From Symbiodinium sp. CCMP2592 (Eukaryota > Sar > Dinophyceae > Suessiales > Symbiodiniaceae), in assembly GCA_905221615.1 (NCBI GenBank), contig CAJNDT010002857.1:1-64000 (forward strand): 64,000 nt of DNA, written 5' to 3'. A program made the translations under genes and the position numbers. Below the pieces are notes generated by a model. The model did no database searches. It was not told the DNA's origin and worked only from the letters and a program-made list of their open reading frames with translations. Within the stretch, counting starts at the first letter, position 1; each line of letters begins with the position of its first letter. This document shows positions 1 through 64,000 of the stretch, one piece after another.

Positions 1-2676
1 TTCAGGTGGCATACGCACGGAAATCCAGGTGCGGCGTTCGCCAGGAAAGGACACCGGGACCTGGGAAAGTGAGGATACCTCGCGGCCCGATACCGAAATC
101 AGTGTGCATAACTTCGGACAGGATGCGAGACCCACGTCAGACTGCAGAACAAGGTGTGAGTCAAGCTTGGAGCGGAAGGAAGCCCATTTCTCCGGACTCA
201 GAGCAACATGGACGACAGGGGGCTTGCCCTGGTCGGAGTACAGGGGAGCCAAACTGGGGCGAAAAGGCCGAAACAGGGAGCAGACCCACAGTAGCTTGCC
301 GGTGAGCTTGCGGAGGAGATGCAGCGGGACAGAATCTGACCCCCGGATTTTGGCCAGGAGGTCCCGTAGCCGGTCAAGCTTAGGAGCTTCCATGGTGGCA
401 GAAAGGGAGTGGAGGCAGATAGACCAGCCAATCCACGTCGGCCGGGGTCCCAAGTAGGCCTTGTGCCAGCTCATCGGAACACGGAGAATGAGCAACATGA
501 TGCACATCAATGCTGCCCACACCGGGCCGGACGGGCCGGATAGCAGAGCAATCAAATCGTCAACATATATCAGCAGGCAATGCTTGACAAAGACCAGGCG
601 GTGAAGTGGACGGGTCAGCAAGCCGGCCATCCGGGACCAGTAGAAGCCAGAGGCGCGTGCGCCAAAGTTAAGCGTTAAGCATTGGTACAGCCGGTTCCGG
701 TGAAAGAAGCACAAAAGGCCACGGTCGGAGTCACGGATTTTGATCCGGCGGTGGGCTTTGCTGACGTCCAAAATCAACGCGATGAGCCATTCTATGGCGT
801 GCTCCGGCGGAAGGCACTGGCGAAGACCGGAGATGGACGGATTTGCGGACTTGTTGGGAAGTGAGGTGTGTTCGGTCACACCGGAAACACTGCTATCGAC
901 GACCAGTCGATCCGGCCGGCCGGGGGATTTGACCAAGCCCAGCTTCCCAACAGCAGTCTGCTGGTAACGGGCTGTAAGCTCGTCCAGTCCACCGGGAACT
1001 TCGCGCACCCACCCTTCTGAAATCTCTTCGGAGAGAAGGCTATCCACGGATGCTTGATCCGACAAAGCGGAGCCCCAAGAGGAGGAACAATGTGTCAAGT
1101 CCATACTGGGAGCGGACTGTCCGGCCGGGGGAAATAGGGTCGGACAGGAAGGCATCTCGGAATCAACGCCCAGGGGGACACCCTCAGTGAGCAAGTCCAC
1201 AAAGGAGGTGTCGGGATCCTTGAAGACAGACAACAGCGCTTCCAACAGAAAGAGGCGGAAAGGTTGTCCCGGCGGGATGGACAAAAGCATGTCAAAGTCC
1301 GAGGCGGACAGCCGAAGGAAGGATCGAAGGTCCTCCAGGAACGGGGCCAATTCTGGGTCCGACAGCGGAGGGGCCTTGGATCCGGAGGACAACTTGGCCT
1401 GGAACTGGGACAGGAAGTCCCCTGAAAGAATGCGGGCACACCAGGCTTTCCGGAGGGAGCCGAAGCAATCAGCACCGCTGGGAACAGACCAAGAGGCAGA
1501 TGAACAAGTGCCGGCACCATCTTCCACACGATTCGCCGGAATGGGCCAGAAAAGTGTGGCAGGAAGAAGCGAATGCCAGGAACGAAAAGGAATCTCGCCG
1601 GTGTGTGACGAGAGCAACGGCTTGAAAAGGTCAGCAAGCGCAGAGCACAGTGACGAGGGATAACAGGCGGTATCCCGTGTGAGGAAAGCACCGGAGGCGG
1701 TCCGGCGTCCGGAAGTAGTCACATGAGAGCCGGGAGGATGTTGGCACACAGACGCGAGAGAGCTCAAATCCGAAAGGTTGGACACAAAAAGCCAGCTTTT
1801 GCGGTAGTCCAAGGCGTGGCTGCAAGCGGCAACTTCAACCGAATGCATGCAGTGGTGGCGGATCCAGGATCGGCAGCCCGGGACAAGCCAGAGTAAGCTG
1901 GAGGCCGGGTTCTCTAAGATGGCAATACCTCCAGCCAACATGACGAGCGTGAGCAACTCCCGGGTGAATGTGTGCAACCGGTCTGAGGCATCCAGCTCGG
2001 CTTGTTGGCGTGGGGAAGGCCGGGGAATACCAGAAGGGTGTGCGGGTGTGCGCACCGCCGGCGGGCCCCCTGGACGGAGACGGGAACGGCTGAAGCTGGA
2101 ACAAGGAGGAGCCGCAGCAGCCACAGCAATCAAACCACTGGAGCAGAGCCGGCGCAAGGAGGTTTGAGTGTCGGGGTCAAGCAAGTCCACATGCTCCCCG
2201 TGGAGACAATCGATGGGGGAAATGCGGTCCAGACCAAGAGCAGCGACTGCCCGGGAGAGCGGCGCCGAGGAGCCGGAAAACAAGTCAAGAAAGACACGGT
2301 GCTTGCAGGGTGCAGGGTGAGACACAGGTTCCGGCAAGGTCTGTGTCAACGTCTCCGGGGCAGGAGGCGGGCCCGACACTGTGTGTTGTGTCGGTGGAGC
2401 GGTACAGCCAATGCGGCGTCCCAGTGGGACGCGAGGTGGTACAAAAGAGAAGGAAAATCCAAGGCGTGTCCGGCGCGGAGAGCGGGACCGTGCTCGAGTG
2501 TCCGAGGGAGCCAGAGGTCCAACCACCAGTGGAGCGGCAGGCCGCGTAACAGATGATGTCGGGGGGCACGGGCCGCACGGCGTGGGAGAGACAACGCACT
2601 CGGATTCATCGGAAGACGATGGAATGCACACAGGAGCAGGCGCGTTCAGAGCGCCGGGCACGGAGCCAGTAGGTAG
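1..2676 (-). CDS. DIRS-like pol: C5-methyltransferase-like domain fused to reverse transcriptase (left end cut by window)
   Basis: Translating the minus strand from 2676 to base 1 gives about 892 codons without a stop. The first part carries cytosine-C5-methyltransferase-like motifs: FLDLFSGSS (about 2295-2265, SAM-binding motif I), APPCSSFS (about 2112-2090, with the catalytic Pro-Cys) and LENPASSLLW (about 1918-1889). The second part is a reverse transcriptase with LDVSKAHRR (about 771-745), NFGARASGFYW and the catalytic YVDD (567-556), followed by a connection/RNase H-side region running off the window. Retroelements of this kind encode the copying enzyme, and C5-methyltransferase captures are known in dinoflagellate retrotransposons. 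The frame has no early Met. It directly continues the upstream gag frame after one UGA, so it is probably made as a gag-pol fusion. The open frame suggests a young or constrained copy. Confidence 0.85.
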
Positions 2677-2679
2677 TCA
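2674..2679 (-). promoter_or_regulatory. Candidate stop-codon readthrough site UGA-CUA between gag and pol
   Basis: On the minus strand the gag frame ends ...CAT TGA CTA CCT. The TGA lies at 2679-2677 and CTA at 2676-2674, and pol continues in exactly the same frame with no start codon nearby. UGA followed by CUA is an established leaky-termination context in eukaryotes and RNA viruses. That the site is used here is an inference. The alternative is a nonsense mutation in a formerly single gag-pol ORF. Confidence 0.5.
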
Positions 2680-3939
2680 ATGCGGGGTTTTGTTGTGCTT
2701 GTTGGCCGTATGCTTTTGCCCACAGGGCTTTCCGGACGGAAGCGGAATAGGGCACGTGTGGCTGAAGCGGCAGTTGGACAACTTGCACCGACCAACAACA
2801 AACCGGCGGCATATCTCTTTTCCGGACTCATCCACGGAGTGCCAAGAATCGTCCCATAGTTCGGAAATGGGCTTCTTCCCGGTGGCCTTCGCTTCGGCTT
2901 TAGCCTTACCCTTAGGTGTGGGACGGGGTTTCTTGGGCGGGCGTTCCGGAGCATCCTCCGGACGGGTGCGGTCAAGGTTCCGGAGTCCAGGTTCCCTAAC
3001 CGGAGGGGCCGGGATGCTGCGCGGCCGGGCCACGAGAATGTTCGGGAGCATATGCCGCGTGACAGTAATCTCGGTGACCGAGTCCGGGAGGCTCCACTTC
3101 TCATCGCGCATCAGGGTGGCAACGTTCGACCACACGGTGCGTTCGGCAGCAATGACCTCCTGCATAGAGGGAGGGCGGAGGGTAGTGTCGATAGGCTGCT
3201 CCACGGCAGCGGCCACAAATGCTTCAAGAAGCATTTTCCCGGCACGGAGGTGAAGGTCACCCAGGAAGGCAAAAGCTGTAACCAACAATCCCAGATGGCG
3301 GCGTAACGTAGGTTCGACCGGGCCGGAGGTGGGAGCGGAGGATTGGGCCACCACAGGGTCCGGGACACCCTCAAGCAAGCCCCGCAACAACTGTGCATCC
3401 GAACGGGGCCGGCGGGATTCGTAGAAATGCTGCAGATCCGACTCAGATGTCCTCAAGCGCCACGGAATCCAGAGCGACGTTGGGGCATCAAGTTCGGACC
3501 GGAGACGGTTCAGAAATTCGACGCTGGGAGTATTAGCCGGGGACAAGAGTTCCCCCGGGTAATCGGTGATGAACTTTTCTCGCATGGTCTCAGCTGCGGC
3601 GGCAGAGATTTTGGCCGCAGGAGCCGAAGGAAGGCTGGTTCCAGGGATGGGTGCCGGGGGTGCAGGAGGGTGAGCAACCGCTTGGGTTTGTACGACCAGG
3701 CGACGTGCAAAAGCAGCAGCAGGAGAGACAATGGCTTCGGAAGATCCAGCCGCCGGCGGCCAGAGTTTCCGGACAAAGTCATCGGGGGACCCATCCTGCG
3801 GGATGGCATACGCGATGCTGGCCAGGGACTTGAAACCTTTAAGTGTCAGCGCTTCCAGCAGCTCATCAGGAGCGTGCCACTGCTTGAGCAGAGCGACAAG
3901 CGCAGCGGGGTCGTCGAAGGAAGAGGGGGCAGAGGTCAT
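2677..3939 (-). CDS. Gag-like protein with C-terminal CCCH zinc finger
   Basis: This is a 420-residue frame starting at the ATG at 3939-3937. The N-terminal part is helical (DDPAALVALLKQWHAPDEL), the middle is Ala/Pro-rich, then comes a basic stretch rich in RPPKKPRPTPKGKAKA. The C-terminus has a CCCH-type zinc knuckle, C-x7-C-x4-C-x3-H in CRRFVVGRCKLSNCRFSH, as expected for an RNA-binding nucleocapsid-like protein. It sits 5' of and in frame with the methyltransferase-RT frame, which supports a gag role. CCGG tetramers are very frequent, as in the rest of the element. I do not know a named family for the N-terminal domain. Confidence 0.7.
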   Translation of the reverse strand: MTSAPSSFDDPAALVALLKQWHAPDELLEALTLKGFKSLASIAYAIPQDGSPDDFVRKLWPPAAGSSEAIVSPAAAFARRLVVQTQAVAHPPAPPAPIPGTSLPSAPAAKISAAAAETMREKFITDYPGELLSPANTPSVEFLNRLRSELDAPTSLWIPWRLRTSESDLQHFYESRRPRSDAQLLRGLLEGVPDPVVAQSSAPTSGPVEPTLRRHLGLLVTAFAFLGDLHLRAGKMLLEAFVAAAVEQPIDTTLRPPSMQEVIAAERTVWSNVATLMRDEKWSLPDSVTEITVTRHMLPNILVARPRSIPAPPVREPGLRNLDRTRPEDAPERPPKKPRPTPKGKAKAEAKATGKKPISELWDDSWHSVDESGKEICRRFVVGRCKLSNCRFSHTCPIPLPSGKPCGQKHTANKHNKTPH

Positions 3940-4176
3940 GGGGACCAAGGCCGGGGAAGTCCAAAGTCCAGTGACAGCCTACAGCACAGCCTACCTGATG
4001 CTAATGAGCCAACTGCGGAGCAAGACGCTACATGACAGCAACTTGCAGAAGCGGCGGAAACAAGGCGTAACCACACAGAGTTTTGCGCCCTGCTCGGTGC
4101 CGGATGCAAGATCATTGCGGCAGGTGGCAGACAAAATTCACCGGCCGGGCTAGTCGCGTTGGCCAAGAAAACGGGT

Positions 4177-4554
4177 TCACCATCCAAAACTGTGGCAAAC
4201 CCCACAGGCATGGTTCCGATGCTGGCGGCGGCGAGTGACGTCGATGACCCGGCCACACACCTGATTACATTCCGGATTCACGCAAGGGAGGTGGCAGGTC
4301 ACCACTTGCGGCACCGGGCGGAGGATCCTGCCGATGAGGCGGGCCAGGCGTGCCAAGAAGCCAGCCGAGCACCGGCGGAGCATGGCCAGCAGGTCCTCAT
4401 CGCTAAGATCTTCCAGGTCCACCAATTCCGGGACGGAAGGCAGGAGGACTGCGCCGTCATGGCCACGGGCCGCCCTGAAGGTGTGCCAGACGTCCGGAGC
4501 AGGCGCTTGCTGGGAAGAGGCCGAATAACTCGAGGCGGGGTAGTCGGCAGCCAT
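4177..4554 (-). CDS. Small zinc-binding ORF of the DIRS-like element
   Basis: This is a 125-residue ORF from the ATG at 4554; the frame is open further up to another ATG at 4692. An acidic helix (VDLEDLSDEDLLAMLRRC) precedes a Cys/His cluster, C-x3-C-x4-C-x3-C then H-x3-H-x-C-x2-C, ending HACGVCHSFGW. The same Cys/His layout closes the long ORF at 7349-8662, so the two may be paralogous accessory proteins. It lies between the recombinase and gag on the same strand. Function is unknown; nucleic-acid binding is an inference from the zinc ligands. Confidence 0.5.
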   Translation of the reverse strand: MAADYPASSYSASSQQAPAPDVWHTFRAARGHDGAVLLPSVPELVDLEDLSDEDLLAMLRRCSAGFLARLARLIGRILRPVPQVVTCHLPCVNPECNQVCGRVIDVTRRRQHRNHACGVCHSFGW

Positions 4555-4837
4555 GCTTCTGGTGGCCGGAACCCAGATTAGAAGAACCTCTACCTGAAGG
4601 CAAAATGGCTGCGGATGTAAACAAGCAGGACCCACAAGGCAAGGCACTCTCAAAAAGCATGCGCGGCATGCAGAGCGGCAAGCAGTTTTCATGCACAGCG
4701 CGAGCGTCTAGTCGTCCCGGCATGCTCGGCGGAGGCACGGCTGAGCACCCACAGGAGGGGTCGTAAACCAGCAGTCGGCAGACATGTGGGCAGTAGAGGC
4801 ACCACATGCCGGGCGCGCACAAAAGGGCTCAAGTCCA

Positions 4838-6805
4838 TCAAGCGCAATATTCACAGCATGCGGAGTGCAGACCGAACACCGCTTTGTGAACAATGTTGCT
4901 GCGCAGGTTTACCAGGAAGGCCCGAAGGTCATCAGATGTGTGGGCCGCCGGGCGCTTGGGCCGGACGGCCAGCTTCGATTTTGCAGGGATTGAGGTATCA
5001 ACGTCACTGGCGGACGCGGTTGACACATCAGAGTCGGAACTGTCAGCCGAGAGTTCCGGAACATCATCGACAGGAGCTGTGGCACTGGGCCTGGCGTGAG
5101 GAACCGGAGAACGAGAACGAGGGGGAACATCTTTAGGGGCCTCGCCTGCCATGTGGCGGTCCGGAGGCGGCAAGGAGACCCGGAAGTCAGGAAGAGGGCG
5201 GGACGCACCACGAGCAACCGGTTGCAAAGGGCGGAATCCCGACCGGATGCGGTTGATAACTTCGGATTGCAACAATAACATGGGGCCAACATCGTCCCTG
5301 CTATAGACGCGGACGGATCCTTCCATAGCGGACGGCCGGTGATGGCCCTGCAGGCGGCGAAGCTCCGGACTCAAGTGACACTGCCGGGCCCAGCTGAGGA
5401 CGGTGGCTTTGCACGAGTGCACCCCAAAGCGGGCATGTTCCGGAGGGGGCGGAGCGGAACTGTGTTCTCGCCAATGTTCGTCCAACAATGCCCGGAGCCA
5501 GGGCATGGCCCGCGACCGGTGCAATGGAGAAACCATGACCAAGGATTCGGTATCCGGAGCAAGCAACGGCAGCAGAAAATCCACAGACCGGCCGGGGAAA
5601 CGGAGTCGGGTGTCCGCCAGGGCACGGTTTACCAGATTAAGCCACGACAGGCCCCAGCAGGCAGAAGGGCCCCCGGTGAGGCCGAACAGTTAACAACCCC
5701 ACGGCATGGAGGCACGGCAACTTTTCGTGCGAGTGGCCAGGCCAGTCACGGCAGAAGAGTCGTACTGAAGCACCAAGCGGTCGGGCGGAGACCACAGCCC
5801 GTCGTTCCAGCGCAAGCTGGACCAGATCAAGCATAGCACGGATCCCATCACCAGGGCATCCCGGGCCGGTGTGTCCGGACACATAACTCGACGTTCCAGC
5901 CAGGCAACAAAAGAGACGGAGAACGGTAGGGATTCTCGTCGTTCAATGGGGATGGTAGCGGTGAGGAACGCAGTGCACAACGGAGTTTGCAGTTGCGCCG
6001 CCAAGGAAGGCAACCCAGCAATGCGCGACATCCAGCTAAGTGACTTGAAAGCCGAAGTTGCCAGTCCGGAGGGGGCGGCGTTCCGGTGAAGCCAATCAGG
6101 AACGGCCCCAGGAGCCGGGTCGGAACAGCTGAAACCGAAGCGGCGACAGTGCAGAACCCAGGCACTCCAGAGACGCAGATAAATCGTGAGGGTAGATGGG
6201 GCAAACTTCGCGACCGCCCGGGTTTGGAGCTCACGGGGGGACGGCACCAGTTTCGTGTGGAGCCAAAGCGTGCAGTCATCACCAAGGTCCTGCACGGCAT
6301 CGCAAAAGGCAGCCCTCAAAGTCAAAAGGGCGGCCTCGGCAGCGGCGGCCATAGAGGACCCAGAGTCCGAGGCCGAGGCAAGGGGAAGAGGCCCGAGGAT
6401 ATAATTGCCGGCCGGGGTGTCATCGCCAGCGTCGGGCAACAAAGGCGATTTGGAGCCGGACCCAGAAGACACACGACGCCCCAACGGCATAAGACGGGGT
6501 ACAGGTGGAGAGAAGACGGACGGCCCACAAGGGAACACAGGAGCGCGGCGGACAGGGACCCGAGGGCAGAGAAGAAGTCCAGGCGCGGCCGAAGGAGGCG
6601 AGCAGGGCTTGGGCACCGGCCTAGGGCGCGGGCACCAGCCAGGCAGACGCAGGCTGTCAGGAGGGCAAGCCAAGGGCGGGACGAGGAAGGGCCAGGTCAG
6701 ACACACCAGAGGCAGATGCAGGAGAGTTGGATGAAAAGCCCGCGACCAGCTGGAACCCGGCCTCAGTCCCGTCCGATGCAAAAAGGTCCGAACCAGGGGA
6801 ACCAA
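4838..6805 (-). pseudogene. Tyrosine recombinase of DIRS-like element, interrupted by one in-frame TAA
   Basis: Two stretches share one frame and are separated by a single TAA at 5692-5690. The upstream part holds a core-binding domain (FAPSTLTIYLRLWSAWVLHC) and the first catalytic region with Arg in SSLRWNDGLW (about residue 332). The downstream part holds HSCKATVLSWARQ (His and a Lys where many families have Arg), then GHHRPS and the tyrosine in SVRVYSRDDV. These are the R-H-H-Y residues of phage-integrase-fold recombinases, which integrate DIRS elements. The reading is continuous on both sides of the TAA, so this looks like a recent nonsense mutation. The tail (RPKRPAAHTSDDL) is basic. The true start is not clear; the frame opens upstream of 6805 without a convincing Met. 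Confidence 0.75.
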
Positions 6806-7348
6806 GGGGGCTCAACGGAGGGCGGGCCGCAACAGGGGTGCACGGCTGGGCCTCATCCGAAGGCAGATGCAAGCATTGCCCTGGACACGGGACCGGAGCC
6901 GGAGGCTCACAGCACGGTGCCGCAGGCAACACAGGTGCAAATGATGACGCGCCTGACAGGAGCAGACTCAGAGGAGCAACCTGTGGAAGCACGCCGGGTC
7001 GCGGCCACGAGGATTTCGGTGTTACCTGACAAGGGCAGAGTGAAAGGCAAACCAGAAGACTGACAGCACAGGCCTCGGAGGGGAGCGGAACCTGAATCAG
7101 GGCAGCATGCAAGAGTAAACCGTCAGAGCAGGAACATGCAACATGTAAGCGAGCAGAGGGCTTTTGCAGTTCCGCCGGGGCAGCCACATCCAGAACCCAC
7201 CGGTCGGATTCGGATGACCGGTGAGACACAGGGAGGATGGCCACCGGAACGCGGGAGGTAGTAAGATAAAAGCCGGGTCGAAATAATGATTTATGCTTCA
7301 GAATCCCGGGCAAGAAAAGACCATAAATGCTGATACCACCGGGGCGGG
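6806..7348. other. Linker between two retroelement ORFs, no supported gene
   Basis: CCGG-rich sequence with the same composition as the flanking element. A second minus-strand frame runs through part of it (7370 to 6657), but it is Pro/Leu-rich, has no motif and overlaps the recombinase frame, so I treat it as a by-product of composition. Confidence 0.4.
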
Positions 7349-8662
7349 TCAGAGGCCATCCTCCATACAATTATGGCATTTGTGGCCGGTGTGAGCCGTC
7401 CGGCTGTAATACAATATCGGCCGGAGGCAACAGCGCATGCAGCGTGGGCCTCTCGCCGGGCAATCATGGCTACAATAGCCACGGATCCGGAGGTGCGTCA
7501 GGCCGGACGGGGGCTGCTGGATCGGTACCCATGGTGGCAAGTCCTCCAGCTCAAAGCAAAAGAGGTCCGCGTAAGGCCATGTTTCCGGATCGCGGACAAA
7601 CGGGCCGGGAGAGTCCGGAAGGCAGATGGACAGGCGCATCCAGCCCTCTGACTTATTCCACGGACCGGTGTTGATACGTCTCGGGGTCAGCGGGGCATTC
7701 GGATCGAACTGGGGTGTCACCGAGGGCCGGTTCCGGTCACAGTGCACCAGGGGCACATCCAGAGGGATTGCCCGAGTGTCGGTCCGGGCAACGCGGGCTG
7801 GCGGGAAGCTGGGCTGGGGGCGGGCCAGGTTCTCCTCAATAGCCGCGGCACCATCACGGTCCGGTAAGCGGGGGCCCTCCGGCATGGAGCGTGCGCCAAC
7901 CGGACGGTACTGCCCCGGAACGGCGGGGGGCCGGGTAGACTGCTCGGCCAGCACGGAGATCGGCGCCTCGACGTCATACTGCCCCAGGTTGGCCAGGGCA
8001 TAGAAGTTGTCTTGGCACACCTCGGAGAGAAGCACCATCAACCGGGCAGCCTGGCTCAGCGGAAGGTCGGCCAGACCGGCGTAGACCAAGTCATCATCTG
8101 CTTCGGAAAGGAACTCCAGCATGACTTGGCGAAGGGCGCGCTCTCGATCCGGATCATGCGGCGGAGCCATCCACTCGGCCGGGCGCTGCTCCGAGCCGGA
8201 CGCTGGCTGACCGGATCCGGAAGCTTGCTGACCAGAATCCGCCGGGCGCGTGTCAGCCGATGCCGGTGGAGTCGCAGCAGCTGGCGGGGGGTTGGTAGGC
8301 AGGCCACCGGTTGTGGGCGGATGCTTGGGAACCGCTTTGGTTTGGATCACCGGAGCGGCAGGCTGGGTGGGAGCGGCCGGGGCAGCGCCATCACCAGCAG
8401 GAGCAGCAGCACCAGAGCGGGCTCCGGAGGCGGCTTTGGAAGTGGCCAAATACCCGCCGGGGGGGTCCACAGGAGCGGCGGCAGGCACCGGAACCGGATC
8501 ATTGGCGGCGGCCGGCTGCCCATCGCCAGCATTGTCGGCCGGGGCAGCAGCCGGGCCAGGTCCAAAGGACGGCGTAGTTGGGCCGGCTCCCAAGCCAGCC
8601 TGAGCGTACCGCAAGCCACGGGCCAGATCGCGAAGCGGGTGAGATCCTCCAAAGCGGTTCAT
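7349..8662 (-). CDS. Pro/Ala-rich retroelement ORF with C-terminal Cys/His cluster
   Basis: The ATG at 8662-8660 opens 437 residues; the frame is open to 9037 but that part looks non-coding. The order is: a short N-terminal region (MNRFGGSHPLRDLARGL), about 150 residues of Ala/Pro/Gly-rich disordered sequence, a helical acidic segment (REQ/RALRQVMLEFLSEADDD), then a charged region and a terminal cluster, C-x3-C-x5-C-x2-CC ... H-x2-H-x-C-x2-C, ending HKCHNCMEDGL. It shares strand, CCGG bias and zinc-ligand layout with the small ORF at 4177-4554. It could be the gag-side protein of a second, abutting copy. No named family is recognised. Confidence 0.5.
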   Translation of the reverse strand: MNRFGGSHPLRDLARGLRYAQAGLGAGPTTPSFGPGPAAAPADNAGDGQPAAANDPVPVPAAAPVDPPGGYLATSKAASGARSGAAAPAGDGAAPAAPTQPAAPVIQTKAVPKHPPTTGGLPTNPPPAAATPPASADTRPADSGQQASGSGQPASGSEQRPAEWMAPPHDPDRERALRQVMLEFLSEADDDLVYAGLADLPLSQAARLMVLLSEVCQDNFYALANLGQYDVEAPISVLAEQSTRPPAVPGQYRPVGARSMPEGPRLPDRDGAAAIEENLARPQPSFPPARVARTDTRAIPLDVPLVHCDRNRPSVTPQFDPNAPLTPRRINTGPWNKSEGWMRLSICLPDSPGPFVRDPETWPYADLFCFELEDLPPWVPIQQPPSGLTHLRIRGYCSHDCPARGPRCMRCCLRPILYYSRTAHTGHKCHNCMEDGL

Positions 8663-9638
8663 GCTGGAAGCAAAGAACGGGAAGGATAGGGAGGCAGAAA
8701 GCTTGAGAGCGGGAATGCTGCTGCATGCGCGCAACCGGAGCTCAAGCATGATCAAGCAGATCAGAGGCGAACGGACATAGCGGGCAGTCCGGGCCTCCGC
8801 GGCGGTAGCAGTAGGGGTCGTCGCACCGAAGGTGGACGGACCGGACTGCGGCCTCAGAAAAAGAAATTGAAAAAGGGGGCTCACCGGAGGACCGAGCGCC
8901 AGACACGGGCACCGGAACGGAGGGCGAACGCCTGAAGCACAGTGGCAGATAACAGTAACCAGAGTGCTGGGCCAACCAACCTCGAAGCGGAGGAGGGCGA
9001 CCGGCGGCTGCTCGATGAAGTCGGAGAGGGCTGCCACGCGGTGACACCCAACCGGACTCTAAGGCAATACCGGAAACCGGCCTCCCGGCGACGTCGAAGC
9101 CGACGACGGCGGGGCCGGGGAGTGCAGTCTGAGGAGGAACTCCTCGGCATCAAGCCGTGACAGCCTAAACTTTAACTAGCTGAACCGTACCGGCAGAGAT
9201 GGCACGGACGGGCAGCTTAAGTCGAACGGCTGCGGTAGGACTTGCCGTTGCGATGCTTCCGGAATAAACAAACCACGAACATTCGAATCCCCACCATCGG
9301 ACCACGAGCCGCAGGATGACGAGTCCCTGGCGCAACGAGATGCTTATGATTGGACGCGACACGGGACAACGAGCCTACAACAGAGAATGGATCCGGGCAG
9401 GTGAGGTGTTAAGAGGAAATGCGTCACATCACCCTCGAAGCTTCCAGTTTGGACGAAGCAGTTCTGCTGGAACAATCCTTCTTCCGGCACTCTCCAGGCA
9501 ATTTATCCGCGATTCCCAGCGCGACATTGAAGGCGCGCTTAATTGGTCCGTGCAGCTTGTTCGGGTGAGGTTTCTTTGTCGAGAAGCAACATTTCACATG
9601 AATTATCACAAGCTCGAAGAATGCACACCATGAGCTGT
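8663..9638. other. Element 5' flank and boundary to ABC transporter locus; no gene seen
   Basis: The CCGG-rich composition of the retroelement fades between about 9.1 and 9.4 kb, which is the best visible boundary of the DIRS-like assemblage. No repeat termini, splice-delimited exon or motif was recognised here. Confidence 0.4.
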
Positions 9639-11948
9639 TCAATCAACCTCCATGGAAGGCTCGACAGTGGCTCGGTACCTGTCCGTGCCGTGCACTGTCT
9701 GTGCGGCAGAAAGCGAAAGCAAGTGCAAAATGAAACCCAGCGGCCTTGAGTTGGGCTGTGCCAGTAGCTGCTCCCGACGACCCTCCTGGCTCGACAGGCT
9801 GTTGACCAGCAGCCACACTTCATCTTTGGAAAAAGCGGCATCCTCCACCACACGTCCGTCTTCCAACACCACGATACGATGTGCTCTTGCAACTGTTCGT
9901 AATCGGTGTGCTGCCACCTGGGATTTTCAATATCATGCTGCACTCTCTTCTCTGTGTGCCACATGGCAAGCTCTGAGCTGGGGGCTAAAACCGCACGACC
10001 TCTGGAAGCCAAGCGCGACAAAGTGGAAGCAACCGCCTCCTCTGCTGAAGCGACTTGCAGGATGCTCCGAAGGTTTTGAAAGCTCTGGCACATCGAGTCC
10101 TCTGTCTCGCCATCTAAGGCCGAGGTTGGCTCGTCCATCAGAAGCACCGGCGCACCTTCGAAGGTGCTGTTGCCCTCAGACATGGAAACGTAACAAACAA
10201 AGCCTGGCCGCATGGCCTCTGGCAATGGCTCTCGCGATTGCGAGCCTTGACACAGCTTTTCCATGCGGATCTAGGCGGACTAAGAAGACTTTGAGCAGGA
10301 AAGAGACGTCTGGAGCCTAGAAGACCTGGAATAGCAGTCTCACATGTGCGGTTGAAGCTTCATCTCTAGACACATGTCCTTCGATCAGGAGTCTTTGCAA
10401 ATGCTCGGTTGATTGTGGATGCCGAAACATGCCGTTGTAGTCAGCATTCGAGCATGTTTAGTACTACCGGGTGCACAAGGCCCGTAACACAGGAATCGCC
10501 AGAGACCGAAAAAACGCGGATATGTGTGGTGAAGTAGTGCTGATGTGAAGCTCCCGTGCCTTTGTCGCTGGCCGCCGGAAAGTCGCGAACCACGCTCCCC
10601 TAAAGGTTCAGCTGGTAGGGCCTCAAAGGTCGCCGCAGGTGTACACCGACGATACACCGCGTCGCCGCGTGGTGCTCTGCCTCCACGAACTTCGTGGCCT
10701 GCGCTGCATTCACAGCTTCGGCAAGCTGCTCCTGAAAGGAGGCGCTTGTGGCATTTGGTGATGCTCTCAACTCCGGAAGATGCCTGGCCTGCTTACTGCT
10801 GTCTTCCATGTCGATGTTGCAGCCTTTGGGGGGCATTTTTCGTGGTCTCCCATGCACGACTAAGCGCTGCTTGACCAAGGCTTAGCATGCGACCATATCC
10901 TACGTTTTCCCACACGGTGCGGTCGAACAGAGCTGGATCCTGCAGCAGAAAGCTCTCCGTCCTCTTGGATTATGTACTCTGATGTGAAAGCTGCTGCAGA
11001 GGCCTGATCCACAACTCCAATGCAGCGGCGAAAATCCTGGAGTCCCCGCGTTCGCAAGCTCAAGCTGCCAGGATTTCAAGTGATATACAAGTAGCAGAAG
11101 CTTCATAACAATCCATGCCCGACGTCAGGTCGGACGTGCATAAGAATGGCATGATGCCAGGCGAATGATGTGTCCTCATGCAATGTGCACGTCGTGCGAG
11201 ATGTGGACTAGACCGACTGGTGATTTTACTTGAGCTTACAGGGCTTCGCTTGTGACGACCTTTGCGAACCGCATCCGTCAAATTGATGCCCTGCGTTGCA
11301 ACCATGATTCATTCTGCAGTCAAGACTTGCAACCTGTAGCAACAGGCTGGGTCTCCCCCGTGCAGGCTTTGTGTCAGGTACTCTTGCGGAAGGGATGGAG
11401 GATTCGGGCAAGCTTGAGGTATCATGTGCTGTTCTCGAGTATTCAGGCTTCTCATCTTGGACGTCCAGGCTTGAGGCAAGCGCACCGATCGTCCACTAAT
11501 CCATGACCCGAACGAGTCGTGACATTTTGACAGCTGTCCGGATTTGAAGGTTCCCCACATGTCTCCTGTAGATCTAGATCGCGCAAATCGTGGCCATCGA
11601 GACGCACGGAACCCTCCTCACAGGAATCCGACACATTCTGGAGGTTCCGGCAAGAAGTGGAATTGCTCCTGAGGATCAGCGAGACGGGCGCAAAGTCGGA
11701 GTATGGAAGATTTTCCTGCACCGCTTGCCTTGACCAAGGGGTGGCGATCATTGTCAATTTGCAAAATCGACTGCGGTCCAAGCTAAGACTTCCACGCCGA
11801 CCAAAGCCACAATCTCCCCTGGGTTTACATCGAACGTAACGTTCTGCACGGCCCATTTGTCCTCACATGCAGACGAGACAGCAGTTGGAAAAGATGGAAA
11901 TCAAACCAATGCTCATGCTGTCCTGGCCGGGGTACTGGAAGGATACTC
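9639..11948 (-). CDS. ABC transporter (B-type), nucleotide-binding domain exons
   Basis: Splicing small exons in order rebuilds an ABC ATPase. The exons are 11948-11923 (VSFQYPGQ), 11861-11796 ([10 protein letters not shown]...VALVG), 11728-11669 (Walker A completed, ASGAGKSS), 11616-11566 ([16 protein letters not shown]), 11036-11004 ([11 protein letters not shown]), 10939-about 10890 (Q-loop [16 protein letters not shown]), 10731-10681 ([17 protein letters not shown]), 10621-10560 (signature LSGGQRQR), 10245-10217 (LAIARAIAR), 10155-10055 (Walker [13 protein letters not shown]) and 9917-9639 (H-loop AAHRLRTV). Exon phases join without frame loss, apart from the uncertain end of the 10939 exon. 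All catalytic motifs are intact, so it is probably functional. Intron 5' ends are GT (2), GC (4) and GA (3). Family members export lipids or other hydrophobic substrates across membranes; the substrate cannot be told. Confidence 0.88.
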
Positions 11949-12168
11949 CTTGAAGGGACAGCCTTCCGGTGACAGATTCTTGCGGCAAGCGCATTGCAGC
12001 TGGCTTCGAGGACCTGCCATGACCGAAAAACGATGATCATCAGTGCTGGCAGTGTAGGCCGGAGTAGGCAACCGGCACAGTAGGTTGTCGATCTGTGAGA
12101 TCGAAATACCTTCGTGACACAGCCTTGCCACGAGGGTGCAAAAGTGCAACGTAATGACACTGCAAAAG

Positions 12169-12260
<92 letters not shown>

Positions 12261-12261
12261 G

Positions 12262-12292
<31 letters not shown>

Positions 12293-13779
12293 AGGGGAAA
12301 GAGAGTGAGAGAGAGAGAGAGAGAGAGAGCCGACTATCCACGACTTAGCTCAGCTTTGAATCTTTGAATGCAAGAGCCCGCCTGAGCACGTGACACACCT
12401 GTGAAGAGCTCTGCCAATTCGCGGAAACCACGCCGATAGCTCCAAAGCAGGGTCCTGTTCAACTAGCTGGTGCATGCGAGCCGGCAGGGTTTGCTAAACC
12501 TGAATGTCACATGTAGTCACATGCACGTTCTGCAATCAGTGTGTGAATTTGTCCGGGCTCAGGCCCCATCCGCAGCATTCCATTGTCCTCAAGTCTGTAC
12601 GAATCCGTCCGACCTTGCCTTTCCTGCATTTTCCTGCTGCAGTGCGAAGATGGCTTTGTGCACGAATGCCTCGATGTGCCCGGTGCTCGCGACTTGTGCT
12701 CTTGGTGCAAAAAGTCGGGATCCGACGAGAAGGAACTGTGTTATGACCGGGCTTGTGCTGCCCATACTGTCCCAACAGGATCCGATGGCACAGCAGCCGC
12801 ACGCAACGGCATCCGCGACATCCGGCTACGGCTTCTCAGAAGTTCCGGCTACCGGCACAAAGCAACGTTCCAGCATGTTTCAGTCGAATGGAAGCCAGAG
12901 TATTCAAATTCTGAAAGACTCGAACGAGTACCGAGGTCCGGGTTCTTTTGTTGTTCGCACAGAAAGGACACAGCTTGGACAACTCCAGGTAGACTGGCAA
13001 GCTCAGGAGGGCAAACCACAGTGGTTGATGGACGTCAAAGGTCGGTAGGATGATCTGCACATGCAAATACATCAGAGCAAGGCCCAGCTGCGGTCGCTGC
13101 AGAAATCATCACACTGCTACTCTTAACAGCTGATGCTGGACGCAGGGTGGCTCAACAGATGTGTGCCCTGCTCGAGCGGTTTTCGAACCATGGCCCTTAA
13201 CCTGGTGGGGACATGTTTGAAGCAGAACCGTCCCAAACGATCTGGCCTTGCTCGGAAGTAGCTTGGAATTACTGCATCACAAAATAGAAACCGGGATCGC
13301 TCTGTGAAGCGGTGTGTTGGCTGCTCAAATAGATGCTCGTCGATCAGTCTCGGGTTGCAGCATTGTCGATGCCTAAGACTTTGCCAGCAGTCCGTTGGAA
13401 GGCTTCAGCCCCTTGCTGCAGAGGCCCGTGTCCTTCAGTGCTCACGGTCAACGCAGTCTTGAGGAAATCTGGAAGGCGGATCGAATTGGGAACATTCGCG
13501 GGTTACAGCTACTGATGAGAAATACAGAGCATCCCCCGTCTTGATTGTCCGAAGCTTTGCTTTCACTGCCAGGGACAGCCTGCCTTACTTGTTGTCGTTC
13601 ATGGTGAGATGGAGTCAAATTCCACAGCTGCTAGGTTGTGAGCTGCTGTGCACCGGACCGGTCTCAAGACAGTCCAGGCTTGGAAGAGGGTGCGCGCATT
13701 GGGATTGGCATCCCAGCACGCTTGCGAATCCCATTCGGAGTTGTATTCGGATGGGCTGTGTATGCGTGTGTTGCAGGCC
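11949..13779. other. Intronic stretch of the ABC transporter locus
   Basis: This lies between recognisable membrane-domain and ATPase exons. Apart from the AG microsatellite I see no convincing exon, though short missing exons may hide here. Open frames on either strand lack motifs and match neither side. Confidence 0.4.
12171..12330. repeat. (AG)n microsatellite, about 160 bp with few interruptions
   Basis: Nearly pure AG dinucleotides, broken by one TCG and a GGGGGAGGGGAA patch near 12288-12300. It lies in a probable intron of the ABC transporter gene. Translated Arg-Glu and Leu-Ser frames across it are artefacts. Confidence 0.97.
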
Positions 13780-15640
13780 GGACTAGACTGCCGCATGACC
13801 TCTCTGGAAGACGGCCCCGGGGAAGGCTCCCTTTCGGCATTGTGCACTTTGGCCTGACAGTGGCCGGTCCTGTATGTGTAGAACTGGCCCATGGTCAGCT
13901 GCCCACAGGCAATGAACCAACAGGAGAGGCCTAGACAGTGGCAAACTGCTTCTGGGGCTGGTCAATTACAACTCTCACTTCGTGTCTGACTTGCTCATCG
14001 CCCTCTGGTGCACCGAGGTGCACAGCAAAGGCACGTCTGATAGAGCGTCGTTCCTCAAGGCCCATTCTGGAACGAACTGAGGGGCTCATCTCAACCCACT
14101 TGAGCCCAGGCTCAGGAGGGTCGAGACAAAACGCAGAGCCGTCTCCTGTCGGGTGGAGCGTCCTATCAACCAAATCTATAGCTGCAAAGTTGACGTAGCA
14201 GTCTTGCACACAGTCTCCTTAAAGAGCGTCTGCTCAATGACCTGGCAGCACATCTTTGCGGTGTCATGGTGTGCAATCCACGTCCACACCACAGAGTGCA
14301 AAACAAGTCGGACGCACTTTTAAATAGTGGTTCGTAGCTTTGCAATATTCCTCGTCAATTTCAAGTGCATGCTGCAGCTCCCAAGCAGAGTGCATGGTTA
14401 CTGTACGCAAAGGTACACCGGCTCTTGCTCTGCTGTCCTTGACTTCGGTCTGCTCTGCCCCAGCTATCTGCACGGCTCTCACATTGGCAATCGCCTCCGA
14501 AACTCTGAGCGACATCGCACGGCACAACAGAAACAAGCCTTGTCAGGGTGCAGCCAAAGTTGCATCTGCTCGATGCTTCAAGTTCTTCTGCCACAAGTTT
14601 AAGTTTGACTCATCATTCTGAACCATTTGTTGCCTCTTGCTTCCGTCCCATTGCAGTAGTTCGTTACACAGCGACTTTGCCTCTTGCCGCACGGCTCCAA
14701 GATTCCGCAGCTGAAGCGCTCTTTGCCAGTGAAGCTAAACTCTGACCCAAGGCAAGTCCAGCGCCGGAGCTGGCACACTCAACCATGAGTCGAATCTTGT
14801 CGCAGATGTGAGTCAAGCTATGTCAAGCTGCAGTGAAGGCTTCTTGACCGATATGTGCGGCCGCCGTCAATTCTCAGTGCAGCGGTGCGACCAGTCTTTC
14901 AGGGTCTTTCGTAACCCTCGTATGGTCAGCGGCTAGCGGCTAGCATAACCCCAAGCCTTTAACCCTTGAGCGACTCCTGCAATGGACGAAGGGTGGTGTA
15001 CCGCACTCGTCCGTCATCCGGAAAACTCCCGATTCAACGAGGACGGGGAGAAGATGAGATTGGCCACGGAAGCTCAAAGGCCCGTGGGGGGCGCATGCGT
15101 GCGGCGCTCGCATTGATCGCTCGTTGAAGAAGTTGTGCTGGTCGAGTGCCAGCATTGCGGAGGTACAGCGGGATGACGAGCAGTTGCACATGTGAGACAC
15201 GAGGGGTTTGCAACAATCATCAACGGAAGCGTCATGTGCGAGTGCATCGTGAGAAGACTGCAAAGTACTTTGTGCTGGTTTCCTGCTGGGTCCTTGTACC
15301 ACCACCCTGCATTGTCTCATGCATCTAGAAGTCGGAACGCGGGAACGGACAGGCTCATGAATTTCAAAACGCTGGAGTGCGTACCGGTTCCCCAAAACGT
15401 ACCTCGCAGAATCGACGTTGCGACCGGATGCAGGCACAAGTGTACAGCATTGCATCAGTATGGGGCTTCGCTCACACAGCTATACAGAGCAACATTTGAC
15501 AGGCAGTCTTGCCCCGTCGCCTCAGATGCAACAGCATTGACGCGCGCCAGGGAGTCGTTCTGAAGGACACTATATCGGCCGACAACCTCTGCAAGCATGG
15601 ATTGAAGCTGCGAGCGCTGATGCAATGTTTTGTAGACTTA
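13780..15640 (-). CDS. ABC transporter, probable transmembrane-domain exons (partial)
   Basis: Upstream of the ATPase exons, on the same strand, are short segments that fit the membrane domain of a B-type ABC transporter. They are RLSADIVSF near 15.6 kb (the usual R-L-S/T-x-D segment), VSEAIANVRAVQ at about 14504-14468 (E-A-x-x-N-x-R-T/A-V), ALEIDEEYCKATNHYLK at about 14375-14322, FAAIDLVDR near 14.19 kb (linker before the ATPase) and perhaps LTMGQFYTY near 13.89 kb. The order matches the family. Exact exon limits and several helices were not resolved, so the gene model is incomplete, and its 5' end probably lies near or above 15.6 kb. Confidence 0.5.
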
Positions 15641-16594
15641 AATGCATCCGAGGCGGGAGCTTGGCCAGTTTTCTTGACGAGGAGAAATGCCAGAGGCAGC
15701 GGTGCCTCAGGAAGTGAAGCCCAGTATTGAGCACTTTGCGCGGCAACAGTTCCGATATGTTCCGATTGCGAGCAGCGCACCACACTTACCAAAGTCAGCA
15801 AGGTGTGCTGCTTCGCCATGAGAATCAAAGAGACCACCTGGATGTGTTCACAAGTTGCTGGAGCAGTGTTGTCGTGAGCTGAATTGGCATGTAACAGCAT
15901 GTAAACGGACAAGCAGAGAGAGTGCTCAACAACCACAGCGCTGTTGCATTCCCAAGGTCAGGGGTGTGTTGCATTGAAGCTGCTGGACCGGGCCACACAC
16001 CAACCGCATCAAATTGGTGACCAGGTTCTCTGGTGCCCGATTCAAAACCTTGGACTCTCTGTCACCATATTCCACTGTCTCTTACTCGTTTTGGGACGGA
16101 AGAGTGCTCCTGAGATTACTTAAGCCGTGCTGCAGATACATAATCTTGACGGGCTGTACAGTGTTTGGCGGGGCCTGGGATGCCTGGAAAGCGACTTCGA
16201 GGCTCTAATTTTTCAGGGTTTGAACAGTTTGAAGCTTTGGGAATTTGAGGCTTGATTTTGCGAAGCTTGTCTTGACCCTGCGCCCAAAAGGTCCGCACGG
16301 TCGGCAGGTCGCACAAACAGAGACAGCACGAGGCCATACCTCAGGAAGCGATGCCTGGTATGTCACTGCCTGCACAGCTGTACGCAGTAATGACGACATA
16401 CACTAGCATGCTTGTAAATCCTACGATTGCTGCCCTACACTGCAGCAAAAACTATATAAGAGGACCGAAGCTGAGACAGCTCCAGCCTAACACTAAGACA
16501 GACACGATGCCAGGCAGAAGCCGAGCATGACAAAACTAGAAAAAGAAAGGAAGCCAGAAGGCCTCCAAGGCTCAGTAGGTCAGGCTGCGTAAAC
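15641..16594. other. Intergenic, between ABC transporter and LINE 3' end
   Basis: No motif-bearing frame. The LINE 3' untranslated region probably occupies the right part (about 16.4-16.59 kb). Confidence 0.4.
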
Positions 16595-18972
16595 TCAGAG
16601 GAACTGGCCGCCAGCAGCCAGGGGAGTGCCAGCGTCGCTTTCAGTGGCCGCCTCATTGCCAGGAGGCGGGTCAGCTGCACCATCTCCGGGAGCCCGTTCA
16701 CGAGGGCGAAGGCCGTGACGACGGAGCTCACAGTGGAGAGCCTCATCAGAAGCAGCAGAGGCCTGGATGGCACGAAGTTCCCAGGCCCTGGCAGCATCAC
16801 GGCGCTGCCACCAAGCCTCCATGGCGCCGCCAGAGAACCTTCGAAGTCGGCACTCTCCAGCGGCCTCGTCAGCTGAAGCGGTGAGCCTGTGGAGAAAGTC
16901 TCCACAGAGACCAGGAGGGGCTTGCCATCCTGGCCGCTTCCCGTGACTTGGGACCCACACACAAGAGACAGCCACTCCACGACCACGGAGTACACGTAGA
17001 GAAGCCTGGACGGAGTCAACAAGCTTCAAGTAGTAGCTGAAGTTGGCGCCAGTCTGCAGCACCAGGGAGAGGGCCGACTGGCAGTCGAGAACAAAGACGA
17101 CACGGCGAGCCCACAAGGAGCGCGCCACCGCTTGAACTACGGCCCTCGCCGCAAAGTCGAAACCAAGAAGCTCTTGCTTGAAAGGCGACTGGTCTTCTTC
17201 GGCCGTGCCCAAAGCGCACACAAAGTCACCCGGGTGCACGGCAACGGCAAAGGTGCCCACGTTCTTGTCCTCAGAGCCGTCGGTCGCAACGAAGAGCACC
17301 GCAGGGTCAGCAGAGAGCTGTGTCTCCAAGGCCTCGGCGAGTTCGTCAAAGCACTCCTGCGGGGCAACGGCCGGCGGGGGCGGAGGTTGTTCGGGGATTC
17401 CACGAAGAAGGAGTCTTTCTTCGCACCGGTCAACAGGCAACTGCAGGCCCTCTCGAAGAGCAGCAGTTTTCTCGCAGTTCCAAAGAAGGTGGGCCCTGGA
17501 AGGAGCCCGAAGGCCACACAGGCAGCGCCACCGATCGTGATTTGCATCGAAGTTGCCCCCGGCATTGAAATGCCAACACGAGCCACCCGCGCCCATGGCC
17601 GAGAGAGTCACTCTGCGAAGGCCCATGTCGAGCGCGGTGTGGAGGCCATCAAAGTGGTAGTCCTGATGCCGGCTAGGCGCTGGCAGGTCTAGTCCAACAG
17701 CGAGGCCTTCTTCATCGCGGTGGAGCCGGCGCTGGACCCGGCCAGTGCGGGCGACGTAAAGCTGCCGGAAGTGCTGCTTAGCAACTCGAAAACCGTCAAT
17801 GCCCGGTCGGATAGTGCGAATCCGTCCGGACCGATCAGTCCTGCTCACCTCAGTCGAAGCAAGGTCCACCTTCCATTTAAGCTTCCGAAGAACTTCAGGG
17901 AGCTCAGGCAGCATGGTCCTCCAGCGAAAGCGAGCTTCACTCAAGGCGACAGTGTCACGCCAGCGAGGCTGCTGGATGCTGGCCTTCCAGAGAATGCGCA
18001 GAGCACCGAGATCACACGCAAAGTCCGGTTGCAGGTCCCAGCCAAGCGCCTCGTAGAGGCACACCCTAGCAAAGCCAGCCGTGAAGCCCTGATTGAAAAC
18101 ATTCTCAATTTCGGCCTTGATGGCACTCAGGTCGTCGCTGTCACACCTCGCAAAGCCCGAGGCCCACGCAAAGGGCGGGACCACCAGAGAAGCCAGCAGG
18201 AGCTTTTGGTGTGTAGAATTCCTCGTGCACCAACCCAAGAGCCTAGCACGAAGGATGGCCTTTCGAGCATGGTATTTCAGAAGCGTCCACTCGCCCTGAA
18301 ACTTAGCCCGGACACCAAGGATCTCGAGGTCGGGCATCACCTGGAAGTCAAACTCAGCAGCGAGAGCCCGGTGCTCAGGACCAAGAGTCGGAGCCACAAC
18401 GGAGCATTTCTCAATCGAAAGACGCAGGCCAAAAGCACGATCGTAGGAAGTGGACCTGGCCATGGCGTCCCGAAGAGAATCAAGCGAGGCACCAGCCTTG
18501 GCCCAGACCGTGCGGTCATCAATGTAAGCCAAAGCACCGAGGGAGCGCGAAGAGTTGCCGATCACATACTTAGACCAAAGGTACGAAAGCAGGGCCGCAA
18601 TGACCGGAGAGAGCGGACAGCCCTGCGCAATCCCAGAAGAAACACCGCTCCAGGAAGAGTTGAGGGAGCCCGACAAGGAAAAGACTCTCTCGGCCCCGCT
18701 GTAAAAGTCGGTCAACACAGCAAGCACGGGCTGAGGGAAGCGCATGTGGGCCAAAGCCCGATGCAAAGCCTCCATGTGGATGCTGTCGAAATAGCTCTTG
18801 ATATCGGTCTGGATGAAAGCCACAGCCCCATCGGTCATAGCCTTGCGAATCTGCATGAGGGCCGCCTGGACACTGGTTCCAGGAAGGCCTCCAGCAGCAG
18901 TGTGGTCCGCCCAGGTGTCGATCCAGGGACCAAGTTGGGCCTGGATGACCCTGGTGCCAGCTCTCCAAATTT
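16595..18972 (-). pseudogene. LINE reverse transcriptase (palm/thumb) plus RNase H domain
   Basis: This is the main open frame of the LINE; the long Met-initiated part starts at 18856 (753 residues) but is internal to RT. Motifs in order are FIQTDIKSYFDSIH (motif A), SGIAQGCPLSP (motif B), the catalytic ALAYIDDR (YIDD rather than the usual YADD), LRLSIEKCSVV, then a C-terminal Cys/His motif CLCGLRAPSRAHLLWNC. RNase H follows, with FVATDGSED, KQELLGFDFAARAV, VFVLDCQSAL and VPSHGK, giving the D-E-D-H set. Upstream residues (IWRAGTRVIQAQLGPW) are reached only by a one-base frame change near 18972 that also meets a TAA. The copy is therefore broken at the fingers/palm boundary. Confidence 0.85.
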
Positions 18973-19505
18973 AGGCTGCACAAGAAGGTGATGGGCCGGG
19001 TTCGTCTGCGGGATTTCCACAACAAGGCAACACGGGCCTTGCGCCACTGAGCTGGGACCTTGCCGATGTCCAGGATCCGATTCCAAAGCAAAGCGGCCCA
19101 GCGAAACCAAGCCATCGGAAGCTTCAAAAGCTCCGACGGGAGCCAGCCATCAGCTCCACCAGCTTTTCCACGCATCGCAGCAGTCGCTCGCCTCAAATCC
19201 TCAGCCTCAAGAACAAGTTGAAGCTCCTGAGCAGGCAGGCGGGGAATGTCGCTCAAAACAGTGTCGATAGCCTCGAGGTCACCGGCAAAGGGGGCCTTCC
19301 ATGTGCGGAGCCATTCGTCAGCTTGGTCCTTCACGGCAATGGCAGGGTGCCACCCACCAGACGCAGTCGAGAGGTCCTCGGGGTCCTCTTCCCAAGCAAG
19401 CTGCTCATCGGCACGACGCTTGACATAGGAGCGAACGGCAACAAGGTCCTGGTCCATGCGCTCTTGCCAACGTCGAAGGTGGAGGCCACGCTCAACCTTG
19501 TTCAC
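18970..19505 (-). pseudogene. LINE RT N-terminal (fingers) segment in a second frame
   Basis: MNKVERGLHLRRWQERMD begins a frame that reads GKAGGADGWLPSELLKLP and VPAQWRKARVALLWKS ... RTRPITFLC. This is the normal region just before RT motif A (G-x-D-G/G-A-D-G, W-K-x-A-x-V-x-L-L-x-K). After RPIT the coding sense passes to another frame. It belongs with 16595-18972. Confidence 0.75.
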
Positions 19506-20850
19506 CTCGGCAACGGGACTCCACCCTCACCGCCTCCTCCTCGCCACACTGCAACCGTGGAAGATCAGGGAAGAAGGAGCGAGCCCGGGCGCACGCAGCC
19601 TGGCAAGCCACAGCCAGAGGGCGATCCCACCCGAAGCACACAAAGCTGGAGCTTGCGCAGCAGCCGTCGTAAAGCACGAAGCCCAGGCGACTGATCCAAG
19701 TCATGGTCCGTGTCTTTGCGCCGTCTAGGGGGCCGGGGGGCCCAGTCCGCAGACCTAGGCACCTGGCCTTCCGCAGCCGGCTGGTAGAGGAGGTCCTCGG
19801 CATAATCCGAGATGAAGGTCCAAGCGTGGTCCAGGTCCTTGTCCAGAAGGTCCTGGAAGTGCCTCTCCACTTCCGCCGGGAAAGAGAAGTCTGCATCACA
19901 GGCATCCTCAATGGGAGCCCGTCCCCTCTGAGGAGTGACCAAAGTGCTTGGTGCATCCCCATCAAACTGGTACACCACGACACGATGGTCCGAAAGAGAC
20001 CCGACCTCGACCTCGGGCACATGCAACACCTCCGTAGCCACAAAGTCGTGCAAGGTGAGGCCGTAGTCGATCCGACGCCGCCGGGAGATGCCATTGTGTT
20101 TGGGGCCTGTAGGAGGAAGCGGTTCACCACAATCCGCCCCATCACAGGCGCGACAGGCACCACGTTGGATAGTTTCAGCAAGGAAGCCCTCCTCCTGGGT
20201 GGTATTCCAATCCCCAAAAAGAAGGGACGGCCGTCCTGAGTAGCCCACTCTGCAAGTAGACGGCAACACACAGCACCGACATGGTCCTGCCAGCAACCTG
20301 CAAGTCAACAAAGGCAGCCGCGTGCCGCGACAAGCCATCAGCCTCACACAACTTAACGGCTTTGAAGGGGATCTTGCTGAGCAGGGCCACCCTACAAACA
20401 CCTTTTTCGGGGAGGCTGAGTTGGACATGCCAGCCGTGTCGTTTCCACTCGTTGGCCCAAGAGGCCCTCGAATCAGCGTTCACACAGCCAAGGCAGGAGG
20501 GGACTGCAGAAGGACAACCACAACCACAACAACCACACCAGCACCAGCCACAGCAGCGTGCACCCGACTTCAGGGACAGCCGGCCTTTGCGGGGCCAGCA
20601 GCCGGAGCCTCCACACCAAAGCAGGGAAGCGGCGCGCAACCAGCAGCCACAAGCACCACCACAACCACAACAACCGCCATAACAACAGCAACCCCACTTC
20701 TACACCACAGTTCGCGACGGGAGGCAGATCGGCAGACCTCACTTACAGAGACCAGGGAAACCTGCCAGGCGTCAAGGAGAGGCCTCAGGGAGGGCCCGAA
20801 GGACACCCCTTTCCTGGCAGCATTGATGCACATGGCCCTCAGAAACACGG
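19492..20850 (-). pseudogene. LINE APE-type endonuclease, frameshifted in several places
   Basis: Three frames together give an apurinic endonuclease-like domain. NAARKGVSFGP...LVSVSEV (about 20.84-20.75 kb) and HVQLSLPEKGVCRVALLSKIPF (about 20.45-20.35 kb) resemble the N-terminal half. LFGDWNTTQEE (G-D-x-N), RRRIDYGL and the terminal SDHRVVVY (S-D-H) supply catalytic residues in the C-terminal half (about 20.22-19.98 kb). A CAACCA-rich repeat near 20.51-20.70 kb interrupts the N-terminal half. The tail (AACARARSFFPDLPRLQCG) bridges to RT in yet another frame. Confidence 0.7.
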
Positions 20851-20860
20851 CGAGCCGGGC

Positions 20861-21298
20861 TTAGCAAGAATTCAGAATGGCCTTGGCAATCTCAAAAAGC
20901 TCAAGACCCTTATCCCTCTGAGCACTACTGACCTTACTCGCAAGCAGCCGGGCCTTGTCCTTGTCGAGATTCTGGAGGCGAAGCTTGACAAGGGCCTTCA
21001 CCTGACTCGGTCGAGGCCCGCGGGAGCACTTCTCCTTAAGATGCCTCTTTGCCAGAGCATTGGTGCGGCAAGGAGCAAAACAGGACTTGCAGGCCCAGGC
21101 TGGCGGGTATCGAATGGGATTGGCCCGCTTAACCGCAAGCTGCTTGCCGACGAACTGGGGCCACCTGAAAAAATCAAAGTGCTCAAGCAGCTCAGGATGT
21201 TCCTTGGAGTGATGCCGAAGAAGAGACTTGTACCGCGTAGCAGTACTAACCAGGCCCCTGGCCCTATAATCCGCTCCCCGCCACTTTTTCCACGACAT
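20861..21298 (-). CDS. Basic ORF with C2HC/C2H2-like finger at LINE 5' end
   Basis: 145 residues, strongly basic. A possible zinc finger, ACKSCFAPCRTNALAKRHLKEKC, has C-x2-C ... H-x4-C spacing, followed by a Lys/Arg-rich helix (KALVKLRLQNLDKDKARLLASK). It lies just upstream of the endonuclease on the same strand. It may be the remains of a LINE ORF1 or of a longer polyprotein. No named family is recognised. Confidence 0.4.
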   Translation of the reverse strand: MSWKKWRGADYRARGLVSTATRYKSLLRHHSKEHPELLEHFDFFRWPQFVGKQLAVKRANPIRYPPAWACKSCFAPCRTNALAKRHLKEKCSRGPRPSQVKALVKLRLQNLDKDKARLLASKVSSAQRDKGLELFEIAKAILNSC

Positions 21299-21364
21299 CC
21301 TCGGATGGAAGGCGCGCTTGTGGAGGTTCTTGTCATCCTTCAGTTTCTTGCCCTTGCTTTAACC

Positions 21365-21548
21365 TAGCTTTGGGAGGTTCAGGGTTTCTGGTCTAGTCGT
21401 GGGCTGATTGCTCTAATATCTAGCTTTGCGAGGTTCGGGGGTCTCAGGTCTAGCTGTGGGGTTTGGCGATTGGATACATTTCTGAAGCTTGTTGGAAGTT
21501 GGGGGTCTCTGGCCTAGTTGCTGTGGGGTTTGGCGATTGGATTCAAGT
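21365..21548. repeat. Imperfect tandem copies of a 55-65 bp unit at the strand-switch
   Basis: Versions of CTAGCTTTGCGAGGTTC... and GCTGTGGGGTTTGGCGATTGG recur two to three times. The block lies exactly between minus-strand (left) and plus-strand (right) coding, so it may contain a divergent promoter region; no TATA-like or other promoter motif was recognised. Confidence 0.6.
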
Positions 21549-21577
21549 GCTTCTTGCTCTCCGAAGCTTTTGGGCTT

Positions 21578-22405
21578 ATGTCGGGTCCTAGTCAAGGGTC
21601 GAGTGAAGTTCGTCGGGATGGTTCGGACTCTGACCATGAGTGGCTGATGGAACTGTGCTTGCCAGCTTCTTGCAGTGCTGGTTCTGCCAATGAGAACAAT
21701 AACAATCGTGATCGTGACTCTGGTGATATGGAAGTCGATTCGCTGGAACGGCTGTTGCACGAGGACGATTGTTCGGGAGACCCGTCACAACTTTCCTTGA
21801 AGGATCTTGCGGCGGCGGGTGCCGAATTTTGCACTGAGAGGAGCTTCAGGCGTTTTGAATCGGCGGCGAGCCGTTACGATGACAATCCTGTTGCTGCTGG
21901 GGATGGCCAAGGGCCTTTCGTCATGATTGATGGTCGTCGTCAGCAGCTTGTCAGTGCAAACTATTACAAAATGCTCGTGCCGGCTTCTTTGCACTGGATG
22001 CCTCGACTTGAGCCCGTCATGCGATCAGTGTTGCAGGACCCTACAATCTTGATCGAGTTCTGTGCATCGCATCAGTTGGCTTCTAAAGTGCTGGGTCATG
22101 CTGTGAGTCGTGTTCAACTTCTTCATCAAGCCCATCTTAAATTTAAGATTGGCATCACAGGCGACCCCGCCCACCGCTGGCGAAAGGCTGAGCATGCATA
22201 CCTCCGCGAGATCCCCAAGGCCTTATTTGCAACCATGCGGCTTCTCGCCATTGTGGAGCACGGCGAATCTGCAGCATTTCTGGAGGCTTCCTTGATCGCC
22301 ACTTTCAGTGAGCACTCTGACTGCAAGAACATCGCTGCTGGCGGAGAATCCACGTCGAGGATGCAAGGGCCGTTCTTCGTATATGCTGTCGCATCTGCTG
22401 CATAG
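21578..22405 (+). CDS. GIY-YIG-like nuclease domain protein
   Basis: The ATG at 21578 gives 275 residues and stops at TAG 22403-22405. The N-terminal half is acidic and low-complexity (NENNNNRDRDSGDMEVDS). The C-terminal 90 residues read KFKIGITGDPAHRWRKAE, then FLEASLIATFS and CKNIAAGGES, closing PFFVYAVAS. This resembles a GIY-YIG fold in which the second half-motif is K-I-G-I-T, followed by Arg, the metal-binding Glu (LE) and the conserved Asn before GGE. Such domains cut DNA in mobile introns, repair or transposition. No first GIY strand is obvious, so activity is uncertain. It is a single uninterrupted exon next to a LINE, which could mean a retroposed gene. Confidence 0.55.
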   Translation: MSGPSQGSSEVRRDGSDSDHEWLMELCLPASCSAGSANENNNNRDRDSGDMEVDSLERLLHEDDCSGDPSQLSLKDLAAAGAEFCTERSFRRFESAASRYDDNPVAAGDGQGPFVMIDGRRQQLVSANYYKMLVPASLHWMPRLEPVMRSVLQDPTILIEFCASHQLASKVLGHAVSRVQLLHQAHLKFKIGITGDPAHRWRKAEHAYLREIPKALFATMRLLAIVEHGESAAFLEASLIATFSEHSDCKNIAAGGESTSRMQGPFFVYAVASAA

Positions 22406-22622
22406 GAAAATGACTTTCAATCAGAGCTGCATTCAGGGAGCATTTGGCCTCCAATCCCAGAGATCCATTGATATATCCTTGTTTGGACGGCGAGATACTT
22501 TAAGGTTTTGGGTTCCAGGGGTAGGGTTCTTGTTTGCTGCCGTGGCAGGTGTGCGGTGGTGCTCAAAAGCTCGGCCTCTTTAGGCATGTATTTTCTACAT
22601 ACTTTGATATATCTCTCCTTCT

Positions 22623-22691
<69 letters not shown>

Positions 22692-23244
22692 ACTCTCACT
22701 CTATTTAGCTTGCTGGCTAGATTTACCAAACCAACGAGCTTAATACATCGCTAGCCAATATCCCAAACGAACGCATCGCCAGACACGCCCGATCCACTCG
22801 ATCAGCGCCACCAATACATTGACCTACATGTATACAATAAATAAAACTTTAAACCCTAAATCGACTTGGGTTTAGGGTTCAGGGCTGTGCAACAACCGCC
22901 CACTCAGCTGCAAAGTGCCAGGCTTAAAGCTTCCATCCACTCCTAACTTTATTATAACCTATATGCATCCACAGCACACTACTCCCTGAAAACTAAACCC
23001 GTGCCAAAACACCATTAACCTTCGATGCAACCCCTAATAACCCCCAAGCCTTGAACTTTGCCAAAGCACCATTCATCCTGATCTAAGCCAAGAAGACCTT
23101 GACCCTAGACCCAACCCACAAAATTCCAAAGCCTTGGTCCTATCAGCCCACACCATAATTGAACCGGTCCTTACCTGCAGCTCAGGCTATGCATCGCCAA
23201 CGCCAGGGCCGCCCAGAAGATCGGCTTTGCGAGCTCCTAACCAG
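22406..23244. other. Non-coding: CT microsatellite and telomere-like CCCTAAA fragments
   Basis: It contains a (CT)n run at about 22627-22693 and scattered CCCTAAA units, some in opposite orientation close together near 22848-22880 (AAACCCTAAAT ... GGGTTTAGGG). No gene is supported. The right end is a probable intron or 5' region of the next gene, ending CCAG at 23244. Confidence 0.6.
22627..22693. repeat. (CT)n microsatellite
   Basis: About 30 CT units, with CACTCACTCTCACTC at the right end. Confidence 0.95.
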
Positions 23245-23768
23245 GCGGCGGATGCGAAGCCGAATGTTGTCTTCTGTGTCGACGACGAGAAGCAGGACGA
23301 CAAGAAGGACGACAAGAAGAACTACGAGAAGAACGACGAGGAGAACGACGGCAAGACGACGACAGAGAATGACACGGAGGCGACCGAGAAGGAGGAGCGA
23401 CCAAAGCCAAGTAAGAGGAAGCCGAAGCCGACGAAGGCGGACGAGAAGGACGAGCAGCCGAAGCCAAAGAAACGGAAGCCGAAGCAGGCGGACGAGAAGG
23501 ACGAGCAGCCGCACAAGAAGGAGAAGCCGAAGCCGACCAAGGCGGACGAGAAGGACAAGCAGCCGCAAAAGAAGGAGAAGCCGAAGAAGACGAAGCCGGA
23601 CGAGAAGGACGAGCAGCCGCAACAGAAGGAGAACCCGAAGATCGTCGAAGAGGTCAGCTGGTCCAACCTGCACGAGAAGGCCATGTGCAATGGTGAGATG
23701 TCTTCGAGTCCGTATGTGGAGGGCGGCGAGGTCATGGTACGCTTCGAAAGCGGGCGAGTTTGGCGAGT
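23245..23768 (+). CDS. Lys/Asp/Glu/Pro-rich repeat protein, exon(s), possibly split by the inverted-repeat segment
   Basis: An exon appears to open after CCAG at 23244 and reads AADAKPNVVFCVDDEKQDD, then four to five copies of a 15-16 residue unit of the type ADEKDEQPKPKKRKPK (about 23.42-23.64 kb). It ends with a non-repetitive part (VEEVSWSNLHEKAMCNG ... GGEVMVRFES). The charged repeat suggests a disordered nucleic-acid-binding or scaffold protein. The frame meets the left inverted repeat at about 23769. With a GC-type donor after GAAA (about 23749), it could join in phase to the exon after 35546 (PHLVPDDIEKRGEQD), which would make the 11.8-kb segment an intron or an insertion. No Met start was found. 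Function is unknown. Confidence 0.5.
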
Positions 23769-24030
23769 TCTTTGGTGGGTTTTGCTGTTCCGTACTTATA
23801 TGTCGAGTTATATGTCGGTCATGTGCAATTATAAATCATGCAAGGGCATTTATAAGTAGTGTATTGACATAGCAAGTGAGTTGTAAGTCCATACAGAGTT
23901 ATATTTGCCTTATAACTAATTGAAGGAGTTAAGGCTCCACTTATACGTCCCAGTCAAGTCCTCGCTAAGTAGTTATAAGTGGGAGTTATAAGTCCGCCGT
24001 AAGTCCACTCGCTGGGAGTTATAACTCCGA
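23768..24030 (+). repeat. Left inverted repeat of the 23.77-35.55 kb segment
   Basis: It begins CTTTGGTGGGTTT at about 23770 and ends GTTATAACTCCGA at about 24030. The reverse complement of 35405-35546 carries the same two blocks in the same order, and in between both arms have GTCGAGTTAT and repeated ACTTATAAGT-type words. The left arm is about 260 bp and the right arm about 142 bp, so they are diverged and of unequal length. Confidence 0.6.
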
Positions 24031-24046
24031 CGCCCCCGCAACGCTA

Positions 24047-24303
24047 TTTCCCGAAAATTGTATCCGTGGGCCAAAAATTGAACCGCCCAAACAAAAAAAA
24101 AACGTCGCCTGAAGTCCGAAATCCAACCCACCCAAAACAAAAAAACAACGAGCCTCAAGTCGAAAATTTAACCGCACCAAAACCAAACAAAACGTCGCCT
24201 GAAGTCGAAAATTGAACTCCCTCAAACCTAAAAAAATTAGCCTCAAGTCGAAAATTAATTCACCCAAACTCAAAAAAACGCATACCTGAAGTCGAAAATT
24301 TGA
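24047..24303. repeat. Degenerate 40-60 bp tandem repeat
   Basis: Units contain AAGTCGAAAATT followed by an A/C-rich stretch and CGTCGCCTGAAGTC or GAGCCTCAAGTC. About five copies are seen. T-poor on the plus strand. Confidence 0.7.
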
Positions 24304-24461
24304 CACTTGTAAGTTGCAAAAACATGCCAGCTGAGTGCCAAAATCTGCCAGCCCAAGAACCAAACGATGCTACCCGAAACCGGGCCCTTGACCCCAAACC
24401 CCAAGCCGTCTTAACCTCAAACCCGAACTCCAAATCCGCTGTGAACGTGGCTCTAAATGAA

Positions 24462-24512
24462 TGCATGGAGGCATCGCCCCGTGCATCTTGTGCAGGAGGC
24501 TTCGCCCCTGCA
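24462..24512 (+). repeat. Two GGC(T/A)TCGCC hairpins upstream of the 24674 gene
   Basis: Hairpin 1 (24462-24485): arms TGCATGG and CCGTGCA (one G-T pair) around AGGCATCGCC. Hairpin 2 (24491-24512): arms TGCAGG and CCTGCA, perfect, around AGGCTTCGCC. The arms differ but the apex is the shared element. Confidence 0.75.
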
Positions 24513-24673
24513 TGCACTGCATGGGCATAGCAGCACGCATGACACAGCAGACAGACACACACGAAGCCAGATGCACTGCAGACAGACACATGTGCAAGCC
24601 CATGGCATATATAGAACATGCAGGCAAGTTCCTGAAACCTCAGCAGCGGCACAGCTGCTTCGTTGCGGTCGCC

Positions 24674-25540
24674 ATGGACAAGCTCCCGGCGAAGTCCGCG
24701 GCGAAGGGAAAAGGAAAAGGAAAGGACCCTGAAGAGAAGGGAAAGGGAAAAGGAGAAGGAAAGGACCCTGAAGAGAAGGGAAAGGGAAAAGGAGAAGGAA
24801 AGGACCCTGAAGAGAAGGGAAAGGGAAAAGGAAAAGGAAAGTACGTCAAAGAGGAGGATCCCTCAGAGAAGGGAAAAGGAAAAGGGGAAGGCCTCCAAGA
24901 GGAGGTGCAAGCAGAAGGGAAAGGAAAGGGAAAAGGAAAGGAGGAGGAGGGGCCCGAGGGGCCCATCGTAGACGAGGTCTACGATGGGCCCTACGAGGTC
25001 ATTGCGGGGAAACTTGATTGAGATTTTGGGTGCCACGGGCATGCGGGTCTCGCTTCGCTTGAGGAACTCGTGGCAGGGACGAGCCATGGTCGTGACCGGC
25101 CCCAAAAGCGGTCACTTGCCGGAGGCTTTGTCTATGGCTTGGCGGTACAGAGAAGCCTCAGCCAAGGCAAGGCCCGTTCCAGCGGCCAGCACCAGGCCAG
25201 CCACGGCACCCTGGGCTCAGGCCTTCCCCCAGCGTGGCAGGCCCCGCCGTTCCCCTCCTTCCCGGCCCAGCCTGGTTTTTTGGGGCAAGGCTTCCTCGGG
25301 CCGCCGCCTTTGGTGCCAGGACTCCCTGATCCCTGGCTGGAGGCCGCTCACCGCGCGGAAGCTGCAGCGGCCAGGTCGGAAAAAGCGGCCTTTCAAGCAG
25401 AAGCAGCCTTGCAGGCAATGCACAAGCTGCAGCTGCGGCCGCCGCCGCCAAAGGCCCGGAGCAGCTCCTCCGACGAGGCCGGGCCTAACACGCATGCAAG
25501 TTGTAATCACACATGGCTTCGCCTGTGTGATTACAAGTAA
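24674..25540 (+). CDS. KGKGKG-repeat protein with Pro-rich tail, frame disrupted
   Basis: The ATG at 24674 reads MDKLPAKSAAKGKGKGK, then three near-identical copies of a DPEEKGKGKGEGK-type unit and an acidic end (EEEGPEGPIVDEVYDG), with TGA at 25019-25021. The same frame resumes after the stop and carries a Pro-rich segment (LPPAWQAPPFPSFPAQPGF) and a helix (AAHRAEAAAARSEKAAFQAE) up to TAA at 25538. Between them another frame looks more protein-like (NSWQGRAMVVTGPKSGHLP). The gene therefore has at least two frame changes or unrecognised introns. Basic KGKG proteins are common in dinoflagellates; the function is unknown. Confidence 0.45.
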
Positions 25541-25583
25541 ATGTGCAGAAGCACCTGTGGCTTCGCCCTTGGGCTTCTGCACA
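25501..25583 (+). repeat. Two strong GGCTTCGCC hairpins at the end of the 24674 gene
   Basis: Hairpin at 25501-25536: 13-bp perfect arms TTGTAATCACACA / TGTGTGATTACAA. Hairpin at 25542-25583: 11-bp perfect arms TGTGCAGAAGC / GCTTCTGCACA with a short inner stem. Both have GGCTTCGCC at the tip (25515-25523 and 25559-25567). Confidence 0.9.
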
Positions 25584-25708
25584 AGGGTACACACATATAT
25601 ATATATATGTATACATACAAATTTATATATACATCTTTACTCTTCCTTTATACATATATCTTTATATAGAGACATAGATACGCCTCAAATCCTGCCAACA
25701 ACCGACAG

Positions 25709-26718
25709 GGGAGCTCCGGCAGCTCGGAAAGCCCCGCTGCTCCTGCCGCTGTCGAAGTGAAGCCGGCGCCGAAGGCCAAACCATAAACCCCTAAACCCTA
25801 CACTCTAAACCGTGGGTTCAACCAGGCTCAACCAAAACCCCCCTATATATAATAATCCTAAACCCTAAAACCCTGAAGGTCGGCTCACACTCGTCGGAGA
25901 GCTCAGAAGCTGAGGAAGCCCCGCCGGGCAACGTGCAGGTGAAAAAGGAGGCAGAGGAGGAACAGGAGGCCGGGCCCTAAACCTTAAATCCAATATTCCA
26001 TCCTTAAACCCAGAAGGTGGCCAAAGCCGCACCTGCGGGGCAAGATCAACCGATGAAAGACGAGGAGGCCCGTTTTTATAAGCCCTAAACTTATAAAATA
26101 TAATTAGGGAGAAACCCTGAACCCCAAAAAAGCCTAAGCCCTGACAACATGCAGGTGGACTACGAGGAAACACCGGTGCTGCCGCAGGAGCAGCACCTCT
26201 CTCCCACGTCGGAGGCTGGCCCCGACAGTGAAGCGGATGAGGAGCCTCCCGTGCCCGATGGCGACACCAAGGTGGAAAAGGCAGCGGACGTGGTGCTTCC
26301 CGCCGCCACTCTGGAACCAGGGGCCACCCCTCCGCAGACCCTATGTCGGCACGTAGACTGGATGTGGAATACGTCACTGAAAGCCACACTGCGTGTGTCA
26401 GGGTCGCCCTGGCTGAAAGCCAGACGGCAGAGGAGTTCCTCGGAGAGGTCCGCCGACGGGCCGGGGCACCTTCCCTGGCCATGCTGTCGGTGTGGCCCGA
26501 CGGACCCACGCTGAGTCTCAAAGACTGTTTGGCCGAGCAACTCCGGCCTGAGGAAAACAAGTTGCTCGCCCAGCCTGAAAAAAAGGCCGACAAAGAGGCG
26601 ATAAAGCAGGACGAGGAGGACTTGCCCTTACCGGGCATAGAGTCCAAGAGCAAGGGCCCTTCGCCTTCGTATCCTCGTAGCTGGCCTGCCCCACCTCTCA
26701 AGAAACCGAGGGAAGGCT
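25709..26718 (+). CDS. Acidic protein with CCCTAAA-rich GC-AG introns; C-terminal part possibly ubiquitin-like in fold
   Basis: Exons 25709-25774 (GSSGSSESPAAPAAV), 25879-25968 (VGSHSSESSEAEEAPPG), 26017-26067 (VAKAAPAGQDQPMKDEE) and 26155 onward (VDYEETPVLPQEQHLSP) join in one phase. Each earlier exon ends AAG or GAG before GCC, and each next exon starts AG|GT, so the introns are 104, 49 (approx.) and 87 bp, of GC-AG type. All contain CCCTAAA-like words with in-frame stops. Near 26340 the coding sense moves to another frame (RLDVEYVTESH ... RVALAESQTAEEFLGEV ... AMLSVWPDGPTLSLKD), whose beta-strand/helix pattern loosely recalls ubiquitin-like domains. This frame ends PPLKKPREG, stop at 26718. 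The start codon was not found. Function is unknown. Confidence 0.5.
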
Positions 26719-26762
26719 AGAGAGCGTGAGTCTGCAGGCAAGAGACCTGGAGCAGCTCTATA

Positions 26763-26780
26763 GGCGAGGCTTCGCCCGCC
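26763..26780 (+). repeat. Short GGCTTCGCC hairpin downstream of the 25709 gene
   Basis: Arms GGCG / CGCC around A-GGCTTCGCC (core 26768-26776), about 45 nt after the stop at 26718. Confidence 0.55.
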
Positions 26781-27108
26781 CGCATGTGCATGCACGCAGC
26801 ACGCCATGCATGCACAGCCATGGAAAACAGGGCTCAACTTTTTATGCACGCATGCATGCCACACATCTGCATGTTCTGTGTGAGCGAGGAATTGGTGATT
26901 CGATGTTTTGAGCTCTTATCGGCTCGTATACAGTTGAAGCAGACAAAAGCAGAAACCCTTTTGCACAGTGCCCGCCTGAAACCCTAAACCCTAAACCCTT
27001 AAACGATAGACGCTGAACCCTAAAACGTGTAGATGTATCTATATACAAATATGCATACAGATTAAAAACTCAGATCCTTTGCGAGATATGTTAGGAACAA
27101 GCCTGCTT

Positions 27109-27159
27109 GGTCAAGGCCTTGCCTGACCATTTCTGTGGATGTCAAGGCTCGCCTGACAT
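27109..27159 (+). repeat. Two hairpins with GGC-loop-GCC tips upstream of the 27195 ORF
   Basis: 27109-27128: arms GGTCA / TGACC around AGGCCTTGCC. 27139-27159: arms ATGTCA / TGACAT around AGGCTCGCC (loop one base shorter). The second ends 36 nt before the ATG at 27195. Confidence 0.75.
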
Positions 27160-27194
27160 GAGCACATTTGCCATGGATGCTGCTGTAGCGAATT

Positions 27195-27797
27195 ATGGCG
27201 CTGAAGCGCCCCTTGCAGGCTGAGACGCCGAGGAAGAAGCTGCCAAGGGCGATTTCCTTCTCTACGCTTGCAGACCTGCAGGAAAAAGGGAACAATCTTG
27301 ATCATCAAAGGAAGGTCATTCGTGAAGGCCTCCGCAGACCGCTGGAGGAGGACGGGCCATGTGGCAGAGTGCTGGATTCTTTAACTGTGCCACTCGATGG
27401 TGAGCCATGGCAGTGGCACATTTTGCGGCCAGCTGCTTTGCTGCACAGACTGTGCAGCATCAACAGAAACTTCGGCGACCTCGTGGCCGTCTGTGAAAAC
27501 GTGGTGGTATACGCAGACGAGATTGTGCCAGGAAATGTGCTGAGGCCTGATAAAGGTCGAGAGCAGCTCTGCTTCTATTGGACTCTGAAAGAGCTACCGA
27601 CCTGGTTTGTCGGCAGAGACCAAGGCCAGGGATGCTTAAAATACGCGGATCGGGATTGCTGCTGTCGCTTGTTTTTCGATCGAAGCCTTATACCCCAGAA
27701 GCCCTCAAATGTAAAACCTAAACCGTTTTTGATTTATGATTATACATGCTTGCCGCTGCCATATATATATATATATATATATACACAGCAAGCTTAA
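27195..27797 (+). CDS. Dinoflagellate dispersed-family protein, N-terminal part (transposase-like origin possible)
   Basis: The ATG at 27195 is followed by ALKRPLQAETPRKKLPRAIS, then VLDSLTVPLDGEPWQWH and VVVYADEIVPGNVLRPDKG with CFYWTLKELPTWFVGRDQ. I recall this D-E-x-x-P-G-N-x-L segment from large dispersed protein families of Symbiodiniaceae, but cannot name the family. The conserved part stops near 27620 and the frame then runs into the TA microsatellite (YIYIYIY), so the copy is truncated or an exon ends there. A GGCGC-TGAA-GCGCC mini-hairpin lies at 27197-27210, overlapping the start codon. Confidence 0.45.
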   Translation: MALKRPLQAETPRKKLPRAISFSTLADLQEKGNNLDHQRKVIREGLRRPLEEDGPCGRVLDSLTVPLDGEPWQWHILRPAALLHRLCSINRNFGDLVAVCENVVVYADEIVPGNVLRPDKGREQLCFYWTLKELPTWFVGRDQGQGCLKYADRDCCCRLFFDRSLIPQKPSNVKPKPFLIYDYTCLPLPYIYIYIYTQQA

Positions 27798-27810
27798 AAG
27801 CTGGCCTTCC

Positions 27811-27866
27811 TCGAAGGCCTCGCCTCGATAGTTTTCTGTTGCTTCGAAGGCTTCGCCTCTTGAAGC
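27811..27866 (+). repeat. Two GGC(C/T)TCGCC hairpins; the second abuts the ATG at 27868
   Basis: 27811-27828: TCGA / TCGA around AGGCCTCGCC. 27841-27866: arms GCTTCGA / TTGAAGC (one G-T pair) around AGGCTTCGCCT. The second stem ends one base before the start codon at 27868. Confidence 0.7.
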
Positions 27867-27867
27867 G

Positions 27868-29067
27868 ATGGTGGCAGCGACGCAGGAGACACAGGCCGCG
27901 GACACGGTTGTGGAGCCGCAGCAGACCCAGGTGCCTGCAGGGGAACCACAGACCCAGCAGCCTGCAAGCCAGCAGGGGCCCGAGCCTTCGCCAGCTTCGG
28001 TGGCCAAGCAGGAGCCAGAGACCTCAGCCGATGCAACCTCTGCAGTTGACGGGCAACTGCAGGTGGTGCCTGGCGAGGCCGATCTGGGCTCTTTGCTGGT
28101 GCCGGCCGTGCATCCGATGGTCCCGACCAGCAAGCACCCCGTGCCGTTCATCTGCTGCACCTGTGGGCAGGAGTCGACGGAGTCCGTGACCTGTGCCAGG
28201 CACACGAAGGGTCAGCAGTCCCTTCGCTGCCGCAAGTGCCACAGCAGCAAAGCGGCTATAGCACGCTTAAGCCGGGCCCATGATGGGCTTGTGCAGGACT
28301 TTGGCAGGATCGACGATCGCGGAGCTGTGCAGAACTTTTTCAAAGAGTTTGGCCACCTCAGGGGGAGGGAGCTGATCGTCAAGCTCGAAGAAGCTGTCCA
28401 GAGCTGGACGACGGAGATCTCGAGGAACAGTTTCCAAGGCACGGGCGAGTTCCTCGACGATCATGATCTGTGGCTTCGCTACAAAGACAAGCCGAATGGT
28501 GTCGAGCAGTACGAAAATGTGAAAAAAACTGCAAGCAGATCTTTGACAGGGTAAGAGGAGTTACCCTCTTCGAGGACATGAAGTACAAGTCCTCCCACGA
28601 GGATGTGGTGGAGAAAGGCAAGAAGAGGCAAAGGTCAACCTCTTGCCACCAGGACCTGGCCGAGGAGGTGGAGGACGCGGCTGAAGAGAAGGCCGCTGAA
28701 AAGAAGGCGATCTTCAAGAAGAAGAAGGGCAAAGGCGGCGACAACTTGCAAGTTCAAGAAGGGTGATCGGAGCAAGATCAACAAAAAGATGGAGGCCGTC
28801 GCATCGCAGCGGATGCAGTGCTTGGACTTGCTGTCCAGGGCGGAAAAGTTCGAGGGCATGGTGCCGGCCTATGTCTGCGACGCCGGCAGGGCCTCCATCG
28901 CCCAGGCTTTGGCGGCCCAGGAGGAGGTGGAGAAGCTCTTGGACGAAGACCATGGTATCGTCAACGACGTTCTGGACCAGGCGGACAAGATTTTGAACAC
29001 CATCACCTCAGCCACCGCCCGGCTGAAGCTGCAGGTGGAGCAAGCGGCGGCCTTCAAATCCGTCTAG
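27868..29067 (+). CDS. Zinc-ribbon plus coiled-coil protein of unrecognised dinoflagellate family, two compensating frame changes
   Basis: The ATG at 27868 opens a Gln/Pro/Ala-rich N-terminus, then CCTCGQESTESVTCARHTKG and SLRCRKCHSSKAA, which look like a zinc-binding module (C-x2-C ... C-x2-C). Helical sequence follows to about 28520. At a run of seven A (28522-28528) the coding sense moves one base back (CKQIFDRVRGVTLFEDMKYK ... AEKKAIFKKKKGKGGD). Near 28745 it moves forward again (SKINKKMEAVASQRMQC ... LQVEQAAAFKSV), stop at 29067. The shifts cancel, so the original protein was probably about 400 residues. A related layout (disordered N-terminus, basic linker, helical C-terminus) is seen in the gene at 40089. 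Function is unknown. Confidence 0.5.
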
Positions 29068-29183
29068 ATCTTCTTTGCTTTTAGGGGCTGAGTCCATAAT
29101 AGGGTTAAAACGGGGCCCAAAAGTCTAAAGGTTGCTTATGTATACTCAGCCCCTAAGTTCCTTAGGGCGGGCAGAGATTTTGA

Positions 29184-29299
29184 TTCCTGGTGGTTTGCCC
29201 CCAGGAAGCTCGTCATGCCTGCGACGAGGCTTCGCCTCTGGAGTGATGTGTGTGCCAGGTGGCTTCGCCCCGGCACTTTATAATCAAGAGTTCATGACG
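29184..29299 (+). repeat. Cluster of three hairpins within a larger inverted repeat, downstream of the 27868 gene
   Basis: 29184-29207: TTCCTGG / CCAGGAA around TGGTTTGCCC. 29226-29238: GAGGC-TTC-GCCTC. 29252-29276: GTGCC (plus GG) / (CC plus) GGCAC around GGCTTCGCC. An outer pair CGTCATG (29211-29217) / CATGACG (29293-29299) encloses the last two. Confidence 0.7.
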
Positions 29300-30396
29300 C
29301 ATGCAATCGGGGCGCAAAAAAGGTCCCTTTCAGATGGGTTGAGATGTCCCTTTGAGGGCTTGTGTCTTGTGTATGTATAAAATAAGCCTAAACGTGACGA
29401 TAAGCCCTGTGTATATACATGTAGACAATCCAAACACAAACTTTCTGTATATATCTATATACATATGTACCATGGGGCTGGGGGGGTTAAAAACCCTAAA
29501 CCTTATGGATGTTTCTATTGCATGACACAGAAATCACCCTAAGAACAAAAATCCAAACAAACAACACATGATAACACAAGAATCAACACAAAAAACAAAA
29601 ATAAACAATAAAAAGAAAAAATCAAATTGCAAAATAAAAAAGGAAAGAGAAACATAAAATTAAGAACAAAATCAAAAGCAAAAAACAATCCAAAACAAAA
29701 TGAAACCAACAAAAAGTAAAACAAAAAGTTAAAAAATAAAATAATCCAAAAATAAAAATACAGACATAAAACCAAATTAGAAAAACAAAACAAAAAATAA
29801 AACAAAAACAAAAAATAAAATACAAAAAAAAACGGACAAATAAAATTAAAAAATATATATATAAAATGAAAAGATATAAAAAATGAAAAATATAACGAAA
29901 AAACGAAAAAATAAAAAAACGAAAAACAAAAAAAATGAAAAAATGAAAAAAAAACAAAAAAAAAGGGGTCGCGGCGTGTCGCGGGCGTGTCGCGGGCCGC
30001 GGGCGTGTCGCGGGGATTGGCCCCCAATCCCCAACCAACCCCGGTCCTGCAGTCCCAAAACCCTGGTTCAGGTCGCAGCCCATGCCCAACCCCACCCAAT
30101 CCTACCCCATTCCCAACCCAGTCCAAGCCCCAAAACACGCCAGGTCACAGCCCATACCCAACCCCCCAACCCCCCCAAACCCCCTTCCCATCCACCCCCT
30201 CACCACCACCCCCTTTCCCCTGCGGCAGCTTCGAAATACAACCATCAATTCCCACGCCCACCCAAAAGAATCTATTGCATTCACTGCATCCCAACCCCAA
30301 ACCCATAACCCTGAGCCCTGCCAATGTAAGAATAACACGTTGCTTTCAGTTTGCCTGCAATCCGACAGTGTTTGTGGCTCGCAAAGGTTTTGGAAC
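29300..30396. other. Non-coding: A-rich block followed by C-rich block
   Basis: 29540-29965 is extremely T-poor on the plus strand (A with scattered C, runs such as AAAACAAAAAATAAA). At 29970-30015 CGTGTCGCGGG recurs three times. 30020-30310 is C-rich (runs of CCC and CCAACCC). Long frames here are low-complexity artefacts. TA-rich and CCCTAAA-like words fill 29380-29520. Confidence 0.7.
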
Positions 30397-30412
30397 GGAA
30401 GGCTTTGCCTCC
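30397..30412 (+). repeat. GGCTTTGCC hairpin six bases before the ATG at 30419
   Basis: GG-A-AGGC-TTT-GCCT-CC; six pairs with one bulged A. Confidence 0.55.
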
Positions 30413-30418
30413 TGAAAG

Positions 30419-30886
30419 ATGGCGGGGCCAGGCGCAAGCTCCGAGTTTCCGGCTGCGGCTGTGGAGGTGGAAGAGCCAACAGCTGTGGCTGTGGGGCCAG
30501 CTGTGCCTGTGGAGGTGACGGGGCCAGCTCCGAAGCCAGCTGCGAAGCCAAGTCCGACCAAACGCAAAAGGGAGGCAGACTCAGACGACGGGGAAAGCCT
30601 CAGGGTGGCCCTGCGGCGCTTGGACAACTTCTCCGCACAGGATGCCTCCTGCAGCTCCACCGAAACAGAAGATGACGTGGTGCCACCCGGACCGCTGCAG
30701 CTGTTGCACATGATCGAGAACTTGAGCTGCGAGATGGACTACATGAAGTCCAAATCGCGATGTCAGACGGAGTGCTTGCAGCGCCAAGTCGACTTCCTCA
30801 AGAACGCGTTGAAAGAGCTGTCTACCAGCATGACCAATTTTGCCCAGATCAATTGCGATATGGTCCAGGCCATGTTGGGCAGCTGA
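30419..30886 (+). CDS. Short Pro/Ala-rich protein with C-terminal coiled coil
   Basis: An intact ORF of 155 residues between hairpins. The N-terminus is Ala/Val/Pro-rich (VEVEEPTAVAVGPAVPVEV), followed by a nuclear-localisation-like TKRKREADSDDGES. The C-terminus is heptad-like (LQRQVDFLKNALKELSTSM) and ends AMLGS. The acidic-basic-coiled-coil layout suggests a small nuclear or assembly protein; I do not recognise the family. There are no introns, and the frame is clean, unlike its neighbours. Confidence 0.5.
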   Translation: MAGPGASSEFPAAAVEVEEPTAVAVGPAVPVEVTGPAPKPAAKPSPTKRKREADSDDGESLRVALRRLDNFSAQDASCSSTETEDDVVPPGPLQLLHMIENLSCEMDYMKSKSRCQTECLQRQVDFLKNALKELSTSMTNFAQINCDMVQAMLGS

Positions 30887-30912
30887 AGGGCTCAGCGGCT
30901 TAGCCCGTGTGG

Positions 30913-30931
30913 TGCAGAGGCTTCGCCCTGG
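30913..30931 (+). repeat. GGCTTCGCC hairpin after the 30419 gene
   Basis: CAG-A-GGCTTCGCC-CTG (core 30919-30927), 29 nt after the stop codon. Only three flanking pairs, so the weakest of the set. Confidence 0.4.
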
Positions 30932-31665
30932 AAGGGCACGTCTTTTGGAGAAAAAAAAGCTTGGGTTCGGCACGCTTTTGGCAGCACGACTTCATGATAT
31001 ATAGAGAGGCACTATGTAATAAGTAATATTGCTGTTGCTGCTGCTATATAGTACTAGTAACAAGTACTAGTGCTCGTACTACTACTCCTACTCCTACTCC
31101 TACTTTTGCTACTGCTAGTGCTGCTACGACAGCAACAACAACCACAACAGCAACAACAACAACAACTACTACTACTACTACTACCTTTACTACTACTACA
31201 TATAACTAGAACTATAGAACGACAACTACTACTTTTTGAATGTTAAACGTTGAATTATACATATATATATATATAGAACTGCTATACTTTGCTGCTAATG
31301 TGTGTGTATATATATATATGCCATATAAATATGTGCAAGCATAACCCGAAAAGCTTTAAACCCTTGACTCCTTGACTGAGTCACAAAAAACCGTGAGGAT
31401 TAAAATCAGTAGCCCCCAAGCCCTATATAAACCGTGAACACTTGTCCTTTATATATCCATGTGTATAACACCCAAAGGCCTCAACCCTGAAAGCCTTGTC
31501 TTATATCTATGTATACAACCCCCCGAAGCCCTAAATCTAAAAACTTGGGTTTCTTCTCATGTGCAGAGTGGCATCGGCGTTTCTCCTCAAGCTCCTTTGC
31601 CTGAGGCTCGCCCTGGCTCCCGTGTGCCCGAGGCATAGACCCGGGCTTTCTTTTCAGAGGCGGGC
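30932..31665. other. Non-coding: trinucleotide and TA microsatellites, CCCTAAA-like words
   Basis: TAC/CTA/ACA trinucleotide runs at about 31075-31200 and TA runs near 31260-31320. A weak hairpin, CCTCA...TGAGG with AGCTCCTTTGCC between (31585-31606), lies upstream of the next ORF and may be a decayed member of the hairpin set. Confidence 0.6.
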
Positions 31666-32322
31666 ATGGCGGGCATGCACATGCTCGTTGTGCACCGCCT
31701 TGAGCGCCGCCTTCGCCTCTTGGACATCAACCAGTTGGTTGATGGCCTGGACCGTCTGCATGGGGCGGGATACCAGGTCATAGACCTGGGGCATTCCGCT
31801 TTTCATGCGGATGAGCTCCGCCCATGCCCGCGATGCCCACGGTTCGGGCTTGGCCACAAGATCGCGGCGGCGACGCTCCGGCTGGCAGTGCCTGGTTGGT
31901 TGGCGAGGACAATCCCTTCCAACGAAGAGAAGGCCCACAAGGTGTATGAAGCAATGGTTGCTTTCACCTGGGTCGCGGAGGGATATGTCATGCAAGGATT
32001 CAGCGAACACAACTCGCGGATTCTTCTTGCCATGTCCCGCGACCTCTCGGAGCTGCCGTATCTGCCACCTTTGGCTTGGACACTCGAAGGCTTGGTGGAG
32101 AAGCTGACACCGCTGCAACCTCCGGTCCCTCCAGCCCTGGTGCTTTTTGCAGCTCCTGCAGAAGCCGAACGGGTTCCAGAGTTAAGCCCAGAACCCGCAC
32201 TGCAGGACCAAGGGCAGGAGGACCAAGGGCCGGAAGAGCCCGCAAACCCAGCAGCTGCTCTGCAGGACCAAGGCCTGCAGCACCAAGGGCCGCAAGAGCT
32301 TTTCCTCAACGAGCTGGACTGA
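31666..32322 (+). CDS. ORF with QDQG repeats at its C-terminus, unrecognised
   Basis: The ATG at 31666 gives 218 residues. The N-terminal part (LERRLRLLDINQLVDGLDRL) and centre (EEKAHKVYEAMVAFTWVAEG) look protein-like. The end repeats ALQDQGQEDQGPEEP and ALQDQGLQHQGPQE. There is no known domain. It is followed within 15-40 nt by two hairpins. Long antisense frames exist, but the hairpin orientation and the neighbours favour the plus strand. Confidence 0.4.
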   Translation: MAGMHMLVVHRLERRLRLLDINQLVDGLDRLHGAGYQVIDLGHSAFHADELRPCPRCPRFGLGHKIAAATLRLAVPGWLARTIPSNEEKAHKVYEAMVAFTWVAEGYVMQGFSEHNSRILLAMSRDLSELPYLPPLAWTLEGLVEKLTPLQPPVPPALVLFAAPAEAERVPELSPEPALQDQGQEDQGPEEPANPAAALQDQGLQHQGPQELFLNELD

Positions 32323-32336
32323 GCAGGCTACGGGTT

Positions 32337-32393
32337 TGCAAGGCTCTGCCTGCAGTAGTTTGGCATGCTGCAAGGCTTCGCCTGCAGCATGCC
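32337..32393 (+). repeat. Two GGCT(C/T)(T/C)GCC hairpins after the 31666 gene
   Basis: 32337-32354: TGCA / TGCA around AGGCTCTGCC. 32362-32393: perfect 11-bp arms GGCATGCTGCA / TGCAGCATGCC around A-GGCTTCGCC (core 32374-32382). This second one is among the strongest hairpins of the set. Confidence 0.85.
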
Positions 32394-32520
32394 CGGAATA
32401 GGAATCTGCGTAGAGCCAGATCCCAGAAATCGGACCCTTAATGGGTTCCAGTTAATGCAAGACAAAGTCTTGCATACAAATCGCGGCAGCACTGCAGAAA
32501 CTGGTTTCGCAGTTGATGGT

Positions 32521-33198
32521 TGAAGCCTTGGACACTGTAGCCTCTGTAGACAGGCATGTGGTTATGCTGAAAAAATGCAAAGCGCAACCGGTTGCACTAT
32601 GTATTTTGCTACGAAATCAATAGCTTAGAGACACATTGACTTTTCCCAGGTAATTTGTTGAAGCCTTGGACACTGTAGCCTCTGTAGACAGACATGTGGT
32701 TATGCTGAAAAAATGCAAAGCGCAACCGGTTGCACTATGTATTTTGCTACGAAATCAATAGCTTAGAGACACATTGACTTTTCCCAGGTAATTTGTTGAA
32801 GCCTTGGACACTGTAGCCTCTGTAGACAGGCATGTGGTTATGCTGAAAAAATGCAAAGCGCAACCGGTTGCACTATGTATTTTGCTACGAAATCAATAGC
32901 TTAGAGACACATTGACTTTTCCCAGGTAATTTGTTGAAGCCTTGGACACTGTAGCCTCTGTAGACAGGCATGTGGTTATGCTGAAAAAATGCAAAGCGCA
33001 ACCGGTTGCACTATGTATTTTGCTACGAAATCAATAGCTTAGAGACACATTGACTTTTCCCAGGTAATTTGTTGAAGCCTTGGACACTGTATGTAGACAG
33101 TTATGCTGAAAAAATGCAAAGCGCAACCGGTTGCACTATGTATTTTGCTACGAAATCAATAGCTTAGAGATACATTGACTTTTCCCAGGTAATTTGTT
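32521..33198. repeat. 138-bp tandem repeat, four full copies plus a shortened fifth
   Basis: TGAAGCCTTGGACACTG recurs at 32521, 32659, 32797, 32935 and 33073, exactly 138 bp apart and almost identical. The fifth copy lacks about 12 bp. Each unit contains the palindrome GCAACCGGTTGC and ends TTTTCCCAGGTAATTTG, which looks like joined acceptor and donor splice sites. It is followed by a CAG run. Confidence 0.97.
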
Positions 33199-33313
33199 GC
33201 TTCTGCTGCACCAGCAGCAGCAGCAGCAACCAATGTCATGCATAAACTATAATTGTCAGGAAGCCACAGCATGGTGTGATGCAACCGTTGGCTCAAAGTG
33301 GGGTTTTGCTCTC

Positions 33314-33340
33314 GCTGCATGAAGGCATCGCCTCATCAGC
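33314..33340 (+). repeat. GGCATCGCC hairpin 20 bases before the ATG at 33361
   Basis: GCTG-(C)-ATGA / TCAT-CAGC, eight pairs with one bulged C, around AGGCATCGCC. Confidence 0.8.
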
Positions 33341-33360
33341 CGTGGATCGGTGCTCCATCC

Positions 33361-34840
33361 ATGGCCGAAAAGCATGTGCGAGACATGCTGGAGTTGCTGG
33401 AGTTTGTGGCGATGCTCCGGAAATCGCCTGGCATGGACGAGGGCCGTGCAGAGAAGATAGAAAAGAAACTGCTGCAGCAGCTGGAGGAGCTGCCTGGAGC
33501 GGTGAGCTTTCAAGAAGCCACACGTGCCATGGAGAAGGTGTCCGCGGCAGATGTGCCGGATGGCTTTAAGCAGGACATCGTGCGATGTTTGGAGGAGAAA
33601 ATCGAGGCGACGGGTTCCGCCGAGAGTTCCGCCACCACGCGGGAGCTCAAGGGCAACCAAAAGATGCAACAGCATCGTTTTTTCTACAACTTCCTGGTGC
33701 AAGCGGAGTGGGATGCCATCATGAACACGAGAGCCTCCGCGAGGAGCAAGCAAAGGGTGGTGGCCAACAGGCTACAGCTCCTGGGCTTGGTCTATCCGAG
33801 GGAGGCAATCTTCAAGCAGGCCACTGCCATCTTGCTGCTTGGCAGCCACTATGGTCCTCCGGAGCATCTGAATGTGAATTTTGTTACGGCCTTAGACCTG
33901 CTGCAGGAGCTGAAGGACCTGTGCAGGTCTTCGTTCGACAAGTCCAAGTTCAGTGGACTGAAGGACTACCCGGAGAGTGCGAGAGATCTCCCGAGTGATA
34001 TCTTCAGGGCGGCCTACGGGGAACAAGCGCCGGCAGCTTGTCCCATGGACTTGCCGGCCTTGCACGGGCTTACCCAAGCCCTTGCTGCGAGGAGCACGCA
34101 CAACAGTGTGCAGCAAAAGGGCTTTGGGCAGCAGCTCGGCAAAAAGGACAGGTGCCTTCAGGAGAACATGCACGGTGCCCTGTTAGGGCACCTTGGCAAC
34201 CTTTTGATGAATGCCATGGAAGGGAACGGCGTCCCTGGCCTGCGAAATTTCGCTATGACGAAGAAGCGGAAGATGTTGGAGGACGGAGAAGCCTCCGTGC
34301 CGCTTCAGCTCCAGCTCCCAAGCAAGAAGCTGGCTTTGAAAGACAAGGAGGAGGTGGCGGAGAAGGACGAGGAACAGCAAGCAGAGGACTTGGAGGAGGA
34401 CGTACAGGAGCATGAAGAGGCTTCGCCCTTCAAAAAAACGCCTGCCGAGCCTAAGAAGGCCCGGCGCAGTGTCGACGAGATGGTCTCCAAACTCCAGGAC
34501 CAGCTCGCGGCCAACCAAGCCGTCGAAGCCGGCGAAGGGCACACCTGCCAAAACAAAGCCTGCCGGAGGAAAGGGCGCAGGCCAGGCAGCTGCAGCTGCA
34601 GCCCAGGGGAAAGGCAAAGGCAAGGGCAAGGGCAAGAAGGTGCTGACAGCTTTGCCCAAGTACCCGGGCACGGCAAAGAAGCCGCCGGTGTGGTTGCAGA
34701 CCTGCAAGATCTACACGGATACGACCACGAATGCGTGGAGGGTCCAGATCTGGGGCGACAAGAAGGACAAATCGTTCAAGTTTTCGGACAACCCAAAAGC
34801 TTCTTGGCAGCGGCTCAGCGCCTACGCAAGCGAGCTCTAG
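33361..34840 (+). CDS. Helical protein with KGKGKGK linker and small C-terminal domain; one frame change
   Basis: From the ATG at 33361 about 390 residues are open: MAEKHVRDMLELLEFV, EEKIEATGSAESS, HRFFYNFLVQAEWDAIM, then an acidic/basic stretch (KDKEEVAEKDEEQQAED). Near 34500-34525 the coding sense moves one base (KPAKGTPAKTKPAGGKG, KGKGKGKGKKV). The protein then ends with a compact domain, KIYTDTTTNAWRVQIWGDK and SWQRLSAYASEL, stop at 34838-34840. A similar 'basic linker then WRV...aromatic' ending is, to my knowledge, common in Symbiodiniaceae proteins, but its function is unknown to me. Hairpins lie before, inside and directly after the gene. Confidence 0.55.
34413..34432 (+). repeat. GGCTTCGCC hairpin inside the coding sequence
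   Basis: TGAAG / CTTCA around A-GGCTTCGCC (core 34419-34427). It is read in frame as Glu-Glu-Ala-Ser-Pro-Phe in the 33361 gene. Confidence 0.65.
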
Positions 34841-34864
34841 ATGTCAGTGGCCTCGCCCTGCATC
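34840..34864 (+). repeat. GGCCTCGCC hairpin starting on the stop codon of the 33361 gene
   Basis: GATG-(T)-CAG / CTG-CATC around T-GGCCTCGCC. The left arm begins with the last base of the TAG. Confidence 0.7.
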
Positions 34865-35404
34865 TTGCATGTAGGTCTACCGGCGGCCTCTCCCTGTGCG
34901 TGCGCTTCCGCATTTGGCAGTGGCTTCGCTCGGCATTCTTTAAAGAGCATGTGCGACGGGGAACGGCACGCAGAAGAAAAAAGATTGTAGCACGGAGTTG
35001 GTTTAACCCCCAGCCCTAAATGCATGTTCAACCCTGTACATAATCTGTTACAGGCTTTCCCTGCGTGGCCCTTTGGATTTTGGCATTCTGAACCCTGTTT
35101 TTTTCACCTCTACATAATTTTTTGGACCGCCGCAATACCTCAAAATGCTTTTCTCGTGATGAATTTTTGCACCCCTCATGATCGCAAAATGGTGCTCGCC
35201 AAACGCATTTTCTGACCACCTATATACCTCAAAATGGTTTTCTCGTGACGAGTTTTTGCGACCCTCATGATCCCAAAATGGTGCTCACCAAACCCATTTT
35301 CTGACCGCCTATATACCTCAAAATGATCTTCTCGTAACGAGTTTTTGCACCCCTCATGATCGCAAAATGGTGCTCGCTAAACCCCGAAATGTGTGCTCGC
35401 TAAA
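34865..35404. repeat. Non-coding with an 89-bp tandem repeat (three copies)
   Basis: ACCTCAAAATG begins units at about 35137, 35226 and 35315. Each unit continues TTTTCTCGTGACGAGTTTT-like and CTCATGATCGCAAAATGG-like sequence. Copies differ by several substitutions. Confidence 0.85.
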
Positions 35405-35546
35405 TCCCCAATTTCGGAGTTATAAGTCACTTACAAGTCCGACTTATAAGTCCACCAAAACTCCACTTATAAGTCCGAGATAACTCGACTTAACAAGTCC
35501 AGTATATCTCGAGTTTTAACTGACCAAAGCAAGAAACCCACCAAAG
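35405..35546 (-). repeat. Right inverted repeat of the 23.77-35.55 kb segment
   Basis: It reads TCGGAGTTATAA at the inner end and AAACCCACCAAAG at the outer end, the reverse complement of the left arm's terminal blocks. Internal ACTTATAAGTCC words are palindromic. Confidence 0.6.
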
Positions 35547-36305
35547 TTCCCCACCTGGTGCCAGACGACATCGAGAAGAGAGGCGAGCAGGATGCACTGC
35601 CGCGAGTGGGCGATGTGCCGGAGCAGCCGAAAAAAAAACCGAAGGCGGCTGCCAAAGCGAGGCCCGTGGCGGACTTCATCCTGCCGTCTGTGCGAGTGAA
35701 GTATGCCAGCCAGGGGTCGAAGTCACCGGTCCTCAAGCTGGAATGCAAAGAGGACCGCTTCGGTCCTTCGATGGGCCCATGGAGGCAGAAGCTGCAGTTC
35801 GTCTCGAAGGAGGACGCACCATTGGGAACGGTTGAGGCCTCCCACGTGATGCAGACAATGGCTCGTGCTACGAGAAGATGAATCTCAATGGTGCCGAAAT
35901 CGACTTCAGGCGATGCAGGGACAGCTTGCTGAAGCACGCCGACGCTGTGAACCACGACTGGGGGAAGAAGCCGATGTCTTGGGAGTATGTGAACCAGCAG
36001 AAGCTGGATGGCTTTCCGCTGGCGAGGCTTGGTCGCAGGGTATTGTTTTTGGTTTGGAGTTATTCGGCTATCGGTTTGGGGTTTGTAATATATTCAGGTT
36101 TTGGGACCGAGCAGCGATAAGGCCTTCGCAGCGGGCCGGAGCAGCCGCCAAGGAGGATGACGAGGACGACGGCGAGGAGGACGGCGAAGAGGAGGAAGAG
36201 AATGCTATGGATCCGACAGTGGAAGGCTCCCTACCACGTGATCATAATCGTAGCAATTTAAGTAATCTAGGTACAGACTGGAATATACTAAACCGCAAGC
36301 CCTGA
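35547..36305 (+). CDS. Short basic/acidic protein exons, unrecognised; possible 3' part of the 23245 gene
   Basis: An open frame after the right inverted repeat reads PHLVPDDIEKRGEQDALPR, KKKPKAAAKARPVADFIL and SPVLKLECKEDRFGPSM. Near 35850 the sense moves one base (CYEKMNLNGAEIDFRRC, HDWGKKPMSWEYVNQQ) until about 36035. After an apparent intron ending CAG near 36095, an acidic tail follows (AAAKEDDEDDGEEDGEE). It resembles the charged style of 23245-23768 and could be its continuation. No ATG is seen at the left end. Confidence 0.4.
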
Positions 36306-38315
36306 CTCTAACCACAACCATCAAAACCCAATCCTAAGCAAAGCTCTTTGCCACCTCAGGTGGCTTCGAGCGGCTGGGCTCCGCGGCCACTGATCTTTTG
36401 ACGAACAACGGAGATGATCTACACTAGGCACATGCAGAAGTTTTCTTGTGTTGGTTCTGTGCTGTATATGTCGAGGCTCGATATATAAGCTGGATATCAC
36501 CGGAGGTCCTCCAAGAACCATCTGCCACATCCTCGAAACCTCAGATGTGCTCCGGTGCAATCGACCCCTGGATGTATACCCAGTCGCACGAACTTTTGCT
36601 AGGAGCCCTAATTCCCAAGTACCCAGCAGCTTCAAACCCTGAGCCCAATCGAACGCAGGCTGTGAGCACGGCTTTCCAGGAGGCTTTCAGGAGTGAGCTC
36701 TATAATCCCTAGCGAAATTGATGTCACTGGGGTATGATATAATTGGTAGAATAGGTGCAGGATGGGTGAGGTATCATTTCGTGGGCCCCGTCGTGCCTGC
36801 TATGCTAATATTGAGCAGTGCCTGGTACTAGGCAACCCCGAGACCCCAAGCCCAAAGCCTGCACCCTAAACCCGCAACATTATGGAGCCTACTTATGTAT
36901 GTAAGAAGTAGATCTGAATCAAGCGGCCAAACCTTCAAAGACCTATCAAAGCACCTTGTGAGCTCAACTCCTCAGAGAGCACTCTGTGTGTTCCCGCTAT
37001 CGTAGCAAACCCGAAAGACCGTTCAAACAGTTCAAAAGCCCGTAATACTATAGCAAACCCAAGTCCCGTGATCCCATTTGGAGAGATTTCGACAGCAGCC
37101 TTTCTTTCAAAAGGCAGCAGCATGTACAGCTACGCAGCCGGTGCAGGGTTTCCGTACACTATATGCATGTATTCAAGATAGTTCGGTCTGTATATATATA
37201 TAGGTAGTTACAGCGAAATACATACATATACATATCGATATCGATATATATATATATATATACGGATACATATTCGATGCAATCTTGCAGCTAGCTGTGC
37301 ATATTATAATCGAGGAACGATTACTGACCGGGGTTGTAAAATACTCTTCCACATCGCAGTATAAGCCTAGGAACAATAGCCCTGAAGTCCTTGGTTTCTA
37401 CGCACCCATCCCGACCGCTTGCAACTTAGTGCTTTATTGCTTTTGTGGAATTTGGAACAACCCGTTACCCCAGCAACCTGAAACTTAGCTAGGATTCAGG
37501 TGGAGGGTTCTTGGCTTTGGGGGTGTGTAGATAGGAGTAATCTCTTCTGGCATTGCTTGTTGTTCCCGCCAGCTTAAGTAAGGACTATATAATAGGGCTT
37601 CGGAATTGAGGGCTTCGGCGACTTGGGGTTTCTAGGGCCGAGGCTTTTGATCTTAGCAGCACCGTTTGCTTCCGCTGCTGGCGATCGCCCTCGAGATCTG
37701 TTTTTTTTAATGGAGCACCACTGAGCTGTGCTGAGCGGACCTGGTGTCGTGCCTACCACCATAGTCTGTACTTGTACCCCTAAACCGTAAACCCTATATG
37801 TATATTCCCGGACCCAACCCAATCAATAGCAGGACCCTTCTGTGCCTAGATTGCCGAAATGCCTGTCCGATCCTTCCTATGTTTGTGCCTCTAGACTCTA
37901 TAGCTACAACACTCAGTCATTATACATCTGTAGCCCGGCAGCCGCTGTGTGCACGCAGACACCTGGACCTCACCACAAGACTTCGAGCATCCTGCACGCC
38001 GGCCCCTGTTGCACATGGCCTAATTCCCTGTATACATCTGACATAGGTCTGTGCTTCTTATACTTGACGTCTAAATCCGTGTGTACCTAGGATAATACGA
38101 TGTAACTAAGTTACACACACATATATATATATATAGAGGGGGGCATGCACATTTCTCGCCGTGATGCAGATCATATGTTTGTAGGACTCGAGAACATGTG
38201 GCAGTACAGCCTGCCCCGACAAGCACGACACGAACTCACGGATAGAGACAATACATACTGCTGTGTGTGTATATACATATATATATATATACAGGCATAT
38301 ATATATATATATATA
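36306..38315. other. Non-coding AT-rich stretch with TA microsatellites
   Basis: A simple hairpin GCCACC-TCA-GGTGGC lies at about 36350-36364. TA-rich runs occur at 37188-37262 and 38120-38315, with scattered CCCTAAA words. No coding frame with motifs. Confidence 0.6.
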
Positions 38316-38431
38316 TTAGAAGCTGCCCCCACCCTGTAATAGTGACTATAAGGAATATATTCATATTATATTAGGGCCCTATTATATTCCTATTAGGCAA
38401 CTATTAATTACAGGGTGGTGGCAGCTTCTAA
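38316..38431. mobile_element. MITE-like foldback, 116 bp
   Basis: Terminal inverted repeats of about 25 bp starting TTAGAAGCTGCC and ending GGCAGCTTCTAA, with one mismatch. The centre is AT-rich (GGAATATATTCATATTAT...). The ends and the TA-rich flanks would fit a TA target duplication, but this cannot be proven in (TA)n surroundings. Confidence 0.65.
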
Positions 38432-38637
38432 CATATATACATCTTCCCAGCAGTCGTAGAATGAGCCGACGACCCATGGTATGCTATACTATTCAGGCTG
38501 CACGTGTTGGTGGTCCTAGTAATAAAGGGATTGTTGGTTTGCTGAGGCTTTATGTGTTGTTCAGGGGTTCCAGTCTTTGGCAGGGTTTGATGTGCCACAC
38601 ATAGTGTGGGGCTTGGGTTTTCGAGGTTCTACTTATT

Positions 38638-38765
38638 CAGACCCCCAAAACGATCCAAAAAGTAGATCGCTGATATGGTTCCTATAATATAATAGGACCC
38701 TTTAATTATAGTAGTATAGGATCCCAAATTAGGGGCTCTACTTTTTGGATCGTTTTGGGGGTCTG
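38638..38765. mobile_element. MITE-like foldback, 128 bp, with 29-bp perfect terminal inverted repeats
   Basis: The left end CAGACCCCCAAAACGATCC... (38638-38666) is the exact reverse complement of 38737-38765. The interior has CCTATAATATAATAGG. Termini are CAG...CTG. No clear target-site duplication was seen. Confidence 0.8.
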
Positions 38766-39065
38766 CGAGGGTTGGAAGGGTTCGATACCCTAGGGTTCTA
38801 CTTAGTATTCTTTAGGGCTCTATATATGTAATAAGTTCAGGCGAGGTTCCAGATTGGATGCATCGGGGCAGCCAGGCCAGGATCCAGTTCGAAGCAGCCG
38901 GTTGCTCGCATCCGTCCTCGATGCAAACCATAAGTCGTCGTGCAAAACAATAAAGCCGAGAACCGCCGAATCCGTGTTGTGTGGTCAGAAGCCCAAAACA
39001 CCAGGCAATGAGGTATCCCCGAAGAGGCATCATCGGTATCATGGATCATAGAGAGCCAGCGATCT

Positions 39066-39208
39066 TGATGAGCCGAAGTAGATCCCCGATGAGGTCCCCC
39101 GATGAGGTATACCCTAGTTGGGCACCAGCTGTCGTGCTCTGTAGAGAGCTACAGATAATGATGAGCCGAAGTAGATCCCCGATGAGGTCCCCGATGAGGT
39201 ACCAAGGC
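39066..39208. repeat. Duplicated ~92-bp unit
   Basis: GATGAGCCGAAGTAGATCCC followed by GATGAGGTCCCC is present at about 39068 and again at about 39160. Confidence 0.8.
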
Positions 39209-39282
39209 CCTGATTCCAAGCCACCCGCAACCCGAAATTTGATGGTGTGGTGATGATCAATTTAATAAAGAGACATGATTGA

Positions 39283-39895
39283 CGATCTGGATACGCAGTC
39301 AAATCTAGATACCTAGTGTGCTGGTTTCTGTCAATCTAAAGACTAGAAACTTACTTACCCAAATCTCCAGAACTCCTTCCCGTATAGGTTATGTATACCA
39401 ATGGAATTGTTTCGCCGAGTGGATGTGGATACGCAGTCGATTCTGGAACCTCTAGTCGTGTTTGGGATTGGTCAATCTAAAGACTAGAAACTCATCTCCC
39501 TAAGGCTCCGCACTGCTGTTTGTATTTCGGATCTAGATACGCATGGGTTTCTAGATCCTTCCGTTGCTGTGGTTTGTGTTAATCTAAAGACTAGAACTTA
39601 CCTTCCCCAAACTCCTGTACAATCTATATGGGTAACCCTAGCATAGTGGCACCTCCTAGATCTAGATACGCATGGGTTTCTAGATCCTTCCGTTGCTGTG
39701 GTTTGTGTTAATCTAAAGACTAGAAACTTACCTCCCCCAAACTCCTGTACAATCTATATGGGTAACCCCAGCATAGTGGCACCTGCTAGATCTAGATACG
39801 CATGGGTTTCTAGATCCTTCCGTTGCTGTGGTTTGTGTTAATCTAAAGACTAGAAACTTACTCCCCCAAACTCGTGTAATACTATATATATAGGT
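39283..39895. repeat. Tandem repeat, about five units of 107-141 bp (last three about 130 bp)
   Basis: AATCTAAAGACTAGAAAC recurs near 39333, 39474, 39581, 39710 and 39840, each preceded by GATCTAGATACGCATGGG-like sequence. The three rightmost copies are nearly identical. A TA microsatellite follows at 39915-39945. Confidence 0.9.
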
Positions 39896-39910
39896 TTATG
39901 GGTATCCCTA

Positions 39911-39946
<36 letters not shown>

Positions 39947-40088
39947 TGGGCTTCATCGATATAGTACCCCTCCGGAGTTGAAGACCGCCGGCGGCTTTCG
40001 TGATCCACGCTCAAATGCAGGCGAAGGAGCTGCTGGCATTTTGCCGACGAGTAGCTCGATCGATAGCTGTAGGATCTCCGCAGACAAA

Positions 40089-42041
40089 ATGTCTGCACAG
40101 CCAGACAGCTTGGATACTCAGGTATCCCAATGGCCTCAGGAGGGCGAAGCAGTGGCTGCTGCCATGGCCTTGACAACAGCCCCGACCGTGTCCCTGGATG
40201 CCTATGCTGCGACCCAAGTCAGCTCGCCTCCTCCTAGTTCGAATCCCGATCCGACCTCAACGCCTTCGACCTCTGCTTCGGACTCGAGCCCTGAGAAATC
40301 CTTAGAAGCCCCTGCTTCCACCAAGCAGCCTGGAACGAACTCTCCGGAAGCCCCTGATTCCGCCAAGCAGCCTGGAAAGAACTCGCCGGAAGTGATCCTC
40401 ACAGACTCCGCGATGATGGAGGCAAGGACCAACTACGCCGAACACCACGGCCTCGCGATCCAGCAGGTCACCGAGGAGATGATCAAGGGCTCTGAGAAGG
40501 GTCCTATTCACTGGGCTACGGTGAAGACGAATGTGACAGCCCGTTCGGCCACGGGACAGGCTTTGCAAAGAGCCTTCCTTGAAGCACAGACCGGACGTCC
40601 GCGAACTCTACCAGGTTCTCTTGGATTCGGAAAAGATCTCATTTCGCCAAGCATGGGCATGCACGAAGAGCTTCGAGTTTACAACCGCCCGCCGCTCCAC
40701 TACGAACACGTTTCGGCGGCGAAAGGAGGACATCGGTGTGTTCAAGACGGAGTTGCAGCTCCAGCAGCTGCTGGGCGGATCGGACAAGGCCGAGGCTGTG
40801 TCCCAGGCTAGCAACTACGTGAACATGTGCATTCGGCCGGACTTGAAGGCTGGGTCTCTATGGTAAAAAAACCCTACCCAAAAACTTAAACCCTTGAAGC
40901 CCTAAACCACTTGAGTCCTAAACCTGCTTTGTTCCCAAAACTTAAACCCTGAGACATCCTTAAACCCAAACCCCCTCCAGCCCTGCACTTGCTATGTTCG
41001 CAAAACCTAGACCTAAACCATGAAACCCGCAACCCCTTAAGCCACAAAACCAGCTTCCATGCCCTGCAGCCCTTCTGCTACATGTACAACGACTGGCTGA
41101 AGGCCGACACGTTTCTGTGGGTGGAAAGTTTGGTCAGCTCTGCTTCCGAGACTGCCTGGATGAATGAGGTGACGGTGGAGTCGGAGAACCCCCTTTCTGG
41201 CAGCTGGTCTGAAAAAGCCGAGTTCTGCAAGGCTGCACGGGTGTATGCTGTGGAATACCAATGTGCTCCCAAAGATGTCACTTTGGACATGCTACAGCAG
41301 ACGACACTGGGAGTCAAGGGCTTTGCAAAGCTCTACGAGTCCACTCCAGCGGCCTTCCCGCAACCTGGTGGCGATGGCTCCGCTCCGAAGCAGACGGCCG
41401 CGAATCCACCTGCACCGGCTGCTCCCAAGGCCAAGGCTAAAGCGGCGGCTAAGGGCAAAGCTAAGGCTATGAAATCCGGCGATGGTGCTCAGGGTCCTGA
41501 CGGTGAGAATCCTCTGCTTGGCTCTGGGGGAGATGGAGATGAAGGCCAGGGTGCTTCTAAGAGGCCCAAGAAAGGTGCAGGCAACTCCACCTGCAAAAAG
41601 GAGCGAGAAGTCAAAGAGTTCTTAGCCCTGGAAGCCGAAAGCGACAATGTGATGTCAAAGATAGCATCCTCTATGAGTGCCAACCCCGCTGTTTGGAGTT
41701 GGGCGAAGGATTTCGTCCAGCAGTATCGGAGTCTCCGAACGGAGATCCTTGCTATGTACGCCGATGTTGAGTTCTTTGGCCAAATGAAGATCGCGGCACT
41801 GAGTGCCAAGGAGACTTCTCGGCTGAAGAAGATCTACGGGCTAGATTATCATTCAAAGTTGTGCGAGTTTTGTCTGCAGATGGGCCCGAAGATTGCGATG
41901 ATGTCCGAGTGTACAAGCAAGATTCGTTCTATGTCCGATGCTCAAGCTGAAGCTGCCGCCGGCACCCCTTCAAAGGCTTCTACGAAGTCGAAAAAGAAGG
42001 CGCCCAAGCGATCGGCCTCCGCAGCATCGCTGTCCGTGTGA
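40089..42041 (+). CDS. Multi-exon protein of unrecognised dinoflagellate family, with a GC-AG intron
   Basis: The ATG at 40089 opens a Ser/Pro/Thr-rich N-terminus with a repeated STKQPGTNSPEAP / SAKQPGKNSPEV unit, then a helical part to about 40575. The sense then moves one base (KHRPDVRELYQVLLDSEK, GVFKTELQLQQLLGG, NYVNMCIRPDLK). At 40848 AAG is followed by GCTGGG. A 221-bp intron rich in CTTAAACCC words ends TGCAG at 41069, and the exon continues in phase PFCYMYNDWLKADTFLW. After a basic linker (KAKAKAAAKGKAKAMK) come KEREVKEFLALEAESDN and a helical end, with a KKKAPKRSASAASLSV tail. Layout resembles the gene at 27868. Function is unknown. Confidence 0.55.
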
Positions 42042-42429
42042 TCGAAATCCTCAGCTGGAGGGGTGCAGTGTTGCAGCTTGGGTTTTTTCAAAGCCGGGTT
42101 TAGGGTGTGGGGTTTAGGGCTTATTAGGGTTTAGCGCTTATAGCAGCTGGAATGTCTTAGTCTTTGAACCCACACAGCATCAACCCACGCCCGAAAAAAT
42201 CCTGAAGTACTCGTAGCTGCTCCCCCAAAAGTCGTTGCATCCCGAATAAAATCCTGGCTTCCCGAAAACCCTTGCTGAATGCACTGCTGGTATGGGGAAT
42301 GTGCTCAGCCCGATCGGGGCAACCCGGCTAAGCCCGGGCGGCTGAGCGATGCGAACCGCTTGTCGCCGATTGTTATTGCTGGCCGACATGATCCTAAATT
42401 CCTTCAACTTACCACAAACCAGAGATTCC

Positions 42430-43000
42430 TATTCCTCAACCCTGAACCCTGGACCCTCAGCCCTGAACCTGTTCATCTGTAGGCCGGAATAAAATAGTCT
42501 GACTTTTTTCGGACCCTCAACCCTGAACCTGTTCATCTGTAGGCCGGAATAAAAAAGTCTGACTTTTTTCGGACCCTCAACCCTGGACCTGTTCATCTGT
42601 AGGCCGGAATAAAATAGTCTGACTTTTTTCGGACCCTCAACCCTGGACCTGTTCATCTGTAGGCCGGAATAAAATAGTCTGACTTTTTCGGACCCTCAAC
42701 CCGAAACCCAAAACCCTCAACCCTGCAATTTGCCTGAACCCTGAACCCTGGACCACCCTGGACCTGTTCATCTGTAGGCCGAATAAAATAGTCTGACTTT
42801 TTTCGGACCCTCAACCCGAAACCCAAAACCCTCAACCCTGCAATTTGCCTAAACCCTGAACCCTGGACCACCCTGGACCTGTTCATCTGTAGGCCGGAAT
42901 AAAATAGTCTGACTTTTTTCGGACCCTCAACCCGAAACCCAAAACCCTCAACCCTGCAATTTGCCTAAACCCTGAACCCTGGACCCTCAACCCGGAACCC
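42430..43000. repeat. 60-bp tandem repeat (four copies) passing into 116-120-bp units
   Basis: GTTCATCTGTAGGCCGG lies at about 42470, 42530, 42590, 42650, 42766 and 42886. The longer units add AACCCGAAACCCAAAACCC and CAATTTGCCT. Minus-strand frames that repeat every 20 residues follow from the 60-bp period and are not genes. Confidence 0.93.
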
Positions 43001-43554
43001 CAAACCTTAAGCCCAAGCCCCGCCTCAATCCCGGAACTCCGAAGTGCGAGCTTGGCTGGCTTCAAACAATCGGTTGCACTGCTCTCGATCTGCACAAGGC
43101 TGGTGCGAATGCAGGATTAGGTTTCAGCTTGTCGGTGCAGGAGGGCCCCCAAATCCTCACGCAGAACGTTCCTTATTGTATAGTTTGCTACTGTTTCTTC
43201 GAGTCCTATTATACCCTAAAGCCTATATATAATTACTGTAGGAACCTGCACCGGCATCGCGACACCTGCTGCTGTGCCAGCTTCACTAGCTATAGTTACC
43301 GGCGACCGTTCCGAAGTGTCCGATGGAAACATGTCCACAGCTTGAAGCGACCCTCAAACCCCCGCCCGAAACCTCAAAGCCCGGAAGCCAAAGCTCTTTC
43401 GTGAAATCCCCGAGCCTGCGAAAGCTGAAGCCACATTCAGTGCTGTGCGACAAGTGACATTCTGTAGCAGTCATCGGAGGATCCTTGGTCGATGTTGTGC
43501 GAAGATCTAGGCCCGAAGCTGAGCCACCAAGAGTTCATGCCGCTTAAACTCAAC

Positions 43555-43800
43555 ACCAGCCCTAAGCCTCAACCCTAAGCCTTAAAACACCACCCTTAAC
43601 CCTAAGCTTCAAAACACAACCCTTAACCCTAAGCCTTAAAACACCACAGTTAACCCTAAGCCTTAAACCACCACCCTTAACCCTAAGCCTTAAAACACCA
43701 CCCTTAACCCTAAGCCTCAACCCTTAAGGCCCTTAACCCTAAGCTTCAACCCTAAGCCTTAAAAACACCACCCTTAACCCTAAGCCTTAAAGTGTTAAAG
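43555..43800. repeat. Minisatellite derived from CCCTAAGCCTTAAA words
   Basis: About nine copies of CCCTTAACCCTAAGCCTTAAAACACCA-like units, 25-30 bp, with variants. Confidence 0.85.
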
Positions 43801-43945
43801 CTTGATGAACAAAGTATGTCGCCACCGAAACTGTGAAGGGTCCTTCACCCCAAAATCCTGAAGCTTTCTGAATGAAGTATATCACCCCAGAGCGCCCCAA
43901 ATCCTCAAATCGAGAACGCTCACCGCTTCACCGTCATGACTGTCC

Positions 43946-46384
43946 ATGAGTCTGAAGAGAGCTCGCTTGCTGGAGCAAACAAGTTTTTGTGTGGACGATA
44001 CAGCTGAAAGAGAAGACGCCGAATATCGAAAGGAGGCTGGGGTCAAGTTCAGAAAACACTTGCTGGAACGATATACGACTGGAGCTGCCACTGCTGCTGA
44101 CACTTGTATCCTGGCTTATCATCATACTGAATCGGGCGGCCTGGGCACTGAAGATCTGGGGCTGCACCCGGACCAGGCCAGCATTCATGGATCCAGACAT
44201 CTCCGGCTCCCGGGTCTTAGTTTGGCACTGTTTCTTTGTTTGTTGTTTGTTCGGTCTTTGGGGTCTTGGCTTGGTTGTGTTGTTGTTTGTCCAAAGCTTT
44301 TCTTCTGGCGAGCCCACTAATATGTGCGAAATGGTAGAGCGGTAAATTATAGTAGTATTGGCAGTGAGAAGCTAAGATGCCATCTTGCCAAAGACTTCGA
44401 AGAGCCCTACGTGGAATACGTGCATGTGCCTATGAACTGCAAGAAATCCTTCGGGCGAGTCTCGGTGCAGCATCCTACAAGGGTAACATCCGATCTGCTT
44501 CGTTGTGAGTTGAATGATTTAGGGCTCCTGGGGTCCGGGGCAAGTGCAAACTCAAAGCTTCTGAAAGATCACCTTGATGCCGATAAGGGTTACTGGGATT
44601 TGTACTGCAACCACCCCGTGGTCCAGAAAGCCTTTCAAGAAGGATTTCGTCAGGAACACGTCGTTCCCCTGTCTGTTTACTTTGATGGGGTGCAATACAC
44701 AAAGAACGAAAACTTTCTGGGCTTCTACATGACGAACCTTCGCTCTGGGAAGCAACAACTGGTGTGGCTCTTGAGTGCCTTGGGTTATTATAGTTATTGC
44801 TGCCGTTGTAATAACCGTAACTTATTTCCGAAGAGACCTTATATTCAACCAAAGACAATATGTTTCTTCATTACCGAAGACATCGCACACCCAGGGCTGT
44901 CAGAGCTCTGCTCGTGCGGCTGTCGTGGCTGGTGTTCAGTCTTCCCGCTTCTGGAACATTTCCGTTGTGACATGAGCCGTGAGCACACCGATATTCGACC
45001 GGCGATTTTGGATTTCAAGGCCGACTGGCCGGCACTGGTCGAGATTTGCGGCCTTCGGACATGGTCTCACAACCTCCATCCATGCCCATGCTGCACGATG
45101 GATAAGTCTTCCTTGTTGGCCGTCGGCACACATTCCTTGAATTCCTCGCCGAACCCACTTTTTACGCAGAGCTCTTATGACGAGCTCGTAGCACGGACTT
45201 TCCGGGCCGCTGGACTCCGCAGCAGGCAAAGTTTTCTGTTGTCTTCATCAAGTATATTCAAGGAATAAGAATAAAGAACCTAAAAGCCAAGAAGCGGTAG
45301 CCGTGAATCGAACTATAGGAAGTGATTGTGCCCGACGACGAGACCCAACGGCGACTTCACAGCTTGCTCCGCTACAGCAAGAATGGTCGGGGACGATGCT
45401 TGAAGGCGGCCTTCCCGCCGCTGGGTCTTCGTAGAGGCCATCGCCTGGAGCCATCTGAACATCTTTTGGACGTGGACAACTTTATCCATCTCACGACACC
45501 ATTCAGCTGTATCTTCTACACCGGCGGGACGCACGGTCGCATCCTCCATCGATCACCTTTTTTGAGAATACCTGGGGTCTCGATCGACTGCTGGTGCATA
45601 GATGTGCTCCACACATGGCATTTCGGACCATTGTCCTCGTATGTCGCACATTCGCTGCGAACCCTGATTTCTTCGCCGGTGTATCAGCCGGCCAGTTATA
45701 AGGACCTGGAGAAAGAGGAGGCTGACAAGCTCGCCTTGCTTCATCTTCGTGCGGAACTTTGGTCGTTCTACAAGAGACGCCGAGAATCAGACGAAGATTG
45801 GAAGAGAAAAGGCTCAGAGGCCCGACGCATCCCACTAACCAGAGCCCGCTTAAGCTTTCCTCAGTAGCGATGGATGACCCCTGCAGGTGTGGAACCTGAC
45901 CTTGACCATGATTGCTGGAAAATATCTCAAAGCGAAAGCTGCCGAGACACATGGGCTGCTCAACTTCGTCGTCGATAGACTTGCAAAGCATTCGGAACAA
46001 CTGGCTTCGACGACTGAAGCTGCTTCTGTCGATCTGTTGCTGAGAGCAGGCACTGCAGCGATGGACTTCGATGCAGTGCTGGCGGCTCACCCGAGAGCGG
46101 TCGATGCCGACACTTGTGCACTGCTGTTCGACAACTACAACAGGTTCATCTGCCTGGCTGCCAGAGCCCAGATCCCTCTCATGCCTAAATGTCATATGAT
46201 GTACCATATGATTCAGAGGGCACTGCTGAAGGGGAATCCCCGCTTTTACTCCACTTACATCGACGAATCCCTGAACGGGGCGATCGCCCATGTGTGCCGG
46301 TCGGTTCACAGACGAGGATGGGCACTTGCAGTGTATCGCAAGCTTTCTATGTTTGAACAGCTGTTGGCAGAGGATGAGGAGTGA
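43946..46384 (+). CDS. Large multi-exon protein of a dispersed Symbiodiniaceae family (transposase-like?)
   Basis: Exon 1 from the ATG at 43946 (SLKRARLLEQTSFCVDDTAE ... GLGTEDLGLHPDQA) ends near 44.2 kb. Exon 2 (about 44385 on) has VSVQHPTRVTSDLL and PLSVYFDGVQYTKNENFLGF. A GT-AG intron at 44775-44894 is open in frame, but removing it restores LLRLSELCSCGCRGWC. Then come DWPALVEICGLRTWSHN and CPCC. After a second intron, exon 3 (about 45322-45819) carries GRCLKAAFPPLGLRRGHR and DCWCIDVLHTWHFGP. A GC-AG intron at 45820-45886 follows, and exon 4 (45887-46384) has VWNLTLTMIAGKYLKAK and GNPRFYSTYIDESLNG. I recall similar proteins in many copies in Symbiodinium but no function. Asp/His/Cys residues recall a DDE-type transposase; this is a guess. 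The copy seems intact. Confidence 0.6.
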
Positions 46385-46532
46385 GCTCTGCCGGCACTTG
46401 ATCTTCTTATTTTTTGGCAGCGGCGACTTTTGCCTGTACGAAACCGTTTAATTGGCAACATGGACGAAACCTTTCAGCCCGAGCCTGGACCGAACCCTAA
46501 ACCCCAAATCCGAAACCCTAAAAAAAAAATAG

Positions 46533-46570
<38 letters not shown>

Positions 46571-47892
46571 TCGTACCCTGACCCTGTTGTCGTCCCAGGA
46601 AGATTGCCGAATTCCGTTTATGCTGCCGAGCCGCTGGTGCTAAAGCACTGCAGACGAGCTGCTTTCCGCACAAATTATTGTTCTCCTAAGCTGAAGTAGA
46701 GGGCTTTCTTCTTTGTGAGGATTCCAAGCGGGTGACGGGTTTTCGTTTGTGTGGCAAGACCTGGGGGCTCAGGGTTTAGGGTTCAGGCTTCACAGATCGA
46801 ACTGCCGGACCAACTCTAATTCCCCCAAAATAAGTTCCAAGCACCGAAAGCCTCAGACAGTAATTCCCGCAATCAACCTTTTAGGGTAGAACAACGAGGC
46901 TGTGCCACTGGTGGCCAGCCCTTCCGAGTCTCGAGATTTGATGGCCTTCAGAAACCTTTGAATATATTAAGTTTCAGCAAAGGCGAACATTAGATTGGGA
47001 TTTCCTTCCGTGCTAAGCACAGTCACCCGAGGAGATGCCTGGATTCGCGACGCTGGCTGTGGAGCACTGTGCAAGTTTCACAGAAGTAGTGCGCCGGGAA
47101 CGAGCTTCCAAGCCCTTTTCCTTAAATACCGTGCTTGTGTCTATATTCGATATTCTATATGGGGTGAAATTCCAAGAAACAGTATGCCTCACCCTTTCTG
47201 GGCTCTAACCCCTGGCTTCGCGAAGTTTCGGCGCCAAGCAGCAGGATGCATCGTCCGATGGCCGGAAAGAGCACAGATCGAAGGGCTTTCTTGCTTGGGT
47301 TTAGTGGGTGTTTGGGTAGGGTTTACGGTTTTGGCCTTACGGGTGGTTTAGGGCCTTTAGGGCTTACAGGGTGTAGTGTGCGACGGGTCTAGCTTCGGAA
47401 AGGCTTGCTCTGGAGCCCCTGCTTGAAGTTCAGACCCTGAACCCAAGCCTTCAAACCCTCCCAACTCCCGAAACCTTGCCAAATCCCACGCAAGCAGCCC
47501 CAACAACATGTAGATAATTTGTTAACTCAGTTCGTCCTCCCAGTTGTCCCTTTTCAGTCGTCTTGCACACCCCAAAGCGAACACCAGAAAACACCTCAAC
47601 ACCCCAGCCCAGGTCCGCGAAACCGAAAACTTGACAGAACTTAAGCCGAAATCCAGACTTGAGGGGAGAGAACTCTAAGGAGAGACACACAATTTCGGCT
47701 CAAGGGGCTCAAGCATCATGAGCATCAGTCTATGAGTTGAAAGCTCATAAGAATCATAAAAAATATTGGCTCGTGCTATATATATACAATCGTTTGCTTG
47801 TATATGCAGCCCTGTCTCATACACAACGGCAAAACAACCTGCTGCATTGGTGTGAAGAAAGATTTGTTGGACTTTGCGTGTTTTTGCTCAAG
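46385..47892. other. Non-coding convergent switch region
   Basis: Plus-strand coding ends at 46384 and minus-strand coding begins at 47893. Contents: a (TA)n run at about 46531-46570, GGGTTTAGGGTTC words, and AATTTCGGCTCAAG at 47691-47704 resembling the end of the dinoflagellate spliced leader. No gene. Confidence 0.6.
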
Positions 47893-50386
47893 TTATAGGT
47901 TTCGCTGTTTCACCCCAAAATGGTAGCGGATCCACAAACAAGTGGGCGTATCCAAGCAGGACAAGCAACATGCGTATCTACTTTCTGGATCCGAAAGGTG
48001 GTCTGGGTTAGCCCGCTTTGAGTCACTGCCCTCGGCCTTCTGGTCCTTCTTGTCGCCCTCGGCCGGCACAGAAGCACCAGGGGTCACGCCGGCATCACCA
48101 GCCGCATCATCCATACTGGCATCTTCACCCTCCTCAGAGTCCCGACCACGGGTCGCAGCAACAGAAGGAAAGGGGTCAGTGGTAGCCGACACATACGGCA
48201 TGGAGCCGCCGCGAAGCTTCTTCTGACGGACCTGCTCCTGCTTGGGCGGGGCAAGGGCCGCCCACAACATGATCTGTGCATCGTCACCATCCTGAGCAGC
48301 AATCGGGATCAAGTCACTATCGGGACCCGGCTTGGCTGCTCCTCGGAACATGAAACCTTGTCGGCGCCGCGCACGTGCTGTCTGATGAGCTTGACCTCGT
48401 GGAAGTAGCCATCCAGAATGTCGGCGGCCTGTTTCATGTCCCAGTGCTTGGGGCAGCCATTTAAGTTCCAGATGCACGAGAAGCGGGTGTTCTCATTAAT
48501 CGGCTTTTTCCATCCGAGTCTGGTCCCACTGACCGCAAGCCCAATGGACTGAGCTCGCATGGCCCGAGCAAGGTAGTCGCGACCCGGCTCCTTGGCGGCA
48601 CGATCGATCCACTCAATGGTGACCTTCTCCTTCTGGTTGCCGGGAGGGAACACAAAGACACCGCCTTGTCCAGTTAAGCCTAGCAAGGTAGGATGATCCC
48701 GAATCGGGGCCCTCAAAATGCCAAAGACTTGTCGGGCCCCACTCGGGAGCTTTTCCTCTGCCCACTGCCATGAGTCGGTGAGCTGCACGTGGTGACCCGC
48801 GGCCCAGCTTGCGATGGCCGACTTGGGCCGTTGCAGGAAGCCTTTCCAGCAGTCGGCGGAGCAGAAGGCCTGTGGCACCTTGACAAAGAGCACGCCAGCC
48901 CCGAGCTTCCACCCGGAGCGGTGCCTTGATGCCCTTGGGCTGAGGAGGGCCTTTGCCGGCAGAGGCAAACTGAAGCGCCAAGCCTTCACGGAAACGAATC
49001 AAAAAGCTTCCCGGGTATGGATTGCTTGACACCCGCCTCCTTGGCCAGCTCGTGCTTTTCAAGCTCCTTCTTGGTCAGGTCTACCGCGACAAGGAGGGCA
49101 GACTATTCACGATTGGAGGCACCGAGAAGCCGCTTGGCAATCGAGATCTCATCGGCCTTGCAGTGGACCACGGCCTCAAAACACACCGTGGGGTCGGCAG
49201 CTTCGAAAGCAGAAGCCAGGTCGCCAAAGGAAATGAGCTGGCTGCTCCAATCCTGCGGCCTAAGCATAAAGTCCTCGGCCTGGCCAGGCTTGCGTTGCAC
49301 AAGCTTCCAGTCGCTGTCGGCAGGAGGCTTCGGGGGGGTCGCGGGGGCTGGAGTGCCCTTGCCTTTGCCTTTGCCCTTCGGATCGTTGCCCACAGCGACG
49401 GCTGGCGAAGTACCAGCCTGACCCTGAGAGCCGCCAGCTCCAGTCCTTTTCATAGCCGCATTTCGCAGCTTTTGCTTCTTTCTCTTTTTGGCTTTAGCGC
49501 TCAGCCGAGGAGGCTGAGCGATCGGCCCCGGCATGGAGCCCATCACTTCGGTCAGCAGCTGTTTGATCATGTCTCGCAGCATGGACTTAAGATCGAAACC
49601 GCAGTTTTGCAGCAAGCCTTGAAGACTACCGGTTGGTTGCCTAGGACCAGGGTGGCTCGCTTCTCCGACCCTGACTCCAACATACGGGTCGTGGTCCCCT
49701 TTGCGCATCACACCGCACACAACAGGTGGCCAGCACGCCCCGATGAGAGCGCCAACATGTTGCACAAGACTACAGTAGCCCTCAGCACAAGCACTCAAGG
49801 AGGCAAACAAACATACAGGCCCTCGCGAAACCCTTGCAGCACTCACTTCAGCAGTCCTGTCCTCGGAAAGGGCCTCGGAGGTGAAGACACTGTAGTCCTC
49901 GGCGGCAAATGTGTAGTACTCGCCCTGCAGCCCAAAGCATCTGCCTCCCTCCATCGCGTCACACGAGAGGCTCTCTCCCAATGGGTCCCAGCAGCGCCGG
50001 CCGCCCAAAGCAGCCATCATGCCGAGGTTCTCCGCAAAGTGGCCGCCTCTTTGCCCCAAGCGAAAAGAAGGCCCCCCATGGCAGCACCGGTTACCTAAAG
50101 ACCCCGGGAGCCCAAGAGGGCTAAGGTAAAAAGGAGTAGAGCTCTCTTGGTCCGCAACCGGATCTTGCTTTCCTTTTCGCGGTCCTTGGGTCCGGTTCCC
50201 TTCTAGATTACAATCTGCATCACAATTTTGATCGACTGTTCTCGGTTCTAGGGTCCGGCTCCCGCAAGTCACAGCACACCTTCCATCGGAGGCATCCGGT
50301 GAAATCCCAGCGCCAGAGCCGCTCAGCCAGTCGCCACGTCCCTGCTCGCCGAAGCTGTCGTGGCCCAGGAAAGCAGGGAGAGGCAC
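47893..50386 (-). pseudogene. LINE ORF1-type fragment with GEASHPGP motif and RNA-binding-like region, frameshifted
   Basis: The frame from 50386 (no ATG at the edge) reaches VGVRVGEASHPGPR near 49.66 kb, then MLRDMIKQLLTEVMGSM, a basic KKRKKQKLRNAAMKR, a GKGKGKGTPAPATPPKPP linker and a folded-looking end (ISFGDLASAFEAADPT). The sense continues in other frames: [55 protein letters not shown] (48.99-48.31 kb), then an acidic tail ([18 protein letters not shown]) to 47893. This resembles ORF1/N-terminal polyprotein sequence of dinoflagellate LINEs, whose 2A-like peptide is often written GEASNPGP. Here the Asn is His. No endonuclease or RT follows, so the 3' part is missing. Confidence 0.55.
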
Positions 50387-50545
50387 AGTAGGTTCGGGAG
50401 GTGCCCTTCTTTGTCCTTCCCCGGATCTTGGATATGGTTTTTCGGTCCTCGGGTCCGGGCCCTTTCTACATACACGTCTTTGCCCTTTCGCGGGTCTTGG
50501 TAACCTTTTCTCGGTTCTTGGGTCCGGCTCCCGCTCATGGACTCA
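50150..50545. repeat. Degenerate repeat of a ~60-70 bp unit
   Basis: Versions of CGG(T)TC(C/T)TNGGGTCCGG followed by CTTTCGCGGGTCTTGG-type sequence occur at about 50177, 50240, 50436 and 50510. The minus-strand reading gives repeated SRTxEPRKG-like residues (GSRTLEPRT, GSRTQEPRKGYQDPRKGK). Confidence 0.65.
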
Positions 50546-51171
50546 CAAGGCTCAGCGGCGAAAGGCTGAAGCACTTCGAACGTAGTGTCCAGCTGGCCGC
50601 CTGCCTGGTAGAAGTGGTCGAGGCACTGACCGCTCATGGCAGCAGTCCCTGTCACGATAGCTAAGTCGCCCGCGGTGCCCTGGAGCAGAGGCTGACCACC
50701 GAAGCGCTCACCAGCACAAGGAAGGCCCAGCACACGGCCCTCTTGCCAGCAGTGGCTCCGCAAAGGAGCCCGTACCTCCTGAGATCCACACGATGACGCA
50801 TCGCCATCCTGAGCAGTCCCCACAGCAGTGGCATGCACGAGGCAAAAGGCCCACGAGCAACGCCACTGATTCCACATCGCCTCAATGAAGAGATTGAAGC
50901 CCTTCTGGTTCTTGAACCGCTTTTGCCAGGCTTCGCAAAGCCCAGCCCGCAAATCGCTGCATGGAAGAAGCTTCCCGCCCGAACCCACAACGAACAGGAA
51001 ACTTGATTTCGAAGGATACACCCGCGAGTCATCAGGGTCCTCACCCCAGAGGCCCACTATTGTCCGCGACTGCATCTGCTGGCTGCAGGGTTGTGGGACC
51101 CCCAGCCAGTCGTCCATACTAAAGTTCATGAACATCCTTGTTGCCAGGCTTCCGTGCGAAACAGGAGCCAT
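50546..51171 (-). CDS. Minus-strand open frame upstream of the LINE fragment, unrecognised
   Basis: A frame from the ATG at about 51171 (MAPVSHGSLATRMFMNFSMD, VGLWGEDPDDSRVYPSKSSF, EAWQKRFKNQKGFNLFIEAM) runs to 50323, through the repeat region. The first 120 residues look protein-like, then composition degrades. It may be the 5' part of the LINE polyprotein in another frame. No domain recognised. Confidence 0.35.
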
Positions 51172-54100
51172 GGCGCAGCGACAGCACTTGGGACAAACTC
51201 TGCACCTGCCCTCAGCAGGCCCCGCCCTTCGCCATGTGGAGGCGTTGTCCCGTCGGTATTGAACCGAAAGGCTTCTGAGTCACTGCATGTTGTTCCCGCC
51301 GCGCTGTTTTCTTTGGGTCGTTTTGCAAACGACTCCTTCCGTAAGAGCAAAAACGTGTCACGTGTTACATTGCGGCTTACATATCTTTTGCCTCCGCACC
51401 CTACCGCGGGACCAACTGCCTTCCACGCGCACAGTCCCAGGGAGATATTTCCAGATGGAATGCATGTCTTGTGCAGTCAGGGATGGACAAAAGCAGCTCG
51501 GTTTGTCATTTGGACTGGGTGCAGGCTCCCACCGAATATCTACACTGGCAATGTCTGACATGTCAGGCTGTGATTTGGGTTCAGAAACGAAAGCTCAGCA
51601 CTATTTCTCTTCTGGGTTTTCAGCTTGTTGGAAGGTCGTGCCTATAGAAGCTGCTCCAGACATTAAGGCAGTAAGCATGCTTGTGCCCAGGAGGTGGGAT
51701 GAAAGCTCGATACGACGTGCAGGCAGAGTGCTGTCAAACCCAGGTGATAATCCCTTTGTGGTCCCTGCTGGCTTCGACTAAGCAAGCTTCAAGACATTTT
51801 AAGATGTTTCCAGCTTCATTCCTACGACACCCACCGGCCGAGTTGTCCGTTCTGGGGCCCTTTAACTCAGGATCAGGCATTCTGCAACTGGTCGGTGTCG
51901 TTTGTCAGCCTACACCAGAACGAAGTTGCTACAGCATGTAAAAAAGCCATGTGGTGGGCTGACAGTTTAAGCGACATCATGCCTCGATACTAGGGCACCA
52001 CTGGAATTCTGCTCAAAGAACCCAACTTCCTGGCGGATCAGTGCCTGGGTGCGCGCGGGGTAAGCTACACAAGTTAGTAGGTAGAGCAGGATCTAGAAAA
52101 GCATGCTGAAACTGGGATGCAGTCGCCTTGAAGAGCTTCTGGCGCATAGACATTGACATTTTCCACCTGAGCCAGGTGCAACTCAAAAAAACTGTTTGGT
52201 GCACGATGACATGTAGCCAGGAGCAAGGAACATGATCATGTACCTAGAAATAGGAACCGCAGTATGAATGAACAAACACATACATACATCCATGCACACA
52301 TACATACATACATTCGCATTTCGCATTTCGGGGCAATGACGTTCGGCGTGCATTGATTAACGGGTGAAAACAGAAAAGACGGAGCAAGGGACATACATAC
52401 ATACATACACAGATACGTGCATACATGTGTGTATATATCGTGTGCGTGTATATATATATATATATATATATGTGTATATCTACTGCTGTGAGGTATAAGA
52501 AAATACACACATATTGATCCTCCAAGTCTGACCGTAAGAACTGGTCATAGCTGAAACACAGCAGATCCGTGGCCCGAGATAGAGCATTCAAACCCATCGT
52601 TCCCGAACTGTTGATCTGCAGGGTCGCTATAGCAGCCTGAGGAGGAACTGCCGAGGAATGCATATGGAATGGATTTCGATGGTCCGCATGAAATACTTTC
52701 GATGCATGGGTCTTTCGCCCTTGCATCTTGCTAACGATCCAGCTCATAAGAGAAGCATAGCTTCGTGCAACTTTCCAAGAAAGAATAAGCGATGTCTCGC
52801 ACTTCTGTGACATCTACCTGCAACAATTCCTGCTGCTTGGGATGCTGATCTCTCCAACCTTCTCAAGGCTGGGCCAACCCAGATTTAGGACCTGTTGCAT
52901 ACGCGCTGTGGAATCACACTGCCCCCCTGGCATGCGCTGGCTGTCTGTGTATGATGTGTGAAGTCTGGCAACACGCAATGGACTTCATCCGGAAGCAGTC
53001 AGCCTGGCCAATGCGAAGAGGATCCCCTGCACCACGTTCGCCTCGGCACCATCCTATCTTCGCTTTGCTACGGCAGCCCTGACTCGGCTACGAAAAACGG
53101 CATGTCTCTATGCTGTGGCCGGGTCGCCACATAGCCATAGAGAGCGCATGCAAAGTAGAAGCCTGGGGTGCTGCTTGCTACAGGGCTCAACAGAAAGGCC
53201 CTCCAATCTGCCCAAACGATAGCTCTTCCCGTCCAGCAGCCTGCAATCGGCGCCAGGGCGTGAAACGCAGCCGTGGGATCTCCACCAGTTCTTGCACAGT
53301 CCAGGGCAATGTCCAGGAGACGTCCAGTCAGGAAGGCCCTCGGGGGCATCCGAGCGAGTTTGGATCGATGCGACGGCCCCAGGCAGATCTCTGCATCTAA
53401 GCACGTGGTGTGCAGATCGCCGCATGAATTTTTCTGATGTGCCTGAGTGATGCTGTCGCGGCCAGCGACATTGAAATCAGCGTGGCAGGTATCAGCAGAA
53501 GCGGTTTGGCCTCAGCTTTGGACTCATGCATGGGTACGCACCATGCAAGCTTCGCCGAGATTTGTTGAAGCTGTGGTGACAAGATCTGAACCCCCGGCCT
53601 GCCTCCGCCCTGAACTCAGCTGCCAAGCGAGAAGAGAGGGTCTGTGTCATGCCTGCAGAAACTTGCGGTGAATAGTAGCTGGTAAACCAGAATGAAATCA
53701 AATGTCCTTCTGGTTCACTGAGCTGTGAGATCTTGGGCTGCCTGCACCGGTGCTGCCGACATGGACCAGGCAAAAGTCACGCTGGCCGGCCACGCCTGCG
53801 GTCCTTCTTTCTGGAACATGCAGCGAAGGCAACGGCCTTGGACACGATACTGCCAAAATTTGCCAAAGACTCTACCTGTATCAGAACATGGGCGAAGTCT
53901 GTTTTGCCATTCTTGGTTTTTGTTGCATTCCGCTGGCAAGAATCTTTTGAGCTGTCGCTGCGCTTTGCTGCTTCGCTGGTCCATGCTTCAGTATTCGAGG
54001 TGAATGCTGGTGCTGCCTTCGCAGAAGGGTCTGAAACGAGTCCTGCGGAGAAAAAGATGCCGTGCACCCAGGTTCTACTTGTCAATCTATCGATGTGACC

Positions 54101-57100
54101 AAGATTTCAATCACACTTTCGCATCTTTCGATCGTTGACCTCGCGCTCTATCACGTTCTGTTTGCCAATCAATTTTCTTTGCGACGACGGTAAACAAGTC
54201 CAGCGGTCGGTGGTTCGATCATTATCGGTACGCGGCTGCAAGACCATGTACTCGTGAACCAATGAAGCTTCCGTCCGGAATCCAGATCTAGGGTCCGATT
54301 ACAACCCATCTAATAATCTAGTCGGCACCTTCGAAGCATCCACATTACTACAACTCAGCTGCAAGCCGCTTGTTCCTTCAATAAATCGATATGAGGCAAA
54401 GGCTGTTATCGTAAGAGCATTCTGAAAGCGCCCGGACCCTCTGATCGTTGGCTTTGGGGATGGGTTTACGTGTCCCTCCGAGCCTATAATATCGGCCTCC
54501 CACAGCTTTCAGACCTCCCTAAGCATCCCTTCCAAGGCCTTGCCGGCCTGGACCCCGGAAAACTTTCGGAACGGTGCTGTTTCGCTTCATGTTCGAAAAT
54601 GATCCGTCAGCCGCCTCAGACAAACCATGCCAATCTGGACGACAAGTCCAGGGCAAGATTTGCACAACAGCTTTCACAAAAGATCGAGGGACTCCCGCAG
54701 CGAAATGGTTTCAGACCCCTCATTGTTCATAAGCCTTAAGGGATCGAAACCCCGTCGACAAAGATCTGCGATCTGTTTTACACCAGGATAGTAGTGGCTG
54801 TTGTAGTTGAGCCACGGCCTTGCCAAAGCAGGGCGGTCTTACGCGGCATCCTTTGCAGATCTTCCGCAGAAAACTGCCAGTTCTCCGACGCTGAGGCTGG
54901 TTTTGCAACAGCAATTCTGAGGCAAGACCTGCTCAGGAGGTTCGCTTGGCCTGTTCGTGCCCTGCTCAGGCCGTAGGCCGCAGAGTTGATGAGGCAGCAG
55001 ATGCCCACAAACGTCCATGATTCCGGGTCAATAATTTAAGACTACGGGTCGTGGGTGCGCTGCGGAACTGCGCATGAAAGGGCTTGGGACGTCTACACAA
55101 TATGTTGTTTGTAGGTTTCCTCGGTTCCAAGTCTGTTACGTAAAACTTTCGCGGATTACTGGTTGCCCTTCGTGGACCCATCGCGAGTCTTTCGCGGACC
55201 CGCCACATCTTGAAACCGCTTCTTATAAACCCAACCAAACACAGGACCTTTAGATCAATGCGCACTGTTCCTTGGCCGAGATGCAGTTGAGATGCCCAGT
55301 TTTGCAGAGCCATCCAAACCTCCAAGTCTTTGGGTGCTTGCATGCCCTTGCGCTTCGTCAAGGCTGGGTGGACAACGGAAGGAGTTGTTGCCGGTGTCAC
55401 TGATCTTGCTCCAGCAGATCGCAGAGCGTACCTGGAGACAAGTTGCTGCAGTCCAGCGTGAGCACACGACGCAACACAAGTCAGGATCCTATTCACCCTG
55501 AAGGCATGTCGCTTCCGACCCCAGAAAAGGTGACACTCCCCCACCACCCGGACAACAATCCGGAGAACCCGGACAGTTGCCCATGTGTTCAGGTATCCGC
55601 AGGAAAGCCCGGTCAAACTGACAAACCCGGACCCAACTCAGCCCGGACAAGCCAGTTGGAACAAAGCCACGGCAACGAAGTGACTTGTACTTGCACCACT
55701 CAGCAGCCTGACAGCCCGGACAACCGAAAGCAGCCAAAAACAACTCGCCCTCAGAAATTGGAAGAAACGGAGTCGACCCGCAGGATGCAGACGTGAAGGA
55801 CAGAATACAGCGTTGTCGTCCGGGCTGCTCCGTTTAGACCGGACCGGACCCAAAGCGAAGCCTCAAACGAATTGGCATTCAGACAGGGCTGTCCAGTTTG
55901 CTTTCCCTTAGTGTGTTTCGTTGGGAAAGGCCGTACCTAGAATTGGAGTAGCCCAAGCCCTCAGCCCTAAAGCAACAAAGGCGCAAGCCCGAAACCCTAA
56001 GGCCAGCTAGCAGCCAGACCGAAACACCAAGCGGTAAACCCCAAGCCTGAAGCCTTGAAACCCTGATCCGCAGATCCTAAACTCTCGACCCTCAAACCCT
56101 TAACTCCTTAACCCTAAAACTCCTTGAAGGACTAAGTCATACACCCGAAACATCCCGAAACCCCAAAGCACGAGCTTCTCAAACCCGAAACCGATAGCCT
56201 CCTCAACCGTGAACCTCGATTAAGCTCTAAAGCAGCCCAGAAGCCTAAACTCTGAACCATCCACCGTGAATCCCAAACCCCTAAACTCTCAACTCGCGTG
56301 GTCATTGTCCGAGCTAGCTTGTTGGTGCACTGTCCGGGGTATCGCCCGGTTTTGGCATCCGGGCTGTCCGAGGGGTTGGGGGGAGGGAGTCGGAAGCGAC
56401 AAACTTACCATCCAGGAGCCTCATGCGTCACACCGTGTGGCCGAGGCTGTGTCGAGCAGATTCCTCGGTGGTAGACGCAAGCGCTTCAGTGGCTAGTGGG
56501 CAGGGTGAGTCCCTAAACTTGGTCTGCACTTGCCTCGTCGCAGAGGTTGCATCATCGGCTCAAGACTCTCCACGGTCCTATGATGTTTCTGCATGTCCCT
56601 GACCGTGGTCAGCTGCTGCGATGGAATGAGAAACTATGCATGCTTGATTCTTCTCCAATGCATATCCTATGGGCCTGGCTCGCAAGGCTCGGTGAGCCTA
56701 GATTGCGGTGCGATGTCTGCTGTGCACCCAGCACTGCGCAAACAAGGTCCTGTCACATGCATTTGTAGAAGGCGCCTGGGGGCATCGAGTCCAGTCGTGG
56801 CGGGTCCCAACTTCGTGCAATTCAGCACGGTTCGGGAGGAAAATCACGCCGCGCAGGCGGTGCGCAAGCGAAGTTAGACATTAACAGGCCCTGGGCTGAA
56901 ACATGGGCCGATGAAAACTGGTGAGACCAACTGCCCTCATTGGACCGGCAAATTCGTTGCCAGCGGCAAGTGTTGATGCTACGACTACGAGCTTGACAGT
57001 GCCTGGTCAATGTCGGCCTTGACCTCTTGAGGTATCAAACGTCATGCGGCACAAACGGGCTTAGGCTACCATGCTTCCATGCTCAGTGCTCGGCACGGGA

Positions 57101-59379
57101 TATTCCCTGAACCACCAGCCGAGCAACCTGGGTTGCGAATGAGGCGAACACATGCAGTATGCTAATGTGGCATGGGCAGAGTTGTGGAAAGATGTGGAAT
57201 GATGTGAAGGGACGGCATGAGCTGTAACAACCGCTACAACCCCTGCGTGGATACCTCAATGTTCAGCCTGCAGGCATGCTGTATCACCCTTCATCAAGCA
57301 TGCTCAAGCTGACATCCGCATCCTCGACTTTTGAGGTATTGTGGCACGAAGGCGGGCCATGCAGCATGTGCAGCACGCGCATACTACAGGCTCATGAAGA
57401 GCATTTGCAGTGATCCTCGAGACTGTGCTGAGCTTCGCACAAGGCGGCCTCCAGCACCCACAGCCTCATTGCGATAACCCCAGAGCCTGGACACGACCTT
57501 GGCCATTGGTCGCAGCACATAAACATTGATAAGGTCTTTGCTGCGCCAAGCATAGCCTCTGTTGCGATGCTTCGTTGCTCCCGGAACGGCCTCGTCCATG
57601 ATCGCTGATTGCACGACGGCTGCCACATCACTATGGTCAGCATCAGCGACAAACCACTGCTGCTACCAAGCTGCAAGGCCCGAAAGCGTTCGATAGTCTC
57701 GCGGACCTGTTCAAAGAGAAAGCATCCATAGAAATTGTGACAGCGACCAATCCAGCTGCTCCAACATCACTTTCTAGGCTGCGTGGGCGGAAGGGGGCAG
57801 AGCTGTCTGCAGGGGCAAAACTGCAGGAAATGCACGCTAGAAGCATAGGTGACTTGGAAACTGAGCCCGAGCTTGACAAAGTCGCATAGGTTTGTCTGTC
57901 TTACTGTCGTTTACGATTCCGTATTTGATGATCGGTAAAGCCATCCGAAGTAGTGTCGCTTCATGTGCCCGCAGGTTCTTAGGTTGCATTGGCCTTGTGG
58001 ACTTGGACCGCCACTATTAATTGATCTCCGCCATTTGCCCCGCTTGACCTCCTCTGGACTGCTGAGCGACTTGTGGCATCGAGGGAGTAGGTCGGAGACG
58101 GCGGTCCGGGGACGCGAGGTCAGACAGACAGGGGAGGGCGCAGAAACTGACATCACTCCTTTGGAATCGCTCTCTGGTGGACAAGCTTGGTGAGACTCGA
58201 CGAAGCAAGGCATTCCCGCGCTGCGGGCAGTCGGCTTGAGTCTGTGAACAATAGTTGAGGACAGGACTTGCGGCTCGGCAATGGATGCAATCTCCTGCGC
58301 CTGAACAGAGCAGATCCGTCGATCGAGACTTCCGTAGAAGTGTGCGTCAAGACCGGAGCCCCTGAGCTTCCGGCATTTGCAATGACATTCCTGTCATTTC
58401 TATCCGGCGTCATTAGGCCTGCACATCACACGAGATGCGCAACAACACGAAGTCAACGCAAGGCCCAGGCCTAGACTTCCAGCTCCGGGAAGATTCCAGG
58501 AAGCTGCCAACTCTCTGGCATTGGCGCCAACAACCTGCCAGCATCTGCCAGCTGCCAACTGCCAGCTTGAATGAAAGTCCCAGCCGCAGCAAACCGGAAC
58601 CGTGCCTTGGCCAGCTCATCCAGAAGAAGTCCCTGTAACCGATCCGTCAACTCACACGTGACGACTCACAGGATTCCATTCGCAGGCAGGGAGCTTGATG
58701 CTTTCGTCGCAAACAAGCTCCCACGACGATGCGTTCAGATTGGCATGTTGCTGCAGTCTGTGCAGGTGGCGACTGCTGGTCCAACCCAGCTCGTCATGCC
58801 AGGTCTGGATCAGACCAGCATTCTTCAGGAAACGTCACTTAATGGTAACTAGCATCGACATCATGAAAGTCTGAGTTTTGGAAATCCGGTCACGGCTGAC
58901 GTGCTTCTGCGTCAGCTGATCTGCAGAAATCAAGTTCTCGCTGCTCCCGGCGTTTGCTTGAAAACTTTTTTGGATAATTACTGCCCCGATGAAGTATCAG
59001 GTTACACCGACGCTCCGTGGGTGCTTGCGACTTCTGGGCGCTGGTGTACAGAATCACCCCGAAGCCGCTCCAACTCGGAAGGAGACAGGTGCTATCGAAA
59101 CAGCATGTGTCGACCACAAAAGTACTTGCAATCTGGCCTATCTGCTTGAACTGACCCTGGTTGCATACAGTCTCTGCTGATTCCATGCTGCACATTGGCC
59201 GGCGCCTGAAGTGCGGGAGGAACCTTTCTCGCTTGGTCAGTGTCCTGCACCACAGCAATATTTAGCGACTTAAGCATTGCGAAAGTCGCAGTGGATCACA
59301 GAAGCAACGAAGGCAACGGCACTGCGTCCTCAGATTCATGTGCTTCTGGCAGGCGTCCCAACACTAGACTGGCCAACCT
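51172..59379. other. Long stretch with no supported gene
   Basis: Frames on both strands are short, overlapping and motif-free. Contents: CATA and TA microsatellites at 52270-52475, repeated CCCGGACA words at about 55540-55730, and CCTAAACTC/CCCTAAA words at 55960-56290. Unrecognised small exons may exist, since local genes have exons of 26-100 bp. Confidence 0.5.
52270..52475. repeat. (CATA)n and (TA)n microsatellites
   Basis: CATACATACATAC-type runs at about 52277-52313 and 52391-52430, and a TA run at about 52447-52472. Confidence 0.9.
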
Positions 59380-59872
59380 GTGCAACGAAAGCCAAACATG
59401 AAACTAGAACTACTTGGTGTTTTCTGCATCAAGCCCCTGGCTGGTCAGCAAGGTCTGCTGCTTCCTCAGTCCACCGGCGCAGAATTTGGGAGCTTGCCTG
59501 AGCACGTTCAGCTGCTGGCCTTGGCAGCTGGGCTATTGTTCGCGCGCGTCGCAGCCTCAGATCGACTCACAAACTTCGGGCACAGGTTGTTGCTGCAAGT
59601 GAACTTCCGTGCTTTTCGAGATGGACACACGTGCCTTCGGTGCTCTGTTATAGAACCTAGTTACAGTTTGTTGCTGTCGGTATATCTTCATCTTCAGGTC
59701 CATCATCCCAGCCTCGGCAGGGATATGAATGGGACCGTGGCAAGCAGCCGGTCCCGGCTTTCGGACCCTTCTGAGCTGTCCACCCAGGGCCTACATCCTC
59801 GCCCTTGGGCGTGCCACCTCAGCCTTGTATCGACGCCAAAGCCCACCCCTGGTTGGCCGCAACCGCCGGCAG

Positions 59873-59873
59873 C

Positions 59874-59904
<31 letters not shown>

Positions 59905-59946
59905 CCAGCACCAGCACCAGCACCAGCACCAGCACCAGCACCACCA
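59873..59946. repeat. Compound (CAG)n(CACCAG)n repeat
   Basis: GCAGCAG... passes into CACCAGCACCAG... It lies inside open plus-strand frames that would read poly-Gln/His or poly-Ala/Pro. With no flanking motif or splice support I do not call those genes. Confidence 0.95.
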
Positions 59947-61019
59947 CAAAAGTCACAAGCAAGACACGGCCCAGAAAAGAAGACTACAAAGTTGGGGTAT
60001 GCCAGACAAGAAGTTACAACCGACCCTCATATCGTGCGCCTGCCAGTTTCTTGCCAGCAGCCATGTCCACAGCTTCACAATGTGGTCGAAGGCTTCGAAG
60101 GCTAAGCCGGAAGACTTCGGAGAAGCAGCATATAACAGGCCCGTTGGTGCTGGGAGGGGATTCGGAGTTTGTCAGGGTCCTGCCCTTGGTGACTGTTGGT
60201 GTGCCGCGCAGACTTCTGCTCGGCCACACAAGTCCACAAAGCCCTCTGAAGCAGATCCCAGTCGCCAGAGCCCTGTTTCCTTGCTTCAGATTTCTGGCAG
60301 AGTCCAGCGGTGTCGCTCAGTGGCCTGGGACGCCGGAGATCGCTTCTCTTCTTGTCTTGTCTTGATGCCATCCATAGCTCGCCTTGTGGCCTCTGTTCAA
60401 GAGCAAACGGTGGCTTCGGGTGGGCCCTCGATGAATTCATCCACGTTTGTGAGCTTTGCGCCAGGCGGGTTCTCAAGGTTGTGGTTGTACCTACGTAGCT
60501 TGGGAATTGAACTCGCAGGGCTACGTTTTTATGCTTTTGAATGCGCGAGAAGAATTGGGAAACGCACGCCGAGGAAAGAATGCGGACTTGAGGAAAAATG
60601 CAATCTCCAACGCCCACTTGGAGTAACTGTTGAGCTACACAGTTCGCTCAGTCATGCACCACATAGGACGAGAACCCAGTTGCCAAATATTTCAGACCTG
60701 CCAGGTGCAAGTCTGTGGGGACAGTCAGCCTTCTCCCGTTGCTGCATTGAGCTCGTCACGCTCTGCACTTGGCTGACGCTCAATGCCTTTCGGACGGAGG
60801 GTGTACATGCCCAGCACTGCCGAGCCATTTTCGAGCACGGCACCCGGATTATCTTGACTTGGGAGAGGCTCGACACTTAAGTGAAGGATTCGGTTGCTGA
60901 GACCGTCCCGTCTTCTGGAGACACCGGCCTTTCTCGCCACCATAGATGAAGGAAGCCAGCGCCTCAGATCTGCACAGAAAACCCAGAAGCAAGGGAGGCC
61001 TTGCCTAAGCCACCAGCCT
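59947..61019. other. No supported gene; possible 3' region of the ABC1K locus
   Basis: An open plus-strand frame extends to 60880 but shows no domain and no coding-like periodicity that I can judge. On the minus strand this is immediately downstream of the last kinase exon seen. Confidence 0.4.
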
Positions 61020-63721
61020 TGTTTATTCGAGTGTCTGAGTCGGTGATCAACCTCTGCGCAACATATGGCCTCAGCAGTTCAGCACAGCAGCACTTGTCAT
61101 GCTGCACCCGAACCATGGCATGCATGCCTGCGGTTACCGGCAAACCCAAGCTGATAAACCGTGAAAGCCCTCGGCAGGCACTCGTTGACGATAGAATACT
61201 CGGAATCATTACCTCGCTCCGCATGCATATGGACATTCGTGGAACTCTCTGCGCATGAACTCTGCTTTCAACCGCCAACTGGCAGCATTCGAAGCAAGGG
61301 CTGCGACTGAGTCCGATCCCTTCGAGGACGGCAAATGCTCGAGCAATGTAGAAAAAGTACGGAGGCCTTGGAGTGCAACGAATGTGCTGCTCAAACTGTG
61401 GATGCTGCGTGAATGCTGGGCACTGGTCACTCGGAAAAGGTTACCGTAGCGACGGCTGAGGCCTGCATCACGCTAGAAAGCATTGGAAACGCTAGGAATA
61501 GACTTTCGAACAAGCTCCGAGAATGTCCTTGAATTTCATTGAAGAGGCGGTTCACATCCATCTTGCCGAAACATGGAAGAAGGAAGCTGTGCAAAGCGCT
61601 GATGCACTGAAGCATATAATCTCAGCTGATCTGAGCGGACTGCTTGTGCTGCACCACCTCCGGAAGTCCATTGTCCGTACACTTGGGCCAATGTGGCCAC
61701 AACCTTCAACCGGCGAAACCCTCTCCAGAAAAGTGCTGGCATGAACGGCAGTTGATCTGCCTCACTCTTCACGACATCATCCTGCAGCAGGCTTCTTGGC
61801 AATTGCCATGCAATCCGTACAGCTGGCGTTAATTGAGACGTTGTTGACTATGCGTTGTCGCCAGGTCACCAGCCCTGAATCACGGCTCGCTGCCTCCATT
61901 CCTTCCGGGACAAAGCCGATGCGAACCAGATCTGCTGGAACCGGATCGTAGTCCTCAGCTGTTTGCGCTGCTTAGCTGCTCAACTACAGCATTTGAATTG
62001 CACGTGGCTGTCCACCTGTCTAAGGGGCCAGCACGAGACACCAAATGAGCGACATGCTCAATGTACGCCACCTACTCGAGTACTCCAGATGCCAGCCGTT
62101 AACCGCTTCACGCCGAGAGCGATTAGCTGAGCTTTGCGATTGCGTGCCCGGAAGCTTGCGTCAAGGGTCGTGACAAGGCCCCAGTCAAGGATGCACAGCC
62201 TGCCATCTCGAAACATTCCCATGCCTTCATCCCTATCATATCTGTCGATTCACCATCCGAGGGTTCTTGCTGCCAGGGGTTGACAGTAGCCTTCGAGCAA
62301 TCGGTTTGTATCTTGTGCTGAGAGGCGCTGGATCCCAGATCTTGGGTCGGGTTACAGCATCTGCTCCAATGCAGTTTCCGGCAGCACAGAAGCGAAAGCA
62401 GTTGTTCTGCAGAATCCCTGCAGACCTGCCATCCGGAGTTCTGAGAAGGTTACCTGGATGCGGATCCTGGCGTGAAGCTAGCTGGACTGTCGTAGAACAG
62501 AAACACACTCAAACAAGAAACAGTGAACTGCATCCGTGCTAGTCGCGGGTCCGCGTGAAGAAGTCCCGTCTCCAGCATCATGGTCAGATATGTGTTCATC
62601 GCCACCGAACATAGCTTCGTCACGTCCTGCAGCGGATGTCCATGATTGCCCAAGCTATGCTGATGCATCAAGCTTGCGAGACCTTCAGAAACTCTCAGAC
62701 GGAGCACACAGAGAGAGGCGAGGTATTCCCGCCATGGAATGCCATGATCGCGTTGTAGCCAGCCAGCCCGTGTTCTCTGCAGGAACAAAGGGCATGGTGC
62801 GGTTCGGTGCTCCATTGCGGCGGCTTTTGCTGCTTTTGGGTGCAGACACGAACCTTGCATGATGCAGATTCCCATGCGCGAAGGCGGGAGGCCGTTCATC
62901 ACAGCGACCACGAAAGGAGTCACGTCGGACTGCATCATCCTCTACGATCCTGATCCCTCAATCTATGACTTGCTCTGCCTTGTATGTAGCCTGCCAGGCA
63001 GCTGACGAACCCACTGACAGGCGAGGTTTAAACCATCGAAGAACTGCCGCATACCTGATCATACCTGCAGGAGGCACTGCCATGGAAGAGGTAGCTTCGT
63101 GATGTTGCGCGACGACGCACGCTAGGTTATCAGTGGCGCTGTATTCGAGGAGACTGGTTTCTGGGCATCTGCTATGTACAATGCGTAGAATTGCTGCTTT
63201 TTCATTCATGGAGGGTAAGAGCTTGGGGTGTGTTTCTTTTAGTGGTATTTAAGAAGGGCTTGACCTGCATTAACTTCAAGAAAAATCACCAGGGCCGCAA
63301 CAACGCACATCTGACCGCCTGGAACGATGTGCTGCCGCCGGAACGTTTGTCGTGCAATCTCAAAGCTTAGGCCCTGTAAGCTTTGAGCTCCGTTTCAGAT
63401 TCGAAAGCCGTGTCGCGAATCGTTAGCAGGCATCGTCATAAACAAGCAGCAGGATGAGCATGCACAAACAGACAGGACATACTGGAGACTGGAGACTCTG
63501 CAAGTTCCCTTGTTCTCGAGGACTACGACCTTGCGGCTTATGACGACTGGGAGCATTGGTGCTCTCTTGTGCCTGTGCGATCGAGACGGGCGGAGAGAAC
63601 TCAGTGCCCACCTTTCCTACCTGGCTCCGTTGCAGAACAGCGGGATCCCTCCCGCCGCCCCACCGTCCTCTGCTTCACTTTGCTCTAAGCGCTCTCCGAT
63701 GATCCACTCTGTCGTCAGAAC
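61020..63721 (-). CDS. ABC1K/UbiB (ADCK)-family atypical kinase, multi-exon, 5' end beyond window
   Basis: Exons on the minus strand join in phase: 63721-63664 (VLTTEWIIGERLEQSEAED), 62626-62552 (DVTKLCSVAMN...LETGLLHA), 62466-62426 (DPHPGNLLRTPDG), 62199-62160 (LCILDWGLVTTLD), 62071 on (VAYIEHVAHLVSR), 61366-61308 (PPYFFYIARAFAVLEGIGL), 61212-about 61170 (NDSEYSIVNECLPR) and about 61070-61020 (PYVAQRLITDSDTR). T-E-W-x-x-G-E-R, H-A-D-P-H-P-G-N (catalytic loop) and L-D-W-G (metal-binding DFG equivalent) are diagnostic. Family members act in mitochondria or plastids on quinone/isoprenoid metabolism. Introns are GA-, GT-, GC-, GT- and GT-AG. An exon between 62.03 and 61.37 kb is not fully resolved (SGGGAAQAV near 61.69 kb may belong). 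All key residues are present, so it is probably functional. Confidence 0.88.
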
Positions 63722-64000
63722 CTGCAGGTCAACTGTCCATGTGCCAAGGAAGTGCCTTTGCCCTCGTCCGACAACGGCGAGTACATTGACTGCTGGGCCT
63801 TTGCACTGGAACATGCCTCTACGGGCGGCGGAGCAAACACCTGGCCACATCGGAGCACAGCAACACTGTCATTGGCTTCGACGCGCAAGCCGATGTCACC
63901 AAACAGTCGATAAAGCACAGGAGAGAGCTACTTTTGCAGGCGCCCAGTTCGTGTTAATCCGGCCAGGCAGGCTGCTCCGGCCAGGGGAGTCTTCGCGATG
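63722..64000. other. Upstream intron/exons of the ABC1K gene, unresolved
   Basis: The exon at 63721 is preceded by CTGCAG. The stretch to the window edge shows no clear N-lobe motif, so the remaining 5' exons probably lie beyond 64000. Confidence 0.4.

Follow-up and report, generated by a model that had tools for sequence, protein, structure and literature searches.

Hairpins of a common geometry, possible RNA operators, in a multi-gene DNA transposon of a dinoflagellate

In the window under study, a stretch of 64,000 nucleotides from the dinoflagellate Symbiodinium sp. CCMP2592, a hairpin-rich segment is part of a multi-gene DNA transposon (23770-35546); the hairpins are real and occur far above chance, and what they share is a geometry more than the letters of GGCTTCGCC. 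On balance, we think that they are probably RNA operators built like that of phage MS2, whose hairpin is the translational operator of the replicase cistron (PMC4751978), with one protein reading them and coordinating the mRNAs of the element. A shape that stays the same while the sequence changes freely suggests RNA switches reserved for the genes of the element, and action at the level of RNA is supported by indirect evidence. The initial annotation of this DNA had described a 10-kb segment of genes, all of which are indeed on the plus strand, and had missed the transposon that contains it. The features are collected in Table 1.

Table 1. Features of the transposon copy in the window
Feature	Position	Strand	Description
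DNA transposon copy with hairpin family	23770..35546	+	about 11.8 kb; ends are boundaries common to other copies
Target duplication TT, left	23768..23769	.	2 bp
Left terminal inverted repeat	23770..23782	+	13 bp; CTTTGGTGGGTTT
Hairpin	24461..24486	+	8-bp arms, one G-U; unpaired A; tip GGCATCGCC
Hairpin	24489..24514	+	unpaired A; tip GGCTTCGCC
Gene A region	24674..26719	+	exon structure by eye; ORF 24461-25021 covers its start
Hairpin, perhaps intronic (by eye)	25502..25535	+	13-bp perfect arms; unpaired T; tip GGCTTCGCC
Hairpin (listed as 25542)	25546..25579	+	long interrupted arms; 1-2 inner pairs, long outer helix; unpaired T; tip GGCTTCGCC
Possible hairpin, exon-like stretch	26208..26226	+	tip GGCTGGCC
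Hairpin 3' of gene A	26763..26780	+	4 bp; tip GGCTTCGCC
Hairpin 5' of gene B	27108..27129	+	6 bp; tip GGCCTTGCC
Hairpin 35 nt before gene B ATG	27139..27159	+	6 bp; 8-nt tip GGCTCGCC
Gene B	27195..27797	+	without Pfam match
Hairpin 5' of gene C	27811..27828	+	4 bp; tip GGCCTCGCC
Hairpin core 8 nt before gene C ATG	27846..27859	+	2 inner pairs; outer pairs extend further; tip GGCTTCGCC
Gene C, zinc-motif protein	27868..29067	+	frame broken twice here; unbroken in 34 other copies
Hairpin	29184..29207	+	7 bp; unpaired T; tip variant GGTTTGCCC
Degenerate hairpin	29226..29238	+	1-2 inner pairs; tip GGCTTCGCC
Hairpin 3' of gene C	29258..29271	+	2 inner pairs; unpaired T; tip GGCTTCGCC
Hairpin 6 nt before gene D ATG	30397..30412	+	3 bp; tip GGCTTTGCC
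Gene D	30419..30886	+	without Pfam match
Hairpin 3' of gene D	30915..30930	+	3 bp here; 5 bp in two other copies
Degenerate hairpin 5' of gene E	31599..31617	+	pairing better in C5287 copy
Gene E	31666..32322	+	without Pfam match
Hairpin 3' of gene E	32336..32355	+	tip GGCTCTGCC
Hairpin	32362..32393	+	11-bp perfect arms; tip GGCTTCGCC
Hairpin 24 nt before gene F ATG (33361)	33319..33336	+	4 bp; tip GGCATCGCC
Gene F	33361..34840	+	found in subfamilies examined; frame apparently shifted near 34515-34562 here (from alignment)
Hairpin within gene F	34413..34432	+	5 bp; tip GGCTTCGCC
Hairpin directly 3' of gene F	34845..34860	+	3 bp; unpaired T; tip GGCCTCGCC
Right terminal inverted repeat	35534..35546	+	13 bp; AAACCCACCAAAG; 1 base changed in C2336 and C5287 copies
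Target duplication TT, right	35547..35548	.	2 bp

Excess and geometry of the hairpins

Chance expectation was evaluated over positions 24401-34900 with 300 dinucleotide shuffles and by comparison with the minus strand and the rest of the window. The plus strand of this interval contains 10 exact copies of GGCTTCGCC, against a shuffle mean of 0.037 (never more than one), with none on its minus strand and none on either strand in the rest of the window. When a single unpaired base is placed 5' of GGC and none 3', nine of 28 GGCNNNGCC sites on the plus strand have at least four perfect pairs; the minus strand has 0 of 28, each strand elsewhere in the window has 0 of 26, and the shuffles average 0.037. 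Three alternative geometries tried on the plus-strand sites gave 0 of 28 each. An arm test assuming a symmetric tip gave no arms of note. The initial annotation was therefore right that the hairpins are real, that they have a single orientation in the segment (in the window copy, all of them that of the genes) and that two have perfect arms of 13 and 11 bp, and shuffles of the same composition, the check that it had proposed, do not reproduce the arm-matched sites. Searching the whole window against Rfam 15 on both strands returned 0 matches above the gathering threshold.

The common geometry begins with a complementary arm of free sequence. A single unpaired base, A or sometimes T, follows on the 5' side alone; then come a GGC/GCC clamp and a loop of 2 to 3 nt, mostly pyrimidine. 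The tip had been called invariant, which does not hold: GGC, GCC and the 5' unpaired A or T are its recurring parts, whereas the loop varies (TTC, ATC, CTC, CTT, TTT and TCT, or with 2 nt TT, TC, AT and TG), as does the tip of the site at 29184. Among the 19 sites originally listed, 12 have at least four contiguous inner pairs, G-U counted, and seven have fewer, namely those given as 30397, 30913 and 34840, with three pairs, and those given as 25542, 27841, 29226 and 29252, with one or two before a mismatch.

The unpaired base, mostly A and confined to the 5' side, had escaped the initial annotation. In the armed tips of four elements it is A in 31 cases and T in 4, never C or G, compared with A 19, T 15, C 10 and G 3 in their unarmed tips. 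A hairpin 5' of gene X in the C5287 copy has an unpaired G. The dinoflagellate m1A motif NNCA (PMC11549392) does not fit the purine-A context. RNA folding predicts the hairpins with their 5' unpaired A, and tips with a 2-nt loop fold as A, GG/CC and a 4-nt loop; in the single hairpin folded in both directions, the antisense RNA is as stable as the sense RNA. Interior mismatches include five G-U in the sense strand and no A-C, a small excess (two-sided p 0.0625).

Position relative to genes

Across five elements, a hairpin overlaps the start codon or ends at most 50 nt from it in 16 of 22 genes, a count that reached at most 10 of 22 under 20,000 random shifts; leaving aside the window copy, it is 12 of 16 genes, with random shifts giving at most 9. 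The remaining six of the 22, including both genes of C57, lack a start-proximal hairpin. The hairpin at 34413 lies inside a reading frame, and the degenerate one before the gene at 31666 was missing from the original list. Elsewhere, the elements L084 and L085 have one in-frame hairpin each, L083 has two (6308 and 8102), and a sister methyltransferase gene has one within a short GC-AG intron. The idea of an RNA element in untranslated regions, one of two put forward initially, is favoured by the plus orientation, the proximity to start codons, the sense G-U mismatches and the arms that change yet stay complementary; however, because of the intronic hairpin and the few in frames, the hairpins are not purely a feature of such regions.

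Sister elements and other sites in the genome

Sister elements with proteins about 30% identical show the same geometry with different arms, and at matching places in sister subfamilies the arms differ, yet are complementary, as in those before gene F in three subfamilies (ATGA/TCAT, GCAG/CTGC and GCAA/TTGC). Among 48 tips of three sister elements, 21 have at least three Watson-Crick pairs in the plus geometry and 1 in the minus, or 15 and 1 with at least four pairs, bearing in mind that each of these elements was known beforehand to carry at least one hairpin. A separate set of pair counts, over rows chosen for their pairing, is partly circular. Upstream of distant gene F relatives (about 25% identity), the geometry is present in 7 of 20 stretches and absent in 13; two 6-kb neighbourhoods of such relatives contain no tip with three pairs (among 7 and 4 tips), and no different common tip is visible in six of these relatives.

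The pattern WGGCNTCGCC occurs 27949 times in the genome, against 12966 for the reversed control (a 2.2-fold excess). Among the 100 places listed for this pattern, every other (A/T)GGCTTCGCC site, 36 in number, has arms of 0-2 bp, which argues against a genome-wide hairpin family of thousands. Given these sampled sites, the excess is probably compositional, and the hairpins therefore travel with the transposon.

Host element and its genes

The boundaries in common with other copies fall at 23765-23770 on the left and 35546/35547 on the right. The 2-bp target duplications match in 5 of 5 copies examined, being TA, TA, TA and TG in the others, so that the host element has the inverted ends and short target duplication of a TIR DNA transposon; subterminal TTATAAGT repeats are present besides. 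The 13-bp end could not serve by itself to count copies, as it occurs at 184 places and its reversed control at 288; the ends of the transposon rest instead on the shared boundaries and flanks. The 1.1-Gb dinoflagellate genome contains a further 26 full-length copies (96-99%) of gene F, the last of the element, together with about 10 partial ones. Gene content varies among copies of the transposon. Elements of the CACTA (EnSpm) superfamily have CACTA/CACTG termini, and membership by termini was rejected, the ends here being CTTTGG. Open reading frames of a fuller copy may resemble CACTA-like transposases; a Pfam scan of them gave no match. No relatives were found among viral contigs with gene F, gene C or the sister methyltransferase as query.

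The seven open reading frames of the segment gave no Pfam match above the cut-off. The zinc motifs of gene C, C-x2-C and C-x2-C-H, are kept in four subfamilies, and relatives of this gene were found on 5 of the 7 sampled contigs where gene F has a hairpin nearby, as against 0 of the 10 where it has none. At three further gene C relatives, one hairpin is clear, one has 3 bp and lies inside a broken stretch, and one relative has none. Structure prediction for gene F, made without an alignment, was poor (mean pLDDT 48, pTM 0.29), only residues 1 to about 84, mostly helical, being confident.

Proposed mechanism and alternatives

The putative operators would belong to a single clade of multi-gene DNA transposons. 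One protein would read each of the hairpins in the transcript; it would contact the unpaired A on the 5' side, the GGC/GCC clamp and the small loop, and would need the arms only as a helix, by analogy with the MS2 coat protein and its operator. Most likely the element itself encodes this reader, because the motif stands before, after and sometimes within the element's genes and is unarmed wherever the commonest tip was sampled in the genome (36 copies). Among the candidates, the zinc-motif protein of gene C would come first, and the likely effect of the reader would be to coordinate the mRNAs of the element, at translation start in the first place. A bolder version, to which we give only some credence, is an RNA regulon run by the transposon, in which the gene C protein alone recognizes bulged-A, GGC/GCC-clamped hairpins at the starts, ends and introns of many genes, a system similar to the MS2 operator that evolved independently in a eukaryotic transposon and was kept while the arms were rewritten. 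If the operator reading is true, the element would be a small natural example of structure maintained without constraint on sequence. It would also supply a candidate for a new mode of recognition between an RNA and a protein, and a way into the study of post-transcriptional control in dinoflagellates.

The reader could instead be an RNA-binding protein or RNA-silencing factor of the host, which changes nothing else in the explanation; we consider this rather unlikely, since the lack of an armed copy at those 36 sites means that no host regulon is seen. We would give a similarly low probability to hairpins as RNA-processing signals that mark cleavage, polyadenylation or spliced-leader acceptor sites and cut a long transcript into single-gene mRNAs. 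Their placement 5' and 3' of many genes in one direction would suit such signals, as would the 429 copies of the dinoflagellate spliced-leader sequence in the host genome and the polyadenylation of mimivirus transcripts at hairpins without sequence conservation (PMC4402537), but the hairpins here have a common tip, are in some cases intronic or inside frames, and adjoin or overlap start codons, so that cleavage there would take away the leader or interrupt it.

Action on DNA, with cruciforms or folded single strands bound by an element protein for transposition, replication or gene shuffling, appears quite improbable: the clustering at start codons and the sense G-U pattern would be unexpected, and the element already has its own inverted ends and subterminal repeats, even though a strand-specific DNA hairpin would fit the single orientation and copies differ in gene content, with some of the breaks in similarity falling near hairpins as judged by eye. 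The other initial proposal, a mobile micro-palindrome that inserts, copies neighbouring sequence into its arms and by chance piled up in the element, would account for a common tip with arms different at each site, yet it is very improbable, given the near-uniform orientation, the 36 of 36 other 10-mer copies with arms of 0-2 bp, and the lack of hairpins in 13 of the 20 stretches that precede gene F relatives, as well as in the two 6-kb neighbourhoods.

Comparison with known systems

Integron attC sites are folded, strand-specific hairpins between genes in which structure prevails over sequence, with constant core boxes and a variable tip. Here the arrangement is reversed, with a shared tip and variable arms, and Pfam scans of the open reading frames gave no match to an integrase family. 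The decay elements of Roquin and the Smaug recognition elements have stems of free sequence, without a 5' unpaired A or a GGC/GCC clamp, and act on cellular mRNAs, the decay elements being located in 3' UTRs. The hairpins of the transposon resemble them as small-loop stem-loops that one protein would read in many mRNAs, with the unpaired A and the clamp in addition. In the Roquin and Smaug systems, such stem-loops let one protein act on many mRNAs (PMC11609897). Mimivirus transcripts follow a hairpin rule, terminating at hairpins without sequence conservation (PMC4402537). The present hairpins likewise have free sequence and stand beside the genes of a large element; unlike those of the mimivirus, they have a common tip and cluster at start codons. 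Dinoflagellate introners and MITEs are small inverted-repeat elements (PMC7789003) and are dispersed. Unlike these, none of the 36 sampled genomic sites outside the transposons has arms of at least 3 bp.

We know of no DNA transposon in which a hairpin operator recurs at the majority of the genes, and literature searches, judged by titles and abstracts, gave no example. The MS2 operator has a lower stem, a 5' unpaired A, a short G-C upper stem and a small loop, and lies at a start codon. The hairpins described here show the same parts in the same order, with T in place of the unpaired A in 4 of 35 armed tips, and are adjacent to the start codon in 16 of 22 genes, with other hairpins elsewhere; they differ from the phage operator in their many copies per element, their GGC..GCC tip and their location in a eukaryotic DNA transposon.

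Oriented hairpins in the window element

The hairpins constitute an oriented family which conserves its shape, is tied to a group of related mobile elements and is enriched at start codons. Each consists of a free arm, an unpaired 5' A (sometimes T), GGC, a loop of 2 or 3 nt, GCC, and the complementary arm. Their existence, proposed in the initial annotation, was confirmed by direct inspection of the window: exact GGCTTCGCC occurs 10 times on the plus strand of the hairpin-rich segment (24401-34900), compared with a mean of 0.037 over 300 dinucleotide shuffles, and is found neither on the minus strand of the segment nor in the remaining window. The tip, described there as invariant, is not so; GGCTTCGCC is among the commonest but only one of several. 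Arm pairing follows a single geometry, with one unpaired base 5' of GGC and none after GCC. In this geometry, at least 4 perfect pairs are formed at 9 of the 28 plus-strand GGCNNNGCC sites of the segment, at 0 of 28 on the minus strand, and at 0 of 26 on each strand elsewhere in the window, while three alternative geometries gave none with at least 4 perfect pairs at the plus-strand GGCNNNGCC sites. When both 2-nt and 3-nt loops were considered over the whole element, at least 3 pairs were present in 14/34 tips on the plus strand and 0/34 on the minus strand; outside the element, the corresponding window counts were 2/48 and 1/48. Contiguous inner pairs number at least 4 in 12 of the 19 sites initially listed and fewer in the other 7.

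RNA folding of six stretches recovered the shape with its unpaired base, and 200 shuffles of each yielded equally good folds 6 and 3 times in two stretches and never in four. For the one stretch tested, the antisense folds about as stably as the sense strand. Rfam gave no match anywhere in the window.

The host element is a DNA transposon

The hairpin-rich segment lies within a DNA transposon that measures about 11.8 kb, as established by ends shared among copies (the right one sharp), a 13-bp terminal inverted repeat (one base altered at the right end in two copies), and 2-bp flanking duplications, which match in all five copies checked (TA, TA, TA, TG, and TT). The 13-mer end alone shows no genomic enrichment (184 places versus 288 for the reversed control). 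The 1.1-Gb genome, in which the window belongs to contig C2857, contains at least 26 other full-length copies of gene F with 96-99% identity, about ten partial copies, and many relatives with 24-30% identity, the copy counts being lower bounds. Gene content varies between copies. A fuller copy of the same subfamily, C5287, carries about 2 kb of additional sequence whose ORFs, unmatched in Pfam, we take to resemble CACTA-like transposases. Since the window copy lacks this stretch and the frames of gene C, and apparently of gene F, are broken, it is probably non-autonomous.

Coordinates of features (window positions unless a locus is named)
Feature	Position	Strand	Remarks
Transposon, window copy	23770-35546	+	Genes A to F
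Left end	23765-23770		Common to other copies
Right end	35546/35547		Common to copies, sharp
Deletion point	27655		Site of the additional sequence in C5287
Gene C	27868-29067	+	Zinc-motif protein
138-bp tandem repeat	32520-33190		Located between genes E and F; judging by alignments, the number of repeats probably varies among element copies
Gene F	33361-34840	+
Gene F, residues 1-84	33361-33612	+	Four predicted helices; only confidently predicted part
Reverse transcriptase (Pfam RVT_1)	16595-18856	-	Retroelement outside the transposon
Short inverted repeat, arm GATCTAGA	39529, 39659, 39789		Directly repeated, with three copies at 130-bp intervals
ORFs	44432-46384		No Pfam match; resemble a CACTA-like transposase
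Hairpin at gene C start	L083:1188-1205		Loop is the start codon (GGC-ATG-GCC)
C5 cytosine DNA methyltransferase (Pfam PF00145)	L083:5962-7398, L040:6488-7896		Carried by sister subfamilies of the transposon

In contig C4957 (locus L061), ORFs adjoin a shortened element copy beyond its end and are perhaps another mobile element. Symbiodinium C5 cytosine DNA methyltransferases are reported in retrotransposons (PMC5890265).

Conservation of shape in sister elements

Relatives were picked by protein similarity. For distant gene F relatives, 20 stretches (621-721 bases) around their starts were examined: 7, all from the group with 28-30% identity, contain the geometry, and the other 13 lack it. The arms preceding gene F are ATGA/TCAT in the window subfamily, GCAG/CTGC in a second, and GCAA/TTGC in a third, with the unpaired A and a distance of 24-46 nt to the ATG common to all three; in a fourth subfamily (C57), the closest standard hairpin is 351 nt from gene F. 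Three sister elements (L083, L084, and L085), each previously known to bear a hairpin near gene F and the latter two half N, have at least 3 pairs in 21 of 48 tips in the plus geometry versus 1 of 48 in the minus geometry. In these and the window element, the 35 armed tips (those with pairing arms) leave an A unpaired in 31 cases and a T in 4, and the base at this place in the unarmed ones is A in 19, T in 15, C in 10, and G in 3; a copy outside this count has an unpaired G. Mismatches within helices, read on the sense strand, comprise five G-U and no A-C (p = 0.0625); additional pair statistics concur but are partly circular.

Position relative to genes

With gene starts chosen by us from long reading frames, and with the window and C5287 elements representing one subfamily, 16 of 22 genes from five elements have a hairpin whose 3' end either overlaps the start codon or precedes it by at most 50 nt, against a mean of 1.7 and a maximum of 10 in 20,000 random circular shifts. 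Excluding the window copy leaves 12 of 16 genes (shift maximum, 9). In that copy, the distance is 35 nt for gene B, 8 nt for C, 6 nt for D, and 24 nt for F; gene A, at 159 nt, and gene E, whose hairpin is degenerate, were not counted as start-proximal. From stop codon to next hairpin there are 4-190 nt for genes B to F of the window copy, and from 12 nt up to several kb elsewhere. One hairpin lies within a GC-AG intron of a sister element's methyltransferase gene and a few lie inside reading frames, which we count against a simple positional rule.

Apparent restriction to the elements and a candidate reader

Armed hairpins are not genome-wide, judging by places taken from 100 listed WGGCNTCGCC matches, all on contigs C1 and C2 and thus a sample rather than a census. 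All 36 that are (A/T)GGCTTCGCC were fetched; the arms of 29 form no pair, those of 5 a single pair, and those of 2 two pairs, and at the 8 loci examined with other tips, no hairpin was found. The dinoflagellate spliced leader has 429 exact copies in the host genome (reversed control, 0), which makes the host a dinoflagellate.

A single protein would recognize the unpaired A, the clamp, and the loop in RNA, and the lack of arms at the host sites sampled suggests a reader encoded by the element. Gene C is the best candidate, keeping C-x2-C and C-x2-C-H across four hairpin-bearing subfamilies. Among the contigs sampled, seven have a hairpin near gene F, and gene C relatives were found on five of these (C2502, C57, C835, C5122, and C3335; none on C5151 and C1738); the 10 contigs lacking such a hairpin yielded no relative, a co-occurrence that shared ancestry could explain as well. 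Three further gene C relatives are mixed: one has a clear hairpin about 160 nt beyond the match, another none, and the third a 3-bp hairpin within a broken stretch.

Comparison with known systems

The literature reached by our search contained no description of this hairpin family. Since no defining partner of any known operator or decay hairpin was found for it, we do not file it among these, to which its likeness would be one of mode of working. Judged by the fine structure of the MS2 operator, its anatomy appears closer to that hairpin than to any other known to us. The MS2 hairpin is described as serving as an operator (PMC4751978).
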